Source: a virus. Taken from it: a DNA stretch of 52,547 nt. The notes beneath the pieces are model-generated. The model worked only from the letters and a program-made list of their open reading frames with translations. It had not been told where the DNA came from and ran no database searches. This document shows positions 1-52,547 of this stretch, piece by piece (position 1 is the stretch's first letter; each line of letters starts with the position of its first letter). The translations under genes were made by a program, and so were the position numbers. The DNA lies in the IMG/VR virus record IMGVR_UViG_3300021405_000017, positions 1 through 52,547 of that record; one strand, written 5' to 3'.

Positions 1-282
1 GGCATAACCTTCGCCACCGGCTGGCTTCAGAGTTGCACGTCGCGAGGCAACGGCGGCGTGGGCCTCTATTGCGACAACGGTTCCGGCATCGCTTCCTGGT
101 GGGGCACGGCGCTACAGAACGGCACCGATGTCACGGCGCAGATCGGCGCGACGATCACGTTCATCACGGAACCGGACGCCCAAGGCAACCCTATTCCCGG
201 CTTTGTGACCTGCTCGCCCCCGCCTAACACGGTCGGCAATCTCAACTCCATGGTCGCCACGGTCGCAATCGCCAGCTCTTAA
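1..282 (+). CDS. 3' end of an unknown phage protein (partial)
   Basis: The frame is open from the first base to a TAA at 280-282, giving 93 residues with no start in the window. It is glycine- and threonine-rich, has a GSGIASWWG stretch and two to three cysteines, and reads like a beta-rich virion protein. The next gene starts 18 bp downstream on the same strand, inside the tail-fibre region. I do not recognise a family; a tail or host-contact protein is inferred from position only. Confidence 0.6.
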   Translation, partial: GITFATGWLQSCTSRGNGGVGLYCDNGSGIASWWGTALQNGTDVTAQIGATITFITEPDAQGNPIPGFVTCSPPPNTVGNLNSMVATVAIASS

Positions 283-299
283 AGGGACCGGATTACGAC

Positions 300-758
300 A
301 TGCAAGTCTTCATCAACCGAGCCGAATTGGCGTTCCGTGACCGGCCTATGAGGGTGCTCGGCTATCACGAGGATGGCCAGGCCATTGAGGTTTCGGCCTA
401 TGGGGCTCAAGCGACAGTTCTGTCGCTGCGCTCATCGGCGATTACCAACACGCAAACCGGGCCGGCGCTTATGCCCGGATGGCGGGAGGCCAACCGGGAG
501 CAGGTCGTACGCGGCGAGGCGGCGCGGCGCATTCTCGCGGTCTTTCCCGAACATGCGCAACGCAATGCCGCCTTGGAGCTTGGGCTCATGGCGGCCGGAG
601 GGGCGAAGGATTCGGCAAAGCGTAAGGCGGAGATCGAGCGTGCTTGGACCTATGTCAACGCCGTCCGGCAAGCCGCCAAGGCGATGGTTGGCGCACTGCC
701 GGCCGACCCGACCTCGGATAGCCATTGGCCGCCCCGCGCCGCTCCCTTCCAGGGCTGA
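300..758 (+). CDS. hypothetical phage protein, 152 aa
   Basis: ATG start at 300 with an AAAGGGA Shine-Dalgarno-like stretch about 12 bp upstream. The N-terminal third is beta-like. The C-terminal two thirds are strongly helical and alanine/arginine-rich (EAARRILAVFPEHAQ, then KRKAEIERAWTYVNAV), with no membrane segment or metal motif. It lies between a partial virion gene and the baseplate-like/collagen fibre pair, so a fibre-associated or assembly role is possible but unproven. Family not recognised. Confidence 0.7.
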   Translation: MQVFINRAELAFRDRPMRVLGYHEDGQAIEVSAYGAQATVLSLRSSAITNTQTGPALMPGWREANREQVVRGEAARRILAVFPEHAQRNAALELGLMAAGGAKDSAKRKAEIERAWTYVNAVRQAAKAMVGALPADPTSDSHWPPRAAPFQG

Positions 759-766
759 ATGCTCTC

Positions 767-1174
767 ATGGCGATGCCGACCAATGTTCTCGCCCTGCCGC
801 TGGCGCACCTCGTCATAGAGGTTGCGAACAACGAGGATTGGATCGACACGCTTGTCTTTTTGGTCGCCGACAGCCAGCCGACGCCGCCTTACGACCAACT
901 CGATTTGCGCGGCATCAGCTTCGAAATGCACCTCAGGCGGCGACCGGAGATTCACGAGATCGTGCTCGCCGCCTCGACCGTCGAGCGGTCGCTTCTGATC
1001 GGCTCGCCGCCGAATTTCGGCTATCTGATCTTCTACGTGCCCGAGGAAACGATGCGAACGCTCTGGGCCGGCCGCTACGTCGGTGACATCGTCGCTCGCG
1101 ACGCCAGCTTTCGAGGCGGCCGAGTCGTGCTCACAATCGACCTAGAGGTCATCGAAGGGATTACACGCTCGTGA
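767..1174 (+). CDS. BppU-like fibre base / baseplate protein, 135 aa
   Basis: ATG at 767 is preferred over the longer upstream reading, which would overlap the previous gene by about 30 bp. The short beta-rich protein has a [13 protein letters not shown] strand, a later [10 protein letters not shown] strand and an [10 protein letters not shown] turn. This is the layout of the small N-terminal domains that anchor phage receptor-binding fibres (BppU-like). The product of 46035-46385 has the same layout ([26 protein letters not shown]) and also directly precedes a collagen-like fibre. It overlaps the fibre gene by 4 bp (GTGA), suggesting coupled translation. Assignment is by pattern and context. 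Confidence 0.6.
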
Positions 1175-2817
1175 CCATCAAGCAAGTCATCCCCGGCGCT
1201 CTCTCGCCTCCCGGCGCCGAAATCTTCGCTGCGCCTTATGCGCCGATGGGCCCAATAATCGCCGGCACCAGCGCGACCGAGATCGACGTGCCCTCGCCGC
1301 CGACGTTCGTCCCTTTCCTGTTCGTTATGGATCAGTTCAACCTCGGCTTTCAGTCGGGGATGCGGCTTCGGGCCGCTGATACGTCCGACACTTCGAACCT
1401 CGCCGGCATCGAAGGCCACTGCCTCTCCTATAACCCAACGAGCAATGAGCTTGTGATTCTCGCCGACCTCGTCGCCGGGGCGGGCGCGCATGACGAGTGG
1501 TTTATCACCGTCGCCGGTGTTCAGGGGCCGCCGGGGCCGGAAGGGCCAGAAGGGCCGCCCGGTCCGCCGGGCGGCCCACAAGGTCCGCCTGGCAACAACG
1601 GTCCGCCCGGTCAGAACGGGATGCTGGTCGGCGACTTCGGTGACGTGGCCGACCCAACCATGCTGCCGATCGACGGTCTTCTCCCGATCGACTTCGACGG
1701 ACCGGGCAAGCCGTCTGCGCCGATCCAAATGCTCCCTGGCATGGGTCTCCTCTACACCGTCGATGGACATCAATGGACGTTCGTCTCGGATACGGTGGCG
1801 ACCGCCGGCTGGCTCGACGGCGGACAGATCCAAGGTCCGCAGGGCGAGAAGGGCGATAGGGGCGATGAGGGCGGGCCGCCTGGCCCGGAAGGCCCGATCG
1901 GCCCTCAAGGGCCGCAGGGCGACGAAGGGCCGCAGGGGCTTACCGGCCCGCCTGGGCCTCAAGGGCCGGTCGGTCCGCAAGGGCCAGATAACGGCGTCGT
2001 TAGCTTCAACACCCGCGTTGGCGCGGTGAACCTGTTGCCGCCGGATATTACCGGCGCGGGCGGGGCGTTGCTCCTGTCTCCGAACTTCATCGGAAATCCT
2101 CAAGCGCCAACTCAATTACCGGGCGATAGTTCGCAGCGCCTCGCGACGACAGAATTTGTGGGTACGGCGACCGGTCGCTTCCTGCCGCTGATCGGCGGTC
2201 AACTGACCGGACCGCTCCTGGGAACCAGCGCGAATTTTTCGGTCGGGGTGACGGTGCCGCCAGTTCTTGTCTCAGGAGCGAGCCTGATGATCGACGGCCC
2301 CGCGCCGCCATTCAGCCGTAACATCGGCGCCCAAGTCAACGGCTTGCTTCGCTGGATACTCTCGCTTGGCGATAACACAGCCGAGACCGGCTCGAATGCT
2401 GGGTCTGATCTCGTTATCTCTTGCCAGGACGATAACGGCCTGGCCCTTTATAACCCGGTGCTAAGGCTCGTTCGCGCCAGCGGCCGAGCGCTATTGCCTC
2501 GTGGGCTCAGCGTAACTGGGGGAATAGAGCTTACCTCTGGCGGCGTATCGTATCAGGATTTTTATCCGACTGGAGGTGCGTTTAGTTTTGGCTTTGCCGA
2601 CCTCGGCATTGGCGCCGGCGTCTTAGTTCGGATTGGCACTACGGTGCTTCCGGGGTACATGCAGTTTGGCCCGACCCCCAACACGCTTGCTGACTTGATC
2701 GATGAGGTCGAAGCGTTGCGAGCGCAAGCGGAAACACTACCCACCCTAACCAGGACGTTGCAAGAGGCGATGGCGCGCATCGCCTCCCTCGAGGCGCAAG
2801 TCACACCCCACCACTGA
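1171..2817 (+). CDS. collagen-like tail fibre protein, 548 aa
   Basis: GTG start at 1171 overlaps the upstream stop (GTGA). Residues 1-110 form a globular beta domain. Two Gly-X-Y collagen-like blocks follow (about 116-150 and 222-272, e.g. [19 protein letters not shown]), separated by a domain of about 70 residues. Next come the tail-fibre element [20 protein letters not shown] with RLATTEFV, a beta C-terminal region, and a terminal coiled coil ([20 protein letters not shown]) that probably trimerises. In this family such proteins form trimeric receptor-binding fibres on the virion. The endolysin/holin pair lies downstream. Confidence 0.88.
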
Positions 2818-2818
2818 A

Positions 2819-2846
2819 CAGAACGGCCCTTACGCAAGCCGTTCTG
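2819..2846 (+). terminator. hairpin after fibre gene, possible weak terminator
   Basis: Perfect 9-bp inverted repeat CAGAACGGC / GCCGTTCTG with a 10-nt loop, starting just after the fibre stop codon. It has no following T-run, so it may be a processing or attenuation hairpin rather than a full intrinsic terminator. Confidence 0.4.
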
Positions 2847-2918
2847 CTCGACCGGCCGGATTGGCCTGTCCTCCCGCAGCCTGTCCGGTCGGCCGAGGCC
2901 TCTCGAAAGGAGCAAGTC

Positions 2919-3371
2919 ATGGCGACTCAACTCACGCCCCATTTCACGCTTGAGGAAATGACCGACTCGCAGACGGCGGCGCGCAAGGGCCTTAACAACG
3001 TGCCGCCGGCGAACAGCCAGGAGCGGCGGAACCTGGAGCGCACCGCCGAAGTCATGGAGCAGGTGCGCGGCCTTCTCGGCGAGAAGCCGATCTTAATCAG
3101 TTCCGGCTACCGCAGCCCGCAAGTCAACGCGGCGGTCGGCGGCAGCAAAAGCAGCGCCCACATGAGCGGGCTGGCCGCCGACTTTTCATGTCCTGGCTTT
3201 GGCACGCCCAAAGCCATCTGCAAGAAGCTAGAGCCGCACATGAAGACCCTCGGCGTCGACCAGTTGATCCATGAATATGACACTTGGGTCCATCTTGGCC
3301 TGAGCGCCGGCGCGCCGCGTCACATGGCGATGACCATCAACAATTCCGGCACACAGACCGGCTTTGTTTAG
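2919..3371 (+). CDS. M15-family peptidase endolysin
   Basis: 150 residues, ATG at 2919 with a good GAAAGGAG ribosome site. It matches the Peptidase_M15_3 type of phage endolysin (D-Ala-D-Ala or L-Ala-D-Glu cleaving zinc peptidase). The substrate loop SSGYRSPQVN is at 61-70; zinc ligands are His81 and Asp88 in SSAHMSGLAADF and His125 in WVHLGL. There is no signal peptide, consistent with holin-dependent release by the adjacent membrane protein. The product would cut the peptide stems of peptidoglycan at the end of the lytic cycle. The order fibre, endolysin, holin-like is usual for a late operon. Confidence 0.92.
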   Translation: MATQLTPHFTLEEMTDSQTAARKGLNNVPPANSQERRNLERTAEVMEQVRGLLGEKPILISSGYRSPQVNAAVGGSKSSAHMSGLAADFSCPGFGTPKAICKKLEPHMKTLGVDQLIHEYDTWVHLGLSAGAPRHMAMTINNSGTQTGFV

Positions 3372-3372
3372 G

Positions 3373-3672
3373 ATGACCCTCGCCGAGCTTCCACCAGTTC
3401 CGAAGATCCTCGACTATCCGAGCTTGGCTTCGGTGGTCGCGGTCGTGGCGGGGACGACTGTTATGCTGATCGTCACCAAGCATTTTGACCCGACCGGCGG
3501 GCCGCTGGCCATTTCAATGATCGTGGTCTTATCGATGGTCGGCGTGATCGCCTTCTCGCTCTTGTTCAACATCCCATCCGACGACGAGGTCACCCCGGCG
3601 GTTGTCGGCGGCCTGGTCGCGGCGTTCGGCGGGGTGGTCGCCTATTGGCTCGGGCGAGGCGGGCAAAAATAA
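3373..3672 (+). CDS. holin-like small membrane protein, 99 aa
   Basis: ATG at 3373, one base after the endolysin stop. Three hydrophobic segments are visible: about 17-34 (VVAVVAGTTVMLIV), 45-66 (AISMIVVLSMVGVIAFSLLF) and 76-93 (VGGLVAAFGGVVAYWLG). The tail is short and charged. Size, multiple membrane passes and tight coupling to the M15 endolysin fit a holin or related lysis protein. No sequence family was recognised, so the role is inferred. Confidence 0.65.
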   Translation: MTLAELPPVPKILDYPSLASVVAVVAGTTVMLIVTKHFDPTGGPLAISMIVVLSMVGVIAFSLLFNIPSDDEVTPAVVGGLVAAFGGVVAYWLGRGGQK

Positions 3673-3748
3673 AAGAGCCCGCTATAGCGCAATCGTCATA
3701 GGAATCGCATAAGTTGCTTCTCCGCCAACCCCTCAAAAGGAGGAAACA

Positions 3749-4264
3749 ATGCCGAGAGTAAAAGGCTTTCTACGAATCATTGGTCGTCGCGGCCACCGGC
3801 CCGACCAGGGCTTGCCTGGCGAGGAAGACCTCACCGACCCGGATTATGGCATTGATGAAGGCGAACTTCCCGAAGTAGAGCCGCCCGATCCACCGGCCGG
3901 CATCTGGCCGCCGTTGACGCCAGAGCATCCGTGGCGACCTATCCCATCATGGCCGGAACGTCCGGGGCATGGACTGCCGCCCGGCTCTCCCCCTGCTGGC
4001 GGCGTCGGAGGGCGTCCGCCGGACCGTCCCGTTCCCGGCGAACCCGATGAGGAACTGCCGCCCGGAAGCATCTGGCCGCCCCTGCCGCCCGGCGTCCACG
4101 GCAAGTTCCTCGCATTGGTGCTGATCGGAGGCGGCGGACGCGGCGCGCACTACCGCTACGTCGTCATCGACGCCGACGCACTCCCCGCGCCGCCAGCCGG
4201 CGGCATTGGCGGCCGGCCGCCGGAGAGGCCAGGCCCCGGGCCAGGGCCGACGCCGAAGCTGTAA
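3749..4264 (+). CDS. proline/glycine-rich protein, 171 aa
   Basis: ATG at 3749 with a strong AAAAGGAGG ribosome site 8 bp upstream. Nearly a third proline and glycine. Imperfect modules of the form (S/A)PPAGG(V/I)GGRPP(D/E)RP recur at about residues 80-94 and 147-160, and IWPPL occurs twice. One short hydrophobic stretch (FLALVLIGGGGRG) sits in between. It is probably largely disordered or a spacer-like virion protein. It ends the left late operon directly before a strong terminator. Function not recognised. Confidence 0.7.
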   Translation: MPRVKGFLRIIGRRGHRPDQGLPGEEDLTDPDYGIDEGELPEVEPPDPPAGIWPPLTPEHPWRPIPSWPERPGHGLPPGSPPAGGVGGRPPDRPVPGEPDEELPPGSIWPPLPPGVHGKFLALVLIGGGGRGAHYRYVVIDADALPAPPAGGIGGRPPERPGPGPGPTPKL

Positions 4265-4290
4265 AAAAGGACCGTCCCACGGTCCCGAGA

Positions 4291-4317
4291 GCCGCTGGTT
4301 CGCCAGCGGCTTTTTTT
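4291..4317 (+). terminator. strong rho-independent terminator
   Basis: GCCGCTGG-TTCG-CCAGCGGC (8-bp stem, TTCG tetraloop) followed by seven T. It terminates the rightward late transcript where it meets the leftward operon ending at 4316. A second small hairpin (GGACCGT/ACGGTCC, 4269-4285) precedes it and an A-run at 4263-4268 may help it act in both directions. Confidence 0.92.
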
Positions 4318-4903
4318 ATGCGCTCGATCCAGTCTTCTTGACGAACATTTTATTGCCGCAGCGATTGCACGTGACCTCGCTGAATTCGCTCACCGGCAAC
4401 GAGGCGGTCGCCCGTACGTCGGCATCGCTGATAAAGGGCCTCCCGTCCTCGCCTCCGCCTTGCCCTTCACCCGCCGCGGCCGGCTCGCCCGTTACATCCG
4501 GCGCCCGGCGGCGATTGTCGGCAAGCTGAAAATCGAGCGTCCCGAGATCAAAGGCGAAGTCCAGGTTGAGGCTCGCCAGCTCACCCCCTAACAGCTCCTG
4601 ATCCCAGGTCGAGAACTCCTGCACCTTGTTGTCGGCGAGGCGATCGAACTTGACCGTCTCCGGGTCCGCGTCGGTGTAGACGCAGGGGATCTCCGCCATC
4701 TTGAGCCGCACCGCCGCTTTCCAGCGGGTGTGTCCCTTGACGATCACGTTATCGCGGTCGAGCACCAGCGGCACGTTGAAGCCGACCTTAGGGATCAGCT
4801 CGACCAGCTTGCCGACCGTGACGTCATTGTTGCGGACGTTGCGATGGTACGGCTTGATCTTCCGCGTCTCGACCATCACCAATTGGCTGACTGTATCTAC
4901 CAC
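4316..4903 (-). CDS. ParB-like nuclease-domain protein with C-terminal zinc knuckle
   Basis: 195 residues. GTG start at 4903 overlaps the upstream stop; an ATG nine codons in (4876) is the alternative. Residues 10-100 match the ParB/Srx-type fold: KIKPYHRNVRNND, a variable strand, VPLVLDRDNVIVKGHTRWKAA (ParB box-II-like GHTRW), then DRLADNKVQE. The C-terminus has CNRCGNKMF, a single Cys pair. Phage ParB-domain proteins of this kind often sit beside DNA methyltransferases or PAPS-reductase-fold proteins, as here. The exact substrate is unknown. Confidence 0.82.
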   Translation of the reverse strand: MVDTVSQLVMVETRKIKPYHRNVRNNDVTVGKLVELIPKVGFNVPLVLDRDNVIVKGHTRWKAAVRLKMAEIPCVYTDADPETVKFDRLADNKVQEFSTWDQELLGGELASLNLDFAFDLGTLDFQLADNRRRAPDVTGEPAAAGEGQGGGEDGRPFISDADVRATASLPVSEFSEVTCNRCGNKMFVKKTGSSA

Positions 4904-5451
4904 GGGCGCGGCCCTTTACGGATAATGCAGTAGGCGAGCATCGGGATGTGCTCGATCAGCTTGGGAAGCTCGACCTCGACGTCCGGATAGTCGGCCCGGT
5001 CGAAGCCGACCAGGAGCTTGTTGGGGCCGGTCTGAGGGAGGCGGAGATCGCGTGCGACCTGGTGCGGCGACCAGGTGTCGAGGATGATCGCCAGGCCTGG
5101 CCGGAAGAGCGGCATCTCAGCCAGGTCATCCTCGAGGCCGTGGACGATGAAGCCGTCATTGTGCAACTGGATTTGCAGCGCGTAACGGGTGGCGCCGGGA
5201 TCAGTGTGCATCGGATAGCCGCCGCGCGTGCACAGGAAATGCGGGCTGGTCCCTTCCTTCCCGGCCTTGTGCCCGAAGGTCTTGAGGCGCGTCGAGGCGC
5301 GCTGGTCGCCCCAAAAATCGTAGAACCATTCCGGATTGAGCGCGGGCAGGGCGACGACATCGCCGTAGCCCAGCTCCTCGAGCGCGCCGTGCCACAAGAT
5401 CGGATGGCCGGTCTGATCGCCGCTGAGCGCCGCGCCCTTCTTCCAATCCAT
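4897..5451 (-). CDS. putative 2-oxoglutarate/Fe(II) oxygenase-like protein
   Basis: 184 residues, ATG at 5451. A HxD...H pattern is visible: His82-Thr-Asp84 in RGGYPMHTDPG, then 45 residues later His130 in FRPGLAIILDTWSPHQVARD, with Arg134/Arg137 placed as the 2OG carboxylate ligand would be. The phrase 'G-hydrophobic-D-x-x-SPHxV' is typical of the distal strand of the double-stranded beta-helix oxygenases. It lies between two ParB-like genes and upstream of a PAPS-reductase-fold gene, suggesting an oxidative step in nucleic-acid or small-molecule modification. The family call is by motif geometry only. Confidence 0.5.
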   Translation of the reverse strand: MDWKKGAALSGDQTGHPILWHGALEELGYGDVVALPALNPEWFYDFWGDQRASTRLKTFGHKAGKEGTSPHFLCTRGGYPMHTDPGATRYALQIQLHNDGFIVHGLEDDLAEMPLFRPGLAIILDTWSPHQVARDLRLPQTGPNKLLVGFDRADYPDVEVELPKLIEHIPMLAYCIIRKGPRPW

Positions 5452-5456
5452 CGCCG

Positions 5457-6059
5457 CTACTCCTCGCCCTTAGCCGCCTCTCCCTCGTATTTGAGCCGCT
5501 CTTCGATCTGGCGGTTGGTCTCCATCGCCGGCGAATAATCGCCGCCTTGGAAGAACTTCGCGTAGCCGGTGATATGCTTGAGCCGGATCAGCTCCTGCTT
5601 TTCCAGGCCCAGCTCTTCGCACACCCGCTGATCGCTCCAGCCGTTCGCCAGCATCTCGACCACCAGCGCGCTCATGCCGTCGATCGAATGTTTGCCGCGC
5701 GCCCGGTTGTGGCGAATCGTACTCGCCATGCGGTCATTGACGCCCTTGTCGATGACGACGATCGGCAGGAGGCCGTGGTTCTTCTCGTAAATGTCCGGAT
5801 AGCGCTTCATCACGCTGTAGCGGTGGAAGCCGTCTACGATCACGTAGCGATCGCGCTTCGGGTCATAAACCGTGACCACGGGCTGGGTGTAACCATCGTG
5901 CTTGATCGAGACATAAAGAAGCTGCATCTCCATCAGCGCGACGCTGTTCGGATTATAGTCGTTGGCGTAGACCTTTTCGATCGGCGCCCACAGCACGCGG
6001 CTGACCGGATTGTGGGACATGTCGAACGCCGAGGTCGCCAGGACTTGCTCATCGGTCAT
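5457..6059 (-). CDS. ParB-domain protein, IbrB-like
   Basis: 200 residues, ATG at 6059. The ParB-type core is clear: residues 25-50 hold KVYANDYNPNSVA, then GYTQPVVTVYDPKRDRYVIV followed by DGFHRYSVMKR (box-II-like). The C-terminal half is helical with NRARGKHSIDGMSALVVEML and a helix-turn-helix-like GWSDQRVCEELGLEKQELIRLK. It resembles IbrB, the ParB-like partner of IbrA (co-activators of prophage gene expression in E. coli). The IbrA-like gene follows upstream in the operon with only a 70-codon gene between them. Molecular activity is unknown. Confidence 0.78.
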   Translation of the reverse strand: MTDEQVLATSAFDMSHNPVSRVLWAPIEKVYANDYNPNSVALMEMQLLYVSIKHDGYTQPVVTVYDPKRDRYVIVDGFHRYSVMKRYPDIYEKNHGLLPIVVIDKGVNDRMASTIRHNRARGKHSIDGMSALVVEMLANGWSDQRVCEELGLEKQELIRLKHITGYAKFFQGGDYSPAMETNRQIEERLKYEGEAAKGEE

Positions 6060-6261
6060 GATCGAATTCGCCTTCCTTGGCTCGCCTCGCTAGATCGTCA
6101 TGGCCCGCGGCTTCCAGCTCCCTGACGAGCTGGATCATGGGGAAGGTGAACGGCGAAGCGAAATCCGAATAAGCGCCGGCCTCGGCCGCCTTGGCCATAT
6201 CCTCGAGGCCGGCCTCGCGCAGCGCCTCGAGCAGCGCCTGTTTGCCGTCAGACATGGCCAT
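6049..6261 (-). CDS. small acidic/helical protein, 70 aa
   Basis: ATG at 6261, or 6255 two codons in. Both ends overlap neighbours: 11 bp into the IbrB-like gene and 14 bp with the end of the IbrA-like gene, which is typical of this operon. Helical, rich in Ala/Glu (ALLEALREAGLEDMAKAAEAG), with no metal motif. Its position between ibrB-like and ibrA-like genes suggests a linked role. Family not recognised. Confidence 0.6.
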   Translation of the reverse strand: MAMSDGKQALLEALREAGLEDMAKAAEAGAYSDFASPFTFPMIQLVRELEAAGHDDLARRAKEGEFDHDR

Positions 6262-7390
6262 CCGGGGCGTCGGCCGCGAGCCGGCGCGCCTCTTTGCGCT
6301 GCTCGTACAGGCCGCCGGGGACGCGCCGGTCCTCCATCTTGAAGCGGGTCCGGGCGTTCTGGTTCAGCGTCCCGTCCAGGTCGTTGATCAGGATCTCCTT
6401 GACGTGCACCCGATGCCAACGGTCCTGGTCTTGGTTCGCCCATCGGTTGCGGAAGCGCTGGCGGTGCTCGGGCTCGGTCAGGTTCTCCAACAGGTAATCG
6501 CGATAGTCGCGCCAGTTGGCGAAATGCGCCGGCAGCTTATCCGGCATGATCTGGCGCTCAAAGTGGTTGAAGCAATTCACCCCTTCGACCCGCCCGAGAT
6601 AGCGGTTGTACATCTCGGGCTCCGTCTCCTGCAGCTGCTCGATCGAGTGCCAAGCGGTTTCGTGGATCAGCGCTGAAACCCGCATCTCCCGGCCGGTCTT
6701 GCCGAACTTGTAGAAGGCGTCATAAACCCGATTGTAGGGCCAGCCGTGGTTGGCGATCGCCGTCCAGATATCGCGGTCGAGCCAGTCATAGATCGGCCAG
6801 AAGACGCGCGTGTTCGCGAGCGTCTTCCGGCACCAAGTGATCCCTTTGAAGTGGGGTTTCTTCTCGGTCATGGTCAGCCGCCGGACCGAGCTTTCCATCG
6901 CCCGCATGCCGACCAGCACGGCTACGTGTTGCTTGCCAACACAATCGCATTGCGAGGGCAGGCGCTCGATCAGATCATGAAACCGATCGTAGGCCGGGAT
7001 CGGGTTCACCTTGATCGAGATCGGGTCTTGCTCGCGAATCCATTTCTCCCGGTCGGCCTCCGCCCAGCAGCTGAGAAAGTTGTTGCTGAATGACAGGCTG
7101 TTCGACAGCCGGAACGGGATTTGAAACCAGAAAGGCCGGACGTCGGGCTCGCGCATGACCGCGGCCATGTAAGTCCCGGTCGCCTTCCACTCGGCCTCCT
7201 GATCGAGCCAGAACACTTTCACCGGCAGCCGGCCGCGCTCGGCGGCGATGACTCGAGTGAGCTCGAACAGGACAGTCGAATCCTTGCCGCCGCTCATGGA
7301 GACGACGACGTCGTCGCAATTGTCGTAGATGAAGCGGATGCGTTCCTGCGCCGCCTCAAAGACCGATTTCGTCGAGAAGTTTTGTGTCAT
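6248..7390 (-). CDS. PAPS reductase-fold protein, IbrA-like
   Basis: 380 residues, ATG at 7390. The PP-loop SMSGGKDSTVLFELT (SGGKDS at 33-38) marks the PAPS reductase/ATP pyrophosphatase fold. The rest (KVFWLDQEAEWKATGTYM, then PFWFQIPFRLSNSLSF and WCRKTLANTRVFWPIYDW) and the C-terminal region match the IbrA/DUF3440 style of phage protein rather than true CysH. The CysH C-terminal ECGLH motif is absent. With the ParB-like IbrB it forms the known co-occurring pair; here it also sits beside an oxygenase-like gene and a methyltransferase. It binds and probably hydrolyses ATP; the substrate is unknown. Confidence 0.85.
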   Translation of the reverse strand: MTQNFSTKSVFEAAQERIRFIYDNCDDVVVSMSGGKDSTVLFELTRVIAAERGRLPVKVFWLDQEAEWKATGTYMAAVMREPDVRPFWFQIPFRLSNSLSFSNNFLSCWAEADREKWIREQDPISIKVNPIPAYDRFHDLIERLPSQCDCVGKQHVAVLVGMRAMESSVRRLTMTEKKPHFKGITWCRKTLANTRVFWPIYDWLDRDIWTAIANHGWPYNRVYDAFYKFGKTGREMRVSALIHETAWHSIEQLQETEPEMYNRYLGRVEGVNCFNHFERQIMPDKLPAHFANWRDYRDYLLENLTEPEHRQRFRNRWANQDQDRWHRVHVKEILINDLDGTLNQNARTRFKMEDRRVPGGLYEQRKEARRLAADAPDGHV

Positions 7391-7646
7391 CGTCGACCTT
7401 GGCCCGATTGATGATCTGGCACCTGGGCAGGTCGTCGGGCATCGCCCAGTATTTAAAGCCGTCGCCGGCGTACCAGTAGCGAAAGGTCCGCCGGCCCCAC
7501 CGTTCGTCTAGGCCGTTTTGCCTGATGGTGTGAAACAGCGCGACGAAATCCGCCTCGTTCTCCGCCGTCCGCACCGTATAGAAGTGCGGAATCTGCGGCA
7601 TGGTCTTGGCGAACTTAAAGGTCAGTCGGTCGAGGAAGTCCGTCAT
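7356..7646 (-). CDS. small conserved-looking protein, 96 aa
   Basis: ATG at 7646; its 3' end overlaps the IbrA-like gene by 35 bp, implying translational coupling. Aromatic-rich and compact (FLDRLTFKFAKTMPQIPHFY, then RTFRYWYAGDGFKYWAMPDD and INRAKV). The density of Trp/Tyr suggests a small folded domain that could recognise a nucleotide or peptide. I do not recognise a named family; the context links it to the IbrA/IbrB-like pair. Confidence 0.65.
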   Translation of the reverse strand: MTDFLDRLTFKFAKTMPQIPHFYTVRTAENEADFVALFHTIRQNGLDERWGRRTFRYWYAGDGFKYWAMPDDLPRCQIINRAKVDDDTKLLDEIGL

Positions 7647-8173
7647 GGCGCGGTAGGTTTACACAGGTTTGGCGCGGCCTGGCAAAGTAGCCAAATCGCC
7701 GGCGCGCCGTCCCGAAGGTCAGGTAGCACAAAGGGGTTAACGAGTGTCGCCTCGTCGACCGTTGGGGCGGGCGCCGCGGGCGGCGGCGGAGGGATTTCAG
7801 AGTCGTTTCGACTCTGATTATCGGCGACGCGTCGGACGGCCGGCGGGCGAAACCGCGGCAGCCGGCTCACCGGTCGGACATAGGCCTGCGCCAGCGCCGA
7901 TCGCGCGCTCACGCACTCGTCGAGGCGGACGCGCCAGATCTCACCGAAAGCACAGTGGGCGGCCGTCGCCGGCGCCGGGGCGAGCGCCGTCATAAACGCA
8001 CACAGAGGCCCCAGGACAGGCCTCGCCCGTTTTGGGCTATGGCAGCGCCCGGCCAGGCCCCGGCCCGGATCTGCGGCCCGCGCCGCCCCGACAAATTCCA
8101 ATTCGGCCCGGCGGGGGCAATGTTCCCACAGGAAGCCGCAGGGGCAACGCTCAGAGCGGAAGGGCCGGGTCAT
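7643..8173 (-). CDS. hypothetical protein with low-complexity Pro/Ala region; start uncertain
   Basis: The frame runs from an ATG at 8173, which overlaps the methyltransferase stop by 4 bp (ATGA) as elsewhere in this operon, to 7643. An internal ATG at 7993 could give a 116-residue form. The first 40 codons carry a CPCGFLWEHC cysteine cluster. The middle spans a 53-bp element repeated at 33077-33129, so this stretch may be regulatory rather than coding. The C-terminal part has a proline run and a final CQAAPNLCKPTAP. Function unknown. Confidence 0.5.
   Translation of the reverse strand: MTRPFRSERCPCGFLWEHCPRRAELEFVGAARAADPGRGLAGRCHSPKRARPVLGPLCAFMTALAPAPATAAHCAFGEIWRVRLDECVSARSALAQAYVRPVSRLPRFRPPAVRRVADNQSRNDSEIPPPPPAAPAPTVDEATLVNPFVLPDLRDGAPAIWLLCQAAPNLCKPTAP
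8001..8053 (-). repeat. 53-bp repeated element, copy 1
   Basis: 45 of 53 positions match 33077-33129, in the same orientation. On the minus strand it holds CCATAGCC, then ACGGG...CCTGT and GTCCTGGGG. Two alternative short stems can form in both copies. It lies between the methyltransferase gene and the 7993 start candidate, so a leader or regulatory role is possible. Confidence 0.6.
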
Positions 8174-8862
8174 GCCGCGGCGCCCTCGGGAGGCGGCTGA
8201 TAGGGAACGCCGTCGACGCTCCAGGCGCCGCCGAGCTGGTGGATCCTATTAACCAGGACCGCCAGCCGCGCCGGATTCAACTCGACGCCGCAGAACGGCC
8301 GGCCGGCCTGATAGGCGGCGATCCCCACGGCGCCGCGGCCCATGCACAGGTCGGCGATCGTCGCGTAACGCTCGCGCTGACAGATCTGGACGATGATGTC
8401 TTGCTCGTCCAAGCCGCTATAGTCGGCCGGCGACGGCTCAGCCCCGCCGCGCACGACAAAGCAGGGGTTCCGCTTGTAGTAGGTCGCCGGATAGGTGTCG
8501 ACGAAGGCGAACCGCGCGCGCAGCTCGCCGGTGACCTCTTGAACATGTTGCTTGCCGATTTCGACATAGCAGGTCGCCGGCGCAATCCGGTCGATGCGGG
8601 CGAACAGCGCATGGAGGAACTTGTCGAAGCCGTGGGGATTACGCGCCAGGTTGGCCTTCGAGCGAAAGCCGTTTTCGAGCGCCGCGTTGTAGGGCGGATC
8701 GACGAACACGCAATCAGCTTCCGTCATGAAGTCCGGCAACCCGTCATAAAGATCGTTGACCATCACCCGGCCGAGCCCGCACGCCCACAGCTGACCGGGC
8801 TTGAGCGGAAAGCGGTCGACGCTGCCGTCGTATCTCCAGGCCGCCTTGATGCGCTCAGACAT
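8170..8862 (-). CDS. DNA methyltransferase (DPPY, N6-adenine/N4-cytosine type)
   Basis: 230 residues, ATG at 8862. Catalytic motif IV DPPYN is at about 54-58 (CVFVDPPYNAA). The AdoMet motif I comes later (DLCMGRGAVGIAAYQAGR, then GVELNPARLAVLVNRI), i.e. the catalytic-before-cofactor (beta-type) order. It probably methylates phage DNA to protect it from host restriction or to mark replication state. It sits in the same leftward operon as the ParB/IbrA-like genes. No restriction endonuclease is visible next to it, so it is likely an orphan methylase. Confidence 0.85.
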   Translation of the reverse strand: MSERIKAAWRYDGSVDRFPLKPGQLWACGLGRVMVNDLYDGLPDFMTEADCVFVDPPYNAALENGFRSKANLARNPHGFDKFLHALFARIDRIAPATCYVEIGKQHVQEVTGELRARFAFVDTYPATYYKRNPCFVVRGGAEPSPADYSGLDEQDIIVQICQRERYATIADLCMGRGAVGIAAYQAGRPFCGVELNPARLAVLVNRIHQLGGAWSVDGVPYQPPPEGAAA

Positions 8863-9076
8863 TCGCTTCTCGCCCTCTCGCGTCGAAGCCCCACCAGTCT
8901 ACCATGCAGCGGTCGCAAAACCGCGCCCCTGAGCCGTCCTCTTTCCAGATCATCAGCGGCACGTCGCCCTCGCTGATCTGCACGTGGCAATAGGCGCAGA
9001 ACGGCCGCGGCGGGCTGTCCGGCCGGCCCCACGACACCCGGCCCCAATCGAAGTCCGGCCGCGGCTCTAATGTCAT
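8855..9076 (-). CDS. small zinc-ribbon protein, 73 aa
   Basis: ATG at 9076, overlapping the upstream stop by 4 bp; its own end overlaps the methyltransferase start by 8 bp. Two Cys pairs, CAYC at about 32-35 and CDRC at about 57-60, would bind one zinc. The C-terminus is tryptophan-rich (CMVDWWGFDARG). One of many small Cys-pair proteins in this phage; function unknown. Confidence 0.65.
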   Translation of the reverse strand: MTLEPRPDFDWGRVSWGRPDSPPRPFCAYCHVQISEGDVPLMIWKEDGSGARFCDRCMVDWWGFDARGREANV

Positions 9077-9399
9077 TCCTCGGTCCCCGGCGTCAGGCCG
9101 CGAACGATCTCGAAAATCTTTCGGATTGCGGCGCCGTCCTGGGCGGAGCATGTCCTGCGGCCGAGCCGAGCCCGGTGGCGGGCGACTGTTTCGATCACGT
9201 CCGCAAGCGCCGCGTCGACATCGCGCTGGCGCTGCGCCTCCGCCTCCGCCTTCTGGCGGGCCACGTCCTCGAGCCGGCGCGCGTCCGGCTCGTGAATCGC
9301 GAGCGCGGTCTGCACCGCCGCCGTTCCGATCGCGTCGGCGAGCGAGTCGATCTCCGCCAGGTCAGCGGCGGACATCGCGTGTCTGAGTTGGTCGTTCAT
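9073..9399 (-). CDS. hypothetical helical protein, 108 aa
   Basis: ATG at 9399 is chosen because an AGGAGG ribosome site lies 10 bp upstream; the longer reading to 9525 runs through a terminator hairpin. It is almost wholly helical with a likely coiled coil (RRLEDVARQKAEAEAQRQRD). It is the first gene after the 9428-9479 hairpin, so its expression may depend on readthrough or its own promoter. Family not recognised. Confidence 0.65.
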   Translation of the reverse strand: MNDQLRHAMSAADLAEIDSLADAIGTAAVQTALAIHEPDARRLEDVARQKAEAEAQRQRDVDAALADVIETVARHRARLGRRTCSAQDGAAIRKIFEIVRGLTPGTEE

Positions 9400-9427
9400 T
9401 GGGTTCGCCTCCTCCTGGCCATCGTTT

Positions 9428-9479
9428 AAAAAAACCGCCGCCGGACTGGGCTGGGGGGCAGTTATCCGTCCGGCGGCGG
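9428..9479 (-). terminator. rho-independent terminator for leftward transcription
   Basis: On the minus strand GCC repeats form a perfect 12-bp stem (plus-strand arms 9435-9446 and 9468-9479, CCGCCGCCGGAC and its complement) with a 21-nt loop, followed by seven T. It splits the leftward operon between the 9506-9796 gene and the 9399 start. Confidence 0.85.
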
Positions 9480-9505
9480 CTTCCCCGAGCACGGGGGGAA
9501 GCTCG

Positions 9506-9796
9506 TTAAATCCAACTCTCCACAACCTGCGGCTGGTCGCCTTCCTGCCGGCAGATGTTGGTCAGGCCGGCGCGCCGGAAAACCTCGCGCAGCTCCTCGA
9601 GGTCGCCGATCAGCGAATGATCGGTGGCGATCGTCTCACCGCCGCCGACTTCGAACCGGCGGGCGATGTGTCCATGCGGATAGTCAGTCGGCCGATCGTA
9701 GATCGTCCAGATGGTCAGGTTGCCGCGCTTGATCGCATTACTCTGAACCATCAAGACGCCGTAGGCCGCGTCTTCCATGGAGTGCCCTTCGATCAT
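9506..9796 (-). CDS. hypothetical protein, 96 aa
   Basis: ATG at 9796 overlaps the upstream stop; an ATG six codons in (9778) is also possible. The core IKRGNLTIWTIYDRPTDYPH followed by GHIARRFEVGGG looks like a compact alpha/beta domain, and the C-terminal half is helical. I recall similar uncharacterised proteins in alphaproteobacterial genomes and prophages but no function. It is the last gene before a strong leftward terminator. Confidence 0.65.
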   Translation of the reverse strand: MIEGHSMEDAAYGVLMVQSNAIKRGNLTIWTIYDRPTDYPHGHIARRFEVGGGETIATDHSLIGDLEELREVFRRAGLTNICRQEGDQPQVVESWI

Positions 9797-10083
9797 TTGG
9801 CCTTTCCCTTGCCGAAGCGTTGAAATGCGGTGCTGAATGCGACGGCGTCGAGCATGCGCTTGTCGCCGGCGATCACCTTGAGCGTCTCGTCGGAAGGCTC
9901 AGCCAGCCGTTCGCCGGTCCATTCCATGACGTGCGAGCAGTAGGCGCATACTAAGACGTCGCCCGGCTCAGGCACGCGGTCGGCGTAAAGCGAGCCCGCG
10001 CCGGTCAGCGGTTTGCCGCAATTCAGGCATGCGCCCTGATCGATGCGCGCGGACTGATAACCGGGGCCGATGCGGTGGGTCAT
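9793..10083 (-). CDS. zinc-ribbon protein, 96 aa
   Basis: ATG at 10083 overlaps the upstream stop by 4 bp; the longer reading to 10212 overlaps the upstream gene heavily and is rejected. CLNCG at about 19-23 and CAYC at about 46-49 form a two-pair zinc ribbon. The C-terminus is basic (FQRFGKGKAK). Possibly a small nucleic-acid-binding protein; unproven. Confidence 0.65.
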   Translation of the reverse strand: MTHRIGPGYQSARIDQGACLNCGKPLTGAGSLYADRVPEPGDVLVCAYCSHVMEWTGERLAEPSDETLKVIAGDKRMLDAVAFSTAFQRFGKGKAK

Positions 10084-10379
10084 AGCGGGTCGATATTCTC
10101 GTCGAGGGCGATGTCGAGCCATCGGCTGATCGCCGGGCGCGTAGTCAGGCGGTCGATCCCGGCCCTGAGCGCGTCGATCTGCGGGCCAACCCAGACGGGC
10201 GCCATGATCCACTGCCTGAGATACGCGCGCATAGCGGCGATCATCTCGTCGGTCATTGGCTCCTGCGTAAGATAGGCCTCGACCGCCGGCCGAAGCACGC
10301 CGCTCGTCTCAGACATCCAATAGCCAGGCCCCTCGCCGTGGCGGGCGATCTGCGGCGCCGGCCTTCGCTTCTCCTTCAT
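10080..10379 (-). CDS. hypothetical protein, 99 aa
   Basis: ATG at 10379 overlaps the upstream stop (ATGA); a start six codons further up (10397) is possible. Helical, with MTDEMIAAMRAYLRQWIMAPVW around the middle and RPAISRWLDIALDENIDPL at the end. No metal or membrane features. Part of the chain of 4-bp-overlapping leftward genes. Not recognised. Confidence 0.65.
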   Translation of the reverse strand: MKEKRRPAPQIARHGEGPGYWMSETSGVLRPAVEAYLTQEPMTDEMIAAMRAYLRQWIMAPVWVGPQIDALRAGIDRLTTRPAISRWLDIALDENIDPL

Positions 10380-10609
10380 CGGAATCCTTCGATCCATCCG
10401 CGGACCTTTGCGGCGTCGTCATCCATGACCGCCCTGATCATGCTCAGGTGAGCGCCCGCGTCGAGATCGAGACGGGTCTCGGGATGCTTGCCGAGATCAC
10501 TGGTCATGCTGGTGACGGCCTGGGCGAGGTCGCCGTGATCGAGATATTCGAGCGCTCGGGCTTTGCACCAGGCCAGATGTTCATCGCGAGTCTCGTCAGC
10601 CATTGCCAC
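10376..10609 (-). CDS. hypothetical helical protein, 77 aa
   Basis: ATG at 10609 or, two codons in, 10603; both overlap the upstream gene. Fully helical: DEHLAWCKARALEYLDHGDL, then AVTSMTSDLGKHPETRL. Short helical phage proteins of this style are common in alphaproteobacterial prophages without known function. Confidence 0.65.
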   Translation of the reverse strand: MAMADETRDEHLAWCKARALEYLDHGDLAQAVTSMTSDLGKHPETRLDLDAGAHLSMIRAVMDDDAAKVRGWIEGFR

Positions 10610-10784
10610 CCTCGATCATGGTCGCCGTCGCCAGGATCTTTTTCACCATCCGGTCGGCGAACTCTTCGGGCGTCATGTCACACGCCGCCTTGCCGGGGTT
10701 GGCGGCCTGATACTCGATGATGACCGCTTCGACGTCGGCCTCGCGCATTTCAAGCTCAACGAGCATTGGCTTTTCTTTCGTCAT
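10596..10784 (-). CDS. hypothetical protein, 62 aa
   Basis: ATG at 10784 overlaps the upstream stop by one base (TGATG), with GGATGG just before it. Mainly helical (MREADVEAVIIEYQAANPGK, then MTPEEFADRMVKKILAT). No known domain recognised. Confidence 0.6.
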   Translation of the reverse strand: MTKEKPMLVELEMREADVEAVIIEYQAANPGKAACDMTPEEFADRMVKKILATATMIEGGNG

Positions 10785-11002
10785 CACCATCCCTGATCGC
10801 CGACGCGCTGACCGACGCGCCATTCATCGCCCTCAAGATGGGCCTCGAAATACCCCTTGGCGTCGCCGCCCAGCGCCGCGATGACGTCCGCCGGCATTTT
10901 CGACGTCGGGACATAGGTCGTGAAACGCCTGCCCTGCGCGTAGAGGAGGAAGGGCGCGTCGGGGATGTTCGACGATAGGGGCCGCTGGACCTTGAGCAGC
11001 AT
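10784..11002 (-). CDS. hypothetical protein, 72 aa
   Basis: ATG at 11002, three bases after the stop of the upstream gene (11005), chosen over a longer shadow reading. Small alpha/beta-looking domain with APFLLYAQGRRFTTYVPTSK and a C-terminal WRVGQRVGDQGW. Part of the leftward operon; not recognised. Confidence 0.6.
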   Translation of the reverse strand: MLLKVQRPLSSNIPDAPFLLYAQGRRFTTYVPTSKMPADVIAALGGDAKGYFEAHLEGDEWRVGQRVGDQGW

Positions 11003-11004
11003 GA

Positions 11005-11673
11005 TCACTCCGCCGGCAGGAGCTTGAAGGCGGCGAGGGTCAAGCGGCCGAGCTCGTCGACCGCCTCCTGCCCATCCTTCATGGCTTGACCGAGCAGCAG
11101 CGGATGGCCGCTGTCGATCGAGGCCATGATCTCCGCCCGCGTCGCTGTTCGCCCCTCCGCCCACCAATCGACGCGATCCGGATGACCGAGCCGGATCAGC
11201 CAGCCGCCTCTACCGTCGCTGAACTTGGTCGCTGAGGCCGTCTCATAAAGGGCCGTGACGCCGGGGTTACGCTCGATCATTGTGCCGGCGACCTGGCGCG
11301 GCTCGTCCTCCGTCATCGGCAGGCGCCGCATCCGAGGTTTCACAAGAAACGGGCAGGCCTTGACGGCGAACTCGGCGCACTCGCGATGGCTGGCTGGCTC
11401 CGAGGTCGTGCGGTTGATTACGCACATTGGACCTATGGCATACACTCGGTGCACGCCGAGCCGGTCGCCGCAAATCCAGCACAAGCCCTGCTTGAAGGCC
11501 TGAGCACGAAAATGGGCCCGAGCGTAGCGAAAGTCGGGAGAGGCTCCGGGATAGGCGCGGGCCACCGGATGGCCGTCTTGCATCCATTCGACGAAAAAGG
11601 GCACCGGGTATCCGCGGTCGTCCTTGGGCAGCCGGGCGATGCGGGGCGGAAGCTCTGGTAGGACGATCGTCAT
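11005..11673 (-). CDS. cysteine/histidine-rich phage protein, 222 aa
   Basis: ATG at 11673 lies about 27 bp from the operator/promoter at 11700-11726 and is preferred over the upstream reading to 11715, which overlaps that promoter. Residues 75-125 contain CWICGDRLG, then GPMCVINRTTSEPASHREC and FAVKACPF, a likely zinc site (Cys, Cys, Cys, His, Cys). The C-terminal half is a mixed alpha/beta domain ending LTLAAFKLLPAE. It is the first gene of the leftward operon 11673 to 9506 and so likely an early, repressor-controlled gene. Function unknown. Confidence 0.7.
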   Translation of the reverse strand: MTIVLPELPPRIARLPKDDRGYPVPFFVEWMQDGHPVARAYPGASPDFRYARAHFRAQAFKQGLCWICGDRLGVHRVYAIGPMCVINRTTSEPASHRECAEFAVKACPFLVKPRMRRLPMTEDEPRQVAGTMIERNPGVTALYETASATKFSDGRGGWLIRLGHPDRVDWWAEGRTATRAEIMASIDSGHPLLLGQAMKDGQEAVDELGRLTLAAFKLLPAE

Positions 11674-11699
11674 GCGCTGGGTTCTCCCCCCTGACGATG

Positions 11700-11726
11700 G
11701 TTGGCTACAAAGCAACTTTTTGTCAA
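11700..11726 (-). promoter_or_regulatory. leftward promoter with repressor-type operator
   Basis: Minus-strand TTGACA (-35 at 11721-11726) is followed by a spacer containing the imperfect palindrome GTTGGCTACAAAGCAAC (plus-strand view, 11700-11716). The same 17-mer occurs at 22387-22403, and variants lie at 22825 and 22956 around the XRE repressor genes. It drives the operon starting at 11673; the -10 is weakly conserved (CAACCA). Confidence 0.75.
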
Positions 11727-11730
11727 GAGA

Positions 11731-11764
11731 GGGCGCGCGAGGCCTCTTTTTCGCGCGCCCTTTT
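11731..11764. terminator. 10-bp-stem hairpin between attP and leftward promoter
   Basis: GGGCGCGCGA / TCGCGCGCCC with a 10-nt loop and four T after it on the plus strand; the loop itself carries a T-run. It may stop transcripts crossing from the integrase side into the 11673 operon, or act in both directions. Confidence 0.5.
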
Positions 11765-11772
11765 GGGGCGAG

Positions 11773-11928
11773 TTTTCTAAACCGTTTTCTAAACCGCCCC
11801 GACGGTTTAAAATAAACCGCCCTAAGTTATTGAAAAGATTGGCTGGGGGACCTGGATTCGAACCAAGATTGACGGAGTCAGAGGCCGTTGTTCTTCCTTG
11901 ATTTTATTGGGAAAGGTTTTTTAAACCG
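11773..11928. other. phage attachment site attP with arm-type repeats
   Basis: The core at 11840-11892 is the complement of the 3' part of a tRNA-Gln (see separate entry). Left arm: perfect tandem 12-mers TTTTCTAAACCG at 11773-11784 and 11785-11796, then the inverted repeat CGGTTTAAAATAAACCG at 11803-11819. Right arm: GGTTTTTTAAACCG at 11915-11928, inside the 3' end of the integrase gene. The shared AAACCG unit is a plausible integrase arm-binding site. Phage genes lie on both sides, so this is attP, not attL or attR. Confidence 0.78.
11840..11892 (-). tRNA. 3' fragment of tRNA-Gln(CTG), att core (not a functional tRNA)
   Basis: Read on the minus strand it gives the anticodon arm with CTCTGAC (anticodon CTG), the T-arm GGTTCGAATCC, and the acceptor end GGTCCCCCAGCCA. 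The D-arm and 5' acceptor strand are missing, so it is the fragment a phage carries to restore the host tRNA on integration. The anticodon stem has a mismatch on its 5' side, marking where identity with the host gene may begin. Confidence 0.82.
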
Positions 11929-13070
11929 CGATTTTTGGCCCTAAAGAGATCAATGGGTTGCGCTCGGTTTAGAATACGATTTTCGCCCGCCTCGTAGACT
12001 TCAAATTTAGCCATCGCTGCGCGCGCGACGCTCAGGTCAAGGTTCACATAACCAGCGAGCGAAGAGCGCTTTGTGCCGCTCTCCAAACCATGCCCGGTAA
12101 TGCTGGCGATCTCGATCGTGGTGCAGCCGGCGCGTCCCATGCGTGACGCGGCGGTCCCTCGTAGATCATGGAACGTGACGCCGCCTTTCCGGCTGCTTGG
12201 CACGCCCGCCTTGATACAGGTCTTACGCCACATGACCCGAAAGCCATCCGGCGTCCACGGCTCGCCGCTCTGGTTGACCAGCATGAGCTCATCTTTGCGG
12301 GGTGTCGCGTCGAGGATCGCCCTCAGCGGCGCCGCCACCGGGACGACGATATCGACGTCGGTCTTGCCTTGAGTCAGCGCGATCACGTCGCCGTCGTATG
12401 CGGTCCATGGCAGCCGGAGGAGATCGCCTTGTCGCTGCAAGGTCCAGAATGCGAGGGCCATCGCCAGCGACAATTCCGGCGAGGCGGCTGCCCTGAACGC
12501 CGCCATTTGGCCCTCGGTCCAGACCTTGTGTTTCCGACTCGTGCTGTAGAGTTTCTCGACGCCCGAGCGAGCGCAAGGATTGAACTCGATCTCGCCCCGC
12601 GTCGTCGCGAAATTCAAAACGATATTCAGGACGACCCAGGCATAGTCGGCCTGCCGGTCTGATTTCTTAGCGAGCTGATCGCGCCAGCGGAGGAAAATCC
12701 CTCGCGCCCGATTCTTGACCCCCAGGGCGATGATCGGCATCTGGCGATGTTCGGTGGGAACGGCGGCCAGGAGCTTGCGATAGTCGCGCTGTGTCCGCTC
12801 TTTCCGCTTCCGAAATTCGGGGCTGTCGAGATAAAGGTCAATCAGCCATTCGAGCGTCTTGCCGGCGGTCGCGCGCGGCTCGTTGGAGTTGGCGATCGGA
12901 CCCGCCGCCTTGATTGCCAGCGCCTCCGCCAGCGCGCGCCTGAACTCAGGCGAGCCTTCCGGCCCAGGTAGCTTCGGGCCGCCCTGCCACGCGTAGAGGT
13001 AGAGAACGGTCGTTCCATCGGCGAGTTTTTTGGGGACGCGGTGAATCCCCCCTTTACTTGGACGTCCCAT
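11904..13070 (-). CDS. int: tyrosine-family phage integrase
   Basis: 388 residues, ATG at 13070. The catalytic domain occupies about 183-350. Active-site residues by pattern: Arg213 (LQRQGDLLRL), His301 and Arg304 (TFHDLRGTAASRM), His327 (TGHGLE) and Tyr341 (SLAGYVNL). The N-terminal 70 residues are an arm-binding type domain and residues 70-170 a core-binding SAM-like domain. The att core and arm repeats lie just beyond the stop codon, so the protein should recombine phage attP with host tRNA-Gln. A 70-codon gene overlaps its start by 17 bp and probably is co-transcribed. Confidence 0.93.
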   Translation of the reverse strand: MGRPSKGGIHRVPKKLADGTTVLYLYAWQGGPKLPGPEGSPEFRRALAEALAIKAAGPIANSNEPRATAGKTLEWLIDLYLDSPEFRKRKERTQRDYRKLLAAVPTEHRQMPIIALGVKNRARGIFLRWRDQLAKKSDRQADYAWVVLNIVLNFATTRGEIEFNPCARSGVEKLYSTSRKHKVWTEGQMAAFRAAASPELSLAMALAFWTLQRQGDLLRLPWTAYDGDVIALTQGKTDVDIVVPVAAPLRAILDATPRKDELMLVNQSGEPWTPDGFRVMWRKTCIKAGVPSSRKGGVTFHDLRGTAASRMGRAGCTTIEIASITGHGLESGTKRSSLAGYVNLDLSVARAAMAKFEVYEAGENRILNRAQPIDLFRAKNRGLKNLSQ

Positions 13071-13266
13071 AATATTTCGCTTCCCAATCCGCTAAGGCCC
13101 GCTCGGCGCTGGCTGCCGGCGTTGTCTGGATGCTCACTTCGCCGCTCACGATTGTGATCTTGCCGGCGCTGTCGATTTCGCAGCGCGTGACATGGAGCCC
13201 GGCCGCCTTGGCCGCGCGGAGCGCGCGAGTGACGTCGCTTTGACGGAAGGATGACGGACGTTTCAC
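13054..13266 (-). CDS. small protein upstream of integrase, 70 aa
   Basis: GTG start at 13266 overlaps the upstream ORF stop (GTGA); its 3' end overlaps the integrase start. The sequence RPSSFRQSDVTRALRAAKAA, then GLHVTRCEIDSAGKITIVSG, is a type I recall directly upstream of integrases in many rhizobial prophages. It may help directionality (excisionase-like) or just be a co-carried protein; no HTH is obvious. Confidence 0.75.
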   Translation of the reverse strand: MKRPSSFRQSDVTRALRAAKAAGLHVTRCEIDSAGKITIVSGEVSIQTTPAASAERALADWEAKYYGTSK

Positions 13267-13460
13267 CGTCGCTCGCCCTTCCCCGTCGCGGAATCGGCCC
13301 TTTCGCTTATGGCGGGAAGCCCCGCCGGGCGACGCGCCCCCGGGCGCGGTGTCTCACACTTCGCCCGAGCGGTCCGCGAAGACAAGAGGGCGCCGCGCAC
13401 AATTTGCGCTCCGTCCACGGGAATAGGCGCGGCCTGGTCCGATTCAATTCTCATCACCAC
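13263..13460 (-). CDS. possible small gene at array edge, 65 aa
   Basis: GTG start at 13460 has a GGAGG site 6 bp upstream, inside the edge of the pentanucleotide array, and its stop overlaps the next start by 4 bp (GTGA), as in the rest of this transcript. Composition is Arg/Ala/Pro-rich, with no recognisable domain. The signals favour a real gene, but the protein itself looks unremarkable and could be spurious. Confidence 0.4.
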   Translation of the reverse strand: MVMRIESDQAAPIPVDGAQIVRGALLSSRTARAKCETPRPGARRPAGLPAISERADSATGKGERR

Positions 13461-13977
13461 GCCGCGCCTCCTTCCGTCTCAGCCGGCCCAGCCCCGCCTC
13501 GCCTTGCCAGATCAAGCCTAGTCACACCGCGCCTGGTCCAGCCTCGCCGGCCCCGCAAGCCGCGCCATGCCAGGCCACGCCTTGCCTCGCCAGGCCTCAC
13601 CATTCCGGCCGCGCCGAGCCCGGCCTTGCCTAGCCACGCCACGCCGCGCCAGACCCCGCCGCGCCGGCCTTGCCTTGCCTCGCCGGGCCTAGTCGCGCCC
13701 GGCCGCACCGAGCCTGGCCGAGCCCGGCCGTGCCGCGCCCCGCCGAGCCCTGCCTGCCTCGCCCCACCTCGCCAGGTCCAGCCTTGCCAGGCCTTGCCCC
13801 ACGCCGCACCTGCCTTGCCCTGCCTCGCCAAGTCGCGCCCGGCCTCGCCGGACCCAGCCCAGCCTGGCCACGCCTGCCTTGCCACGCCCAGCCTCACCGG
13901 GGCCGGCCGCGCCTTGTCTAGCCTAGCCATGCCTGGTCCGGCCGCGCCGTGCCGCGCCTGCCTTGCCTCGCCTCGTC
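13458..13977. repeat. degenerate pentanucleotide array A1 (CCNNG on +, GGCNN on -)
   Basis: About 100 units of 5 bp. On the plus strand each is CC-N-N-G (e.g. CCTTG CCTTG CCTCG CCGGG CCTAG); on the minus strand GG recurs every 5 nt. It fills the gap between the stop codon of the 13978-14280 gene and the start of the 13460 ORF with no other spacer. Open frames across it are a by-product: only a TA dinucleotide in the variable position can make a stop. Confidence 0.9.
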
Positions 13978-14280
13978 TCATACGGGCGAATCGAGCCGTT
14001 TGAACTCGCCTCGCCGTAGCTCGATGGCCGGGACACTCCGGATCTCGCTGCGCCGCGCCTTGATGACGAATTCGCGCCATTCTCGCCGCTGCTCCCGCTC
14101 TAAGCCGCGTACTAGGTCAGCCTGATATTTCTCCGACAACGCGCGCTTCACCCAAGCGTCGAACGGCAGCCGAGCCGCAGCTGCCGCCTCCTCGAACGCC
14201 TGCATGATCGGCGAGGCAAGGCGAATGTGGAGCGTCTTGCCGCCCACCTCGTCGTCATTGTCATTGATGGGTTCGTTCAT
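13978..14280 (-). CDS. RHH-like / small regulatory protein between arrays, 100 aa
   Basis: ATG at 14280 with GGAGAGGG upstream. The longer reading to 14604 runs into the repeat array and is rejected. Residues 15-50 (KTLHIRLASPIMQAFEEAAA followed by ARLPFDAWVKRALSEKYQ) look like a ribbon-helix-helix or antitoxin-type DNA-binding fold, with a beta strand and two helices. The C-terminal half is basic (EREQRREWREFVIKARRSEI). It is the only gene lying between two pentanucleotide arrays, and its stop codon abuts array A1. A role in binding the arrays is an attractive guess only. Confidence 0.7.
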   Translation of the reverse strand: MNEPINDNDDEVGGKTLHIRLASPIMQAFEEAAAAARLPFDAWVKRALSEKYQADLVRGLEREQRREWREFVIKARRSEIRSVPAIELRRGEFKRLDSPV

Positions 14281-14301
14281 GACCCTCTCCTTTTCACTTT
14301 T

Positions 14302-15775
14302 GCCCGCCTTGCCTGCCTTGCCTTGCCGAGCCTTGTCGGACCCAGCCGGGACACGCCAAGCCTCGCCATGCAACGTCCCGCCGCGCCTGCCTTGCCATGT
14401 CGGGCCTAGCCGGGTCGGATCTTGCCGAACCCCGCCAAGCCTCGCCTCGCCCGGCCCGGTCAAGCCACGCCTGCCTTTGCCTTGCCATGCCTGGCCTTGC
14501 CCAGCCGCACCGTGCCGAACCCGGTCGGACCCGGCCAAGCCTGCCATGCCAGACCTCGCCTCGCCGCGCCTTGCCAAGCCTCGCCAAACCCGGCCATGTC
14601 GCATCCGGCCGCGCCTGCCTCGCCCCGCCTTGCCTCGCCGCGCCCTGCCCAGCCCGGCCAGGCCGAATCGTACCGGGTCTAGTCATGCCCCGCCGGCCTC
14701 GCCTTGCCCCGCCAGGCCCAGTCTCGGCTCGTCCTGCCTCGCCTAGTCCCGCCCAGTCGCGCCCGACCATGTCAGGCCGTGCCCGGTCCCGTCTTGCCGT
14801 GCCGCGCCTTGCCAGGCCTGCCTCGCCATGCCTCGCCAAGTCGCGCCTTGCCTCACCGCGTCTGGCCCGGCCTTGCCGCGCCAGGTCTCGCCGTGTCGCG
14901 CCTGCCTTGCCTTGCCTTGCCCGGCCCCGCCTCGCCGGGTCCCGCCATGCCTGCCTCGCCTCACCCCATCGTGCCGGGCCAAGGCGTGTCCCGACATGCC
15001 TCGGCATGCCAGGCCCGGCCCGGCCGGACCTCGCCTGCCTAGCCTCGCCCGGTCGCGCCGAGTCGAGCCTAGCCTCGCCGCGCCCCGCCGTACCGTGCCC
15101 GGCCGGGTCATGCCTGCCTCGCCCCGCCGCGCCAGCGCCATGCCAAGCCTTGCCGAGTCGCGCCTGGTCGTGCCTGGCCCGGCCAGGCCCAGCCTGGCCA
15201 TGCCTGCGTTGCCTTGCCTCATCAGGTCAGGCCATGCCTCGCCTCGCCCAGCCTCGCCTCGCCTCGCCTGTCTGGCCATGCTTCGCCTCGTCACATCATG
15301 CCGCGCCGGATCAAGCCTCGCCCGGTCCCGCCGTGCCGTGCCTGACCCCGCCTCATCAGGTCTGGCCATGCCTGCCTCGCCTCGCTGCGCCGGGGCTCGC
15401 CCGGCCAAGCCGGGTCGAGTCCCGCCTGGCCCCGCCTAGCCTGCCTTGCCGTGTCAGGCCTCGTCACGCCTCGCCGTGTCCGGCCCAGCCTAGTCTGGCC
15501 ATGCCTGCCGTGTCCGGCCCAAACCAAGCCTCGCCTTGCCGCGCCTTGCCTCGCCACGCCTGCCTTGCCCGGCCAGGCCAAGCCTTGTCACGTCGCACTG
15601 CATCCCGCCTCGCCTGCCTTGCCTGGCCTCGCCAGGTCTCGCCGCCCTTGTCCTGCCCAGCCTCGCCTGCCTTGTCAGGCCACGCCTAGCCGGACCGGGC
15701 CGGGCCTAGCCTTGCCTCGCCGCATCTGGCCCGGCTCTGTCATGCCAAGCCTGGCCTTGCCTGCCTTGCCGTGTC
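14302..15775. repeat. degenerate pentanucleotide array A2, about 1.47 kb
   Basis: The longest array, roughly 290 units of CCNNG (plus) / GGCNN (minus). It is interrupted about every 50-90 bp by a 4-bp unit in the phrase GCCTGCC(T/A)TGCC or GCCTGCCTCGCC, e.g. near 14387, 14614, 14816, 14900, 14949, 15111, 15370, 15560 and 15610. Many intervals look like 5n+4. It begins exactly at the stop codon of the 15774-16316 gene and ends at the ribosome site of the 14280 gene. Confidence 0.92.
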
Positions 15776-16316
15776 AGGCGGCGGTTCGTGAGCCGCCGCC
15801 CTTGCCTTTGCCGCCTTTGCCGCCGCCGGCCTTGCCCGCACCTTTGCTCGCAGCCTTGGCGGCGCGGGCTCGTTCGGCGATGGTTTCGAGGTTGAGCAAC
15901 ATGGTGTCCAAGTCTGGACCGACGCCCAGGACGAGGGCGACCTTTCGCGCCCGCTCTATAGCGGCGGCGATGCGGTCAACCTCGTCCTCGAGGACTCGCA
16001 GCGCCCGCGCGCGCTGACCTTTGAACGAGGTCAATTCGCAAGAGGTCTGCGTTTTCGGCGCTCGATCGGGATCGACAATGTAGTAGGGCACTACGATGGT
16101 TTCGGTCTCCGTGATGACCTCAAACCGGACGTAACGGATCAGGGTGCGGGCCTGCTCGATCCAATGCTGTTGCGCCGCCTTTTTTACGTCCCATTCGAAG
16201 TCTTCATGGATTGGAGAGCCGGGAGGCCGAGCCGCTTCGACCACCTTCTCAGGCTCAAGACGCCCGCTGGAGTCTTCCAGCGAGCGAATAAAGGCGGCCT
16301 TGGCCGCCGACATCAT
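15774..16316 (-). CDS. hypothetical phage protein, 180 aa
   Basis: ATG at 16316 overlaps the upstream stop (ATGA). The N-terminal half holds a pattern I associate with uncharacterised alphaproteobacterial phage proteins: RLEPEKVVEAARPPGSPIHE, then FEWDVKKAAQQHWIEQARTL. The middle is a long helix (RALRVLEDEVDRIAAAIERA). The C-terminal 30 residues are Lys/Gly-rich (GKAGGGKGGKGKGGGS), a flexible basic tail. The stop codon is formed at the boundary of array A2. It belongs to the recombination-module operon; a nucleic-acid-associated role is plausible. Confidence 0.75.
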   Translation of the reverse strand: MMSAAKAAFIRSLEDSSGRLEPEKVVEAARPPGSPIHEDFEWDVKKAAQQHWIEQARTLIRYVRFEVITETETIVVPYYIVDPDRAPKTQTSCELTSFKGQRARALRVLEDEVDRIAAAIERARKVALVLGVGPDLDTMLLNLETIAERARAAKAASKGAGKAGGGKGGKGKGGGSRTAA

Positions 16317-17197
16317 TGCGACAGCCCCACCTCGTCGCCGCCGCCATTGCTCTTAGGCGGGCGCTTGCCGTTTGCGGCTTTCGGCGTCTTGCCCTTTGAC
16401 GCCTTGCCGCCCTCGCGCTGAGAGCTAGCCTCGCGCCGGATGATCTCGCTCTCGTACCACACCCACAATTCTTCGCTGTCGATATCGCTCGCCTCCGGGT
16501 TATCGTAGGCCGCCTGTTGCACCTTACGGCCGCCGTTCTTGACGATATCGAGCCAGCGCGGGTCACGCGCATCGACGACCTCCCAGCCGCCGTTGTTGAA
16601 GGTGCCCTTCTCTGTTCGCCCGTCGCCGATGCCGGTCACATCGCCGGCGTTCGACATCAAGTTGACGATCGCCCGCTCGGTCGTCAGCGTCTTGATGAAT
16701 TGGACGGTGAGTTTCACCGCCCATGTTTTGAACATCGCGCGGGTTCGAATGTCGGGCACGCGCTTCATGCCCTCAAGGCGGACCCAATCCATGTAGAGGT
16801 AGGGCTTGCCATAGACGTGGACCGTCTGGTCGACCACCTGCACCAGACAGCCGATCTCAGTCTTCGTTGCACCTGGCGTGCGGAGCGCCGCGGAACCGAG
16901 CGCCTTTTTGAAAGCGCCGGTAGGGAAGTGAAAAAGCGTAGGCGCGCTATCGTCGCGGCACCGATACATTGTGTCGCGGAATTCAGCGAGCGGGTCATGT
17001 TTCAAAATGACCTGCTTCTCGGCGTTGTTTTTAGCGCGCGACGGAAGCAACAGCTGCTGCTTCGCTTTCGCGCTCGGCCGATTCATCACCAGGGGCGCCG
17101 TGCCCAGAAGATGGAAGACAACGTAGCCTCGCTCGAAGCGCTTAAGCTCCGAGACCATCTCGGTGGTGTCGCGTGTTTTACTGGGTTTGGTAGCCAT
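16313..17197 (-). CDS. hypothetical protein of the recombination module, 294 aa
   Basis: ATG at 17197 with a GGAGGAG ribosome site upstream. Residues 20-260 look like a mixed alpha/beta domain (YVVFHLLGTAPLVMNRPSAK, HDPLAEFRDTMYR, FPTGAFKKALGSAAL, and GDGRTEKGTFNNGGWEVV). The C-terminus is lysine-rich and low complexity. I recall similar proteins next to phage annealing proteins and exonucleases but cannot name the family. Position suggests help in ssDNA handling or recombination; this is inference. Confidence 0.72.
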   Translation of the reverse strand: MATKPSKTRDTTEMVSELKRFERGYVVFHLLGTAPLVMNRPSAKAKQQLLLPSRAKNNAEKQVILKHDPLAEFRDTMYRCRDDSAPTLFHFPTGAFKKALGSAALRTPGATKTEIGCLVQVVDQTVHVYGKPYLYMDWVRLEGMKRVPDIRTRAMFKTWAVKLTVQFIKTLTTERAIVNLMSNAGDVTGIGDGRTEKGTFNNGGWEVVDARDPRWLDIVKNGGRKVQQAAYDNPEASDIDSEELWVWYESEIIRREASSQREGGKASKGKTPKAANGKRPPKSNGGGDEVGLSQ

Positions 17198-17252
17198 TCT
17201 CGTCTATGCTCCTCCTTTCGGAAAACGGCCTATCCGCTTTCCGTCGTCGCTT

Positions 17253-17279
17253 GGCCCGGGCGTCGTGAGCGCCCGGGCC
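17253..17279. other. perfect 10-bp inverted repeat
   Basis: GGCCCGGGCG-TCGTGAG-CGCCCGGGCC. It lies between array A3 and the ribosome site of the 17197 gene. There is no clear T-run on the minus strand, so it may be a processing or pausing hairpin or an operator. Confidence 0.55.
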
Positions 17280-17297
17280 TTGCGTTTCGTTCGCGCT

Positions 17298-17937
17298 CAG
17301 CCTGCCGGCCGAGCCTTGCTTTGCCTCGCCATGCCGGGCCGTGCCACGCCGGGCCTGACCAGACCCAGCCCTGCCGAGCTGCGCCACGCCAAGTCGCGCC
17401 TGCCTCGCCCAGCCGGGCCGTGTCGGGCCTAGCCGCACCTCGCCCGGCCTCGCCAGGTCCGGCCGCGCCAAGCCTTGCCTGCGTCGCCGCGCCGTATCGC
17501 GCCGGACCGGGCCACGCCCCGCCAAGCCTCGGCCAGACAAGCCTCGCCAGGCCGCGCCTGCCTTGCCTCGCCATGCTGAGCCCAACCCCGCCAAGCCCCG
17601 CCGCGCCAGGTTCAGCCAGGTCCGGCCTCGCCTGCCTCGCCTTGCTCCGCCCCACCTCGCCGTGCCCCGTCACGCGTTGCCCGGTCGCGCCCAGCCGTGC
17701 CCCGTCTCGTCTAGCCATGCCTGCCTTGCCCCGCCGAGCCGGGTCTGGCCTTGCCCCGCCAAACCGCGCCACGCCAAGCCTGGCCTGACCCCGCCTGCGT
17801 CGCCTTGCCTCGCCTCGCCCGGCCAAGCCGCGCCCGGCCTCGCCATGTCGGGCTCAGCCCGGCCAGGCCTCGCCGGTCATGCCGCCCCTTATCGAGCCCA
17901 ACCCCGCCATGTCTGGCCAAACCGCGCCTGCCTTGCC
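17298..17937. repeat. degenerate pentanucleotide array A3, about 640 bp
   Basis: About 128 CCNNG (plus) / GGCNN (minus) units, same orientation as A1 and A2. It starts directly at the stop codon of the 17938-18966 gene and ends about 20 bp from the strong hairpin at 17253. The GCCTGCC(T)TGCC slip phrase recurs (e.g. near 17400 and 17560). Confidence 0.92.
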
Positions 17938-18966
17938 TCAAAGGAGGTTCTCCTCTGATTTGGCCGCAGAGGAGCGGCGAGGCGGTTCACCACCGTCCTC
18001 TGCGGCCGCATCCGGCGCGGGTGGTTGTGGCCCGGCGGGAGGGGGATTCTCCGCCGTTTGAGCCGCGCCGGAATCTAAGTTCGGGGATAGGTCAGTAGCG
18101 CCGGCTGCCCCGGCGAGCGCGTTCAGCTTCGAGGACAGGCCTTTCAGGGCAGGGCCTCGGTCGGCTTTCGGTTCTGGAAACAGCGTCTCGACTGTCGACT
18201 CGCCAGACTTGATCGCCTGCCGCATCGCGGTCAGCGTAATCAGATCGTCGAGGCCGACGTCCTCGATCCCCGGAACCTCAAGCGCGTTGAAGACGCGCTC
18301 GGGGGTAACGCCCCAGGCCGCGAAAGACCTGACCGCTACGTCCCGGCGCTCAGAGAGCGTCTTGACGTCGCCGGCGATCACCCGCTCGACCGACTGATAG
18401 GCTCGCCGCCAGATCGCCTTGGGCACGCCGCGCATGATCGCGTTGCGAAGCGCGATCGAACACGCGGCCTGGCCGGTCACCATGATTAAATCGTCGTCGT
18501 AAATCCGGCCATGCTTGTCGAAGATACGCCGGCGCACCCGTGACGTGGTGACGCGGCCCGTCTCCAAATCGTGGAAGACGCCCTCGGCCTCGACGAACTT
18601 TTCAATCCGATCGATGTGGATGACGCGGGAGGCGTCGCGGCAATTGCCCCATTGCGAGGCGACGATCTCGGCGAAACGTATGGACGGACCGCGAATCGCC
18701 TTTTTGCCGCGAGGCAGCGCATAGACGCATTCTTCCGCGGTCTCGTCGTCGAGCGTCGCCAGGCCCAGGATGTCGCTCATCACCTTCTTTTGCGATCGTG
18801 GATAGGCGTGCGCGGTATTGACCTGCTGATCGACCTCGGCGCGGCTGAGCGCGATCGCCAGGCTCATTTGGCTTTGCGCCGGACCGGCGTCGATCGTCGC
18901 CAGCGGGCCGAAGTCGTCCGTCTGTTCGAGATCCGTTTCGACGGGCTTAGCCATTGGCTTTTTCAT
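17938..18966 (-). CDS. candidate single-strand annealing recombinase (RecT/Bet-like role)
   Basis: 342 residues, ATG at 18966 (18954 possible), overlapping the exonuclease gene by 20 bp. The core at about 45-190 (VNTAHAYPRSQKKVMSDILG, EECVYALPRGKKAIRGPSIR, FAEIVASQWGNCR, TGQAACSIALRNAIMRGVPK) is a type I have seen beside YqaJ exonucleases in many phages. The C-terminal third is Ala/Pro-rich and low complexity. Exonuclease plus annealing protein would form the phage homologous-recombination pair. The pairing is strong; the biochemical activity is inferred. Confidence 0.7.
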   Translation of the reverse strand: MKKPMAKPVETDLEQTDDFGPLATIDAGPAQSQMSLAIALSRAEVDQQVNTAHAYPRSQKKVMSDILGLATLDDETAEECVYALPRGKKAIRGPSIRFAEIVASQWGNCRDASRVIHIDRIEKFVEAEGVFHDLETGRVTTSRVRRRIFDKHGRIYDDDLIMVTGQAACSIALRNAIMRGVPKAIWRRAYQSVERVIAGDVKTLSERRDVAVRSFAAWGVTPERVFNALEVPGIEDVGLDDLITLTAMRQAIKSGESTVETLFPEPKADRGPALKGLSSKLNALAGAAGATDLSPNLDSGAAQTAENPPPAGPQPPAPDAAAEDGGEPPRRSSAAKSEENLL

Positions 18967-19912
18967 GTTGCGCTGCCTTGATTGAGACTTGTCGCCAGAT
19001 GGACGCCTTCACCTGGTAGGCGCCGCGGCGGCGGGTCGGGGCGACGATCAGGCGCCCGTCAGGCAGCCGGCCGCGCTCGGCGAGCCCGAGCTTGGCGACA
19101 ATTTCCGTGTCGATGATTTTGCGCTCTTTGGCCGCCGCGGCTCCGTCATCCTCGCGCGCCTTGAACGCCTCGCGTTGCGTAACAAGGTCGAGGATGCGGT
19201 TGTCGGCGCGTAGGTCGACTTCGGTGTCTTCCGCCTCAGCGTAGAGGCGCGCGATTACATCGGCGTCGTCAGCGTAATGGGGTGGATAGGAATCGCCCTC
19301 CGCGACGCGGCGCCAGAAGTCGGCGGTGAGCTCGCGTAGTTTCACCATGATCGCTGACTCGATCGGTATCTCCTCGACGTGGGCCGTCCACTCCGACATT
19401 TCCAATACCGCCACCGCGGCCCATGTGGCGCCGGTCAGAGAGGCCTCAACAATCGCCTGGACGGCGATCCAAAGCGGGACTTCAATTTCGCCACCCGCCT
19501 GCCAAGTGCGGCGGAAGGCCTCGCCCGCGGTTTTCACCTGCAGAACGCCCAACCCTTCGATGTCAGGACAGGTGACGAAGGCGTCGGGCGTGGCGCCGAT
19601 CCGGGCCACTGGATCGCGGTAGTAATGATCGCCAGGAACGATCGTCCAATCAGGGTAGGTTTCCGCGACCATGTTGAGGACGACGTGCTCGAGGTCGCGC
19701 CCGCGCCGCATCGCCGGCGTCTCATGGACGCGCTCTTCGACGCGCCCGCTCTTAACGGCCCACAACTCGAAGGCGGATTTGTAGGGATGGATCGCATCGG
19801 CGAGCAAAGCCGCGATTTCAGATGCGGTGACATCCTGCCGACGCCATTTGAGCCACTCGGCGTGATCGGTGATCGGCCGCTTTTCGATTGTCTGCTCGGC
19901 GAACGCGTTCAT
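18947..19912 (-). CDS. YqaJ-type viral exonuclease
   Basis: 321 residues, ATG at 19912, 4-bp overlap with the upstream stop. YqaJ/lambda-exonuclease fold motifs: residues 20-36 (WLKWRRQDVTASEIAAL), RGRDLEHVVLNMV at 70-83, catalytic Asp110 in IGATPDAFV, and LQVKTAG at 124-130. The last motif is usually ExK; here it is Gln125-Val-Lys127. C-terminal 100 residues are helical. It should resect dsDNA 5' ends to provide ssDNA for the annealing protein encoded next to it. Confidence 0.85.
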   Translation of the reverse strand: MNAFAEQTIEKRPITDHAEWLKWRRQDVTASEIAALLADAIHPYKSAFELWAVKSGRVEERVHETPAMRRGRDLEHVVLNMVAETYPDWTIVPGDHYYRDPVARIGATPDAFVTCPDIEGLGVLQVKTAGEAFRRTWQAGGEIEVPLWIAVQAIVEASLTGATWAAVAVLEMSEWTAHVEEIPIESAIMVKLRELTADFWRRVAEGDSYPPHYADDADVIARLYAEAEDTEVDLRADNRILDLVTQREAFKAREDDGAAAAKERKIIDTEIVAKLGLAERGRLPDGRLIVAPTRRRGAYQVKASIWRQVSIKAAQHEKANG

Positions 19913-20178
19913 GCGTTCCCCGTCTGGTCAGGCTGGCCTTCGAACCGCGCGATTTGCTCCTTGAGCATCGTCACGATGTCCGCGCGGCTGGCGCCGTTGC
20001 TGATGTAATTCACGCGCCCGTCATCGGCGCCGAAAGGAAAGACCATCAAGATGAAGCCGACCTTGCGCTCCTTGCCCTTAGCTACGCCGTTGAACGCCTC
20101 GTCAAGCGCGCCGGCGACCGCGTTCATCGTATCGCGGTAGGTCTCCTCGATCGGCGCGTCGCCCAGCCGCTCAGTCAT
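19909..20178 (-). CDS. hypothetical protein, 89 aa
   Basis: ATG at 20178, 4-bp overlaps at both ends. An N-terminal helix (RDTMNAVAGALDEAFNGVAK) precedes a beta hairpin (KVGFILMVFPFGADDGRVNY) and a final helix (ADIVTMLKEQIARFEGQ). It looks like a conserved small domain found in phage and host operons; no function known to me. Confidence 0.7.
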   Translation of the reverse strand: MTERLGDAPIEETYRDTMNAVAGALDEAFNGVAKGKERKVGFILMVFPFGADDGRVNYISNGASRADIVTMLKEQIARFEGQPDQTGNA

Positions 20179-20366
20179 GGCGTCCTCGCCAAGGTGATAG
20201 GCGCCTTGCGCCGGGTGCGATGGTGCAGCACGCGCGGGTGCTTCCACGGATTGTCGTCGCGGCGCCTGTTCGACAACGTGCACGCGCAAGCCCGACACAT
20301 GCCCGTCTTGCCGGTTCCCTTGGTCGGCCTTTCGCAGCGTGGACATCTCAGCTCAAGTTCGGTCAT
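20175..20366 (-). CDS. small zinc-finger protein, 63 aa
   Basis: ATG at 20366, overlapping the upstream stop. CPRC at 8-11 and CRAC at about 24-27 make a two-pair zinc site; the C-terminal half is very basic (NRRRDDNPWKHPRVLHHRTR). Probably binds nucleic acid, possibly a homing-nuclease-like or recombination-accessory zinc protein. Confidence 0.65.
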   Translation of the reverse strand: MTELELRCPRCERPTKGTGKTGMCRACACTLSNRRRDDNPWKHPRVLHHRTRRKAPITLARTP

Positions 20367-20704
20367 GGCGCCCGTTCTCGTTCGCTGTCCGTTCCGATCC
20401 GCGAATCGTCGGCGCGCCCATGGCCCGCGTCATCCGGCAAGGGCGCCCGGGCCTTGTCCCCCGGATTGTTTGCCTCAGCCCCGTTCGGCTGCCGGCGCTG
20501 AATGTTGCGCATCTCGTTGACGAACATCCGGAACGTCTCGGCGAGTTCAGGATCCGCGCCGGATTGCGCCGCCTGAATCTGGGCCGCGGTCAGGCCAACG
20601 AGCGCCTCGCCGGACGTCTTGCGCTCATGCGCGCGACACTGCGTTGCGGTTGGGAAGTCGCGGCCATCGCGGGCGACATAGACAGTGCGTTGCTCGGCCT
20701 TCAT
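20363..20704 (-). CDS. hypothetical protein, 113 aa
   Basis: ATG at 20704, 4-bp overlap upstream. The N-terminus RTVYVARDGRDFPTATQCRA is followed by a helical middle (ALVGLTAAQIQAAQSGADPE). The C-terminal 40 residues are low complexity and probably disordered. Not recognised. Confidence 0.65.
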   Translation of the reverse strand: MKAEQRTVYVARDGRDFPTATQCRAHERKTSGEALVGLTAAQIQAAQSGADPELAETFRMFVNEMRNIQRRQPNGAEANNPGDKARAPLPDDAGHGRADDSRIGTDSERERAP

Positions 20705-20919
20705 CGGACCAGCGTCGCTCCCTTCAACTGCCGGCCTACGTCGTCACTCATGAGGTCGATCGACCGGGCGGTTTCGCGGTGCGCCTCAGCGATACGAAGG
20801 CTTGCTTCCTCAATCGTGTTCGCAAGCTCCATCAACGCCTCACAAATCGTAACGTCGCGGCTATCGGTGCCCTTCATGACTTCGCGCCTGGCTTCCTGCG
20901 CTTCGCTCAGTGTCCGCAT
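20701..20919 (-). CDS. hypothetical helical protein, 72 aa
   Basis: ATG at 20919 with a good AGGAGG site. Entirely helical (ICEALMELANTIEEASLRIA, then HRETARSIDLMSD). It is the first gene after the short array A4. Could be a small dimeric coiled-coil protein. Confidence 0.65.
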   Translation of the reverse strand: MRTLSEAQEARREVMKGTDSRDVTICEALMELANTIEEASLRIAEAHRETARSIDLMSDDVGRQLKGATLVR

Positions 20920-20935
20920 TGGTTCCTCCTAGAAG

Positions 20936-21028
20936 TGCTTGCCGGTCCGGCCGCGCCACGTCCCGCCGCGCCATACCCAGCCGGATCAGACCGAGCCTCG
21001 CCGCGCCTCGCCGGCCTTACCTCGCCAT
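20936..21028. repeat. short pentanucleotide array A4
   Basis: About 18 units of the same CCNNG (plus) pattern, more degenerate than A1-A3. It fills the gap between the stop of the 21035-21385 gene and the ribosome site of the 20919 gene. Confidence 0.7.
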
Positions 21029-21034
21029 AGTTCT

Positions 21035-21385
21035 TCATGACCAAACGATGCGCTCGAACAGCACCGCCGGGCCGGCAATCCAGGGCAACGTTTCCGCGAT
21101 CTTGACGTTCTGGTAGAGCAGCGCGTTGCGCCGGTAGATGATGGTAGCGGCCTCGTTACGCGGCAGGCCCCTGTCATGGCCCATCTCGTCGACGAACATG
21201 TCCGCCCTCTTGAAGGCGAGGCCGCCATTGAAGTCAGCGAGCACACTGACGTGCTCGCAGTGCTCGCAGCCGATCAGGAGCTGCATCAGCCCGTTGATCT
21301 CGCGATAGGCCGGCCGCTCCGGCAGTTCGAACGTCCGCGTCTCGCTCGACTCGTCGGGCTTTAGGACGAGAAGCTTAGTTTCCAT
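21035..21385 (-). CDS. DUF3846-like phage protein, 116 aa
   Basis: ATG at 21385; the extension to 21490 is a shadow of the neighbour. The layout (a short beta N-terminus, YREINGLMQLLIGCEHCEHV, then FVDEMGHDRGLPRNEAATII and IAGPAVLFE) recalls DUF3846 proteins, whose sequences carry a similar D-E-x-G...LPxNxxA pattern. Function of that family is unknown. The call is by motif memory. Confidence 0.6.
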   Translation of the reverse strand: METKLLVLKPDESSETRTFELPERPAYREINGLMQLLIGCEHCEHVSVLADFNGGLAFKRADMFVDEMGHDRGLPRNEAATIIYRRNALLYQNVKIAETLPWIAGPAVLFERIVWS

Positions 21386-21575
21386 CGGCGGGCGCCTCTT
21401 GCTCAATGATGTCGAAGCGCTCGAACAGTTCGACCGCGACGTCCTGCACGTCGATGACCAGCGGTCCTGAGCCGCCGGATGGGACGACAAACGTGTTGCC
21501 CTCGCGCTCGCCGCCGTCGCCGAGGGCCTCGAAGATCGCGTCCATGAGGGCCTTCATGCTTGCCGGCTGTTTCAT
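21375..21575 (-). CDS. hypothetical protein, 66 aa
   Basis: ATG at 21575 overlaps the upstream stop (ATGA). Short helical start (MKALMDAIFEALGDG), then NTFVVPSGGSGPLVIDVQDV. Its 3' end overlaps the next start by 11 bp. Not recognised. Confidence 0.6.
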   Translation of the reverse strand: MKQPASMKALMDAIFEALGDGGEREGNTFVVPSGGSGPLVIDVQDVAVELFERFDIIEQEAPADGN

Positions 21576-21751
21576 GCGGCGCTCACCCGCCCGATCGTCA
21601 TCGCCGCAAACCATGGCTCGCCGTCAGGGCCGGTGAATGTCGCCTTCCACTGAAACGGAACCGGGATGCTTCCATCCTGGATCGCGAGATTGATCTCGAA
21701 TTCAAGCTCGGCGAGCGCCGCTTCCATGTCGGCCTTGCGTTCCTCGCTCAT
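21572..21751 (-). CDS. small protein, 59 aa
   Basis: ATG at 21751 and stop at 21572-21574, with 4-bp overlaps at both ends. It begins MSEERKADMEAALAELEFEI and ends with a beta-like FTGPDGEPWFAAMTIGRVS. The perfect fit between overlapping neighbours and the sensible composition support a real gene. Confidence 0.65.
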   Translation of the reverse strand: MSEERKADMEAALAELEFEINLAIQDGSIPVPFQWKATFTGPDGEPWFAAMTIGRVSAA

Positions 21752-22362
21752 GCCCGCACCCGGGTGGAGAGCGCTGCTTTTTCAACCGCGGTCAAATCCC
21801 ACTGGCAGACCACCAGCCACAAATCGCCCTGGCCGATGCGGCGCAGGAGCAACGGATCGTTCGGCGGCGCCTTGGTCCACTCGGCTTCCCACAAAGTGCA
21901 ATAGTTCTGCAGGCCGCGCTTCGGCCGCAGATGCAAGGGCGGCGTTGGAACGAGCGCGGTCGCGCCCCACGGGCGCCGGCCGGCGAGAACCGGGAACGAG
22001 CCGGCCGGCCAAGAGATGACCGAGCGCGATTCCATCGGCGTCCAGGACGGGCGGCGATAGCGTACCGAAGCGTTATCGGCGGCCATCGTCGCCGCGCCGT
22101 CATGATTGAAGCGCAGCACGCAAGCGACCGCGTCGGCGCGGCATAGCGCCAGCTTCGGAAAGCCGACGCCTGGGCCCTCGGTGAAGACGCCGGCTTGCTG
22201 GACGGATGCCAGCGCCTGAATGACCATCCTGCCCGCGGCGATGAGTTGGTACGTTCGGCGCACTTCCCAATCGATGGGCTTCGACCAGTGGGCGTGTTTC
22301 TTGTATTCCCGGTAGAGCTGCCGGGCCTTGCTGCGGTCGAGTTCGACGGATAAGGTTTGCAT
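21748..22362 (-). CDS. hypothetical phage protein, 204 aa
   Basis: ATG at 22362; an ATG at 22371 three codons up is possible. It starts with a basic helix (ARQLYREYKKHAHWSKPIDW) and contains VCQWDLTAVEKAALSTR near its end. Aromatic and cationic residues are spread throughout. It is the first gene behind the operator/promoter at 22387-22412 and so the head of the leftward recombination operon, probably under repressor control. I recall similar uncharacterised proteins at this place in rhizobial prophages. Confidence 0.72.
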   Translation of the reverse strand: MQTLSVELDRSKARQLYREYKKHAHWSKPIDWEVRRTYQLIAAGRMVIQALASVQQAGVFTEGPGVGFPKLALCRADAVACVLRFNHDGAATMAADNASVRYRRPSWTPMESRSVISWPAGSFPVLAGRRPWGATALVPTPPLHLRPKRGLQNYCTLWEAEWTKAPPNDPLLLRRIGQGDLWLVVCQWDLTAVEKAALSTRVRA

Positions 22363-22386
22363 GGAGACCACCCTCCACGCTCATTA

Positions 22387-22412
22387 GTTGGCTACAAAGC
22401 AACCTTTGTCAA
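22387..22412 (-). promoter_or_regulatory. leftward promoter with repressor-type operator
   Basis: Minus-strand TTGACA at 22407-22412 with the operator GTTGGCTACAAAGCAAC at 22387-22403, identical to the one at 11700-11716. It is placed to control the operon that starts at 22362 and runs through the recombination genes. Confidence 0.78.
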
Positions 22413-22454
22413 TGGGCGCCGAGGCCAGATTGATCCGCACTTGTTTTTTTACGC

Positions 22455-22832
22455 CTAGGGCGCCTTGGCGCCGACCAGCGCTTCGAGCGCCGTGAAATAA
22501 CGCTCGCGTTCTTCGGGCGACAGGCCGGCGAGCAGAGCGTCGGCGGACCTTGCTTCCGGCGGGGTAAAGAATTGCGCCGGGGTAATATTGAGCGCCCGCA
22601 TCAATCGGAATTGAACTAGTAGACTTAGGGTTCGCTCGCCGCGTTCATAGCGGGAGACCTCGCCTTTGCTTGTCTTGAGCGCTTCGGCGAGATCTTCTTG
22701 CGTCATACCGCGTTTCTGTCGCCATTCCTTCAAATAATGACGAAAGATCTCGATCTTCTCGGCCTCACCCGAGGACGAGCCGATATAGACCTTGGTCCGC
22801 CGACGTGGCTTGCGCGGTTTTGAGGTTGCCAT
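22455..22832 (-). CDS. XRE-family phage repressor candidate, 125 aa
   Basis: ATG at 22832. After a basic N-terminal tail, residues 38-95 form a canonical XRE helix-turn-helix: KRGMTQEDLAEALKTSKGEV, then SRYERGERTLSLLVQFRLMR. The C-terminal 30 residues are helical. There is no LexA-like peptidase domain, so induction would not be by RecA-type self-cleavage. A perfect operator (22825-22841) overlaps its start codon, implying autoregulation. It diverges from the Cro-like gene at 22980, the usual lysogeny-switch arrangement. Confidence 0.85.
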   Translation of the reverse strand: MATSKPRKPRRRTKVYIGSSSGEAEKIEIFRHYLKEWRQKRGMTQEDLAEALKTSKGEVSRYERGERTLSLLVQFRLMRALNITPAQFFTPPEARSADALLAGLSPEERERYFTALEALVGAKAP

Positions 22833-22841
22833 AAAGGCAAC
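22825..22841. promoter_or_regulatory. operator overlapping repressor start
   Basis: Perfect palindrome GTTGCC-ATAAA-GGCAAC. It covers the start codon of the XRE gene (ATG at 22832 on the minus strand), as expected for autoregulation. Confidence 0.75.
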
Positions 22842-22945
22842 TTTACCACGAGTCGCAGCCAGTAGTTAAGCCACCTAGGCCTGTAAAAACCCGACAAAGT
22901 TGTCTAGGTGAAATTACCCAGAAGCGGCGCGGGGCCCATTGCCCC

Positions 22946-22972
22946 TTGACGGCTTGTTGCCTCTAAAGCAAC
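22946..22972 (+). promoter_or_regulatory. rightward promoter with operator for Cro-like gene
   Basis: TTGACG (-35, 22946-22951) followed by the palindrome GTTGCCTCTAAAGCAAC at 22956-22972. Transcription would begin near 22980, the ATG of the Cro-like gene, so the message may be leaderless. No Shine-Dalgarno is visible before that ATG. Confidence 0.72.
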
Positions 22973-22979
22973 CTAGGAT

Positions 22980-23234
22980 ATGGCCAAGTTTCATCGCGCT
23001 GAGCTTAAGGACGCCCGCGTTCAGGCTGGCCTCACTCAAAGCCAGCTCGCGTTGCACATCGGCATGACCAAGAACTTCGTCACGGAAGTCGAGAACGGCC
23101 ATCGCAATCCTGGCTATCGCACCATGATCGCGTGGACGCGGGCGCTCGGGAAGTATGGCTCGCTTGAATTGTTCAGGCAGATCAGCCCGAAAACCGCATC
23201 CGGAAAGAAAGCCTCAGCCGCCGGGGTGGCCTGA
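22980..23234 (+). CDS. Cro-like XRE regulator, 84 aa
   Basis: ATG at 22980, close to the predicted transcription start. Residues 8-65 form an XRE helix-turn-helix (ELKDARVQAGLTQSQLALHI, then GMTKNFVTEVENGHRNPGYR). It diverges from the repressor gene at 22832 with palindromic operators between, so it likely acts as the anti-repressor/early switch (Cro role). It heads the rightward operon of nuclease, modification and replication genes. Confidence 0.85.
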   Translation: MAKFHRAELKDARVQAGLTQSQLALHIGMTKNFVTEVENGHRNPGYRTMIAWTRALGKYGSLELFRQISPKTASGKKASAAGVA

Positions 23235-23235
23235 A

Positions 23236-23658
23236 ATGCCGCGCCCGGCGCTCGCCTTAGGCCAACGCGATCTGTTTACGCGGCGCGTGCGCAAGCCGCC
23301 GCCGGCGCCAGAGTTCGCCCTTCACTGCATGGTCGCCGATATTCTCAACCGGTGGATCATGCCCGGCTGGCGGTTCTCGCATTTCCCGGCCGGCGAACTC
23401 CGCAACAAGGTCACCGCCGGCCGGCTCAAGCGCATGGGCCTCGCCCGCGGCTGGGCCGATTTGATCCTGCTTTCGCCGGCCGCGCTCGCGCATTTCTTGG
23501 AGCTCAAACGGCGCGGCGAGACGCTATCCGACGATCAGGAGGACTTCGAAAGCTACTGCCTGGCGCATGGCTATCCGCACGCTTGGACCGACAGCTTCGA
23601 CGTGGCCCTCGCCATCCTCAAGCGCTGGGGCGCGCTGAGAACGGGGATCAGCGCATGA
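23236..23658 (+). CDS. VRR-NUC domain nuclease, 140 aa
   Basis: ATG at 23236, one base after the Cro-like stop. The VRR-NUC signature is visible: an N-terminal LHCMVADILNRWIMPGWRFS, then RNKVTAGRLKRMGLARGWAD with LILL, and the catalytic-type FLELKRRGETLSDDQEDF. VRR-NUC is a PD-(D/E)XK-like nuclease fold common in phage replication/repair operons (Holliday-junction or structure-specific cutting in relatives). Substrate here unknown. Confidence 0.85.
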   Translation: MPRPALALGQRDLFTRRVRKPPPAPEFALHCMVADILNRWIMPGWRFSHFPAGELRNKVTAGRLKRMGLARGWADLILLSPAALAHFLELKRRGETLSDDQEDFESYCLAHGYPHAWTDSFDVALAILKRWGALRTGISA

Positions 23659-24053
23659 GCTTTGATCTCCTCGAGGCGCTCACCGAACAGGCGGCCAAGC
23701 GCGAGGGCGTGCCGCGGGCCGAAGCCCGGCCGGCGGTCGAAGAGGCCGCGGAGGTTCTGGAATGGCGGATAGGCCGCGAGCCGCCGCGAGGCCGCGTGTT
23801 GCGATTGGCGGCGCTCCTGATCCATCCGCACGCGCGCCGCAAGTACCGCAACGTCCTGGTTGAGATCGACGAGATCGAGCTCGACGGCGATGACGGCGGC
23901 AAGATCCCGAGCATCGCCGTCACCTGCACCAAGTGCCGCGAAAGCGTCGAGATTTACGGCCGGCACGAGGCCTCGATCATCCGCGGCTGCGCCACTCTGG
24001 CCGACGACTGCGGCGAGTGGAATTTCTACGTCTACGACGAGGCGGTCGCGTGA
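23655..24053 (+). CDS. hypothetical protein with CxxC, 132 aa
   Basis: ATG at 23655, 4-bp overlap with the nuclease stop. The N-terminal half is helical (FDLLEALTEQAAKREGVPRA), then VTCTKCRESVEIYGRHEASI and DDCGEWNFYVYDEAVA. The single Cys pair and Gly-Arg-His segment may form half a zinc site. Next gene starts at GTG 24050 (overlap). Not recognised. Confidence 0.65.
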   Translation: MSFDLLEALTEQAAKREGVPRAEARPAVEEAAEVLEWRIGREPPRGRVLRLAALLIHPHARRKYRNVLVEIDEIELDGDDGGKIPSIAVTCTKCRESVEIYGRHEASIIRGCATLADDCGEWNFYVYDEAVA

Positions 24054-25054
24054 CGGATGAACCCGAGTCCGACGACAAGCGCCAGAGAGGAAACGTCATG
24101 CCATTCGTCAGACCTAAGGAGGACGCGCGTTCATTCGAAACCACGCAGATGGAGACCAAGCTCTTAAGCCTTGGTGAAATGTACTCTTGGACCTTGCCGG
24201 CGTTTCAGCGCGATGAAGTGCAGACGAAAAAGGTCATTGAGTTTGCCGAGGAACTCAGAACCAACGGCGGCGTAGTGGCCGGCGTGATCCTGCTCGGGAT
24301 GCTGCGAGCGGCCGAGGAGTCTGTTGTTTATCTGGTTGACGGACAGCAGCGCCGCAATGCGTGTCAAATATCCGGTCTGTCCGAATTCATCGCTGACGTC
24401 TGCCTCAAACGCTACGACTCGATGGCGGACATGGCGGAAGATTTCAAGCGCGTGAACGCCCGGCTCGTTCCCTTCAAGCCGGACGATTTACTACGCGCCT
24501 GCGAGCTGTCGCATCAGTTTCTAAAGGAGTTGCGCGACCGTTGTCCCTTCATCGGATACGGCAACATTCGCCGATATGAGGATCGGTCGCCGACCTTGAG
24601 CGTCTCGATCGCGCTCAAATGCTGGTTCGGATCAGGCCAACCGACTCCAGGCGCGCAAGGTCAGGCCGTCGGGCTCCTCGATCAGCTCGACGACATTCAA
24701 TCCCAGAATCTGTCGGTCTTTCTGATCATGGCGCACAAAGCATGGGGAAGCGATCGGCAATACGGCCGCCTGTGGGCGAACCTCAATCTGACGATGTGCA
24801 TGTACTTGTATCGCAAGCTGGTGCTCGACCCGAGCAATCGGCGCGCGCCTTTGCCGAAGGAGATGTTCGGCAAAGCTCTCATGTCGGTTTCCGCCAACGG
24901 CCCTTATATCGACTGGCTGTCAGGCCGCAGCATTAGCGAGCGCGATCGTTCGCCCTGCTACAAGCGCTTGAAGAGCATCTTCGTTGAGCGGCTGACGCAG
25001 GAATACAACGGCAAGCTCTTTAAGCTGCCAAGTCCGGATTGGGCATCCAGTTGA
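24050..25054 (+). CDS. ParB/DUF262-like protein with VDGQQRR motif
   Basis: GTG at 24050 (overlapping the upstream stop) or ATG at 24098 with an AGAGAGGAAA site; 334 or 318 residues. The N-terminal domain has WTLPAFQRDEVQTKKVIEFA and, at about residue 80 from the ATG, VYLVDGQQRRNA. This is the DUF262/ParB-superfamily signature (DGQQR, related to DGQHR of DndB). The C-terminal 200 residues are helical. It directly precedes the TcmP-like and DUF5131 genes with overlapping ends, so the three probably form one module. Biochemical role unknown. Confidence 0.72.
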   Translation: MTDEPESDDKRQRGNVMPFVRPKEDARSFETTQMETKLLSLGEMYSWTLPAFQRDEVQTKKVIEFAEELRTNGGVVAGVILLGMLRAAEESVVYLVDGQQRRNACQISGLSEFIADVCLKRYDSMADMAEDFKRVNARLVPFKPDDLLRACELSHQFLKELRDRCPFIGYGNIRRYEDRSPTLSVSIALKCWFGSGQPTPGAQGQAVGLLDQLDDIQSQNLSVFLIMAHKAWGSDRQYGRLWANLNLTMCMYLYRKLVLDPSNRRAPLPKEMFGKALMSVSANGPYIDWLSGRSISERDRSPCYKRLKSIFVERLTQEYNGKLFKLPSPDWASS

Positions 25055-25800
25055 GCGCCGATCCCGCCCAGCCGCCGCGATCGCGAGGCGTTGGAAAAAC
25101 CGATCATTCGTGGATCAAGCACGGGATGGCCGCAAGCGCCGTCGGCGCTCAGGTCGCCGCATTCCGCCGGCTTTTTCCGGATGCGCGGATGGCGCTTATC
25201 GACGGCAACGCCGGCGACGGCGTCGGCGTCGAAACCGGGCAGGCCGATCTGTTCGACGGCGTGCGGCAGTCGCGGCCGACGCCGCGCTTACTGGCTGATC
25301 TGGCGAGAAAGCATAACGCGACGCTGTGTCTGTGCGAGTGCGATCGAGTCAAGCGGAAGATGCTGATCGAAGGATTTCCCGCCGCGACCGTCGTTTCGAG
25401 CCATCGCGAGGCGGCGGCTTTCGCCCTCAAGGGCTTCAATTATGCGCTGTGGCTCTCCGATCCGTGCGGTTATGCCGGGCATGGCGTCGAGCACATGCGC
25501 ACGGTCGCTGACATTTTTCACAGCGACTTCATCATCATTTTGAATGAGCTGGCTTTGGAGCGCGTTCGCGGCGCGAGGGGTTCGCCGCATTGGCTTCCGC
25601 ATCAGAAGTACACTCCGATGTTACAGCCTTCGTGGTGGCTGCAACAGCTCCCGAAGCGCTATCTCGCGCGCTCGCCGCTGATCAACCAATCTCCCGGATT
25701 TCACTTCCGATTGTTGGTCGCCAGCAACTTCCTGACCGATGGCGTCAAGCGGATGCGCAAGGTCGAAATCATCACGCGACAACAGGAGGGGCGAAGATAA
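25051..25800 (+). CDS. three-Cys-motif partner (TcmP)-like protein
   Basis: TTG at 25051 overlaps the upstream stop (TTGA); an ATG at 25126 is the alternative. 249 residues. RMALIDGNAGDGVGVETGQA and, later, YALWLSDPCGYAGHG resemble the two signature segments of TcmP proteins (hydrophobic-D-x-x-AGxG and DPxG), a Rossmann/methyltransferase-like fold. TcmP genes are defined by their pairing with three-Cys DUF5131 (Gp37/Gp68) proteins, and exactly such a gene follows. The pairing raises confidence; the activity is unknown. Confidence 0.75.
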   Translation: MSADPAQPPRSRGVGKTDHSWIKHGMAASAVGAQVAAFRRLFPDARMALIDGNAGDGVGVETGQADLFDGVRQSRPTPRLLADLARKHNATLCLCECDRVKRKMLIEGFPAATVVSSHREAAAFALKGFNYALWLSDPCGYAGHGVEHMRTVADIFHSDFIIILNELALERVRGARGSPHWLPHQKYTPMLQPSWWLQQLPKRYLARSPLINQSPGFHFRLLVASNFLTDGVKRMRKVEIITRQQEGRR

Positions 25801-27132
25801 ATGACCGAACTGACTCGCTACCAGGTTACCGAGCGCGCGCTGGCGTCCGCCAAGACGATCAATGAAGTGAGCGAAGTGTGCAGCTATTACGACGGCATCG
25901 CTAAAGCAGCGCGCGGCCTTGAAGACCGGGAGGCCGAGATCGAGGCGGCCGAGCTTTCCATCCGGGCAAAACGCAAGCTCGGTCAATTGATCATCGCCGC
26001 GGGCAAGGCGGGCGCGCTGGCGAAGGGAGGCGGCGATCAGCGGCCAAACCACCGGGTTAAAAATAACCCAGTGACGCCGACCCTTGCCAGCGCTCACGTC
26101 GACAAGAACCTCGCCAACAGCGCGCGTAAGCTCGGCAAGCTTGAGCCTGAGGAATTCGATCGCGGGTTTGAGGCATGGCGCAAATCGATCAACGGCGGCG
26201 GCGAGCGCATTTCAGCCAAGCTGCCAGAGGTTCCGCGGGAAGCGCGCGGACCATCTAAGCGACGCGCCGATAACATCTCGCTTAAGACCTGGGAGCAGAT
26301 GAGCGCGGAAGAGCGGCGCGAGTGCCTCGACCCGGCGAACTATCCCAGCGATGCTCCCATGAATAAGCAAGACGGCCCTGGCATCGAGTGGGCGCAGAAA
26401 AGCTGGAACCCGATTGTCGGCTGCAAGCATGACTGCCCCTATTGCTACGCGCGCGATATCGCGACCCGCTATCCCGACGCGTTCCCGCACGGCTTTGAGC
26501 CTGCGTTCCGCCCTTACATGCTCAACGCCCCGCGCAACACGCCGCTCCCGAAGGAAGCGATGTTCGACGCGCGGTTCAGCCATGTCTTCGCGGGGTCGAT
26601 GACGGATTGGTTTGGAAGGTGGGTGCCGCCCGAGTGGATCGAGGCGGTGCTCGCGACCATGCGCGACAATCAGATTTGGCAATTTCTATGCTTGACGAAA
26701 TTCCCGAAGCGCATGGCTGAATTTGATCTGCCGCCGAACATGTGGGCGGGCACCACGGTCGATCTCCAGGCGCGCGTCGCCAACGCAGAAGCGGCCTTTG
26801 CAAAGCTCGCGGCGAAAAACCCAACCGGCGTTCGCTGGCTTTCGATCGAGCCCCTACTCGAACCGCTCAAGTTCAAACAGCTTGATCTATTCAAGTGGGT
26901 GGTCATCGGCGGCGCTTCCAAATCCAGCAAGACGCCAGCGTTCCAGCCGCCGTTTCCGTGGATCATTGATATCTACGCCCAAGCCAAGGCTGCGGGCTGT
27001 CAAGTCTACATGAAGACGAATCTCCTCGGCAATCGGGTGCTCGAATTGCCCTTCGACGCGCCGATCAAGAAAGACCCGACAGAAGCGGAGAATGTCTTTC
27101 ATTATCTGGGGAGGGCCAAAGATGCCGAGTAG
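25801..27132 (+). CDS. DUF5131 (phage Gp37/Gp68) three-Cys protein with N-terminal helical domain
   Basis: 443 residues, ATG at 25801. Residues 200-430 are the Gp37/Gp68-type domain: IEWAQKSWNPIVGCKHDCPY with cysteines 208, 212 and 215 (CX3CX2C, the radical-SAM spacing), FAGSMTDWFGRWVPPEWIEA, and WLSIEPLLEPLKF. Residues 1-130 form a separate helical domain (EIEAAELSIRAKRKLGQLII) of the kind found at the N-terminus of phage replication or ParB-adjacent proteins. The fusion of the two is notable. Likely an Fe-S, SAM-using enzyme working with the TcmP-like partner; substrate unknown. Confidence 0.85.
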   Translation: MTELTRYQVTERALASAKTINEVSEVCSYYDGIAKAARGLEDREAEIEAAELSIRAKRKLGQLIIAAGKAGALAKGGGDQRPNHRVKNNPVTPTLASAHVDKNLANSARKLGKLEPEEFDRGFEAWRKSINGGGERISAKLPEVPREARGPSKRRADNISLKTWEQMSAEERRECLDPANYPSDAPMNKQDGPGIEWAQKSWNPIVGCKHDCPYCYARDIATRYPDAFPHGFEPAFRPYMLNAPRNTPLPKEAMFDARFSHVFAGSMTDWFGRWVPPEWIEAVLATMRDNQIWQFLCLTKFPKRMAEFDLPPNMWAGTTVDLQARVANAEAAFAKLAAKNPTGVRWLSIEPLLEPLKFKQLDLFKWVVIGGASKSSKTPAFQPPFPWIIDIYAQAKAAGCQVYMKTNLLGNRVLELPFDAPIKKDPTEAENVFHYLGRAKDAE

Positions 27133-27514
27133 CGTTAGGGCCGGTCTAACCCGCAGCGGCATCGTTCCTGTCAGGGCTCTCCCTAGACTTCGTGACGAGG
27201 CCAAGAAAGGCGACGACACCGCGACCGCGGTCGTCAACTTAGTCGCGACCTGGTGGCACTGGGCGGAGCTCGCGATGGATGCCGGCGCCATTGTGGGTTG
27301 CGCTGGCTGCGCCAAGGTTCTGAATGAAAAGAAGGTCGGCGGGTTTGCCGTCTTGCTGCCGCACCCGCTGGTGCGAGGCAGCGAGCCGATGGGGGGACAC
27401 TGCGCCGCGTTTTGCCTCCGTTGCATCTCTCGCCGCCCCTCTCAAGAGCTTCGTGACGCATTTGCAAAAACGCTCGAATCCGAGGGCTTCGGATCGCTGA
27501 GTCGACTCGCATGA
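27122..27514 (+). CDS. hypothetical protein with CxxC and C-x(2)-C sites, 130 aa
   Basis: ATG at 27122 overlaps the end of the DUF5131 gene by 11 bp. CAGCAKV near residue 60 and HCAAFCLRC near 100 could bind a metal. Helical flanks (AVVNLVATWWHWAELAMDAG). Part of the same rightward operon; not recognised. Confidence 0.65.
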   Translation: MPSSVRAGLTRSGIVPVRALPRLRDEAKKGDDTATAVVNLVATWWHWAELAMDAGAIVGCAGCAKVLNEKKVGGFAVLLPHPLVRGSEPMGGHCAAFCLRCISRRPSQELRDAFAKTLESEGFGSLSRLA

Positions 27515-28056
27515 GCCAGCGCGCCTCGGGCTACGCCCGCCGTCCTGACGAGGTCTATCCGACCCCGCCGTGGGTGACGCTCCTGCTCGCGCCTTATCTC
27601 AAGCGGCGAAATATTACGGACGTCTGGGAGCCGGCCGCCGGCAACGGTTTGTTGGCGTCCGTCCTTCGAGGCGAAGGCTTCCGTGTGGTCGAGACGCGCG
27701 ACAATTTTTTCTCGCTCAACGAGCCGCCAAAAGACACCGACGCCATCGTCACCAATCCGCCCTATGGTGACGATCGCCGCGGCGCGATGGCTCGCGATTT
27801 CATCCGTCACGCCTTGGCGTTCGAAACGCGCATTGTCGCGATGCTGCTTCGGGTCGACTTCGATTCGGGCAAGACCCGCACCGATCTGTTCCGCGACAAT
27901 CCGCACTTCGCCGGCAAAATTACGCTACTCGACCGGATCAAATGGTTCCCGGGCGACAGCGGCCCGTCCGACAATCACGCTTGGTTCATTTGGAATAGCC
28001 GCCACAGCGGCCAGCCGTGGCTCGCCTATGCCCATCGAAAAACGGTGGGCCCATGA
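27511..28056 (+). CDS. N6-adenine methyltransferase (NPPY)
   Basis: 181 residues, ATG at 27511, 4-bp overlap. AdoMet motif I VWEPAAGNGLLASVLRGEGF is at about 39-58 and catalytic motif IV AIVTNPPYGDDRR at about 84-96, the gamma/alpha order of adenine methylases. Short for the family, with no separate target-recognition domain visible, so it may recognise a short site or modify something else. It lies in the modification-rich rightward operon; second methylase in the window. Confidence 0.82.
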   Translation: MSQRASGYARRPDEVYPTPPWVTLLLAPYLKRRNITDVWEPAAGNGLLASVLRGEGFRVVETRDNFFSLNEPPKDTDAIVTNPPYGDDRRGAMARDFIRHALAFETRIVAMLLRVDFDSGKTRTDLFRDNPHFAGKITLLDRIKWFPGDSGPSDNHAWFIWNSRHSGQPWLAYAHRKTVGP

Positions 28057-28352
28057 GCGACCGTGAAGGCGACATGGGGCGCTGCCGGGCCTGCGGCGCG
28101 AAGATCGAATTTATCAGCGATTGGCGCAGCCGCGTGATCGCGCTCGATCCCAAACCGGCAGCGCTGCGCCGGCCGACCTTCGTCGAGGTCGAGATGGGCG
28201 AGTTCGTCGAGGTCCATCGCCACGAGTGCGAGCCGAAGCCGGATCCGCCGCCGCCCTACGACGGCCGCGAGGTGCGGCCGAAGGTCGAGGCGCGCAGGCC
28301 TACGCCGGCGCCGGAACCGCAATTGGAGTTGTTCAAGACGCCAGCATTTTGA
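28053..28352 (+). CDS. small protein with C-terminal beta-clamp-binding-like motif, 99 aa
   Basis: ATG at 28053, 4-bp overlap with the methylase. N-terminal CRACGAKIEF with a later HRHEC gives a possible zinc site. The C-terminus is Pro-rich and ends PEPQLELFKTPAF. QLELF matches the consensus pentapeptide for binding the bacterial DNA-polymerase sliding clamp (QLxLF). This suggests it docks on the host beta clamp. No other family features recognised. Confidence 0.68.
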   Translation: MSDREGDMGRCRACGAKIEFISDWRSRVIALDPKPAALRRPTFVEVEMGEFVEVHRHECEPKPDPPPPYDGREVRPKVEARRPTPAPEPQLELFKTPAF

Positions 28353-28421
28353 GGCCGCCATGACCGTCTCGCCTGCAACCCGGACCGTAGCAGTTGACGT
28401 GATCGAATAAGGGCGCGCCCG

Positions 28422-28658
28422 ATGGCGGACGGCCCTGTTGCACGTGAAACGACGCTCGCCGACGCGCTTGACGTCGTACGGCTGGACGAGCTCGCCCGCA
28501 CGGCGGAGCTGGCGGCGTCCTACTGGCACAGTGTCGCCCTGGCCGCCGATCGCGGCGACGTTCACACCCTCATCCTCCATTGTCACCAGCTCGCCCAGGT
28601 CACCCGCGAGGCCTTCGCCCTGGCGCGCGCGCTCGGCTCGTCGGAGGCCGAGCGATGA
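28422..28658 (+). CDS. hypothetical helical protein, 78 aa
   Basis: ATG at 28422. All-helical (LDVVRLDELARTAELAASYW, then LILHCHQLAQVTREAFALAR). It overlaps the next start by 4 bp. Not recognised. Confidence 0.62.
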   Translation: MADGPVARETTLADALDVVRLDELARTAELAASYWHSVALAADRGDVHTLILHCHQLAQVTREAFALARALGSSEAER

Positions 28659-28867
28659 CCGAGCCAGACCAGGAACGGCCGAGCGTGGCCGAGGAGCGCG
28701 AGCGACTCTTCCGCGCCTATCCGGAGGAGTACAACGACGGCGCCCGACGCGGCTATACCGGCAACAAGCGCTATCCGCGCGGCTTCCACGATTGGCCGCT
28801 CGAGCGACGGAACGCATGGTTCGCCGGCTGGAATGTCGGCTACTGCGACCGTATGGCGGGGCGCTGA
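28655..28867 (+). CDS. RMF/CrpP-like small protein, 70 aa
   Basis: ATG at 28655, 4-bp overlap. EEYNDGARRGYTGNKRYPRG followed by RRNAWFAGWNVGYCDR resembles the RMF/CrpP pattern: a G-x-x-x-G helix start, an aromatic-proline centre and an R-x-x-W-x-x-G-W helix. Ribosome modulation factor relatives are common in alphaproteobacterial phages and plasmids. Could affect host ribosomes; call is by pattern. Confidence 0.5.
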   Translation: MTEPDQERPSVAEERERLFRAYPEEYNDGARRGYTGNKRYPRGFHDWPLERRNAWFAGWNVGYCDRMAGR

Positions 28868-30300
28868 TGCCAGAGCGACCGCCCTATTTCACCGAGGCTC
28901 AATGGCAGGAGCACCTCCGCCGGACAGGACAGGCGCCGGCCGGCGAGGAGCAGAAGCCGCCGCCGCCCGACAACGGCCAGCCTCCGGGCGGCTTCAATGA
29001 GAGGGTGGTCCAATTCGACCAGGCTCGAAAGCGCAAGCCCAAGCCGCCGCCGACGCCGCCGCCGGGCGGCTGGCCCGAATGGGTGGGACGTCTACGGCGC
29101 GACGATCGCGGCCGAGTCATCCCCGACCTCGCCAACGTCCTGATCGCCCTGCGCGGCGAGGACAAGCTCGCCGAGGCCTGCGGCTTCGACGAGATGCTAC
29201 AGCACTCGATGGTGTTGAAGGAATGGCCGCGCCTGCCCGACGCCAAGCCGATCAAGCCGCCGCCGCACGAGACCGATGATGATGACATTAGCCGGATCCA
29301 GGAGTGGTTGCAGCGCATGGGCCTGCCCCGGATCGGGCGCGAGATCGTCGGCCAGGCGGTCGAGGTCTTCGCCCGCGAGCGCAGCTTTCACCCGGTGCGC
29401 GATTGGCTCAACGGCCTCAGCTGGGACGGCGTACGCCGAATCGACCGCTGGCTGTTCGTCTATTTCGGCGCGGAAGCCGAGGATGATGACGCGATTGAAT
29501 ACGTCAGCGCGATCGGCAAGATGTTCCTCATCGCCATGGTGGCGCGGGTGTTTCGACCCGGCTGCCAAGCCGATTACATGCTCGTGCTCGAGGGCGACCA
29601 GGGCATCCTCAAATCAAGCGCCTGCCGCGCGCTCGCCGGCCAATGGTTCTCGGACAGCTTGCCGGATGACATTCAGGGCAAGGACGCCCGCCAGCACTTG
29701 CGCGGCAAATGGCTGATTGAAGTCTCCGAGCTTGCCGCCTTTTCCAAGGCCGAGACCGAGGCGCTGAAAGCCTTCATCACCCGGCGCGAGGAACGCTACC
29801 GTCCGCCCTTCGGCCGGCATGACGTGGTCGAAAAGCGGCAATGCCTGTTCATCGGCACCACCAACGAGGAGAGCTACATCAAGGACCAGACCGGCGGGCG
29901 CCGCTATTGGCCGGTCAAATGCCTGTCGATCGACGTCGAGGGCCTCGCCGGCGTCCGCGACCAGTTATTCGCCGAGGCCTTGATCCGGTTCCGCATGGGT
30001 GACCGCTGGTGGCCGACCGCCGCGGACGAGGCCAGGTTCTTCAAGCCGCAACAGGAGAGACGGGAGGAAGATGATCCGTGGGTTCCGCCCGTGGCGACCT
30101 GGCAGCAGGGCTTCCCATCGGACAAGGTGACGGTGTCGCAAGTTGCCCGCGAATGTTTGGGGTTTGACGGCAATTCCCGCATTGACCCGCGAGTACAGCA
30201 GCGGATCGCTAAGATACTCAAGAGGTTAGGTTGGGCGCAACTGCCGAGGACGATGCACGGCCGCTTTTACGCCCGGCCGCGAGGCGACGACGACGCATGA
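28867..30300 (+). CDS. VapE-like replicative primase/helicase (P-loop)
   Basis: 477 residues, ATG at 28867 overlapping the upstream stop. After a proline-rich N-terminus, the VapE domain (virulence-associated E family) spans about 130-420: FHPVRDWLNGLSWDGVRRID, Walker A LEGDQGILKSSACRAL at about 240-255, LRGKWLIEVSELAAF with Walker B-like IEVSE, then FIGTTNEESYIKDQTGGRRY carrying sensor and arginine-finger residues. Such proteins replace helicase/primase in many temperate phages. A repeat-rich dyad begins at its stop codon, as origins often do beside replication genes. Likely initiates phage DNA replication. Confidence 0.88.
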   Translation: MPERPPYFTEAQWQEHLRRTGQAPAGEEQKPPPPDNGQPPGGFNERVVQFDQARKRKPKPPPTPPPGGWPEWVGRLRRDDRGRVIPDLANVLIALRGEDKLAEACGFDEMLQHSMVLKEWPRLPDAKPIKPPPHETDDDDISRIQEWLQRMGLPRIGREIVGQAVEVFARERSFHPVRDWLNGLSWDGVRRIDRWLFVYFGAEAEDDDAIEYVSAIGKMFLIAMVARVFRPGCQADYMLVLEGDQGILKSSACRALAGQWFSDSLPDDIQGKDARQHLRGKWLIEVSELAAFSKAETEALKAFITRREERYRPPFGRHDVVEKRQCLFIGTTNEESYIKDQTGGRRYWPVKCLSIDVEGLAGVRDQLFAEALIRFRMGDRWWPTAADEARFFKPQQERREEDDPWVPPVATWQQGFPSDKVTVSQVARECLGFDGNSRIDPRVQQRIAKILKRLGWAQLPRTMHGRFYARPRGDDDA

Positions 30301-30421
30301 CGCGTATGACGCATAATGACACGAGTCCCTATAGAGTCTCTGTAATGCGCGCGCGGCCATGCGAAAGGCTATATAGGGGGGGCTCTATAGGGGTTCGTGT
30401 CATCACGTGTCATAGCGTCAT
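30297..30421. other. 125-bp iteron-like dyad, candidate replication origin
   Basis: Three direct repeats at 30297 (ATGACGCGT), 30306 (ATGACGCAT) and 30316 (ATGACACGA) are mirrored at 30395-30421 by three inverted copies (TCGTGTCAT, ACGTGTCAT, AGCGTCAT). Between them CCCTATAGAG (30327-30336) is mirrored by CTCTATAGGG (30383-30392). The first repeat overlaps the VapE stop. Position after the replication gene and iteron form suggest an origin or a replication-initiator site. Confidence 0.68.
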
Positions 30422-30756
30422 CGCCTCCCTCCCGCCGTCCTCCAGCCCTAACCCCGGCTAAACCCCCGGCGATCGGCGGCTCACCGGCCGTCAACATCAC
30501 CGCTCCGCCGCGCACCGCCGCCTCAATCAGAACCCCCGTTTTTACATTGGCCACCCGCGTTACTTGCAGCCGCCACACTGGTTTCACATCGACCCCCCGC
30601 GTACTTGCAGCCGTTGAGGTGAGAGTGAACCCGCGCCGGCGCCTATGGTGGCCCCTTTGTTTTTCCATCGCCCCCCCCGGCCTAAGGGCGCGTACTTGGA
30701 GGGCGGGCGGGCGCTATGCGGGCTGCGATCCCGGCATCCCCCGGGTCACGCCGGGT
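30422..30756. other. non-coding region with three direct repeats
   Basis: No gene with a credible start or composition. Three related units lie at 30556-30572 (CGCGTTACTTGCAGCCG), 30598-30613 (CGCGTACTTGCAGCCG) and 30689-30705 (CGCGTACTTGGAGGGCG). C-runs and a short T-run (30656-30665) occur on the plus strand. It may be part of the origin region or carry protein-binding sites. Confidence 0.55.
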
Positions 30757-30785
30757 TTGACGGGATAGGGCATAATGTCTATATT
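30757..30785 (+). promoter_or_regulatory. rightward promoter with GGGCATAATG operator
   Basis: TTGACG (30757-30762), 17-bp spacer, TATATT (30780-30785). The spacer holds GGGCATAATGTC, a near match to the GGGCATWATGCCC palindrome in three leftward promoters (36238, 39509, 40174). Transcription would start near the ATG at 30793. Confidence 0.72.
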
Positions 30786-30792
30786 TGGCGTT

Positions 30793-31026
30793 ATGACCGC
30801 GGCCGAAGATGAAGACAATCAACTCAAACGGGAGCTTCTGATGGCGGACCTACAGCTGAGGCGGAAGCAAGTGGTGTGGGAGACGCCGCGTAATATCGGC
30901 ATTCTTGCCGCCGCAATCGCGGCGATCGCCGGCGTCCTGTTCGGCACGCTTGGCTATAAGATCGGTCAGCAGCCGGCCCCGCCTCCGGTCATTATCAACC
31001 TACCGCCGGCCGCGCCCGCCAAATGA
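30793..31026 (+). CDS. single-pass membrane protein, 77 aa
   Basis: ATG at 30793 is preferred: the upstream ATG at 30775 lies inside the promoter spacer. An acidic then basic N-terminus (AAEDEDNQLKRELLMADLQL) precedes one membrane helix (IGILAAAIAAIAGVLFGTLG) and a proline-rich tail. The message would be nearly leaderless. Could be a small phage inner-membrane protein; function unknown. Confidence 0.65.
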   Translation: MTAAEDEDNQLKRELLMADLQLRRKQVVWETPRNIGILAAAIAAIAGVLFGTLGYKIGQQPAPPPVIINLPPAAPAK

Positions 31027-31238
31027 CTCCCGCCGAGTTCAAGGCTGCGCGTGAACGGCTCGGGCTGACACAGGTCGAGTTCGCCCGAGTGTTCAAGGTT
31101 GACCTGCGCACCGTCGGCGGCTGGGAGCAGGGCGTGCGCAACGGCAAGGAGGCCGCCATCCCTTTGCCGGTGGCGCAGCTGGTCAAAGCCGCGCTCAAGC
31201 ATCCGGACGTTCGACGCGAGCTTGGCATCAACTCGTGA
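31023..31238 (+). CDS. XRE-like helix-turn-helix regulator, 71 aa
   Basis: ATG at 31023, 4-bp overlap. Residues 3-45 are a compact XRE/Cro fold: EFKAARERLGLTQVEFARVF, then KVDLRTVGGWEQG. Rest helical. It follows a promoter carrying the GGGCATAATG operator, so it is one candidate for the protein that reads that operator. This is inference from proximity. Confidence 0.78.
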   Translation: MTPAEFKAARERLGLTQVEFARVFKVDLRTVGGWEQGVRNGKEAAIPLPVAQLVKAALKHPDVRRELGINS

Positions 31239-31573
31239 ACGCGCCGAGGCTCGGCCGTTACATCCTCGTCAACCGTGAGCCGGTGGAGGAGCCTGATCTC
31301 CTGACCTGGGCCACGTGGCTCGAAACGGCCGATCTGCACGTGCGCCTGTCCGAGCAGGGCGACGTGCGCGTCTCGACGGTGTTCATGGGCCTCGACCACA
31401 ATTATTGGGGCGAGGGGCCGCCGATCTTGTTCGAAACCATGGCGTTCGTCGGCGACCAGACCGTTGGGCAAGAGCGCTATGCGACCTGGGCCGAGGCCGA
31501 AGAGGGGCACGCGCGCTGGGTCGATCAGGTGTTCAAGCCGACGCCGATCCTGTCGCTGCCGGTGAAGACATGA
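31235..31573 (+). CDS. hypothetical protein, 112 aa
   Basis: GTG start at 31235 overlaps the HTH stop. Compact alpha/beta sequence (LGRYILVNREPVEEPDLLTW, then VRVSTVFMGLDHNYWGEGPP, WAEAEEGHARWVDQV). I recall small proteins like this in many alphaproteobacterial phage and mobile elements; no function known to me. Confidence 0.68.
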   Translation: MNAPRLGRYILVNREPVEEPDLLTWATWLETADLHVRLSEQGDVRVSTVFMGLDHNYWGEGPPILFETMAFVGDQTVGQERYATWAEAEEGHARWVDQVFKPTPILSLPVKT

Positions 31574-31941
31574 TTTGCGAGACCTGCGAGGGCGAGGGCT
31601 ACGTGCGCGGCGTCGACACGGCAAACCCGGGCGCGCTCGTCATGCTGCCCTGTCTCGAGTGCAACGGCTCGGGCGTGGCGAGCTGTTGCGACGTGGCCGG
31701 CTCGAGCGCGCCGCCGTCCTGGGCCGAGCAGCAGCTCGCCGAGGCGAAGGCTTGGCGTGAGGAGATGGCCGCGCTTTATCACGTCCCGGTGGACGCCCTG
31801 TTTGCCGAGCCGCACAGCTCCTCGAGGCGCTCGTTTGTCTGCCCGCGCTGCGGCGCCGAGAGCTTCAACACGCACGACATCATCTATCGCTACTGCGGCC
31901 GTTGTCACGCCTTCGTGGACGATCCGCCGGGGCCGAGCTGA
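31570..31941 (+). CDS. DnaJ-type zinc-finger protein, 123 aa
   Basis: ATG at 31570, 4-bp overlap. N-terminal CETCEGEGYV and CLECNGSGV are CxxCxGxG half-repeats of the DnaJ central zinc finger; a second pair near the end (CPRCG, CGRC) makes another zinc site. A helix (EQQLAEAKAWREEMAALYHV) links them. Possibly binds nucleic acid or unfolded protein. 3' end overlaps the opposite-strand gene ending at 31905. Confidence 0.7.
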   Translation: MICETCEGEGYVRGVDTANPGALVMLPCLECNGSGVASCCDVAGSSAPPSWAEQQLAEAKAWREEMAALYHVPVDALFAEPHSSSRRSFVCPRCGAESFNTHDIIYRYCGRCHAFVDDPPGPS

Positions 31942-32132
31942 TCGATGAAGGCGAGCAATTCGTCGGCGCCCAATTCGCGCCAGGCTGGCTCATTCCAGGC
32001 GTGCAGGGTGAAGGCGGCCTTGGCGTAATCGAGGTCAGCCGCGCCGGCGACGCAGAGCGGCCACAGGATCTTGAGGTCGATCGCCCTCTGCCGAGCTCGC
32101 CACCAGGTCCGGATCAGCGCCCAAGCCGCCAT
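31905..32132 (-). CDS. hypothetical protein, 75 aa
   Basis: ATG at 32132 with a GGAGGG site about 5 bp upstream on the minus strand. WALIRTWWRARQRAIDLKIL followed by WPLCVAGAADLDYAKAAF and HAWNEPAWRELG is a pattern I recall in several rhizobial prophages. Runs convergent with, and overlaps by 37 bp, the zinc-finger gene. Not named. Confidence 0.62.
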   Translation of the reverse strand: MAAWALIRTWWRARQRAIDLKILWPLCVAGAADLDYAKAAFTLHAWNEPAWRELGADELLAFIDQLGPGGSSTKA

Positions 32133-32252
32133 CGGTCCCTCCTGCGCCAGATTTATGCAATTTATGCCGCGCCTAGGAGGTTGGCTCTAGCGCAACTTCC
32201 CGGCGTAAGGTATCTCTATCCCGTCGTGGATTTTCTCCAACGGGGCTCAATC

Positions 32253-32822
32253 ATGAAAAGGCTATTGATCGCAACGGCGCTGCTCGCCGCGGTTGGCTCG
32301 ACGCCAACAAGGGCGGCGAATCAAATCACGGTCGAGGACATCGGCTCGGTCTTCAACCAGTCTCTCGCGCTACCGGCTCAGGACACGCCCGGCAGCGGCA
32401 TCGGCTTCGAGCAGTTCTTCGAATTCACGCTGCCTACCAGGGAGACGGTCACGGTGTCGATGAGCGACAGCGCGATCGGCCTTCAACGGATCACCGGCGG
32501 CCTGCTTTCGCTCAACGATTTCACCTCGAGCGCGCCGACCTCGCCATTCCAGCCAATCGGGGCGCTGATCGAATCGTCGGCGGTCGTGAATGTGACCGGC
32601 GGTCAGGAGGCGACGGTTAATCCGGACATCTTGAACGCGGGCGCGTATTTCGCTGAGCTGTCCGGCGTAAGCGGCCTCTCGCCGATCCACATCGCCATCG
32701 ACGGCACGATTACGGCGGTGTCGACGCCTGAGCCCTCGACCTGGGCGATGCTGGCGCTCGGCTTCGGGTTCCTTGGATTTACCGCGTTCCGGCGTAGGAC
32801 GCGTCGTAGCCTCGCGATCTGA
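32253..32822 (+). CDS. PEP-CTERM sorted extracellular protein (moron)
   Basis: 189 residues, ATG at 32253. Signal peptide at 1-21 (RLLIATALLAAVGSTPTRAA). The C-terminus has the full PEP-CTERM sorting signal: PEP at 159-161 (TPEPSTWAMLALGFGFLG), a membrane helix, then RRRTRR. Proteins of this class are processed by host exosortase (EpsH/XrtA-type) and placed in the outer layers or matrix. The middle is a beta-rich domain of unknown function. It stands alone between phage operons and is most likely a lysogenic-conversion gene. Needs a host with exosortase. Confidence 0.85.
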   Translation: MKRLLIATALLAAVGSTPTRAANQITVEDIGSVFNQSLALPAQDTPGSGIGFEQFFEFTLPTRETVTVSMSDSAIGLQRITGGLLSLNDFTSSAPTSPFQPIGALIESSAVVNVTGGQEATVNPDILNAGAYFAELSGVSGLSPIHIAIDGTITAVSTPEPSTWAMLALGFGFLGFTAFRRRTRRSLAI

Positions 32823-32835
32823 ATGCCGTCGCCCC

Positions 32836-33006
32836 ATGAGTGCGCTCGGCGTCGTTCTGATCGTGATCCTGGTCCTGATCCTGGTCGGCGGCGTCGGGGC
32901 CATCCCCTCCGTGCCCTATGGCTATGGCTACGGGCATGGGCTCAACGGCGGCGTCGGCCTCCTCCTGGTGGTCGTGCTGATCCTCGTGCTGCTACGGTAC
33001 ATCTGA
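32836..33006 (+). CDS. DUF3309 small membrane protein, 56 aa
   Basis: ATG at 32836. Two hydrophobic helices (LGVVLIVILVLILVGGVGAI and GLLLVVVLILVLLRYI) flank a YGYGYGHG turn, the DUF3309 pattern (LPxxPYxxxWGYxPxGxxG). Common small membrane protein in alphaproteobacteria, function unknown. It follows the PEP-CTERM gene; together they look like cargo. Confidence 0.8.
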   Translation: MSALGVVLIVILVLILVGGVGAIPSVPYGYGYGHGLNGGVGLLLVVVLILVLLRYI

Positions 33007-33076
33007 ACGTGGCGTAGCGCGCCGCGTAACCCGCCGCCGGCTGAGCCTCTCTCCAGGGCCTATGCCGGCGGCGGCC

Positions 33077-33129
33077 CACAGATGGCCCAGGACGGGCCTT
33101 TCCCGTCTTAGGCTATGGGAGCGCCCGGC
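33077..33129 (-). repeat. 53-bp repeated element, copy 2
   Basis: 45 of 53 positions match 8001-8053. It overlaps the last codons of the YkgJ-type gene (stop at 33113) and continues into the 3' region. GACGGG...CCCGTC can form a 6-bp stem in this copy; copy 1 keeps a similar stem with one G-T pair. Confidence 0.6.
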
Positions 33130-33703
33130 GAGGGCCGGCGGCCTGTCCTGGCCCGCCTGGCGCGAACCTGATCTCCATTTTCCCCAGGACCGCGATCTTC
33201 TCCTCGACGCTGTGACCCTTGGTCCGCATACTGCTGTCCTTCTCGTGCCACTGGCGATCGGCGCTGAGGGCGGGCGGGAAGAGCGCGATGGCGTCCAGGT
33301 CATTCCACCGCACCAGGCCGATGATGTTGTCCTGGGCGCGGCGCTCAAGATAGGCGCGCAAGGCCGGATCGCGGTGCGCGTCGGGGTGCTTGGGGTCGAC
33401 CCAAATCTGCACGACCTGAATGTGCTGTAGCTCGCCGGTCGCGTCGTCGCGCAGAGAGACGAAGTCCGGCATCAGGTCGATCACGTAATGCGACCGGTCC
33501 GGCCGCGACAGATCTGCGGCGTCATCGTTGACAAGCCACCTGCAGCTCCACAAGCGGCACTCCGGCGAGACGGATTCCAGGCGGGCGTAAACCTTGCAGC
33601 CGCGGGCGTGGCTCTGATGCTGGCAGCGCTCGCCGGCGCCCTTGTTCAGCGAGCGGACCGGGAGAAGCTTGCAGCACAACGTACACTCGCCGCACGCCCT
33701 CAC
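33113..33703 (-). CDS. YkgJ-type cysteine-cluster protein, 196 aa
   Basis: GTG at 33703 overlaps the upstream stop (GTGA) and is preferred to a longer shadow. The N-terminus ACGECTLCCKLLPV, then GERCQHQSHARGCKVYARLE and ECRLWSCRW, is the YkgJ (CxxCxxCC...C...C) zinc/iron-chelating cluster. Residues 80-190 are alpha/beta with a charged C-terminus. The family binds metal; function unclear. It is the last gene of the 36192-33113 leftward run. Confidence 0.82.
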   Translation of the reverse strand: MRACGECTLCCKLLPVRSLNKGAGERCQHQSHARGCKVYARLESVSPECRLWSCRWLVNDDAADLSRPDRSHYVIDLMPDFVSLRDDATGELQHIQVVQIWVDPKHPDAHRDPALRAYLERRAQDNIIGLVRWNDLDAIALFPPALSADRQWHEKDSSMRTKGHSVEEKIAVLGKMEIRFAPGGPGQAAGPRRALP

Positions 33704-33963
33704 GACTCCAACACTTCCATGACCGCGATCGGCGAGATCTTGGCGCGGTGCAGATAGCGCAGGAAGCGCTCGACCGGGGCCGGCACCGGCGCCTCGCCTG
33801 ACCACCATCGCCGCACCGTGCGTTCGTTGACGCCCACGAGGCGCGCGGCCGCGGCGGTCGATAGTTCGAGCTTGCGGAGGGTGCGTTGGAATTCCTCCTC
33901 GGTCATCGCGTCAGCGCGGGGCGGCGGGTCGGCCGGCGTCAGAGCGGCGGTGAATTTGGTCAT
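33700..33963 (-). CDS. helix-turn-helix regulator, 87 aa
   Basis: ATG at 33963 overlaps the upstream ORF stop; an ATG at 33906 is possible. FQRTLRKLELSTAAAARLVG and VNERTVRRWWSGEAPVPAPV form an XRE-like HTH, with the second helix followed by a proline-rich turn. It overlaps the YkgJ gene by 4 bp. Possibly a local regulator of the small-gene operon. Confidence 0.75.
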   Translation of the reverse strand: MTKFTAALTPADPPPRADAMTEEEFQRTLRKLELSTAAAARLVGVNERTVRRWWSGEAPVPAPVERFLRYLHRAKISPIAVMEVLES

Positions 33964-34175
33964 GACTCGGCGTCCTCTACCTTGCGCAAGCGATGCTCGA
34001 TGTGAGCGATAGATTGAGCGAGGCCCCGCACTTCGATGACGAGCCCGGCGAGCGAGCCGTCATGGCGCATCGCCATGCCCGTCAAGACCGTGATTTGATC
34101 TTCAATCGCGCCCAGCCGATCGAGCACCCGTTCGAGCTGGCGAGAGACGAATTAAATCGAGACATCATCGGCCAT
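33960..34175 (-). pseudogene. small helical ORF with premature TAA (or a 55-aa gene from GTG 34127)
   Basis: Reading from ATG 34175 (GGATGACCG upstream) gives MADDVSI, then a TAA at 34152-34154, then in the same frame FVSRQLERVLDRLGAIEDQI and HRLRKVEDAES to a stop at 33960-33962. The downstream part is a plausible helical phage protein I recall in rhizobial prophages. Either the gene is broken or translation starts at GTG 34127 (55 residues). Confidence 0.55.
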
Positions 34176-34232
34176 CGGTCATCCTTCGTTCCTGTACATA
34201 GGGCGCGCCGCCCGCGGTCGGCAAGGGCTGGC

Positions 34233-34436
34233 TCACGGGCTGAAAATCCGCACGGTGAGGGTCGAGCCGTCCTCAAACAGGACGACCGGATTGTCGGCGT
34301 CGGAGACATCGACGAACTCGATCCTGAGCCAGACCTCGCCGGCAGGACGGGCCTCGCCGTCGTCATTCAGAAGCTGCATGCTGCGGCCCTCGATCATGTC
34401 GCGGATCATTAGGCCTAGGCATTGCGTGCGGGTCAT
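34233..34436 (-). CDS. hypothetical protein, 67 aa
   Basis: ATG at 34436, 4-bp overlap with the upstream gene. Beta-rich C-terminal half (EVWLRIEFVDVSDADNPVVL, then GSTLTVRIFSP). Ends before a 57-bp gap upstream of the broken ORF. Not recognised. Confidence 0.6.
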   Translation of the reverse strand: MTRTQCLGLMIRDMIEGRSMQLLNDDGEARPAGEVWLRIEFVDVSDADNPVVLFEDGSTLTVRIFSP

Positions 34437-34651
34437 AGCTCGGCCTCCGGCAAAGGTTCGTAAGCGTCAGGGTGCGGGACGATCTCAGGCAGGCCGTTGG
34501 CCTTGCGCCGCGGATTGGCGAGATCGACGCACGCGCGACAAATCGGCTGGCGCTCGCCCGCGATTGTGATCGACGGGACGTGGTGCGGGTTAAAGCCGAA
34601 GGGCCGGCCGCAACCGGCGCAAGGCCCGTAGGCGATGACGTAGCCGGTCAT
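34433..34651 (-). CDS. small zinc-binding protein, 72 aa
   Basis: ATG at 34651, 4-bp overlaps. CAGCGRPFGFNPHHVPSI and ICRACVDLAN give two Cys pairs plus two histidines, an HNH-like or zinc-ribbon arrangement, but the catalytic HNH residues are incomplete. C-terminus acidic. Confidence 0.65.
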   Translation of the reverse strand: MTGYVIAYGPCAGCGRPFGFNPHHVPSITIAGERQPICRACVDLANPRRKANGLPEIVPHPDAYEPLPEAEL

Positions 34652-35040
34652 TGCTTCACCCTCAGCGCGAATTCAGCCAGCGCGCCGCCGCCGTCCTCGA
34701 AATGGCCGCGGCGGTTTAGCTCCGCCTCGATCGTGGCGACCTCGTCATCCTCGAATTTGTTCGAGGCGCAAAAGTCGGCGAATCGGCCCTCCCACTCGCC
34801 GTCATTGAGGATGACGATCGTGTCATTCGTGATCGGCGTCCGCTCGAGGAGATAGGCGAGCGCCCCGCACATTGGGCATTCGCCGGCGGGCGTGATCTCG
34901 CCCGGCGCGACGCGCTGCTCATAATCGGAGATGCCCTCAAGATCGCATGCGGCGCCCTTCCAATCGCAGTCGCCGCATTCGACGGGCGTTTCATCGTCGC
35001 CGCCGTATTCGCGGCGCTCGTAAAAGAACACTTGGCTCAT
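34648..35040 (-). CDS. cysteine-rich hypothetical protein, 130 aa
   Basis: ATG at 35040, 4-bp overlaps. CGDCDWKGAAC and ECPMCGALAY form a zinc-ribbon in the first 60 residues. C-terminal half acidic and helical (DDEVATIEAELNRRGHFEDG). Not named. Confidence 0.65.
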   Translation of the reverse strand: MSQVFFYERREYGGDDETPVECGDCDWKGAACDLEGISDYEQRVAPGEITPAGECPMCGALAYLLERTPITNDTIVILNDGEWEGRFADFCASNKFEDDEVATIEAELNRRGHFEDGGGALAEFALRVKQ

Positions 35041-35261
35041 TGTCGCACCTGCTGGATCAGAACGCGGTGAATGTCATAGGGGCCGTTGCAGCCGACGCCG
35101 GGCTTGCCGTAGATCGCGGCGCCGCGGGTGAGCTTGATGAAGGTGTCCTGGTTGGCGACGTTCCAGGCCTCGGCGTATTCGCACTCGACGCGCCCCTCGG
35201 TCGTCCAGGTCTGACCGTTGGCGGCCGAGCCGTTGATCACGTAGTCGAACTGCTTGCGCAT
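35037..35261 (-). CDS. hypothetical protein, 74 aa
   Basis: ATG at 35261; the longer reading to 35321 overlaps the upstream gene. MRKQFDYVINGSAANGQTWT, then GRVECEYAEAWNVANQDTFI, is a small beta-containing domain. Start is 14 bp from the stop of the 35275 gene. Not recognised. Confidence 0.62.
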   Translation of the reverse strand: MRKQFDYVINGSAANGQTWTTEGRVECEYAEAWNVANQDTFIKLTRGAAIYGKPGVGCNGPYDIHRVLIQQVRQ

Positions 35262-35274
35262 CAATGGTCCTCCG

Positions 35275-36192
35275 TCACAGCTCAAACATCTCTCGGCAGA
35301 TGGGCCCGATGCCCAACTCAACGCTCTTGGCGTTGGTCAATTCCCGGCCGCAGCAGGAGCACTGGCCGGTCCTGCGGCCGAAGGCGACCGCCGCCGCCAA
35401 AGGGTCAGCCATGGCCGCCACGACGGCCGCCTGTTGCTCCTCAGTGGCCTCGAACGAGGCGACGAACTTGCCGCCGGCGATCTTGCCAAGGAACTGGTCG
35501 CCGGCCCGGAGATAGACTGCGCCGGCGTTTCGGCCGGTGGCCGGCGCGAGGCTGGCGACGAAGCCGTCGAAGCGCAGCTTCGGCTGCTTGGCGCCCGCGC
35601 GCACCGCCGCCTCGAAGGCGGTCATCAAGCGATCAGTCGTAACGACCGGCGCGTTCTCGACTCGCGCCGTCCTGGCCGCCGCGCGCTGCGCGTCCTGCGC
35701 CATCAGCTTGCGCAGGGCCTCAAGCTGGCGCTCGGTCAGGTCGCCCCAATCCTCGATCGCGCGCAGCATGTCGTCCGGATAGGTGAAGGTCGGCCGGCCG
35801 GAATGCGCCAGCATCCACGCCCACTCGGCCGGGTGCGCGGCTGCGAACGCCTCGCGGCGCTCGGTCTTCACGTTGGCTTTGCGTTGGGCCGCGCCCTCAC
35901 GCCGGCGCTGACGCTCGGCCGGGCTGGTGAGGCGCTCGAAATGGCCGACGCCCTTGCAGGCGAAGCACTGGCCAAAATCGCGGCCCCGATAGCCGATGAA
36001 CCGGCCGCGGCCGTTGCACTTCTTGCACGTCTCGCGGAAGGTCGCGCCCCGCGCCGGCGGGGTGACGAAGTCTTCCGGCGCCGGCTCGGCGTCGACCTGC
36101 GGCGGATGGTCGCCCGCGGCGGGAGCGCCGCCGTCGAAATCATCGAGCAGGTCGGCGAATGGGTCACGGGCTTGGATTGCAGACCTGTTCAT
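35275..36192 (-). CDS. zinc-finger phage protein (DUF6011-like C-terminus), 305 aa
   Basis: ATG at 36192 with GGAGG 8 bp upstream, about 50 bp downstream of the operator/promoter at 36238-36266; a reading to 36282 would run through that promoter. Residues 55-85 contain a DnaJ-like CKKCNGRGRFIGYRG with QCFACKGVGHF. The C-terminal CSCCGRELTNAKSVELGIGP with ICREMF is the DUF6011-type knuckle. The middle is helical. First gene of the 36192-33113 operon. Function unknown. Confidence 0.75.
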   Translation of the reverse strand: MNRSAIQARDPFADLLDDFDGGAPAAGDHPPQVDAEPAPEDFVTPPARGATFRETCKKCNGRGRFIGYRGRDFGQCFACKGVGHFERLTSPAERQRRREGAAQRKANVKTERREAFAAAHPAEWAWMLAHSGRPTFTYPDDMLRAIEDWGDLTERQLEALRKLMAQDAQRAAARTARVENAPVVTTDRLMTAFEAAVRAGAKQPKLRFDGFVASLAPATGRNAGAVYLRAGDQFLGKIAGGKFVASFEATEEQQAAVVAAMADPLAAAVAFGRRTGQCSCCGRELTNAKSVELGIGPICREMFEL

Positions 36193-36237
36193 CGGGGCCT
36201 CCTTGCGGCCGGACGGGATTGCCCTTGCCGCCTCTGG

Positions 36238-36266
36238 CATATGGGCATTATGCCCTAGGGCGTCAA
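36238..36266 (-). promoter_or_regulatory. leftward promoter with GGGCATTATGCCC operator (site 1)
   Basis: Minus strand: TTGACG (36261-36266), 17-bp spacer, CATATG (36238-36243). The spacer is CCCTAGGG plus the palindrome GGGCATTATGCCC (36243-36255). It drives the gene starting at 36192. The leader down to the ATG is also similar to that of site 2. Confidence 0.85.
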
Positions 36267-36278
36267 GGCGCGGGCGCT

Positions 36279-36607
36279 TCAATATTCCTCCGCCAGCATG
36301 ATGGTCAGGATGCGCGTGGTGACGGTCGGATCGCTGGGGTCCGGTGACGCGTATTCGAGGCTGAGATCGTAGTAGTCGATCTTCCAGAACAGCTTGCGCC
36401 CGAGCAGTTCAAAGCTGCCGAAGTCGTGCTCGCCGGCGGGTCATTGCCGGTGTCGAACTTGTCGAACACCCGCACCAGGCCGAGCGCCAAGTGCGAGAAC
36501 TCGACGCCGAGATTGCTGACCCCGGCGGTGAACACGACTCGTCCGAGTGACGGCGTGCGCTCGGGCGCGCGGCGGAAGGCGTCGTTAAGGGCGGCGATGG
36601 CGCTCAT
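36279..36607 (-). pseudogene. DUF3768 gene with a -1 frameshift
   Basis: ATG at 36607 reads MSAIAALNDAFRRAP...FDKFDTGNDPPA. The rest of DUF3768 continues one frame over: GEHDFGSFELLG, then FWKIDYYDLSLEYASPDPSD, TRILTIMLAEEY and a stop at 36279-36281. In the family NDPxGEHDFG is contiguous, so one base is missing near 36435-36438. It may be a real inactivation, a sequencing error, or less likely programmed slippage. Otherwise full length (about 109 residues). Confidence 0.82.
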
Positions 36608-36750
36608 TGGCCCGCCTCCCAAAACATCACCTTGCGTCGGTTCTCTAACCGGCGGATGCGTTTTTCCAGCAGATAGTTGGCGACCATGTTGGCGAGGCCG
36701 CCAAAGCTAAGCACCAGAATGCAGGCCGCATGGAAATGGAGCTCGGTCAT
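36604..36750 (-). CDS. small membrane-associated protein, 48 aa
   Basis: ATG at 36750, overlapping the next gene's stop; its own end overlaps the DUF3768 start. One hydrophobic helix (FHAACILVLSFGGLANMV), then a basic tail. It ends in EAGQ, the same junction feature as its neighbours (see findings). Confidence 0.6.
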   Translation of the reverse strand: MTELHFHAACILVLSFGGLANMVANYLLEKRIRRLENRRKVMFWEAGQ

Positions 36751-37586
36751 CGGCCCGCCTCCTGATGCAGGCGGTAGAGCCCGGAGAGCAGCGGCGCGAC
36801 GACCGCGTGCAAATAAGGGCTGTTGAGGGCGGCCCAAGCCAGGTCCGCCCGCGCGCCGCGGCGCGTATCCCGGCGCGCCGAGGGATGCGGCAGGGTGGCG
36901 GCGATGGTGTTGAGGCTCGGTATCCGGACGCCGGTTTCGCCCAGCACCTCAATGTCGGGGAACGCCGCCCGCAGCATCTCCGCTGCTGTGTTCCCCTGAA
37001 CGACCAGGATGGTCGGGCGCAGGATCTGCACGGTGGCGCGCAGATGCCGAACGCAATTGCGCTTCATCTCGCTCGTCGACCTGCCGTTTTTCCCGGTTTC
37101 GCCCGGCGTCGCCGAGCAACTAAGCGCGTTGATCAGAGCGAACGTGTCGTAAATGTGCCGGTATTCGCCGTTGACGAGAATCAGGTCGTCGCGCGAGTCC
37201 AGGCTCAGAGGCCGGCCGTACAGGAGACGCAAGGCGTTGGTCGTCCCTTGCATGTGCGGGTTGCGCGCGGCGAACGGGGTGACGCGGCCCTTGGCCGACG
37301 TGATCGGCGAGCGTTCGGCGATCGAGCGTGGCCCTGTCTGCGCGCGGCCGACCTCCTGGCCGCAGACGGCGATCCGCCAGGAGCGGCCATTACCGCTCAG
37401 GTCATAGGCGGCGCCGACATGCGGGAGCTGCGCCGCGTTGAAGCACAGGCCCTTCCGTGCGGCCGAGAGACGGCAGGAGGCGAGATGATCGCAGCCGACC
37501 ACTTCCGCCCGGAAGTAGGCGTCCAATTGCTCGATGATCCGCTTGGAGCCGGAGGCGCTCGCCTCGAAGGTGCGCATCGGCGTCAT
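36747..37586 (-). CDS. uracil-DNA-glycosylase-fold-like protein, 279 aa
   Basis: ATG at 37586. Cysteines CDHLASCRLSAARKGLCF open the protein. Residues 150-245 (FALINALSCSATPGETG, NCVRHLRATVQILRPTILVV, then TLPHPSARRDT) recall the UDG superfamily: hydrophobic strand with N-A-L, PTxxVVxG, and the HPS motif. It could remove uracil or another base, or block host repair. The fold call is by partial motif resemblance. Confidence 0.5.
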   Translation of the reverse strand: MTPMRTFEASASGSKRIIEQLDAYFRAEVVGCDHLASCRLSAARKGLCFNAAQLPHVGAAYDLSGNGRSWRIAVCGQEVGRAQTGPRSIAERSPITSAKGRVTPFAARNPHMQGTTNALRLLYGRPLSLDSRDDLILVNGEYRHIYDTFALINALSCSATPGETGKNGRSTSEMKRNCVRHLRATVQILRPTILVVQGNTAAEMLRAAFPDIEVLGETGVRIPSLNTIAATLPHPSARRDTRRGARADLAWAALNSPYLHAVVAPLLSGLYRLHQEAGR

Positions 37587-37885
37587 CGGCCCGCCTCCCG
37601 ATTGATGACCGGCAGCGCCGCCTTCATCGCGTCGATCCAGGCGTTGAGATCAGCCTGGGCCTGGGCGAGCTGCGTGCGCTTGTACGGCTTGCCAGTGATC
37701 CGGCTCGCCGCGGCCAGCATCACCGTCGGCGTGTAGGCGCGGTTCACCTTCATCTTGGTTTTCAGGTAGAAGCGGATCGCCTCGCGCAGCGTGGTCGCGG
37801 CGAACAGAGCGGTTGCGTCGGGTCCGACAAAGGTGATGGCGCCTTTGCCGACCTCGACGAAGCTGTCGTCAGCGGGGCTTTTCAT
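37583..37885 (-). CDS. hypothetical protein, 100 aa
   Basis: ATG at 37885, 4-bp overlaps on both sides. DATALFAATTLREAIRFYLK and AYTPTVMLAAASRITGKPYK, then AQADLNAWIDAMKAALPVIN. It ends NREAGR, the shared junction. A small helical phage protein, not named. Confidence 0.65.
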   Translation of the reverse strand: MKSPADDSFVEVGKGAITFVGPDATALFAATTLREAIRFYLKTKMKVNRAYTPTVMLAAASRITGKPYKRTQLAQAQADLNAWIDAMKAALPVINREAGR

Positions 37886-38409
37886 AGTCCCGCCTCCCGC
37901 TGCGCTGCGCGATAGTAGAAGCTGGCGGTCGCGTGCGGCCCGTTCATCTCCTTCATGAGGCGCTCGGCTTCGGCCTCGGCCGAAGCCTTGTCAGGGAACG
38001 ACTTGGCGCGGCCCTTGTCGTCTTTGAGCCACCCCGAGCGCGAGCCCGTGACGCCTCCGCACACGGTGCAGAACACGCCCCACGCGCCGGCTGCCTTCAA
38101 CGGCTCGAAGCCGAACGAGGCGACGACGAACGCCTTGCCGTCGACCACGGCCACGTCGCCGACCGACATCGACGTGTGGCCGAGCCCCTTGCGCTCGATC
38201 AGCGCCCGGGCCTCGCCGTTCGGCGACCAGACCTCGGCTTGGAAGTGCAGGAAGACGTCCTCGAGCGCGTGGTCGATCGGCTGGCCTTCCTGAGCCTCGA
38301 AAGTGGTCAGGAAGACATGGGTGGCGGCGAGGTTGGCGGGATCGGGCTTGGCGCCCATGATCCCGTCCCGGAACCATTCCGGCTTCATGTAGTGGATGGC
38401 GAGCGTCAC
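37882..38409 (-). CDS. hypothetical protein with GHTSMSVGDV motif, 175 aa
   Basis: GTG start at 38409, read as Met, overlapping the upstream stop. Residues 75-90 hold GHTSMSVGDVAVVDGKAFVV, a motif I recall in plasmid- and phage-borne proteins of unknown function (YodL-like context). A CTVC pair follows near residue 115. C-terminal half helical, ending REAGL. Confidence 0.65.
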   Translation of the reverse strand: MTLAIHYMKPEWFRDGIMGAKPDPANLAATHVFLTTFEAQEGQPIDHALEDVFLHFQAEVWSPNGEARALIERKGLGHTSMSVGDVAVVDGKAFVVASFGFEPLKAAGAWGVFCTVCGGVTGSRSGWLKDDKGRAKSFPDKASAEAEAERLMKEMNGPHATASFYYRAAQREAGL

Positions 38410-39164
38410 CGGCCCGCCCCCTGCGCAAGGGCCACGCCGGCGGCGGTGACGCGGGCGGAGAACTTGCCGCCCTTGTCGGCGCGGGTTTCGATCAGGCCCC
38501 GGCGCTGCAAGCCGGCGAGGAAGCCCGAGACTGCGCGACCAACGAGGCCGTGCGGGATTTCCTTCTGATCAACCCAGCCGTCAGCGGCGACCTTGAACGC
38601 GGCGAGGAGAACCTTCTCCGCGTCCGGCGAGATGCCGCCGGCAGCGACCTTCGGCGCCGCCTTGGGAGCCCGCAGACCGGCGACCTTGCGGCCACGCTTC
38701 GGCGCGTCGCGCTTGGCCTCGATTTCGGCCCGGCGTTCGACCGCATAATCCGCCATCACGCCGGCGCCGATCGTGACCTTGGGATCGGCGAGCAGCTCCT
38801 GACGGAGCACCTGCAGTTCCTCGGTGGCGCTGGCGTTGTCGGCGAGGACCGATTCGCGGATCGTCTCGGCGTTCGCGTCGGCGCGCAGCCGGGCGAGGCC
38901 CGGAGGGACGGCGGTCGGCTCGGGCACGCTGGTGAACGCCTCGGTCGAGTCGATCACGTCCTCGTCCTCGTTGACCGGCTCAAAGCCTGTCGTCGAAGAA
39001 CCGGAGGTCGGCGCCTGAGTGACGGCCGGGACGATGCGGAAGCCGCCGCTGAGGCTGACCACCGTGAATTCGCCGAGCGCGGCTTCGCCCTTCTTGACGG
39101 CCTTGCGCACGTCAGCCTGGGCGTTGGACTTTTGCGAGTAAGTCTTGGTGAGATTGAGAGCCAT
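38406..39164 (-). CDS. DNA-binding-like protein with low-complexity linker, 252 aa
   Basis: ATG at 39164. N-terminal helix (KSNAQADVRKAVKKGEAALG), a Pro/Ser/Thr linker, then a helical and Lys/Ala-rich middle (KRGRKVAGLRAPKAAPKVAA). The C-terminal 80 residues look like a winged-helix (LLAAFKVAADGWVDQKEIPH, GFLAGLQRRGLIETRADKGG). Likely binds DNA. Preceded by a 7-bp-stem hairpin (39217-39233) with no T-run. Confidence 0.65.
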   Translation of the reverse strand: MALNLTKTYSQKSNAQADVRKAVKKGEAALGEFTVVSLSGGFRIVPAVTQAPTSGSSTTGFEPVNEDEDVIDSTEAFTSVPEPTAVPPGLARLRADANAETIRESVLADNASATEELQVLRQELLADPKVTIGAGVMADYAVERRAEIEAKRDAPKRGRKVAGLRAPKAAPKVAAGGISPDAEKVLLAAFKVAADGWVDQKEIPHGLVGRAVSGFLAGLQRRGLIETRADKGGKFSARVTAAGVALAQGAGR

Positions 39165-39216
39165 GATCGTTCTTTCGGGTTCCTTTGGGTTATCGAGCGG
39201 AAGCCGCCCGCGACCG

Positions 39217-39233
39217 CCCAGCCGGTGGCTGGG
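39217..39233. other. hairpin upstream of the 39164 gene
   Basis: CCCAGCC-GGT-GGCTGGG, perfect 7-bp arms with a 3-nt loop. It lies between the 39249 gene and the 39164 start, with no T-run. A processing or attenuating structure is possible. Confidence 0.45.
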
Positions 39234-39248
39234 CGCGCGCTGGGGTTT

Positions 39249-39461
39249 TCACGCGACGCGATAGAGATCGCCGTGCCGGGTGAGCTTGCCGGCCTGCACG
39301 AGGCCGGCCATGAGCTGCTCGTATTGGGCGAGCGTGCAGCCCTGCGCCATCAGCGCGGCGTAGATCACGCCGCCGGGTGCGCCGAGCGGGCCGGCGGCCT
39401 TGACGCTGTCGATGATCGCGTCGGCGATCATGCGGAGCAGCTTGATTTGCGCCTGGGTCAT
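39249..39461 (-). CDS. small helical protein, 70 aa
   Basis: ATG at 39461 with GGAGG 8 bp upstream, 48 bp downstream of promoter site 2. QAQIKLLRMIADAIIDSVKA and GVIYAALMAQGCTLAQYEQL, then LVQAGKLTRHGDLY, resemble a winged-helix-like small regulator or replication accessory. First gene of the leftward 39461-36279 operon. Confidence 0.68.
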   Translation of the reverse strand: MTQAQIKLLRMIADAIIDSVKAAGPLGAPGGVIYAALMAQGCTLAQYEQLMAGLVQAGKLTRHGDLYRVA

Positions 39462-39508
39462 CGGGACCTCCTTGCGGCTGGGGCGGGATTGCCCCTGCTC
39501 GCCCTGCC

Positions 39509-39537
39509 AATATGGGCATTATGCCCTAGGGCGTCAA
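39509..39537 (-). promoter_or_regulatory. leftward promoter with GGGCATTATGCCC operator (site 2)
   Basis: Minus strand TTGACG (39532-39537), 17-bp spacer, CATATT (39509-39514). Operator palindrome at 39514-39526, with CCCTAGGG next to it. It drives the gene at 39461 and, by overlap, the operon beyond. AT-rich sequence upstream (39550-39570). Confidence 0.85.
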
Positions 39538-39618
39538 GGCACGGAAGGCATTATTTGCATAATTATTTCAGGTGCTTGACCTGTCAGTGCGTTACGGGTC
39601 GAAGCTCTCGAACTGAGC

Positions 39619-39641
39619 AAAAAAAAGGGCCTCGGAGGCCC
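39619..39641 (-). terminator. rho-independent terminator (leftward)
   Basis: Minus strand GGGCCT-CCG-AGGCCC followed by eight T. It ends the small operon 40092-39651 driven by promoter site 3 and isolates it from the next operon. Confidence 0.88.
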
Positions 39642-39650
39642 CCGTTTTGC

Positions 39651-39812
39651 TCATTCCGGCTTGACCTTCCGGAGCAGCTTGGTGAGGAGATCGCGCTCGC
39701 GGCGGCTGAGCGTGTGCGGCCGGCGTTGAAGCTGCTCGAGCTTGGCCCGCTCAGCCTCGGTGAGGCCCCGGCTCGCGCCGGGTACCTTGTCAGTGGGCCA
39801 GCGCGCGATCAC
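39651..39812 (-). CDS. small protein, 53 aa
   Basis: GTG at 39812 overlaps the upstream stop. Begins VIARWPTDKVPGASRGLTEA and has a basic helix (SRRERDLLTKLLRKVKPE). It ends just before a strong terminator. Looks like a short DNA- or RNA-binding protein; no family. Confidence 0.55.
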   Translation of the reverse strand: MIARWPTDKVPGASRGLTEAERAKLEQLQRRPHTLSRRERDLLTKLLRKVKPE

Positions 39813-39958
39813 TTGCTGGTTTTCTCGTAGCGGCCGACGATCCTAAAGCTGTGGCGGCCAGCAGTAGGGTTCGCATCGTTCAGTTCTCCTTTCGCGTTGC
39901 TGACCTCGTCAGCCACCGCCTTACGGTGGGACCGGGCGCGCCCGGTTTCGGTCTTCAA
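39809..39958 (-). CDS. small protein, 49 aa
   Basis: TTG start at 39958 overlaps the upstream stop (TTTTGA), and the end overlaps the next GTG by 4 bp. Basic start (KTETGRARSHRKAVADEVSN) and C-terminal RHSFRIVGRYEKTSK. Coupled overlaps on both sides support translation. A competing ATG-started 28-residue frame (from about 39868) with a signal-like start is less likely. Confidence 0.5.
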   Translation of the reverse strand: MKTETGRARSHRKAVADEVSNAKGELNDANPTAGRHSFRIVGRYEKTSK

Positions 39959-40092
39959 AACGTGTCCTCGACGCCCAGCGTCATGTCCCGGGCGATCAGG
40001 AGCGCCGCCAGCTTGGCGAGGTCCGTGATCCACCCGAGGTCTTCGACGGCGATCACTTCGCGGGCGATCAGCCAGCGCGCGACGAGCCACAT
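39955..40092 (-). CDS. small helical protein, 45 aa
   Basis: ATG at 40092 with GGAGA upstream, first gene downstream of promoter site 3. LVARWLIAREVIAVEDLGWI and DLAKLAALLIARDM form an amphipathic helix. It heads a three-gene micro-operon ending in a terminator. Function unknown. Confidence 0.6.
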   Translation of the reverse strand: MWLVARWLIAREVIAVEDLGWITDLAKLAALLIARDMTLGVEDTF

Positions 40093-40108
40093 GGCGTTCT
40101 CCTTTCCA

Positions 40109-40121
40109 AGGCATAATGCCT
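40109..40121. promoter_or_regulatory. extra operator AGGCATAATGCCT
   Basis: 13-bp palindrome of the GGGCATWATGCCC type, within the leader of the 40092 gene and downstream of promoter site 3. A second bound protein here could block elongation or make looping contacts. Confidence 0.65.
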
Positions 40122-40173
40122 ACTTCGCGGACGCAAAGAGGCCTTTGAGCCGGATTGCTCGCGTCCGCCCAGC

Positions 40174-40202
40174 AATATGGGCATAATGCCCTAGGGCGGC
40201 AA
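40174..40202 (-). promoter_or_regulatory. leftward promoter with GGGCATAATGCCC operator (site 3)
   Basis: Minus strand TTGCCG (40197-40202), 17-bp spacer, CATATT (40174-40179). Palindrome at 40179-40191 preceded by CCCTAGGG. It drives the micro-operon 40092-39651. The -35 is one base from TTGACG of the other sites. Confidence 0.78.
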
Positions 40203-40263
40203 GCCCGCAAGGGCCGCATCACTCGATCTTTGCGGCCAAAGCTTTGACAGTTGGGGCCAGGCG

Positions 40264-40689
40264 TTAGACGTGCAGGTGTGGCGCCGCTGCGGCCGCGCAG
40301 CAGGCGTCGTGCGCCGCATCGGTCGGCCGCGGCGCAAACGACAGCATCCCGCGAACCACGCGGCAAGCCGCGTAGGCGGCCAAGGCGTCGTCGGGAGTGC
40401 GGAAGAGCGTCCGCGCCTCAACCCCGTGCTTTGTCACCTTAAGGGTGAGCTTGACGCTTTTCCCCAGCGCCATCCCCATGTCGGTGAACAGCTTGAGGAC
40501 GTAATCCCGTTCGGCGATCGCCTCGTCGCGCTCGGCGGCTATTTCGCCCAGGCGGGAAAGCAAGGCGCGGATCCCCTCGTCTTGTCCGACGACGGGGTCA
40601 TCGCTTTCGGCGTTGGCCGCATTCGCGCCGACGACATGACTAGAGCGAAGCATTTCGCGCAGCCTCCCCTGATTGTCCTTTGGGCTCAT
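40264..40689 (-). CDS. hypothetical protein with coiled coil, 141 aa
   Basis: ATG at 40689 (the frame is open to 40824). Residues 40-75 form a helix/coiled coil (ALLSRLGEIAAERDEAIAER), then LTLKVTKHGVEARTLF and a C-terminal Ala/His/Cys-rich tail (HDACCAAAAAPHLHV). Not recognised. Lies at the start of the leftward region, facing the RHH gene. Confidence 0.6.
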   Translation of the reverse strand: MSPKDNQGRLREMLRSSHVVGANAANAESDDPVVGQDEGIRALLSRLGEIAAERDEAIAERDYVLKLFTDMGMALGKSVKLTLKVTKHGVEARTLFRTPDDALAAYAACRVVRGMLSFAPRPTDAAHDACCAAAAAPHLHV

Positions 40690-40949
40690 ATGAACGCCCG
40701 AAAAAGCTGTGACGTGGGCGTGACAACTCAGCTTGGTGTACGAGTTTTCCCGCGTCAAGATGCCCGCAAACCCCTCTAAACTGAGACTAAATCCGGTTTC
40801 GCTAGAGTTCCTCGGTGTCAACATGCCGATATGGGGAGGGCCGAAATCTGGGGATATCGATCACATCGGCGTTGACTTAGGGGCGGGCCGCCGCGGGCGA
40901 ATCGAGTCAAACACCCGAACCTCCCCAATTATGCGGAGGATGCGGTCGA

Positions 40950-40976
40950 CATACCCGGCATACTCGGCATACTCGT
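40950..40976. repeat. three tandem 9-bp repeats
   Basis: CATACCCGG-CATACTCGG-CATACTCGT. Direct repeats of this size and spacing are typical operators for ribbon-helix-helix regulators, and an RHH gene starts 41 bp downstream. Confidence 0.72.
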
Positions 40977-40993
40977 GACATTTACTGCCTGTT

Positions 40994-41005
40994 TGACCGC
41001 GGTCA
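40994..41005. promoter_or_regulatory. perfect 12-bp palindrome TGACCGCGGTCA
   Basis: It is centred 18 bp before the RHH start at 41017; the overlapping TTGACC could serve as a -35 only for a later start. A regulator-binding site is likely. Confidence 0.6.
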
Positions 41006-41016
41006 CAATTGCCGCC

Positions 41017-41193
41017 ATGCCCGCCAAACCCGATGAGCCTCAGCGCATCATTGTGCCCATGCGCCGAGACCTCCTCGAGCGGATCGACGACTTCCGCTAC
41101 GACCACCGCGTCCCGAGCCGCGCCGAGGCGATCAGACAGCTGATCGACGCGGGCCTACGGGCAAAACGGTCCAAGCCGCACAAGCCGCCTTAG
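41017..41193 (+). CDS. ribbon-helix-helix regulator, 58 aa
   Basis: ATG at 41017. RIIVPMRRDLLERIDDFRYD then SRAEAIRQLIDAGLR is the classic RHH (CopG/MetJ-like) strand-helix-helix. The upstream tandem repeats are its probable operator. Likely autoregulatory and possibly controlling the facing operon. Confidence 0.85.
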   Translation: MPAKPDEPQRIIVPMRRDLLERIDDFRYDHRVPSRAEAIRQLIDAGLRAKRSKPHKPP

Positions 41194-41391
41194 CTAGACG
41201 GCTCGGCCCCGGCGGCCCGCCTCGGCCAAGCGCGCCTTGAGGGCCTGATCGGCCTCGGCCCGCGTCCTGTGCGCCGAGATCACGCCGAGGCCCTCGACCA
41301 CCGCCCAGATCTTGCCGAACGGCTTTACCTGCATCGGGTCGTGCGCATGCGGGTTCGGCCCCGGCGGCATCGTTTCCTTTCGAGCCGGCAT
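41194..41391 (-). CDS. small protein, 65 aa
   Basis: ATG at 41391, convergent with and abutting the RHH gene. FGKIWAVVEGLGVISAHRTR, then AEADQALKARLAE, is a small alpha/beta unit I recall in rhizobial genomes. Not named. Confidence 0.6.
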   Translation of the reverse strand: MPARKETMPPGPNPHAHDPMQVKPFGKIWAVVEGLGVISAHRTRAEADQALKARLAEAGRRGRAV

Positions 41392-41420
41392 GTTTGTGAC
41401 CCCGATATGATGCGCCGTAG

Positions 41421-41873
41421 CTATCGCGCGCCGGCAAGCCGCCCGGGTGGCAGCTCCACCGTCATCTGCCGGCCGAGCAGATTGATCAGGACGAGCTCAC
41501 GCTCGCGCGCGCTCATCCCGTTATAAACGCCGGCGAGAGCGCCGACCTGAACCCGATCGCCCTGACGTAAGACCGGCGGCGGCGGCGGCTCCGGCAGCCG
41601 CACCAGGCCGAGCGAATCCATCTGGCTCCGCCACAACGCGATCTCCCGGTCAGGACATTTCGCCGGCGCCTCGCCGAACTTGATCAGCCCGAGCACGCCC
41701 AGCGTCCGATCGACGATCCGCCAGCGGTCATGAATGTGGACGAACAGATAGCCGGGAAACAGCGGCCCGCCGCTGGTTTTGGGAACGAAGATCTCGAAGC
41801 CGGCCGTCTCCAGGCGCTCGCCGGCGAAGCTCTCTCGCCTGGTCAAGGTGCGCGCCACGGCCCAATAGGACAT
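41421..41873 (-). CDS. NusG/RfaH-like antitermination factor, 150 aa
   Basis: ATG at 41873 (41888 possible). The NGN domain is visible as YWAVARTLTRRESFAGERLE, FVPKTSGGPLFPGYLFVHIH; the KOW domain follows at about 105-145 (QGDRVQVGALAGVYNGMSAR, RELVLINLLGRQMTVELP). NusG paralogues bind RNA polymerase and let it pass terminators or pauses; phage-borne copies may promote late transcription. It is read leftward, opposite to the structural operon. Confidence 0.85.
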   Translation of the reverse strand: MSYWAVARTLTRRESFAGERLETAGFEIFVPKTSGGPLFPGYLFVHIHDRWRIVDRTLGVLGLIKFGEAPAKCPDREIALWRSQMDSLGLVRLPEPPPPPVLRQGDRVQVGALAGVYNGMSARERELVLINLLGRQMTVELPPGRLAGAR

Positions 41874-41949
41874 GGGCGCAGGAAACAAGCGATGAAACCC
41901 TCAAATGTCAATGGCTTAGGGCGGCGCGCCCTCGGGCGTGAACGCGGCT

Positions 41950-42162
41950 TTAGCGCCCGCGCTCCCTTTGTTCGAGCGCCTCGAGCCGATTGATCATTAT
42001 GGCGACTTGCTTGCTCAGGCGCTCGTTGTCCCGGAGGACCGTCCACAAGCCTGCTTTGACGAGGCGCCCCACCATCCACACCGCGTAAATCAAGACGCCG
42101 TTCATCGCCACCAGCGCTACGGTCTGCACTACGTCGAGAAAACTGTTCGGCGTCCAGTTCAT
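41950..42162 (-). CDS. single-pass membrane protein with coiled coil, 70 aa
   Basis: ATG at 42162, overlapping the tiny upstream ORF. A membrane helix (TVALVAMNGVLIYAVWMVGR) then a helix (LSKQVAIMINRLEALEQRER). Resembles spanin/holin-like or tape-protein accessory membrane proteins, without a firm match. Confidence 0.6.
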   Translation of the reverse strand: MNWTPNSFLDVVQTVALVAMNGVLIYAVWMVGRLVKAGLWTVLRDNERLSKQVAIMINRLEALEQRERGR

Positions 42163-42242
42163 TTCCCCTCCCAGGAGCGCTGCGGCCAATAGCGCAGCGC
42201 GGCCTCAACGTGCTCACGTTGGCGCCGGTTCCACCCGATCAT
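42159..42242 (-). CDS. tiny ORF, 27 aa
   Basis: ATG at 42242 after CGGAG, ends in a 4-bp overlap with the 42162 start. Sequence basic/aromatic (WNRRQREHVEAALRYWPQRS). The coupling and RBS make it plausible, its length makes it uncertain. Confidence 0.4.
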   Translation of the reverse strand: MIGWNRRQREHVEAALRYWPQRSWEGK

Positions 42243-42258
42243 CTCCGAGGCTGAGGTC

Positions 42259-42291
42259 TTGACGCTAGGACGTCCCGCCCTATGGCGTCAA
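42259..42291. promoter_or_regulatory. dyad of TTGACG elements between divergent genes
   Basis: TTGACG at 42259-42264 and its complement CGTCAA at 42286-42291, with CTAGGACG and CGCCCTATGG between them. It could serve as -35 boxes in both directions or as an operator. The -10 matches are weak. Confidence 0.45.
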
Positions 42292-42300
42292 CGGTCAGAA

Positions 42301-42438
42301 ATGAGGAGAGCGACTCGCCACGGGAGACGAGCCGCCTTCACCCTCTTGGAACGCTGGACACGTCTTGAGGACGCTATCGCCAGCCTACCGGCGGAACATC
42401 GGTCAAAGTTGGGCCTTGAGCAACTCCAAAAACACTAG
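42301..42438 (+). CDS. small protein, 45 aa
   Basis: ATG at 42301 to TAG at 42436-42438. Basic start (RRATRHGRRAAFTLLERWTR), then LEDAIASLPAEHRSKLGLEQ, helical. It lies alone between the divergent dyad and the HNH gene. Composition is gene-like, but no strong RBS. Confidence 0.4.
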   Translation: MRRATRHGRRAAFTLLERWTRLEDAIASLPAEHRSKLGLEQLQKH

Positions 42439-42529
42439 AATTTGACGACTCTGCCGGGGCAGCGCTACACATCGCGCCCGGAAGTTGGCGGAGGAAGCAT
42501 CTTTTCCCCGATGCGCGGAGCGTTTCCCG

Positions 42530-42964
42530 ATGGCGGCGCCCCTCTCTGATCCCGCGCAAACCCACCATTGGAGGTTGTGGTACGGCCTTCAACGCTGGAA
42601 GAAGCGCGCTCACCATCAGCTCAGAACCGAGCCGCTGTGCGCTCAGTGCCTCGCTCAAGGTCGCGTCACCGCAGCCACCATCGCGGATCATAACCCGCCT
42701 CACCAAGGCGTCTGGAATGATTTCCGCCTCGGCCCCCTGCAATCGCTGTGCGCCGATTGCCACAAGCGCAAATGGGCCGATGACCGCCACGGCTATCATT
42801 GCGACATCGGCGACGACGGCTTCCCGCTCGATCCGCGTCACCCTTTCAACAGTAAGCGGACCTCTGACGGCGGACCGGCAGCAGGCGAGCTTAGGGAGAG
42901 GCAACCCGGTCCGCCTTCGGCGAGCCTCTCCCACCCGCTCAACCGCGTAAGGGAGCAGACATGA
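42530..42964 (+). CDS. HNH endonuclease, 144 aa
   Basis: ATG at 42530 gives the usual N-terminus (HHWRLWYGLQRWKKRAHHQL); an in-frame start at 42485 is possible. HNH features: CAQCLAQGRVTAATIADHNP with the catalytic DH, then LQSLCADCHKRKWA with the C-x2-C zinc pair and H-K. HNH nucleases lie next to terminase in many cos/headful phages and assist packaging. C-terminal 30 residues are low complexity. Confidence 0.88.
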   Translation: MAAPLSDPAQTHHWRLWYGLQRWKKRAHHQLRTEPLCAQCLAQGRVTAATIADHNPPHQGVWNDFRLGPLQSLCADCHKRKWADDRHGYHCDIGDDGFPLDPRHPFNSKRTSDGGPAAGELRERQPGPPSASLSHPLNRVREQT

Positions 42965-43191
42965 AACCCATCGCCCTCGCGATCGCCCTCGGCCTCATCG
43001 TCGGCGCTAGCACTGAGGCCAACGCTGTTGTCTGTGCTCGCGGCGTCTATCACGCGGGCTGCGCCGGTCCTCGAGGCGCGGTCGGCGTCCACGGCGCTGC
43101 GGTGCGCCCCTATGGCGCGGTCGCTCGGCCCGTCGCTCGGCCCTACGGCGCCGCCTGCGTCTGGCGCGCCGGCGTCCGCATCTGCCGATGA
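42961..43191 (+). CDS. small secreted protein, 76 aa
   Basis: ATG at 42961 with 4-bp overlap. A clear signal peptide (KPIALAIALGLIVGASTEAN) precedes a repetitive Gly/Ala/Val/Arg/Pro segment (RPYGAVARPVARPYGA) and CVWRAGVRICR. Four cysteines. The periplasmic destination is unusual inside a packaging operon. Not recognised. Confidence 0.68.
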   Translation: MKPIALAIALGLIVGASTEANAVVCARGVYHAGCAGPRGAVGVHGAAVRPYGAVARPVARPYGAACVWRAGVRICR

Positions 43192-43451
43192 CAGCCGATC
43201 CCCATTCTCCGCCGGCCCCTAGCCTAGCCGGCGTTCGCAAGGCCGAAATCGACGTCGGTCCTGAGTTCTTCCGGGCGACTCTCCAGACTGTGACGCCGCC
43301 CAACACGCTGACGATGGCGGCCTCGACCGGCGCCGCGAAGATCGTCATCCATCTCGACACTGGCGAGGTTGACCTTCTCGGGCTTGAGCCAAGCGAGGGC
43401 GCCCGGCTCTTTTGGAAGATCGTCGAGGAGCAATTCGGGAAACGAGGATGA
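43188..43451 (+). CDS. hypothetical protein, 87 aa
   Basis: ATG at 43188, 4-bp overlaps both sides. KAEIDVGPEFFRATLQTVTP then STGAAKIVIHLDTGEVDLLG, a mixed small domain ending in an amphipathic helix. Directly upstream of TerS. Not named. Confidence 0.65.
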   Translation: MTADPHSPPAPSLAGVRKAEIDVGPEFFRATLQTVTPPNTLTMAASTGAAKIVIHLDTGEVDLLGLEPSEGARLFWKIVEEQFGKRG

Positions 43452-43948
43452 GAAAAGGCCCGGCGCCGCTTCCGACCCATCTCAAGCTGTTGCGCGGCAA
43501 CCCGGGGCAGCGGGCGCTCAGCAAGGGCGAGCCGATGCCGATGCAGCCGCCCGACCCGCCCGACCCGCCGGGCGATCTGACCGGCTACGCCAGGGAGGAA
43601 TGGAACCGGATCATCGTCGAGGTCTTTCGGCTTCGGCTGGTGACCAGCATCGATATCCAGGTCCTGGCCGCCTATTGCGACGCCTACGCCCGCTGGCGCA
43701 ACGCGCGTGAGACCTTAGCCGCGATGGCCGAGCGCGATCCCATAACCCGCGGCCAGATCGTCAAGACCCAATCCGGTGGGGCCGCGCCTAATCCGTTGGT
43801 GTTCATGGCCGCCGCCGCAGCCCGAGACATGGTCCGCTTTGCCGCTGAGTTTGGATTATCCCCCGCCGCCCGTACCCGCATTAACGCGATTGACGCCATC
43901 GGCGGCACGCCGAGCAAGTTCGCGGGGCTCCTCGCCGGAGTTGATTAG
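43448..43948 (+). CDS. terS: terminase small subunit (P27 family)
   Basis: 166 residues, ATG at 43448 (4-bp overlap). The P27-type pattern is clear: basic start RKGPAPLPTHLKLLRGNPG, a proline-rich piece PPDPPDPPGDLTGYAREEWN, RITASID-like VTSIDIQVLAAYCDAYARWR, and GGAAPNPLVFMAAAAARDMV with GLSPAARTRI. It recognises phage DNA for packaging and works with the overlapping terL. Usual length. Confidence 0.92.
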   Translation: MRKGPAPLPTHLKLLRGNPGQRALSKGEPMPMQPPDPPDPPGDLTGYAREEWNRIIVEVFRLRLVTSIDIQVLAAYCDAYARWRNARETLAAMAERDPITRGQIVKTQSGGAAPNPLVFMAAAAARDMVRFAAEFGLSPAARTRINAIDAIGGTPSKFAGLLAGVD

Positions 43949-45512
43949 ACGCAGCGCGCGCGGGAAGCTTCGCGCGGACGAAGTCATCCGGTTCATCGAG
44001 GCTTTAACCGTTCCCAAGGGGCACGGGCAGGGCCACCCGTTCGTGCTGATGCCGTGGGAGAAGCGGTTCATCCGCGACGTCTATGAGCCGCATTGGAACA
44101 AGAACGACAAGCGGGTGGTGCGCCGGGCCATCCTGTCGATCGCCCGCAAGAACGGCAAGAGCGCACTGACCGCGGCCTTGTGCCTCACCCACCTGATTGG
44201 GCCGGAAGCGATCCCCAACGGCGAGGTGTATAGCGCCGCCAATGATCTCGACCAGGCGGCGATCATCTTCCGGTTCGCCCAACAGATGGTGGAGCTCGAG
44301 CCGGACCTGGCGCAGAAGATCGACCTGGTTCCGTCGACCAAGACGATGGTCGCCCGGCCGACCGGCTCAGTGTTCCGCGCCGTCTCGCGCGAGTCTTCGA
44401 CCAAGCACGGCTATTCGCCGTCGATGGTAGTCTATGACGAGCTGGCGCAGGCCAAGAGCCGCGCCCTCTATGACGTGTTCGACACCGCCTTCGGCGCTCG
44501 CGAGGAGCCGCTGTTCGTCGCCATCTCGACGCAGAGCAACGATCCCGAGCACGTCTTGTCGAAGCTGATCGACGACGGGATCGCCGGCGCCGATCCCTCG
44601 ATCATCTGCCATTTGTACGCCGCCGATGAGGGCTGCGACCTGGCTGACGAAAGCCAATGGCGAGCGGCCAATCCGGCGCTCGGCGTGTTCCGCGACCGCG
44701 AAGACCTGGCGACGGCGATCCGCAAGGCGCAGCGGATGCCGGCGGAAGAGCCGAAGGTTCGCAATTTGTTCCTCAATCAGCGGGTGTCGCCGTTGGCCCC
44801 CTTGATCTCCCGCGCCGAGTGGTTGGATTGCGTCGGCCCGGCCGAGCTGACCCCCGGCGAGGAGGTCTATCTCGGCCTTGACCTCGCGAGCGTGGTCGAC
44901 CTGGCGGCGCTGGTCATGGTCTCGGCCATCGATCCGGCCCGGGTCGCGCCGCTATTCTGGAAACCCCGCGAGCTGCTCGCCGATCAATCCCGGCGCGATT
45001 TCGGCGCCGGGAATAATCGTTACCAAGAGTGGGCCGACGCCGGCCTCCTGCGCTTAAGCCCGGGGCGCTCGATTGATCCGGCGGTGATCGCGATGGCGAT
45101 CGGCGAGCTGGATCAGCGCTACCGCATCCGCGGCCTCGCCTATGACCGCTGGCGCATCAACGACCTCTTGCGAGCGTTCGATAATATCGGGCTGCGCGCG
45201 TTCAAAGACGGGGATAAGGGCGACGGCCTGCGCCTGGTGCCTTGGGGCCAGGGGTTTAAGGACATGGGCCCGGCGATCGACGCCCTCGAGGTGGCGATCT
45301 TCGAGCATCGGCTCATTCACCCGAGCCATCCGATCCTGAATTGGAACATGGCGAACGCCATCGCGACCATGGACCCGAGCGGCAATCGGAAATTAGACAA
45401 GAACGCAGCCCGATTTAGAATTGACGGCAGCGTCGCGCTCGCGATGGCGATGGGGCTTCGCTCGCGCGACCGCACCAAGCCGCCGATCGATGTTTTCGCG
45501 CTGATCGGATGA
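43941..45512 (+). CDS. terL: terminase large subunit
   Basis: TTG start at 43941, 8-bp overlap with terS, is preferred over an in-frame ATG at 43776 that would overlap terS by 170 bp and adds non-homologous Pro-rich sequence. 523 residues. ATPase: Walker A-like SIARKNGKSAL (67-77), Walker B VVYDELAQ with Asp166/Glu167. Nuclease: GLDLASVVDLAAL with Asp314 and Asp320, plus FRIDGSVALAMAMG near the end. Matches the Terminase_1 type paired with P27 small subunits. Cuts and pumps DNA into the prohead. Confidence 0.93.
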   Translation: MIRRSARGKLRADEVIRFIEALTVPKGHGQGHPFVLMPWEKRFIRDVYEPHWNKNDKRVVRRAILSIARKNGKSALTAALCLTHLIGPEAIPNGEVYSAANDLDQAAIIFRFAQQMVELEPDLAQKIDLVPSTKTMVARPTGSVFRAVSRESSTKHGYSPSMVVYDELAQAKSRALYDVFDTAFGAREEPLFVAISTQSNDPEHVLSKLIDDGIAGADPSIICHLYAADEGCDLADESQWRAANPALGVFRDREDLATAIRKAQRMPAEEPKVRNLFLNQRVSPLAPLISRAEWLDCVGPAELTPGEEVYLGLDLASVVDLAALVMVSAIDPARVAPLFWKPRELLADQSRRDFGAGNNRYQEWADAGLLRLSPGRSIDPAVIAMAIGELDQRYRIRGLAYDRWRINDLLRAFDNIGLRAFKDGDKGDGLRLVPWGQGFKDMGPAIDALEVAIFEHRLIHPSHPILNWNMANAIATMDPSGNRKLDKNAARFRIDGSVALAMAMGLRSRDRTKPPIDVFALIG

Positions 45513-45634
45513 AAGATGACGACGGCGAGGACTTCCCGCCCACGCAACACCCGGTTCGAGAATTCATAACAGCCAGCCTTTTCGTTCTCGGCATCGTCGC
45601 CTTCGTTTGTTGGCTGCTTTGGAGGTGGATATGA
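45509..45634 (+). CDS. tiny membrane protein, 41 aa
   Basis: ATG at 45509 overlaps the TerL stop (ATGA) and its TGA at 45632-45634 overlaps the next ATG. Acidic N-terminus (KDDDGEDFPPTQHP) then one membrane helix (FITASLFVLGIVAFVCWLLW). Perfect coupling on both sides supports translation. Confidence 0.65.
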   Translation: MKDDDGEDFPPTQHPVREFITASLFVLGIVAFVCWLLWRWI

Positions 45635-45861
45635 GCCTCGCTGGAATCCTTTTAGGCCTCATCAATGTCGCGATCGTCGTCGCGATCTTGATGCTGATCG
45701 GCGCGATCGTCGTTTGGTTCCTTCAGTGGATCTTCAGCGTCGCCGTGCCGGCCAACGTGCAGAAGCTCTACATCGGCATCGTCGCGCTGATCGCCCTCTA
45801 CATGATCGTGGCGCTCTTGCTCGGCTTGCCGGTCGTCCACCTGATCGGCCGATACGACTAA
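45631..45861 (+). CDS. membrane protein, 76 aa
   Basis: ATG at 45631. Two membrane helices (IVVAILMLIGAIVVWFLQWI and IVALIALYMIVALLLGLPVV) and little else. Lies after TerL, where some phages carry holin-like or membrane-anchor proteins. Followed by an 8-bp-stem hairpin (45867-45897). Confidence 0.65.
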   Translation: MSLAGILLGLINVAIVVAILMLIGAIVVWFLQWIFSVAVPANVQKLYIGIVALIALYMIVALLLGLPVVHLIGRYD

Positions 45862-45897
45862 AGGTCGGCGGCGGCCCGCGCTAAACGGACCGCCGCC

Positions 45898-45985
45898 CCT
45901 TGCCTTGCCCAGCCCTGCCGCGCCTGGCCCCACCGGACCGGGCCGAGCCGTGCCTTACCACGCAACGCCAAGCTTGCTTGGCGCG
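45898..45985. repeat. short pentanucleotide array A5 plus hairpin
   Basis: About 13-14 CCNNG units (CCTTG CCTTG CCCAG CCCTG CCGCG CCTGG ...) on the plus strand, the same orientation as A1-A4 although the flanking genes here run rightward. It ends in a perfect 7-bp palindrome GCCAAGC-TT-GCTTGGC at 45967-45982. Confidence 0.72.
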
Positions 45986-46034
45986 CCCTTAACCTAGTTC
46001 GATCAGCCATCTTAGCTCAAGCCAAGAGTCCCGA

Positions 46035-46385
46035 ATGCTACCGGCGACGTACAATCTCGATCTGTATAGAGGCGACACGCTAAGGTTACAGGTAAAGTTG
46101 TGGAACAACGAGGAGCGTGATGATCCGGCCGATTTGGATGGCGTGATCGCAGCGAGCCAGTTTCGTGTACGGCCCGACGCTGAGCCGATGGTCGAGATGG
46201 CGTGCGCGATAACTTTGCCGAACGTCGTCGATCTAACCCTCAGTTCAGACGCGAGCCGGATGTTACCAAAAAAGGGCGTGTGGGATCTGGAATTGCGTTT
46301 CCCAGGCGGGGACGTATTTACACCGCTAGCCGGGAAAATGACGCTGAAACCTGACGTAACGCTACCGCCAGGCGCCGCGCCCTGA
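46035..46385 (+). CDS. BppU-like fibre base protein, 116 aa
   Basis: ATG at 46035. Beta-rich: [71 protein letters not shown]. This matches the short N-terminal domain of baseplate/receptor-binding assemblies and parallels the 767-1174 gene. It touches the collagen-like gene (TGATG) and lies between TerL and head genes, an unusual place. Confidence 0.62.
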
Positions 46386-47239
46386 TGGACGCGCGCGCTG
46401 ACCGGCCCGCCATCCTCGCCGTCGACATCGTCGAGCATCGCGTCGACCTGGCGATCTCGATCGGCCCCGCCGGCCCGCCGGGCGCGCAGGGGCCGCCAGG
46501 GGCAGACGGAATCGACGGCGCGCTAGGTCCGCCGGGGCCTCAGGGCGATCCCGGCCCACAGGGCGGCGCTGGGCCGCCAGGCCAGGATGGCGCGATCGGC
46601 CCCCAAGGGCCGCAAGGCCTTCAGGGCGATCAAGGCCCGATCGGCCCGATCGGTGCGACCGGCCCGCAGGGCGATCCGGGGCCGGCGGGCGGACAAGGGC
46701 CGCAAGGCGGGGTCGGTCCACAAGGGCCGCCAGGTCAGGACGGCGCGCAGGGGCCGGCGGGTGGACAAGGACCGCCGGGCGCGAACGGAGCGGACGGCGT
46801 TGACGGCGCGATCGGCCCGCCTGGCCCTGGCGTGGCGACCGGCGGCGCGGTCGGCGATGTCCTGGTTAAGACGGGCGCGCCCGATTTCGCGACTGGCTGG
46901 CAGGCGCAAATCGGGCCGTGGCAAACGCCGGGTGTCGTTGGCGGCACCGATAGCGGCGTGGAATATCGCATGGAGCCTGGCCGCGTCGTGCGGCTGCGCG
47001 GCGTCTTCATTCCCATAAACGGTGATGATGGCAGCGCCCGCCTTACCGGGATGCCGCCGGGCACATCGGCGCAGGAATTTGTCAGCGCAGCGGGCTTCAA
47101 TATCGCCAACAGCACGCCGACCGCCTGGATGATCATTGTCCAACAAGACGGTCAGCTCTTGTTCTACCGCATCGTCCCGGCGCCGGACGGCAGCGGCGGG
47201 CGCGTCGGCCTGGAAGGCGTGACCTACACCACGACATGA
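46385..47239 (+). CDS. collagen-like fibre protein, 284 aa
   Basis: ATG at 46385, 1-bp overlap. After 25 residues, Gly-X-Y repeats run to about residue 145 ([19 protein letters not shown] and so on). The C-terminal domain ([44 protein letters not shown]-like [12 protein letters not shown]) is a compact beta domain. Probably a trimeric spike. It overlaps the following capsid-fibre fusion gene by 4 bp (ATGA). Confidence 0.85.
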
Positions 47240-50064
47240 ACGTTCAAACAAAACCTCCGAACCCGTTTAAAAGGCGCAAGCCCTCGCCGATCGCCGCCCA
47301 GGCGACGGGAAGCCAGGAGACGTTTGTCCGCTACGTCGTCGTCAAGGCGGCGGCTCAGTTGCGCCGCGGCGACGAGATGGCGATCGCCAACGCCCGCTTC
47401 CCCGGCGACGCCCGCCTTCGCACCGTCATTCGCGCCACCGCCGAGCCGCCGACCGATCTCAGCAACACGCCGGCGCTCGCGGTTATGGGCGTCGATTACG
47501 TCGAAAGCCTCCAGCCGATCTCGGCTGCGGCGCAGGTGTTCCGCGCCAGCCGTCTCATGCTGAGCTTCGATCGCTACGCCAGCATCTCGATCCCTGACCT
47601 GGTGGGCCTCGACGAGGGGCCGCCGGCCTGGGTCGCATCCGGCCAGCCGGCGCCGGTCGGCGAGCTAACCGGTCAAGCGACAATCCTCGAACCGCGCAAG
47701 CTCGAGTTTATCATCACCATCAGTAGAGAAATGCTTCTCGGTTCGAACGCCGAGAAGCTGATCGGCGACGCGCTGCGCGCCAAGATCGCCTTCGATCTCG
47801 ACAAGTCCTTGTTCGACGCCTTGCCGGTGAGCGCGGCGCGGCCCGCGGGCCTGAGATCTTTCAACACCCGGCTGCCCGAATCGACGGCGACCAGCAGCAA
47901 CGACACGGCGATGATGCAGGACGTGGGCACGCTCCTTCGGGCCGCCGAGCACATCGCCGGCGGTGAGCCGATCTACTTCATCGCCCGCTCTCGCCGCATC
48001 GCCGCGATGCGGCAAATGTATCATGGCCGCCCGCCATCCAATTTCGTCTTGCTGCCGAGCGCCGCCAGCCTCGCCTTGCCGGAGAGCGTGTTGCTCTGCG
48101 TTATCCCGCGCGCCGTCCCGTCGGCCATCGGCTTGCCTGAGGTTGAGCTCGTGGAGAGCGCGGCCGTCGAGATGGATGACGCGCCGGGTTCGCCGGACGT
48201 CATGCAGGCGCAGAATGTGCGCTCGTTCTTTCAGTCCGACACTTTCGGCCTCAAAGTACGCCTTCCGGCCTCTTGGAGCTTACGCCATCCGGACGGGGCC
48301 AACTGGATCACGTGTCTTTGGCCGGCGGACATTGGCGCCGGCGGCGGCGGTATGCCAGACGCGCCGGCCGACCAGTTCACCTATGGCCGGCATCAAGGCG
48401 CATGGGCGCCGGTAGCCGAGGAAGTACCGGCGACGCCGCCCGCGACCGGTTTTGCCCGAACCAATGTCTCGACATCGCCCTGGGTGCCGATCGAGAATTT
48501 GACGGCGCATCTGGCGCCGCTCGACTCGCCGGTGTTTACTGGCGCGCCGGCCGCGCCGCACCCGCCGCCAGGTGACGCCAGTACCCGGGTCGCCACGACG
48601 CAATTCGTTCGCGACGCTGGCGGCCTTGAGGAAGTCCCGGTCACGCCCAACGGGGCTTACGCGCGCGTCAGGGCCGGCGCCAATACGGATTGGCGCAACT
48701 TGGTTGAACTCGGCGTCGCGCCGCTCGATTCGCCTATCTTCATCGGCGCGCCGCGCTCGCCGACGCCGCCGCCGGGCACCGCCAATGACACCATCGCCAC
48801 GACTCAGTTCGTCCGCGACAATGCACCGGCCGGCGGCGTCGAGGATGTGCCAACTACCCCGAGCGGGGCCTATGCGCGCACGCGCTTTGCAGGCGATCCT
48901 GCGGGTTGGACGACGCTTGCCGACCTTGGCGTGGCCTCGCTCACCTCGCCCGTATTCATCGGCAACATAACGGTTCCGAACGGCACGCTCGGTTTCCCCG
49001 GTATCCAATTCACCGACAACCAGGTTGGCGTCTATCGGAGCGCCAATCTCATGGTCCTGGTCGCCGCCGGCGCCGCCGCGGCCCAGTTCTCCCCGACGCT
49101 GTCGGCGATCTTCTCGCCGCTGTTCCTGAGCGGCAACCGCATCCAACAGGTCGGCGACGCGACCGCGGCTACTGACGCGCTCAATCAGCAAACCGCCGAC
49201 GGCCGCTATGTCCGGCCGGGCGGCCCGGCGTTGACGGACACGCTGACCACCAAGGCCGGCACCGGGATCAACGATCTAGGTCTTGCGGTTGGGGACGGCG
49301 CGACGGGTTTCTACCGCGACGCCGCGGGCACGGGCGCCGGCCTCAGCACGATGGTCGGCGGCTTTCCGCTGTTCATGCTGTTGGCCTCTCGCGAGGCCGT
49401 CATCAACGGCCCTTTGAGCGTGGGCGGCAACCGCGTCATGGCGGTCGCCAACCCGGCGGCTGGCTCTGACGCGCTCAATCTTCAAACTGGCGACGCCCGC
49501 TACCTGACGCTCCAGCAGGGCGGCATCGTCAGCGGCGCGGTGCAGTTCCTGTTCAATCCGGTCCTGCCCACCGACGCGGTGACGAAAGGCTATGTCGACG
49601 GCCTTGTCACCGGGCCGCGCGCACCCGCTCTCGTCTTCGATCTCCCGGCGGACGTCACGATTCCCCCTAACGAGAATTGGACCGATCTCGCCACCGTGCC
49701 GTACACGATTCCACTGCGTCCCGGCGTCGCGTCGTTAGTCCGATTGAGTATGTCTGGCAACCTCGCCGATTTGAGTAACGTTGCAATGCTCGCCGTCCGC
49801 ATTGGCTCCGGCCTAGGGAACAGCAGCACTTTCCCGGAGCGCCGCGTCTTCGCCTACGGTAGTTCTACGGGCGCGGTTACAAGCAGCGGCTTTGTCGTCG
49901 ATTTCTTTGCCGAGCCGGCCCCTGGCGCGACGACGATGAGCCTCCCGCTTCAGATCAAGCAGTTCAACGTCGGCGCGCCGATGACCCCGATGCGGGTCCT
50001 CGGCGGCGGCCCGACCACGGGCGAGCGCTCGCAAATCTGCGTCACCGACCTCGGCCCGGTCTAA
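47236..50064 (+). CDS. HK97-capsid-like domain fused to tail-fibre-like stalk, 942 aa
   Basis: ATG at 47236. Residues about 60-385 follow the HK97 major-capsid pattern and align by eye with the true capsid ORF at 50130: [15 protein letters not shown] against [31 protein letters not shown] against VTPKKLGVITVMTREI, then [20 protein letters not shown]. After a linker come fibre elements: [20 protein letters not shown] with [10 protein letters not shown] (twice), [20 protein letters not shown] and [20 protein letters not shown] with a final KGYVDG, then a beta C-terminal domain (about 790-942). It could be a minor capsid subunit that displays fibres on the head. Confidence 0.75.
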
Positions 50065-50129
50065 CGCCGGCCGTCCGCTAGCAACTCACCATCATCGACC
50101 TCCGCCCTGTCACCTAAGGGAGCCTCGCC

Positions 50130-52547
50130 ATGCCGATCTCACCCGGCGCTGACGAATCGCAATCCGATTGGATGAGCCGTTGCGTGCCTGAAATGATGGG
50201 CCCGCCTGGGCCGGACCAGCGCGACAACGACCAGGCGGTCGCGATTTGCTTGGACATTTGGCGCGAGGAGCACCCGAACGCCGCGGCCTATCGAGCCCGC
50301 CAGAAGCGCATGAAGCAGACCGGCAAGCAGATCGGGCCGGACGATGGCGAGAGCTATACAGAGTGGCTCGATCGCTGCGTCGATGAAACCGGCGATCCTG
50401 ATTTTTGCCAATGGCTATGGGAGGAGATGCGGGGCGGCGACGACACGCTCCACGCCCGCCCGCCCGCCTACAAGGGCGGTAAGCCGCAATGGCGCCGCCA
50501 AGCGCCATCGCCCAATGCGGACGAAGATCACGACTCGTTCATGAACCGCTGCATCGTCGCCGTGCAGGAGGATGATGATACGCTCAGCGAAGATGACGCC
50601 GAGCAGATGTGCGAGGTCGCCTGGAGCAACGGCGAAGCGCACGCGCGGCCGGCGATCATCAAGAGCACGGCCAAGCCGGTCCACAATTTCGAATACACGA
50701 TGAGCGATGAAACGCCGGATCGTTACGGCGACATCGTCGCTCATGACGGCTGGGTGCTCGACCACTTCCGCAACAACCCGGTCGCGCTATTCGGCCATAA
50801 CCACGACTTCCCGATCGGCCGATGGCTTGATGTCCACATCGACAAAGAGGTCAAAGCCCTCCGCGGCCGGCTCGACATCCCCAAGGGCGTCTCACCCCGA
50901 ATCGATGAAATCCGCCTCCTGGTTGACGCCGGCTATCTCCCCGCCGTCTCGGTCGGCTTCCGCTCGCTGACGCGTCCGAAGCAGATCAAAAACGAGGCCG
51001 GAGATGACACCGGCGGCCTGCACTTCCTCAGGCACGAATTGCTCGAGTGCAGCGTCGTGCCGGTTCCAGCCAATCCCTCAGCCTTGGCGATCGCCAAGTC
51101 GCTGCGCATTTCGCCCGACACCCTCAAGCTTGCGTTCGCCGAGCCCGGCGATCGACGCCAGCTTGTTCGGCGTCGGGTTTTAACCGGCGAGCCCGCCGCA
51201 CGCCCTCACGGGGCAAGGCACAAAGCCATGTCTACCATCAGTGAACGAATCGAAGTCGAACGGAGTGTCATCAACGACCTGCGCGATCGCCAGGCCGAAC
51301 ACCTGCGTAACATTGACGACGCCAACCCCAACGAAGCGGAAGACGCGATCACGGTGAACCTCAGCCGGCAGATCGGTCAGCACGTCCGGCACCTGCAGAG
51401 CCTCGAGGAGGCGGAGCGGGCGCAAATGCCGGTCAGCATGGGTGAGCGTATCGGCGAGATCCTGCCGCCTGAGCGGGATCCGGACGAGCCGGGTTCGAAC
51501 GGGCGCCGCACGCCGGTGCGCGGGCGGCAGCTCATGCTCGCGCCGAGCCCGATCGCCTTCCAGCGCGCCGACGGCGGGATCAAGTATCGGTTCCCGCCCG
51601 CGATCATCAAGCGGCGCAAGGAACTCGACTCAGTCGACTACCTCATCCGCAACGGCGTGATCACGCTGTTCGCGCATCGGCTGAAGAAGAATCCCGATGA
51701 GATTCGGACGATGCTCTACGGCGATGACGAGCGGACCAAGGCCTGCTTCCAGTACATCCAGAAGGCGGTCTCAGCCCCGGCGATGACCGACGTGCCGACC
51801 TGGGCGGAGGAACTGGTCATCCAGGTCCAGGGCGACTTTATGGCGCCCCTGATGCCGACGGCGATCTTTCCGCAGCTTGCGGCGCTCGGCCTGTCGCTCG
51901 ACTTCGGCCGCGCCGGGCGCATCGCCATTCCGACACGCTTGAGGACCCGCACCATCGCCGGCGCGTTCATCGGCGAGGGTCAGCCGATCCCCGTCAAGCA
52001 GGGCGTGTTTTCGCCTCAGATCGTCACCCCGAAGAAGCTCGGCGTCATCACGGTAATGACCCGCGAGATCGAGGAACACTCGATCCCGGCGATCGAGGCG
52101 TTGTTGCGCGACGCGATCTCGGAGGACACCGGGCAGTCGATTGACGACGTGCTGCTTGACGCCAATCCGGCGACCGTCGTTCGGCCGCCTGGCCTCCGTA
52201 ACTACGCTCCTACCCCGCTTCCCCCGACACAAGCGGGGGCCGAGCCTATCCTGTTCAATCGGATGGTTCGCGACCTCCGCCGGCTGAGGGCGGAGCTGAT
52301 CAGCATGACCAACGGCAACGTCCGCGCGCCGTGCTGGATCATGAACCCGATCCGGACCGACGGGATTGCATTGAACGTCGCGCCGGGAACCGACCCGTTC
52401 CCGTTCCGCGCCGAAGTCTATGCCGGATCGCTGATGGGCTGGCCGCTGTTCGAATCGACCACGGTCAATCCCAACCAGATCCTCGCGGTCGATGCGGCGG
52501 ACTTCGTCACGGCGGGGCAAGGTGCGCCGACGTTCGGGGGCAGTTAT
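50130..52547 (+). CDS. prohead protease-major capsid protein in one ORF (3' end cut by window)
   Basis: ATG at 50130; no stop before the window end (806 codons). Residues 1-185: three helical Cys repeats (WMSRCVPEM..., EWLDRCVDET..., FMNRCIVAV...). 186-345: HK97 prohead protease (DRYGDIVAHDGWVLDHFRNN, FGHNHDFPIGRW with His, AVSVGFRSL with Ser at about 274). From Met367 (51228): coiled delta/scaffold-like domain (RIEVERSVINDLRDRQAEHL), then the HK97 capsid fold (GRIAIPTRLRTRTIAGAFIG, EGQPIPVKQGVF, ITVMTREIEEHSIPAIEALL). The two functions are fused in frame or separated by an internal start at 51228 or by self-cleavage. Confidence 0.88.
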   Translation, partial: MPISPGADESQSDWMSRCVPEMMGPPGPDQRDNDQAVAICLDIWREEHPNAAAYRARQKRMKQTGKQIGPDDGESYTEWLDRCVDETGDPDFCQWLWEEMRGGDDTLHARPPAYKGGKPQWRRQAPSPNADEDHDSFMNRCIVAVQEDDDTLSEDDAEQMCEVAWSNGEAHARPAIIKSTAKPVHNFEYTMSDETPDRYGDIVAHDGWVLDHFRNNPVALFGHNHDFPIGRWLDVHIDKEVKALRGRLDIPKGVSPRIDEIRLLVDAGYLPAVSVGFRSLTRPKQIKNEAGDDTGGLHFLRHELLECSVVPVPANPSALAIAKSLRISPDTLKLAFAEPGDRRQLVRRRVLTGEPAARPHGARHKAMSTISERIEVERSVINDLRDRQAEHLRNIDDANPNEAEDAITVNLSRQIGQHVRHLQSLEEAERAQMPVSMGERIGEILPPERDPDEPGSNGRRTPVRGRQLMLAPSPIAFQRADGGIKYRFPPAIIKRRKELDSVDYLIRNGVITLFAHRLKKNPDEIRTMLYGDDERTKACFQYIQKAVSAPAMTDVPTWAEELVIQVQGDFMAPLMPTAIFPQLAALGLSLDFGRAGRIAIPTRLRTRTIAGAFIGEGQPIPVKQGVFSPQIVTPKKLGVITVMTREIEEHSIPAIEALLRDAISEDTGQSIDDVLLDANPATVVRPPGLRNYAPTPLPPTQAGAEPILFNRMVRDLRRLRAELISMTNGNVRAPCWIMNPIRTDGIALNVAPGTDPFPFRAEVYAGSLMGWPLFESTTVNPNQILAVDAADFVTAGQGAPTFGGSY

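What the first reader, a model, noticed from the sequence alone, without database searches (positions are those of the whole stretch)
4316..8862. Putative modification island: ParB-like, 2OG/Fe-oxygenase-like, ParB-like (IbrB), PAPS-fold (IbrA), methylase
IbrA/IbrB-type pairs are known as a co-occurring set without a clear chemical role. Here the pair is extended by an HxD...H oxygenase-like protein, another ParB-domain protein with a zinc knuckle, a small Trp/Tyr-rich protein and a DPPY methylase, all overlapping. Oxygenase + PP-loop ATPase + ParB-type + methylase would fit a DNA (or RNA) hypermodification or defence-evasion pathway.
Basis: partly seen in the sequence, partly recalled or inferred. 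Interest (0 to 1): 0.78.

Follow-up and report, generated by a model that had tools for sequence, protein, structure and literature searches.

The report
Phage chemical-modification island with oxygenase
This soil-phage gene island belongs to a widespread, apparently undescribed set of phage genes in which an iron-oxygenase-like protein sits almost always beside the IbrA/IbrB gene pair and usually beside a sugar-adding enzyme, which points to a new way for phages to chemically disguise their DNA.

Summary
The genes are real and correctly placed, and the reading is largely borne out. The 184-aa product of 4897-5451 matches no known family by itself. A 57-member family keeps an invariant HxD...H triad (57 of 57) and folds confidently (pLDDT 93.9) into an all-beta model nearest to double-stranded beta-helix hydroxylases and cupins, though no single match is decisive. 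A context-free scan of 2.9 million viral contigs found 67 loci of this family; 66 of 67 carry IbrA on the same record, and 5 of 5 more from a later scan do too. A glucosyltransferase-like gene (57 of 67), a small domain family that includes 7356-7646 (38 of 67) and terminase (42 of 67) accompany it. IbrA keeps its ATP loop, but 0 of 201 have the PAPS-reductase motif and no cysteine is conserved. Best reading: IbrA/IbrB install a group, probably on phage DNA; the oxygenase hydroxylates it; the glycosyltransferase caps it. No chemistry was tested. The window itself has no detectable glycosyltransferase, and its island is not next to its terminase. Ten paper searches listed no description of this set.

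The parts
4316..4903 (-). ParB-like protein with one C-terminal CxxC (195 aa)
   Evidence: phrog_620 E 1e-36; homologues next to the oxygenase-like gene or IbrB in L003, L004, L006, L010, L014, L015, L022
4897..5451 (-). Oxygenase-like protein (184 aa), HTD(82-84)...H130, predicted DSBH/cupin fold
   Evidence: 57-member family with invariant H71, H82, D84, D125, P129, H130, D151; AF2 pLDDT 93.9; structure matches; no family by sequence
5457..6059 (-). IbrB-type ParB/Srx-fold protein (200 aa) with DGFHR motif
   Evidence: phrog_2159 E 1.6e-70; profile matches Noc/ParB and free serine kinase SerK in PDB
6049..6261 (-). Small ORF (70 aa), found only in the near-identical record L002
   Evidence: no family
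6248..7390 (-). IbrA: PP-loop ATPase of the PAPS-reductase-like superfamily (380 aa), SGGKDS
   Evidence: PF01507 E 1.2e-13, phrog_2302 3e-81; family profile matches CysD 1zun E 2e-10
7356..7646 (-). Small Trp/Tyr-rich protein (96 aa), member of a recurrent island domain ('sm96') elsewhere fused to SAM methyltransferase, AdoMet decarboxylase or SET domains
   Evidence: HMM: 38 of 67 oxygenase loci, 45 of 71 oxygenase-less IbrB loci, 4 of 80 genome loci; fusions by Pfam
7643..8173 (-). 176-aa ORF of unknown function, weak homologue in L003 at the same place; probably a passenger
   Evidence: (phmmer 1e-6), no family
8170..8862 (-). DPPY-type DNA methylase-like protein (230 aa)
   Evidence: PF01555 E 1.1e-4, below cut-off; phrog_498 2.8e-11
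8855..9151 (-). 98-aa ORF with cysteines, overlapping the methylase start; homologue near the island in L003
   Evidence: no family over cut-off

Best explanation
The island is a member of a modular phage modification cassette centred on IbrA (PP-loop ATPase) and IbrB (ParB/sulfiredoxin-fold NTPase). Most likely IbrA activates a substrate by adenylation and IbrB, with the second ParB, binds or primes the target, so that a group is installed on the phage's own DNA. The oxygenase-like protein (DSBH fold, HxD...H metal site) then hydroxylates that group or the base, and in most relatives a glycosyltransferase caps the new hydroxyl. The methylase and the small 96-aa protein would be further tailoring parts. 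Shown here: gene content, conservation, linkage, predicted fold and invariant metal triad. Inferred: oxygenase chemistry, order of steps, DNA as target, protection from host restriction as purpose.
For: The oxygenase family was found by protein pattern, not by context, yet 65 of 67 loci have IbrA in the held flank (64 within 1.5 kb, 64 on the same strand). One more has it elsewhere on the record, and 5 of 5 further records have it. IbrA by tblastn is in only 215 of 50,697 cultured-phage records. In 53 loci the gene lies upstream of IbrA on the same strand, with a gap of at most 20 nt in 48 and a median overlap of 4 nt. At 70% clustering, 37 of 38 oxygenase clusters have IbrA and 28 have the glycosyltransferase. 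The glycosyltransferase is in 57 of 67 oxygenase loci against 18 of 71 IbrB loci without oxygenase, and 35 of 35 scanned members match phrog_854 glucosyltransferase. Of the oxygenase's partners, the glycosyltransferase co-varies with it most closely (r 0.80, against 0.67 with terminase; 38 loci). Metal triad 57 of 57; fold. Other tailoring enzymes replace the oxygenase: GNAT 0 of 67 against 16 of 71, AdoMet decarboxylase 0 against 9, second glycosyltransferase type 0 against 7.
Against: No chemistry was measured. The fold matches are individually weak (Foldseek PDB best E 1.5e-3, TM 0.39; VIA best Z 7.6, which its own note calls middling). The basic residue expected at the start of the last core strand for 2-oxoglutarate (K145) is K in only 11 of 57. 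The window and 7 of its 9 compared records carry no detectable glycosyltransferase of this family. The window's terminase (43776-45512) is far from the island. SET-domain fusions and the resemblance to protein hydroxylases would also fit a protein target. The only experimental phenotype of IbrAB that I met is activation of E. coli eib genes (PMC7649339, passages). Loci are related to each other, so counts overstate independent events.
Confidence: 0.58

Rival explanations
1. The cassette modifies a protein (for example a packaging or host protein): an AspH-like hydroxylase hydroxylates a side chain, the glycosyltransferase caps it, and the SET or SAM enzymes methylate it, with IbrA/IbrB supplying an activated donor.
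For: Best single structure match is aspartyl/asparaginyl hydroxylase, and Asp_Arg_Hydrox is a weak Pfam match for 7 of 57 members (best E 0.0044). The sm96 domain is fused to SET in L075 and L071.
Against: DPPY-type DNA methylases and several ParB-like proteins are in the islands; prolyl hydroxylases, nucleoside hydroxylases and cupins match about equally well.
Confidence: 0.17
2. IbrA/IbrB act as co-activators of gene expression, as reported for E. coli eib genes, and the other genes are unrelated cargo.
For: IbrB activates enhanced Eib expression in E. coli (PMC7649339 citing Sandt 2002; passages).
Against: Tight linkage to an oxygenase-like gene and a glycosyltransferase (57 of 67 loci), an intact PP-loop in 195 of 201 IbrA, and alternative enzymes swapped in when the oxygenase is absent.
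Confidence: 0.1
3. A phosphorothioate-like (sulfur) DNA modification, with IbrA as a DndC/SspD analogue.
For: IbrA has weak matches to DndC models (PADLOC E 7e-10, NCBIfam 5.7e-6); DndB is also classed with the ParB superfamily (PMC10853773, passages).
Against: No cysteine column above 44% in 201 IbrA, CxxC in 5 of 201, whereas DndC uses cluster cysteines and a cysteine dyad (PMC10853773, passages).
Confidence: 0.09
4. Ordinary auxiliary sulfur metabolism: IbrA is a PAPS reductase (cysH) that helps the host assimilate sulfate.
For: Phage records often name it PAPS reductase, and virome papers that mention cysH as an auxiliary metabolic gene are common (25 hits, search listing only).
Against: The recalled CysH motif ECGxH is in 0 of 201 IbrA, the profile's best solved relative is CysD, not CysH, and no sulfur-assimilation gene was recognised beside it.
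Confidence: 0.03
5. A superinfection-exclusion or anti-phage defence island carried by a temperate phage.
For: In the window the island lies a few kilobases from an integrase gene (PF00589).
Against: No nuclease or toxin-like effector was recognised in the island (PADLOC matches of note are methylase- and DndC-like only); in most relatives it sits before the terminase, not in a lysogeny region.
Confidence: 0.03

Closest known systems
IbrA/IbrB pair (E. coli ECOR-9 island; phage 'co-activators of prophage gene expression')
   Same: Same two families side by side: PP-loop IbrA (PF01507+DUF3440) and ParB-like IbrB
   Different: Here with an oxygenase-like gene, a second ParB, a 96-aa partner and a methylase; in relatives a glycosyltransferase and a terminase neighbour
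Microbacterium phage Hendrix gp154-gp158 and gp1-gp5 (cultured)
   Same: Glycosyltransferase of the same family (gp154), annotated glucosyltransferase (gp155), sm96+methyltransferase (gp156), N-acyltransferase (gp157), IbrA (gp158), IbrB and two ParB, then terminase
   Different: No oxygenase of this family found; the GenBank record and the passages read of the genome paper name no modification function
Hydroxylation-then-glycosylation of DNA bases (T4 glucosyl-hmC, J-base; recalled)
   Same: Logic of a hydroxyl made first and capped by a sugar
   Different: Here linked to a PP-loop ATPase and ParB-fold proteins; no hydroxymethylase was looked for
Dnd/Ssp/BREX type 4 phosphorothioation
   Same: PP-loop enzyme plus a ParB-superfamily protein in a modification locus
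   Different: IbrA lacks conserved cysteines; no Dnd partner was noticed in the island
Aspartyl/asparaginyl hydroxylase (AspH) and prolyl hydroxylases
   Same: Predicted fold, weak Pfam match in 7 of 57
   Different: About 13% identity; smaller; the basic residue expected for 2OG is not conserved at K145
phrog_498 ParB-methyltransferase fusions
   Same: Both the 4316-4903 ParB (9.2e-28) and the 8170-8862 methylase (2.8e-11) match parts of this fused family
   Different: Split into two genes at the ends of the island here

Membership tests
2OG-Fe(II) oxygenase superfamily | Double-stranded beta-helix fold | tested here: inconclusive
   Confident all-beta model; top matches are DSBH hydroxylases and cupins, but no PDB match at E<=0.001 and best Z 7.6
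2OG-Fe(II) oxygenase superfamily | HxD...H metal triad | tested here: met
   H82, D84, H130 invariant in 57 of 57, at strand ends in the model
2OG-Fe(II) oxygenase superfamily | Basic residue binding the 2OG C5 carboxylate | tested here: inconclusive
   K145 is K in 11 of 57; R89 is R in 56 of 57 and could serve, but no coordinates were examined
2OG-Fe(II) oxygenase superfamily | Fe(II)/2OG-dependent turnover | not testable with these tools
   Needs enzyme assay
IbrA/IbrB pair | PF01507/DUF3440 protein adjacent to ParB-like IbrB | tested here: met
   Window 5457-7390 (one 70-aa ORF between); 61 of 67 oxygenase loci and 75 of 80 IbrB-centred loci carry both
PAPS reductase (CysH) | Catalytic ECGxH motif (recalled) | tested here: not met
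   0 of 201 IbrA
DndC-type phosphorothioation enzyme | Conserved Fe-S/sulfur-transfer cysteines | tested here: not met
   Richest Cys column 44%, CxxC in 5 of 201
N4/N6 DNA methyltransferase | DPPY motif and family score | tested here: inconclusive
   DPPY in 8170-8862; PF01555 22.7 bits against cut-off 26.7
Phage glucosyltransferase (phrog_854), the island partner in relatives | Family match | tested here: met
   35 of 35 members scanned; not detected in the window
ParABS partition system | ParA partner and parS sites | not tested
   No search for ParA or parS was run
TET/JBP base hydroxylases | Family match | tested here: inconclusive
   Not among the Pfam matches of 57 members at E<=1; remote relation not excluded

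The most novel reading that the evidence does not exclude
An undescribed, combinatorial phage DNA hypermodification pathway: IbrA and IbrB install a common core group on DNA around the time of packaging, and phages swap tailoring sets on it (oxygenase plus glycosyltransferase, or GNAT, AdoMet decarboxylase, other glycosyltransferases, methylases), with the 96-aa domain as a shared adaptor that guides AdoMet enzymes. This would give the long-unexplained IbrA/IbrB pair a chemical role.
Probability: 0.42. Interest if true: 0.9.

Novelty: new variant of a known kind. Interest (0 to 1): 0.76.

Why it matters
IbrA/IbrB-type genes are in hundreds of cultured phages (215 of 50,697 records by IbrA) and are often labelled PAPS reductase or 'co-activator'. 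If they form the core of a modification pathway, a common phage 'sulfur metabolism' label is wrong, a new class of modified DNA (and of host defence evasion) becomes findable, and a cultured phage (Hendrix) offers a direct mass-spectrometry test. The oxygenase family, which no library used here could assign, becomes a marker for the hydroxylated, probably glycosylated, version.

Tried and rejected
First structure prediction with six close sequences gave pLDDT 37.5 and was discarded. Family scans of the oxygenase-like protein alone found nothing, nor did tblastn against 50,697 phages with three different members; the 57-member scan gave only weak Pfam matches, among them implausible ones (Argos in 5 members, best E 0.00098). 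The window's 96-aa protein and methylase likewise found no cultured-phage relative by tblastn. PDB sequence searches with the six-member and 57-member oxygenase profiles gave only chance-level hits (amylases, E 0.05; an anthrax lethal factor chain, E 0.18, two short stretches), not pursued. IbrA alone against PDB found nothing; its 20-member profile did. The first genome-contig scan with the close oxygenase alignment matched 25 stretches, none confirmed; the second, with IbrB, gave 80 loci, of which one (L119) has the oxygenase. I first counted the 96-aa partner by single-linkage clusters (34 of 67), found the cluster chained through fusions to methyltransferases, and recounted with an HMM (38 of 67). 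The glycosyltransferase rose from 53 (cluster) to 57 (HMM) of 67; the 18 of 71 is the same by both. TET/JBP, AlkB-like and other families not listed by the structure search are not excluded. Ten paper searches listed no paper that names an oxygenase-glycosyltransferase-IbrA-IbrB set; this covers only the held CC-licensed library, listings and selected passages, and a 2013 paper on computed DNA-modification systems that I remembered was not held.
Full report
What is in the window. The window is a 52,547-base virus record. On its - strand, 4316-8862 encodes ParB-like, oxygenase-like, IbrB-type ParB-like, a 70-aa ORF, IbrA, a 96-aa Trp/Tyr-rich protein, a 176-aa ORF and a DPPY methylase-like protein, nearly all overlapping. 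IbrA scores above Pfam's cut-offs for PAPS_reduct and DUF3440; the two ParB-like proteins match PHROG families at 1e-36 and 1.6e-70; the oxygenase-like and 96-aa proteins match nothing. Comparison with L003 gives dN/dS of 0.14-0.33 for the six genes tested. The phage carries a terminase (43776-45512), a helicase/primase and a RecE-like exonuclease, and an integrase at 11904-13070 and an M15 peptidase.

The oxygenase-like family. Close relatives (57-100% identity) were found in 6 viral contigs and one more by motif. An HMM of the seven picked up relatives in 9 of 80 IbrB-centred viral loci (8 divergent, one an already known contig) and 1 of 80 IbrB-centred genome loci. An alignment of 13 was then used to scan 2.9 million viral contigs by protein pattern alone; 67 of 84 matched stretches encode a relative.

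Fold. With six sequences the prediction failed (pLDDT 37.5); with 57 it reached pLDDT 93.9, pTM 0.89, an all-beta core with HxD at the end of one strand and H130 at the start of another. Foldseek against PDB gives AspH first (E 1.5e-3, probability 1.00, TM 0.39), then FIH, a nucleoside-antibiotic hydroxylase, cysteine dioxygenase and cupins, with no match at E<=0.001. Among viral models eight match at E<=0.001, three of them named Asp/Asn/Pro hydroxylase-domain proteins. VIA-align puts proline 3-hydroxylase first (Z 7.6, rmsd 4.0, 117 residues), then PHD2, nucleoside hydroxylase and cupins. Each match is modest, but they agree on one fold class; weak Pfam matches (Cupin_2 in 10, Asp_Arg_Hydrox in 7 of 57) point the same way. 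The usual basic 2OG residue is not evident: K145 is K in 11 of 57, N in 31, Y in 14, whereas R89 is conserved in 56 of 57. I therefore call it a probable metal oxygenase and leave the co-substrate open.

Linkage. Of the 67 loci, 65 have IbrA in the held flank, 64 within 1.5 kb and 64 on the same strand; in 53 the oxygenase gene lies upstream of IbrA on the same strand, with a gap of at most 20 nt in 48 and a median overlap of 4 nt. One exception carries IbrA about 15 kb away on the same record; the other is a 15-kb fragment. A later scan with the most divergent members added five new records, and all five carry IbrA: 71 of 72 records in all. For scale, IbrA was found in 215 of 50,697 cultured-phage records by tblastn, a less sensitive method. 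The loci are not independent: they fall into 38 clusters at 70% identity (37 with IbrA) and 8 at 50% (8 with IbrA). Conversely, IbrA/IbrB do not need the oxygenase: 71 of 80 IbrB-centred viral loci lack it.

Partners. The commonest order is ParB - 96-aa domain - glycosyltransferase - oxygenase - IbrA - IbrB - terminase small - terminase large (the names of the small subunit and portal clusters are my reading of position and sequence). A glycosyltransferase family (all 35 scanned members match phrog_854 glucosyltransferase; aspartate 57 of its acidic motif invariant) is in 57 of 67 oxygenase loci and 18 of 71 IbrB loci without the oxygenase (Fisher p 6e-13, not corrected for relatedness and across two samples; within the IbrB sample alone 7 of 9 against 18 of 71, p 0.003). 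In 38 loci with all five genes, oxygenase and glycosyltransferase distances correlate at 0.80, oxygenase and IbrA at 0.72, oxygenase and terminase at 0.67. Terminase of one cluster is in 42 of 67, and at least two ParB-family genes are in 49 of 67. The 96-aa domain is in 38 of 67 and in 45 of 71 IbrB loci without the oxygenase; elsewhere it is fused to class I methyltransferases, AdoMet decarboxylase and SET domains. Loci without the oxygenase instead carry GNAT (16 of 71), AdoMet decarboxylase (9), another glycosyltransferase-like type (7; no Pfam match) or DPPY/W methylases (20), against 0, 0, 0 and 3 of 67 with it. This looks like interchangeable tailoring on a common IbrA/IbrB core.

How the window differs. 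The window and most of its nearest relatives have the oxygenase, IbrA, IbrB and ParB but no detectable glycosyltransferase of this family (absent in 8 of 10 records searched, including the window; present in G006 and G007). The window's island lies near the integrase and not beside its terminase. In L022 the glycosyltransferase lies between IbrA and IbrB and the oxygenase is on the opposite strand; in L007 the oxygenase sits beside the glycosyltransferase, away from IbrA. Records may be incomplete, so absence is weak evidence.

What IbrA and IbrB are. Across 201 distinct IbrA the PP-loop SGGKDS is in 195, the recalled CysH motif in none, and no column is more than 44% cysteine; the nearest solved relative by profile is CysD (E 2e-10), then FAD synthase and PAPS reductase. 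This speaks against PAPS reduction and against DndC-type sulfur transfer through conserved cysteines, and leaves ATP-dependent adenylation as the likely act. IbrB's profile matches ParB/Noc proteins and, more weakly, free serine kinase SerK (E 1e-3) and SbnI, so a nucleotide-driven role is plausible. Both statements are inference.

Mechanism. Shown: gene content, purifying selection, invariant triad, confident all-beta model, linkage and exchange of partners. Inferred: IbrA/IbrB install a group; the oxygenase hydroxylates it; the glycosyltransferase caps the hydroxyl; the target is phage DNA, because of the terminase neighbourhood, the ParB-like proteins and the DNA-type methylases. A protein target is the strongest rival, since the closest fold is a protein hydroxylase and SET fusions occur. 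The only reported phenotype of IbrAB that I met, activation of eib genes in E. coli, was seen only as a citation in passages of PMC7649339.

Literature. IbrA/IbrB are mentioned in phage papers as prophage co-activators or PAPS reductase (passages of PMC4490671, PMC5874904, PMC10434257). Two surveys of Dnd and BREX systems discuss PP-loop and ParB enzymes, but the passages read do not mention this set (PMC10853773, PMC12839542). The Hendrix genome paper, in the passages read, does not discuss the island (PMC7302621). None of ten searches listed a paper naming this cassette (see Tried and rejected for their limits).

Verdict. The finding is real and larger than reported: a conserved phage cassette with a new, probable metal oxygenase tied to IbrA. 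I rate it a new variant of a known kind (phage modification pathways) because the chemistry is unproven, with interest 0.76.

Noticed in passing
window 13559-17844: Long stretches of a degenerate five-base repeat GCCNN, all on the + strand: 20 runs of 8 or more units against 0 in each of 20 local shuffles, and none in 11 other loci checked.
   Followed up: partly
window 31902-32822: ORF ending in a PEP-CTERM sorting signal (PF07589, E 2.5e-7) with a signal-peptide-like internal start: a possible secreted protein encoded by a phage.
   Followed up: partly
window 25801-27132: DUF5131 protein (E 4.9e-35), function not looked into.
   Followed up: no
L104, L103, L075, L071: The 96-aa island domain is fused to a SAM methyltransferase, AdoMet decarboxylase and SET domains, suggesting an adaptor for AdoMet enzymes.
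   Followed up: partly
L226:4731-5282 and 8725-9504: Two divergent copies of the oxygenase-like gene in one phage contig.
   Followed up: no
L014, L022: Neighbouring second copy of the CxxC-bearing ParB gene.
   Followed up: no
phage 'PAPS reductase/cysH' annotations: All 201 IbrA examined lack the recalled CysH motif, so some phage cysH auxiliary metabolic genes reported from viromes may be IbrA.
   Followed up: partly
L119 (Gammaproteobacteria MAG contig): The only one of 80 IbrB-centred genome loci with the oxygenase and the glycosyltransferase; possibly a phage contig binned with the genome.
   Followed up: no
window 7643-8173: 176-aa ORF between the 96-aa gene and the methylase, with a weak homologue at the same place in L003; looks like an inserted secreted-protein gene.
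   Followed up: partly

What the first reader, a model, noticed from the sequence alone, without database searches (positions are those of the whole stretch)
13458..17937. Long degenerate GGCNN/CCNNG pentanucleotide arrays in phage intergenic gaps
Three arrays (about 520, 1470 and 640 bp), plus two short ones (20936-21028, 45898-45965), total about 2.8 kb. Two of five positions vary freely while CC..G is kept over hundreds of units, so this is not a simple decayed microsatellite: selection or a copying process holds a fixed sparse pattern. I know of no named phage element like this. On the minus strand GG recurs every 5 nt (G2N3)n, which would allow many two-tetrad G-quadruplexes, and a 5-bp period is half a helical turn, so every second unit faces the same side of the DNA.
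Basis: partly seen in the sequence, partly recalled or inferred. Interest (0 to 1): 0.9.

Follow-up and report, generated by a model that had tools for sequence, protein, structure and literature searches.

The report
Phage VIPR guide-RNA arrays beside Vipr
The odd five-letter repeats in this phage are almost certainly a large bank of guide RNAs for a protein related to CRISPR proteins that sits between them, a recently described system (VIPR) with which phages recognise and silence the DNA of rival phages.

Summary
Three long arrays and two short ones of GCCNN (plus strand; GGCNN on the strand of the flanking genes) occur where stated, far above shuffled sequence. They are neither microsatellites nor G-quadruplex DNA elements. 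Between two arrays lies a 294-aa gene (16313-17197, minus; phrog_4652). Its family matches PDB 36pp 'SUSP1 Vipr protein' (E=8.7e-40) and is predicted to fold like the CRISPR RAMP proteins Csm3/Cas7. A Vipr homologue occurs in 88 of 120 virus loci found only by the repeat pattern, against 1 of 325 other virus loci. This is the VIPR system of a 2026 preprint (PMC13142463): vrRNAs of GGY/NN repeats whose NN pairs read DNA with a one-base skip. The window carries about 33 guide-length blocks, separated by 4-nt units with the handle GAGGCAAGGCAGGC, and a conserved partner gene (vap-like). New here: the window's NN pairs have the composition of codon positions 1-2 in sense orientation, as expected if guides read coding sequence with the wobble base skipped. 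No concrete target was found. So this is a new member of a known, very recent kind, with an unusually large guide bank. Function in this phage is inferred, not tested.

The parts
17300..17940 (-). vrRNA-type array A3 (GGCNN on the minus strand), 130 units in 8 guide-length blocks; starts right after the stop codon of the upstream gene 17938-18966
17253..17279 (-). GC-rich inverted repeat (GGCCCGGGCG...CGCCCGGGCC) in the leader between array A3 and the vipr start; possible terminator or processing hairpin (inferred)
   Evidence: sequence; fold
16313..17197 (-). vipr gene: 294-aa RAMP (Cas7/Csm3-like) protein, phrog_4652
15774..16316 (-). vap-like partner gene (180 aa, phrog_15946); overlaps the vipr stop codon by 4 nt; relatives occur in about 35 of the VIPR loci collected here
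14300..15780 (-). vrRNA-type array A2, 299 units, 22 four-nt boundary units, 18 blocks of 7 or more repeats; follows the vap-like stop codon directly
13978..14280 (-). 100-aa gene of unknown function between arrays A2 and A1; no family match and no relative in other VIPR loci (probably not part of the system)
13478..13978 (-). vrRNA-type array A1, 100 units, 7 blocks; follows the stop codon of gene 13978-14280
20945..21028 (-). short array, one guide-length block (13 repeats), directly after the stop codon of minus-strand ORF 21035-21490
45892..45966 (-). short array, one guide-length block (15 repeats), next to minus-strand ORF 45989-46438 in the late region

Best explanation
The arrays are guide-RNA genes (vrRNAs) of a phage-borne VIPR system. 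They are transcribed with the early genes as GGY-NN repeats. The RAMP protein Vipr (16313-17197) binds the RNA through the fixed GGC (or GAC) triplets and presents the two variable bases of each repeat. Those bases pair with double-stranded DNA, one target base being skipped between pairs, so that NN-x-NN-x reads codon positions 1 and 2 and ignores the wobble base. The bound complex blocks transcription of genes of competing phages. Each block of about 12-17 repeats between 4-nt units (handle GAGGCAAGGCAGGC) is one guide, about 33 in the three arrays plus two single ones. Shown here: anatomy, strand and position, linkage to the Vipr family, RAMP fold, codon-register signal. Known from the preprint for other members: RNA expression, RNP formation, the skip rule, repression. 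Inferred for this phage: expression, guide boundaries, targets, effect.
For: 1) 88 of 120 virus loci found purely by the repeat pattern carry a homologue of window P0001, against 1 of 325 other virus loci (Fisher p=2e-64), and that one (L307) has its own array; 1 of 293 genomes of one alphaproteobacterial order has it. 2) Among 50,697 phage records, the array DNA query finds 31 records and the Vipr protein query finds 33 with the same organism make-up (27 Mycobacterium, 1 cyanophage, 3 against 5 Gordonia): the protein query adds only two Gordonia phages. 3) The family matches PDB 36pp 'SUSP1 Vipr protein', E=8.7e-40. The AlphaFold2 model (pLDDT 89) has Csm3/Cas7-type RAMPs as best PDB folds, E=5e-5, with a glycine-rich loop conserved. 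4) The repeat (GGC/NN on the sense strand) and block length agree with published vrRNAs, 9-16 YNNGG repeats. 5) Arrays lie on the sense strand: upstream gene on the same strand in 83 of 91 cases with a crude gene caller. 6) NN pairs of the window (n=343) are best described by codon positions 1-2, sense, by 16 lnL units over the next model and 64 over the reverse complement; best in 977 of 1000 bootstraps and in each of the three arrays, though in A1 alone only by 0.5. 7) A guide-like run of 9 NN pairs is kept between diverged F1 phages but at a shifted place in the array.
Against: No target was found for any window guide: 5 seed scans of virus contigs, 2 guides in about 790 alphaproteobacterial genomes, and all 29 longer guides against 10 million local positions gave nothing beyond shuffled guides. 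The conserved 3' tail after each published SUSP1 vrRNA is not seen after each block here; only the short GAGGCAAGGCAGGC handle is, and the paper's supplement on other array types could not be read. The vap gene here could not be matched to the paper's vap1-6. The codon-register signal is compositional and rests on the window's own genes as reference. The source paper is a preprint.
Confidence: 0.93

Rival explanations
1. A DNA or RNA structural element: the G-rich sense strand forms two-tetrad G-quadruplexes or R-loops in early transcripts (for example a transcription-dependent replication origin).
For: G-rich on the non-template strand, fixed orientation relative to transcription, arrays begin right after stop codons in early/recombination gene regions.
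Against: Homologous loci L047 and L063 use GACNN on the sense strand, with no GG, yet keep the same protein. It does not explain linkage to a RAMP protein or NN composition equal to codon positions 1-2.
Confidence: 0.03
2. A decayed microsatellite: slippage of a 5-bp unit with later point mutation, and no function.
For: F1 mycobacteriophages do gain and lose whole 5-nt units and whole blocks while flanks differ by 0-1 bases in 1,730.
Against: Point decay would hit all five positions alike; here three are kept and two approach equal use. Long arrays found in cellular genome contigs are mostly low-entropy simple repeats (0-2.1 bits), whereas virus arrays have 2.4-3.8 bits, and the higher-entropy cellular cases (L183, L185) have a Vipr-family match beside or in them. 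Linkage to Vipr is unexplained.
Confidence: 0.01
3. The arrays bind Vipr but serve as a decoy or regulatory sponge (for example against host CRISPR or another phage's VIPR) rather than as targeting guides.
For: No targets found here; the preprint reports layered conflicts among VIPR elements.
Against: A decoy needs no diverse NN pairs with codon-like composition.
Confidence: 0.03

Closest known systems
VIPR (Viral Interference Programmable Repeat) systems, SUSP1 and P. fulva type II (PMC13142463, PDB 36pp)
   Same: Phage-borne RAMP protein of the same family, adjacent noncoding GGY/NN tandem repeats with hypervariable NN, minimal locus with one partner gene, blocks of guide length.
   Different: About 33 blocks in long continuous arrays instead of four vrRNAs; blocks separated by a 4-nt AGGC unit and a short handle instead of a structured 3' tail; partner gene is phrog_15946, type not assigned; targets unknown.
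VIPR loci in cluster F1 mycobacteriophages (Cheoctovirus: BobaPhett, Quico, Donkeykong), Gordonia Jujuvirus, Cyanophage Cy-LDV1 (identified here)
   Same: Same repeat, same GCCT boundary unit, same vipr and the same partner-gene family; array downstream of Cro and the antirepressor in the early operon in the F1 phages.
   Different: One array of 38-69 units and 3-6 boundary units in F1 phages, against 529 units in the window; genes annotated only as hypothetical.
Class 1 CRISPR-Cas (type III Csm3/Cas7)
   Same: RAMP fold and glycine-rich loop; RNA-guided principle.
   Different: No CRISPR repeats and spacers, no other cas genes; noncontiguous code in place of a contiguous spacer.

Membership tests
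VIPR | Vipr-family RAMP protein encoded in the locus | tested here: met
   Profile of 63 relatives including window P0001 hits PDB 36pp SUSP1 Vipr, E=8.7e-40; P0001 alone E=0.002; all 63 are phrog_4652
VIPR | RAMP fold with glycine-rich loop | tested here: met
   AF2 pLDDT 89, pTM 0.81; best PDB folds Csm3/Cas7; G185, G189, R194, G203 invariant or nearly so
VIPR | vrRNA of GGY/NN repeats with hypervariable NN, beside vipr, noncoding | tested here: met
   arrays flank the gene on both sides
VIPR | Encoded by a virus or provirus | tested here: met
   IMG/VR record; terminase, tail fibres, integrase
VIPR | vap accessory gene next to vipr | tested here: inconclusive
   P0003 family is a conserved neighbour in about 35 loci, but its identity with vap1-6 could not be checked (supplement not readable)
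VIPR | Target recognition by NN pairs with a one-base skip | tested here: inconclusive
   Codon positions 1-2 composition fits; no actual target found
VIPR | Invariable structured 3' tail after the repeat tract (SUSP1 clade) | tested here: inconclusive
   Only a 14-nt handle GAGGCAAGGCAGGC at block ends; the paper mentions other array architectures without such detail in the main text
VIPR | vrRNA expression and co-purification with Vipr; DNA binding and repression | not testable with these tools
   Needs bench work
CRISPR-Cas class 1 | CRISPR repeat-spacer array and several cas genes | tested here: not met
   No identical repeats with spacers; only a single RAMP and one partner gene between the arrays
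Simple microsatellite | Near-identical tandem units, all positions decaying alike | tested here: not met
   NN entropy 3.3-3.7 bits against a fixed triplet
Known Rfam RNA (for example hammerhead-interspersed array) | Match at gathering score | tested here: not met
   No match in the window, L063, L105, L047, L078 or L001

The most novel reading that the evidence does not exclude
This phage holds one of the largest natural vrRNA banks yet seen (about 33 guides in 2.6 kb). It is built by slippage and block duplication and kept almost entirely in the same sense as its coding targets, so that VIPR here works as a CRISPR-like accumulated memory of rivals without any adaptation genes, in an array type whose guides share a 14-nt handle and no separate tail.
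Probability: 0.35. Interest if true: 0.75.

Novelty: new member of a known kind. Interest (0 to 1): 0.6.

Why it matters
VIPR is proposed as a forerunner of CRISPR and was described only in 2026. This locus, and the roughly 90 related ones collected here, show a form with very long guide banks. They include F1 mycobacteriophages and Gordonia phages whose genes are listed as hypothetical and which grow on M. smegmatis and G. terrae, easy laboratory hosts. How guides are gained without adaptation genes becomes testable, because F1 phages with nearly identical flanks already differ in array units.

Tried and rejected
G-quadruplex/R-loop origin, pause-site and primase-site arrays and Rho sites were considered and dropped once GACNN arrays with the same protein appeared. 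Hypermutation of NN in F1 phages was suspected from the alignment but is explained by unit and block gain/loss plus mosaic ancestry. A local all-against-all search for targets with 0-3 skip bases gave no excess. Virus-contig scans with 7-9-unit seeds of window guides gave 0, 1, 1, 120+ and 120+ hits, none extending beyond chance. The same for an F1 guide gave 83 hits, several in a terminase gene of high-GC phages, one of which has its own VIPR; suggestive only. Genome searches for two long guides with up to 3 mismatches found nothing in 397 and 391 genomes. The search for related loci with P0001 found no near relative in virus contigs. Array DNA found nothing in plasmids, though Vipr relatives exist on plasmids of Sulfitobacter, Paracoccus, Rhodoplanes and Azospirillum.

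Full report
OBSERVATION. The window is a 52,547-base virus record. The arrays exist at the stated places. Lag-5 identity is 0.55-0.58 against 0.33-0.35 in shuffles. In the GCCNN orientation all 155 pattern hits are on one strand. Parsing into units gives 100, 299 and 130 units in A1, A2 and A3. Nearly all are 5 nt, with 9, 22 and 10 four-nt units. Across phages 159 of 178 four-nt units read GCCT. In the sense orientation the block ends share the handle GAGGCAAGGCAGGC in the window.

RELATIVES. A plain DNA search found the same arrays in isolate phages: cluster F1 mycobacteriophages (Cheoctovirus), Gordonia Jujuvirus phages and Cyanophage Cy-LDV1. In F1 phages the array lies in the early operon downstream of Cro and the antirepressor. 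Che8 lacks it together with two neighbouring genes. In these, NN entropy is 2.4-3.8 bits in the arrays of 100 nt or more. Long arrays in cellular genome contigs are mostly simple repeats of 0-2.1 bits; of the cellular loci, L172, L183 and L185 have a Vipr-family match at the repeat. Arrays are GC-rich even where the flanking sequence has 37-44% GC, lie on the sense strand, and commonly start within about 20 nt of the upstream stop codon.

THE PROTEIN. A window gene between A2 and A3, P0001, has homologues beside the arrays: 88 of 120 scan loci, against 1 of 325 unrelated virus loci. That one locus, L307, has an array too. In the phage collection the array query finds 31 records and the protein query 33, with the same organism make-up except for two further Gordonia phages. 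The family is phrog_4652, unknown function. It matches PDB 36pp, SUSP1 Vipr protein, at 8.7e-40. The AF2 model of P0001 (pLDDT 89) has type III CRISPR Csm3/Cas7 subunits as its best PDB matches. The next gene, P0003, belongs to a family found in about 35 of the loci, including all F1 phages that carry the array, and is the likely vap.

WHAT IT IS. The preprint PMC13142463 describes VIPR: Vipr, an ancestral RAMP, and vrRNAs of 9-16 YNNGG repeats. In these the NN pairs recognise double-stranded DNA with one target base skipped between pairs, the skipped base usually being the codon wobble position. Natural targets are competing phages and satellites. The complex represses transcription, and a reprogrammed system protected against lambda. 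The window locus fits in protein, repeat, block length, strand and presence of a partner gene.

A TEST OF MECHANISM HERE. If guides copy coding sequence with the wobble base left out, their NN pairs should look like codon positions 1-2. With handle units removed, the 343 NN pairs of the window are best described by codon positions 1-2 of the window's own genes, sense. The margin is 16 log-likelihood units over genomic dinucleotides and 64 over the reverse complement. It is best in 977 of 1000 bootstraps and in each of the three arrays, clearly in A2 and A3, narrowly in A1 (first seen). In other phages the best fit is a mixture of both strands. This supports the skip rule for this member and suggests that its guides are mostly in the same sense as their targets. 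It is compositional and does not name targets.

TARGET SEARCH. None found for the window. For F1 phages, a run kept between diverged members matches a terminase gene in high-GC virus contigs at nine consecutive NN pairs; chance is not excluded.

EVOLUTION. F1 phages whose flanks differ by 0-1 bases in 1,730 differ in the array by whole 5-nt units; ByChance lacks exactly one 59-nt block; Donkeykong and Brocalys differ by a 113-nt stretch. Arrays therefore change by slippage and block exchange, while GCC and the handle are kept.

VERDICT. A VIPR guide bank, new member of a known and very recent kind, with an unusually large number of guides. Shown: anatomy, linkage, fold, codon-like NN. Inferred: expression, boundaries, targets, repression.

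Noticed in passing
L063:7899-8445: GTCNN arrays of ~103-118 nt separated by identical ~35-nt spacers (CAGGAAAAACAGCCTCCTTGTCTGAGTGATAAACAC), with a diverged Vipr homologue next to them; may be a VIPR type with separate tails.
   Followed up: partly
L105:468-955: Array blocks separated by GAGGTA instead of the GCCT unit, beside a Vipr-family match.
   Followed up: no
L280, L302, L303, L307, L315, L347 (terminase-like ORFs): A guide run kept between diverged F1 mycobacteriophages matches nine consecutive NN pairs, with one-base skips at wobble positions, in a terminase-like gene of high-GC phages; L307 itself carries a VIPR locus. Not beyond chance on present evidence.
   Followed up: partly
L001:3053-3217; L262:2714-3100: Array DNA is annotated as protein-coding genes in mycobacteriophages (BobaPhett gp51, Donkeykong gp48); in Philus and others the vipr gene start is annotated inside the array.
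   Followed up: no
window:5457-8862: Minus-strand cluster with ParB-like protein, phosphoadenosine-phosphosulfate reductase-like protein and a DNA-methyltransferase-like protein; could be a DNA-modification module.
   Followed up: no
L361 (G191:C8:64299-65090): A Vipr homologue (41% identity) in a bacterial genome of the order of L168 with one in-frame TGA and no GYCNN array nearby; perhaps a decayed or differently built system.
   Followed up: no
Gordonia phages ODay MW534375 and Ecliptus OP820472, about 10.4-11.0 kb: Vipr homologues (gene 19) in records that the array DNA query did not find; array form unknown.
   Followed up: no

What the first reader, a model, noticed from the sequence alone, without database searches (positions are those of the whole stretch)
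47236..50064. Second HK97-capsid-like domain fused to a tail-fibre-like stalk
The N-terminal ~385 residues align by eye with the true capsid ORF 3 kb downstream (GQPxPV, LxPxKL...ITx[23 protein letters not shown]). The C-terminal 550 residues are repeated fibre elements. A capsid subunit carrying a fibre in the same polypeptide would decorate the head with receptor- or surface-binding spikes. I know head fibres in other phages, but not as a fusion with a capsid fold. The preceding collagen-like gene may form part of the same spike.
Basis: partly seen in the sequence, partly recalled or inferred. Interest (0 to 1): 0.86.

Follow-up and report, generated by a model that had tools for sequence, protein, structure and literature searches.

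The report
Phage capsid protein with built-in fibre
An uncultivated, probably contractile-tailed phage carries, beside its normal shell protein, a second shell-protein copy with a tail-fibre-like arm built onto its end; related phages keep the same fusion, which suggests a shell tile that comes with its own surface-binding fibre.

Summary
Window 47236-50064 is one intact 942-aa ORF. Residues ~12-357 are homologous to the core of the protease-capsid fusion protein just downstream (blastp E 2e-14 over 406 aa; profile-profile 99.6%, E 1e-23). Residues ~420-793 carry tail-fibre repeats (PHROG tail-fibre families, phage P1 gpS), followed by a 149-aa tip shared only with its orthologues. It is not a frameshift or assembly artefact. 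The complete two-domain ORF occurs in two further contigs, partial copies in three more, and a near-identical contig repeats the window copy. Between these contigs the capsid half is constrained (dN/dS ~0.2-0.4) and the fibre half diverges faster (~0.6-0.7).

The tree adds the main point. The capsid half belongs to an old clade of accessory HK97-type paralogues, separate from the major capsid proteins (support 100/100). Fibre-less members end exactly where the fibre begins, and some genomes carry three HK97-type paralogues. I found no such fusion in 50,697 phage records, the bacterial genomes scanned, or the papers searched.

Most likely it is a minority capsid subunit that enters the shell through its HK97 domain and displays an adsorption fibre outside. 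Virion incorporation, position and receptor are inferred. The collagen gene is not an obligate partner.

The parts
47236..48321 (+). HK97-type capsid domain of the fusion (residues 1-362), accessory-paralogue clade; ends at the Trp where fibre-less paralogues stop
48322..48495 (+). Gly-rich linker plus '[17 protein letters not shown]' module (residues 363-420); module also in a separate gene of L109, in the free-standing fibre gene L003:13893-15671, and in an ORF of the L007 contig (L029:7032-8369)
48496..48975 (+). Fibre shaft with ~70-aa repeats 'SP.F.G.P..P.PPG....IATTQFVRD...EEVP.T..GAYAR' (residues 421-580), similar to P1 tail fibre gpS
48976..49614 (+). Second shaft segment, 'DALN.Q..D.RYL....G..(T/S)G' repeats (residues 581-793); weak match to PHROG 2647 'head decoration' (0.007 here; 4e-6 in L005, whose match lies at residues 582-631)
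49615..50064 (+). C-terminal tip domain (residues 794-942) and stop, seen only in orthologues of this protein among the fetched loci
50130..52547 (+). Major capsid protein fused to prohead protease (Peptidase_S78 + scaffold region + Phage_capsid), cut by the window end; complete as 885 aa in L003
46385..47239 (+). Collagen-like protein, overlaps the fusion start by 4 bases; not present at this place in relatives, so not an obligate partner
46035..46385 (+). Small beta-domain protein, weakly LtfC-like, phrog_1084
43776..45512 (+). Terminase large subunit; fixes the head-gene position of the fusion
43412..43948 (+). Terminase small subunit

Best explanation
The gene encodes a minor capsid subunit with a covalently attached adsorption fibre. 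Shown by sequence: residues 1-362 are a divergent paralogue of the phage's own HK97-type major capsid protein, lacking the protease and scaffold regions; a Gly-rich linker, a fibre shaft with known tail-fibre repeats and a tip domain follow in frame; the fusion is conserved and under purifying selection. Inferred: the capsid domain co-assembles with the protease-processed major capsid protein, occupying a minority of lattice places (the fivefold vertices are the best guess), with the C-terminus outward so that the fibre projects from the head and binds the host surface before the tail engages. The faster-changing fibre half is read as adaptation to variable receptors.
For: Homology over the whole capsid domain. 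Tail-fibre repeats in the C-terminal half. Full-length conservation in L005 and L007 (48-49%), 3'-truncated copy in L033, fragments in L006 and L035. Monophyletic fusion inside an accessory capsid-paralogue clade, both 100/100. Gene lies between TerL and the protease-capsid gene, in the head cluster. Domain-specific constraint: dN/dS 0.21-0.38 for the capsid half, 0.59-0.71 for the fibre half. Fibre-less accessory paralogues end at the exact fusion point. Published precedent: C-terminal coat extensions (T3, T7, A2, Listeria phages; PMC5009743), head fibres at vertices in RcGTA (PMC7296036) and phage 7-7-1 (PMC12796354).
Against: HK97 fold rests on homology only. Known shafts of this repeat type are trimeric (own knowledge), which does not match a fivefold position simply. 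Position, copy number and receptor are unknown. Orthologues are few (five metagenomic contigs besides the window and its near-copy), none in an isolate.
Confidence: 0.7

Rival explanations
1. The capsid-derived domain no longer enters the lattice. It serves as a docking base that sits on, or caps, the finished head (a decoration protein of capsid origin), and the fibre is displayed from there.
For: Long stem branch of the fusion clade (1.55 changes per column) shows strong divergence from the major capsid protein; decoration proteins are a common way to hold head fibres (PMC7602432).
Against: The whole domain from N-terminal arm to the last Trp is retained and constrained. Free-standing relatives keep the same full capsid length without any fibre, which suits lattice subunits better.
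Confidence: 0.15
2. It is a tail or neck fibre whose N-terminal anchor was borrowed from a capsid gene; it attaches at the portal or neck vertex, not over the head.
For: Shaft repeats are those of tail fibres; a unique-vertex location would need few copies and would ease symmetry problems.
Against: Gene is in the head cluster directly after TerL or its small neighbours and before the capsid gene; tail-fibre-like genes lie elsewhere (window 1171-2817; G001 26-30 kb).
Confidence: 0.08
3. The ORF is an assembly or sequencing artefact, or a decaying pseudogene, joining two normally separate genes.
For: In distant L109 a fibre-less capsid paralogue follows TerL and is followed by a separate 139-aa gene bearing the same linker module.
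Against: The same in-frame junction occurs in four different sequences from contigs named for metagenomes 3300050821, 3300032895 and 3300021180, and the near-identical contig L003 repeats the window copy; purifying selection on both halves.
Confidence: 0.02

Closest known systems
HK97-type major capsid proteins of the protease-capsid fusion kind (phrog_617; PAJU2, Moraxella phage Mcat9, Stenotrophomonas phage SOVA965)
   Same: Homologous capsid core over its whole length.
   Different: This copy lacks protease and scaffold regions, sits beside the true major capsid gene, and carries a 580-residue fibre.
C-terminal coat-protein extensions made by frameshifting (T7/T3 10B, Lactobacillus A2, Listeria A118/A500/PSA)
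   Same: Extra domain on the C-terminus of a fraction of capsid subunits (PMC5009743).
   Different: Here a separate paralogous gene, no recoding, and a long fibre with a tip, not a short or Ig-like domain.
Head fibres and spikes: phi29 gp8.5, RcGTA head spikes, phage 7-7-1 capsid fibres, SPP1 gp12
   Same: Presumed job: fibres on the head that bind the cell surface (PMC7602432, PMC7296036, PMC12796354).
   Different: In phi29, RcGTA and SPP1 separate proteins dock on the shell; the 7-7-1 fibre protein is unidentified. Here the fibre is part of a capsid-type polypeptide.
T4 gp24, vertex paralogue of the major capsid protein gp23 (own knowledge)
   Same: Second HK97-type paralogue in the same genome, possibly for a special lattice place.
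   Different: gp24 bears no fibre; position is not shown here; some of these phages have three paralogues.

Membership tests
HK97-type capsid protein | Sequence homology to major capsid proteins over the domain | tested here: met
   blastp E 2e-14; hhalign 99.6%, E 1e-23; phrog_617 1.3e-8
HK97-type capsid protein | Pfam Phage_capsid match by this protein alone | tested here: not met
   No Pfam family for the window protein; 57 of 66 aligned relatives match PF05065
HK97-type capsid protein | HK97 fold in three dimensions | not testable with these tools
HK97-type capsid protein | Incorporation into the virion shell | not testable with these tools
   No proteomics or microscopy
Phage tail-fibre-type shaft | Known fibre repeats in the C-terminal half | tested here: met
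   PHROG 4209 1.6e-18 and others; P1 gpS
Head fibre / decoration protein | Separate protein docked on the finished shell | tested here: not met
   Covalent in-frame fusion to a capsid paralogue in all full-length copies
Head fibre / decoration protein | Projects from the head and binds the host | not testable with these tools
   Inferred from domains and gene position
Frameshift-made capsid extension | Extension read from the major capsid gene itself by recoding | tested here: not met
   Independent gene, in-frame junction, major capsid gene separate
T4 gp24-like vertex paralogue | Paralogue of the major capsid protein in the same genome | tested here: met
T4 gp24-like vertex paralogue | Forms the pentons | not testable with these tools
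   Needs cryo-EM

The most novel reading that the evidence does not exclude
The phage builds its head from two or three specialised HK97-type subunits, one of which is a lattice tile with its own receptor-binding fibre, so head fibres are installed by capsid assembly itself and not by later docking.
Probability: 0.42. Interest if true: 0.8.

Novelty: new variant of a known kind. Interest (0 to 1): 0.66.

Why it matters
Head fibres are known, but in the characterised cases found here a separate protein docks on the shell, and coat extensions are short and made by recoding. A conserved gene that joins a capsid paralogue to a long fibre would show that capsid duplication can create a dedicated adhesin-bearing tile. 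It would offer a natural scaffold for displaying large fibres, and would raise how a fibre whose known relatives are trimeric fits a lattice of five- and sixfold capsomers. The fibre-less paralogues trace how the fusion could have arisen.

Tried and rejected
Frameshift or assembly artefact: rejected, since the fusion is conserved across contigs. Collagen gene as obligate partner: rejected, absent at this place in relatives. Internal start that would release the fibre alone: the Met after the Gly-rich linker is Leu (TTG) in L005 and has no clear ribosome-binding site upstream; not supported, though not excluded for other starts. Portal loss, suspected because no portal lies between TerL and the capsid gene: rejected, the portal lies downstream in relatives. 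Search for isolates: no match to the capsid half in 50,697 phage records; no relative of it in genome contigs (the allowed second scan, with the capsid alignment, gave one distant Gluconobacter locus); in 385 Alphaproteobacteria only two weak capsid matches. Searching with all accessory paralogues together failed for lack of conserved stretches. AlphaFold was closed, so no fold search was run. Literature searches found no described capsid-fibre fusion of this kind, but the library holds open-licence papers only.

Full report
Check of the observation. ORF 47236-50064 (+) codes for 942 residues without interruption. The neighbouring capsid ORF is cut by the window end, but contig L003 (IMGVR_UViG_3300050821_008965), 99.985% identical over 13.5 kb, completes it: 885 aa, with Peptidase_S78 and Phage_capsid. 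Against this protein the N-terminal half aligns over its whole length: residues 7-377 with 489-878, 25.6% over 406 aa, E 2e-14. In profile-profile comparison residues 12-357 match 31 major capsid cores with probability 99.6 and E 1e-23. It also hits phrog_617 by itself. A profile of the accessory clade reaches solved major capsid proteins 9d9w and 8gta at 2e-7 and 1e-5. Pfam gives nothing for the window protein alone.

The C-terminal half. Tail-fibre PHROGs match residues 415-602 (best 1.6e-18), and P1 tail fibre gpS matches at 37% over about 110 residues. A second type of repeat follows. PHROG 2647 'head decoration' matches it weakly in the window (0.007) and in L033, L007 and L005 at 1.8e-5 to 4e-6. 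The last 149 residues form a tip found only in orthologues among the fetched loci.

Conservation. The full protein occurs in L005 (894 aa, 48%) and L007 (851 aa), its C-terminal part in L006, a 3'-truncated copy in L033 and an N-terminal fragment in L035. The junction is in frame and gap-free in the four sequences compared. Pairwise dN/dS is 0.21-0.38 for the capsid half and 0.59-0.71 for the rest; the second figure is inflated by uncertain alignment of repeats.

Gene setting. In the L005 contig (67.7 kb) the order is fusion, protease-capsid, portal, collagen-like, a third capsid paralogue (336 aa), a gp6-like connector and a contractile-tail sheath, with the small terminase and TerL at the far end of the record. 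This points to a myovirus. L007 places TerL directly before the fusion. The portal is downstream of the capsid gene, which explains its absence from the window, a linear record that stops inside the capsid gene.

Origin. A scan with the capsid alignment found 74 loci. Second paralogues without fibre occur in L041, L061, L106 and L065, and in L108 and L109. The tree separates the accessory proteins from the major capsid proteins with 100/100 support and makes the fusion monophyletic (100/100); the L065 copy is a separate duplication. Most of the 20 longer records surveyed (20-63 kb) show a single capsid protein; two records (L005's and L109's) show three paralogues. Fibre-less members end at '...W', exactly where the fusion continues 'WP(S/A)D(I/V)G'. 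In L109 the accessory capsid after TerL is followed by a separate 139-aa gene ending 'GGGGGTGGIPEAPQDGTTYGRNTAAW...', close to the fusion's linker 'GGGGEGMPEAPYDEFHYGRHQGTW'. The same module opens the free-standing fibre gene L003:13893-15671. The simplest history, inferred, is that an accessory capsid gene fused in frame with a neighbouring fibre gene.

How it works. The capsid half lacks protease and scaffold regions, so if it enters the shell it must co-assemble with the major capsid protein. C-terminal coat extensions in T3, T7, A2 and Listeria phages show that a fraction of subunits can carry extra domains (PMC5009743). RcGTA bears eleven head spikes on pentamers that bind the host capsule (PMC7296036). 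Phage 7-7-1 has one flexible fibre per vertex, of unidentified protein, that binds flagella (PMC12796354). I therefore favour a minority, perhaps vertex, subunit whose fibre makes first contact with the host.

Novelty. No match to the capsid half was found in 50,697 phage records or in genome contigs, and no paper describing such a fusion was found in the searched library. The parts are familiar; their covalent joining in a dedicated capsid paralogue is, as far as these searches reach, a new variant of a known kind.

Noticed in passing
L005:10459-11469; also L023, L024, L111, L113: A third HK97-type capsid paralogue (about 336 aa) overlapping by 4 bases the end of a collagen-like gene just after the portal; role unknown.
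   Followed up: partly
L109:2293-4933: Two fibre-less accessory capsid paralogues in tandem after TerL, separated by a 139-aa gene with the linker module; the major capsid gene lies about 10 kb further on.
   Followed up: partly
L109:5145-9980: Among the head genes: a glycosyltransferase-like protein with TPR, a methyltransferase, and a 959-aa protein with pyridine nucleotide oxidoreductase and ADP-ribosyltransferase domains.
   Followed up: no
L065:13989-16081: Two IPT/TIG-type proteins directly after an independently duplicated capsid paralogue, another head-cluster adhesin candidate (only the first was scanned).
   Followed up: no
L005:13973-15871; L023:2381-5104: Tail sheath carries an inserted segment (about residues 165-267) that recurs in separate genes between capsid and portal; it looks Ig-like by eye, but no Pfam family matched.
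   Followed up: no
window 13250-17830: Long stretch of degenerate short repeats (GCC-rich 5-25 base units), giving arginine/proline/alanine-rich spurious ORFs on both strands.
   Followed up: partly
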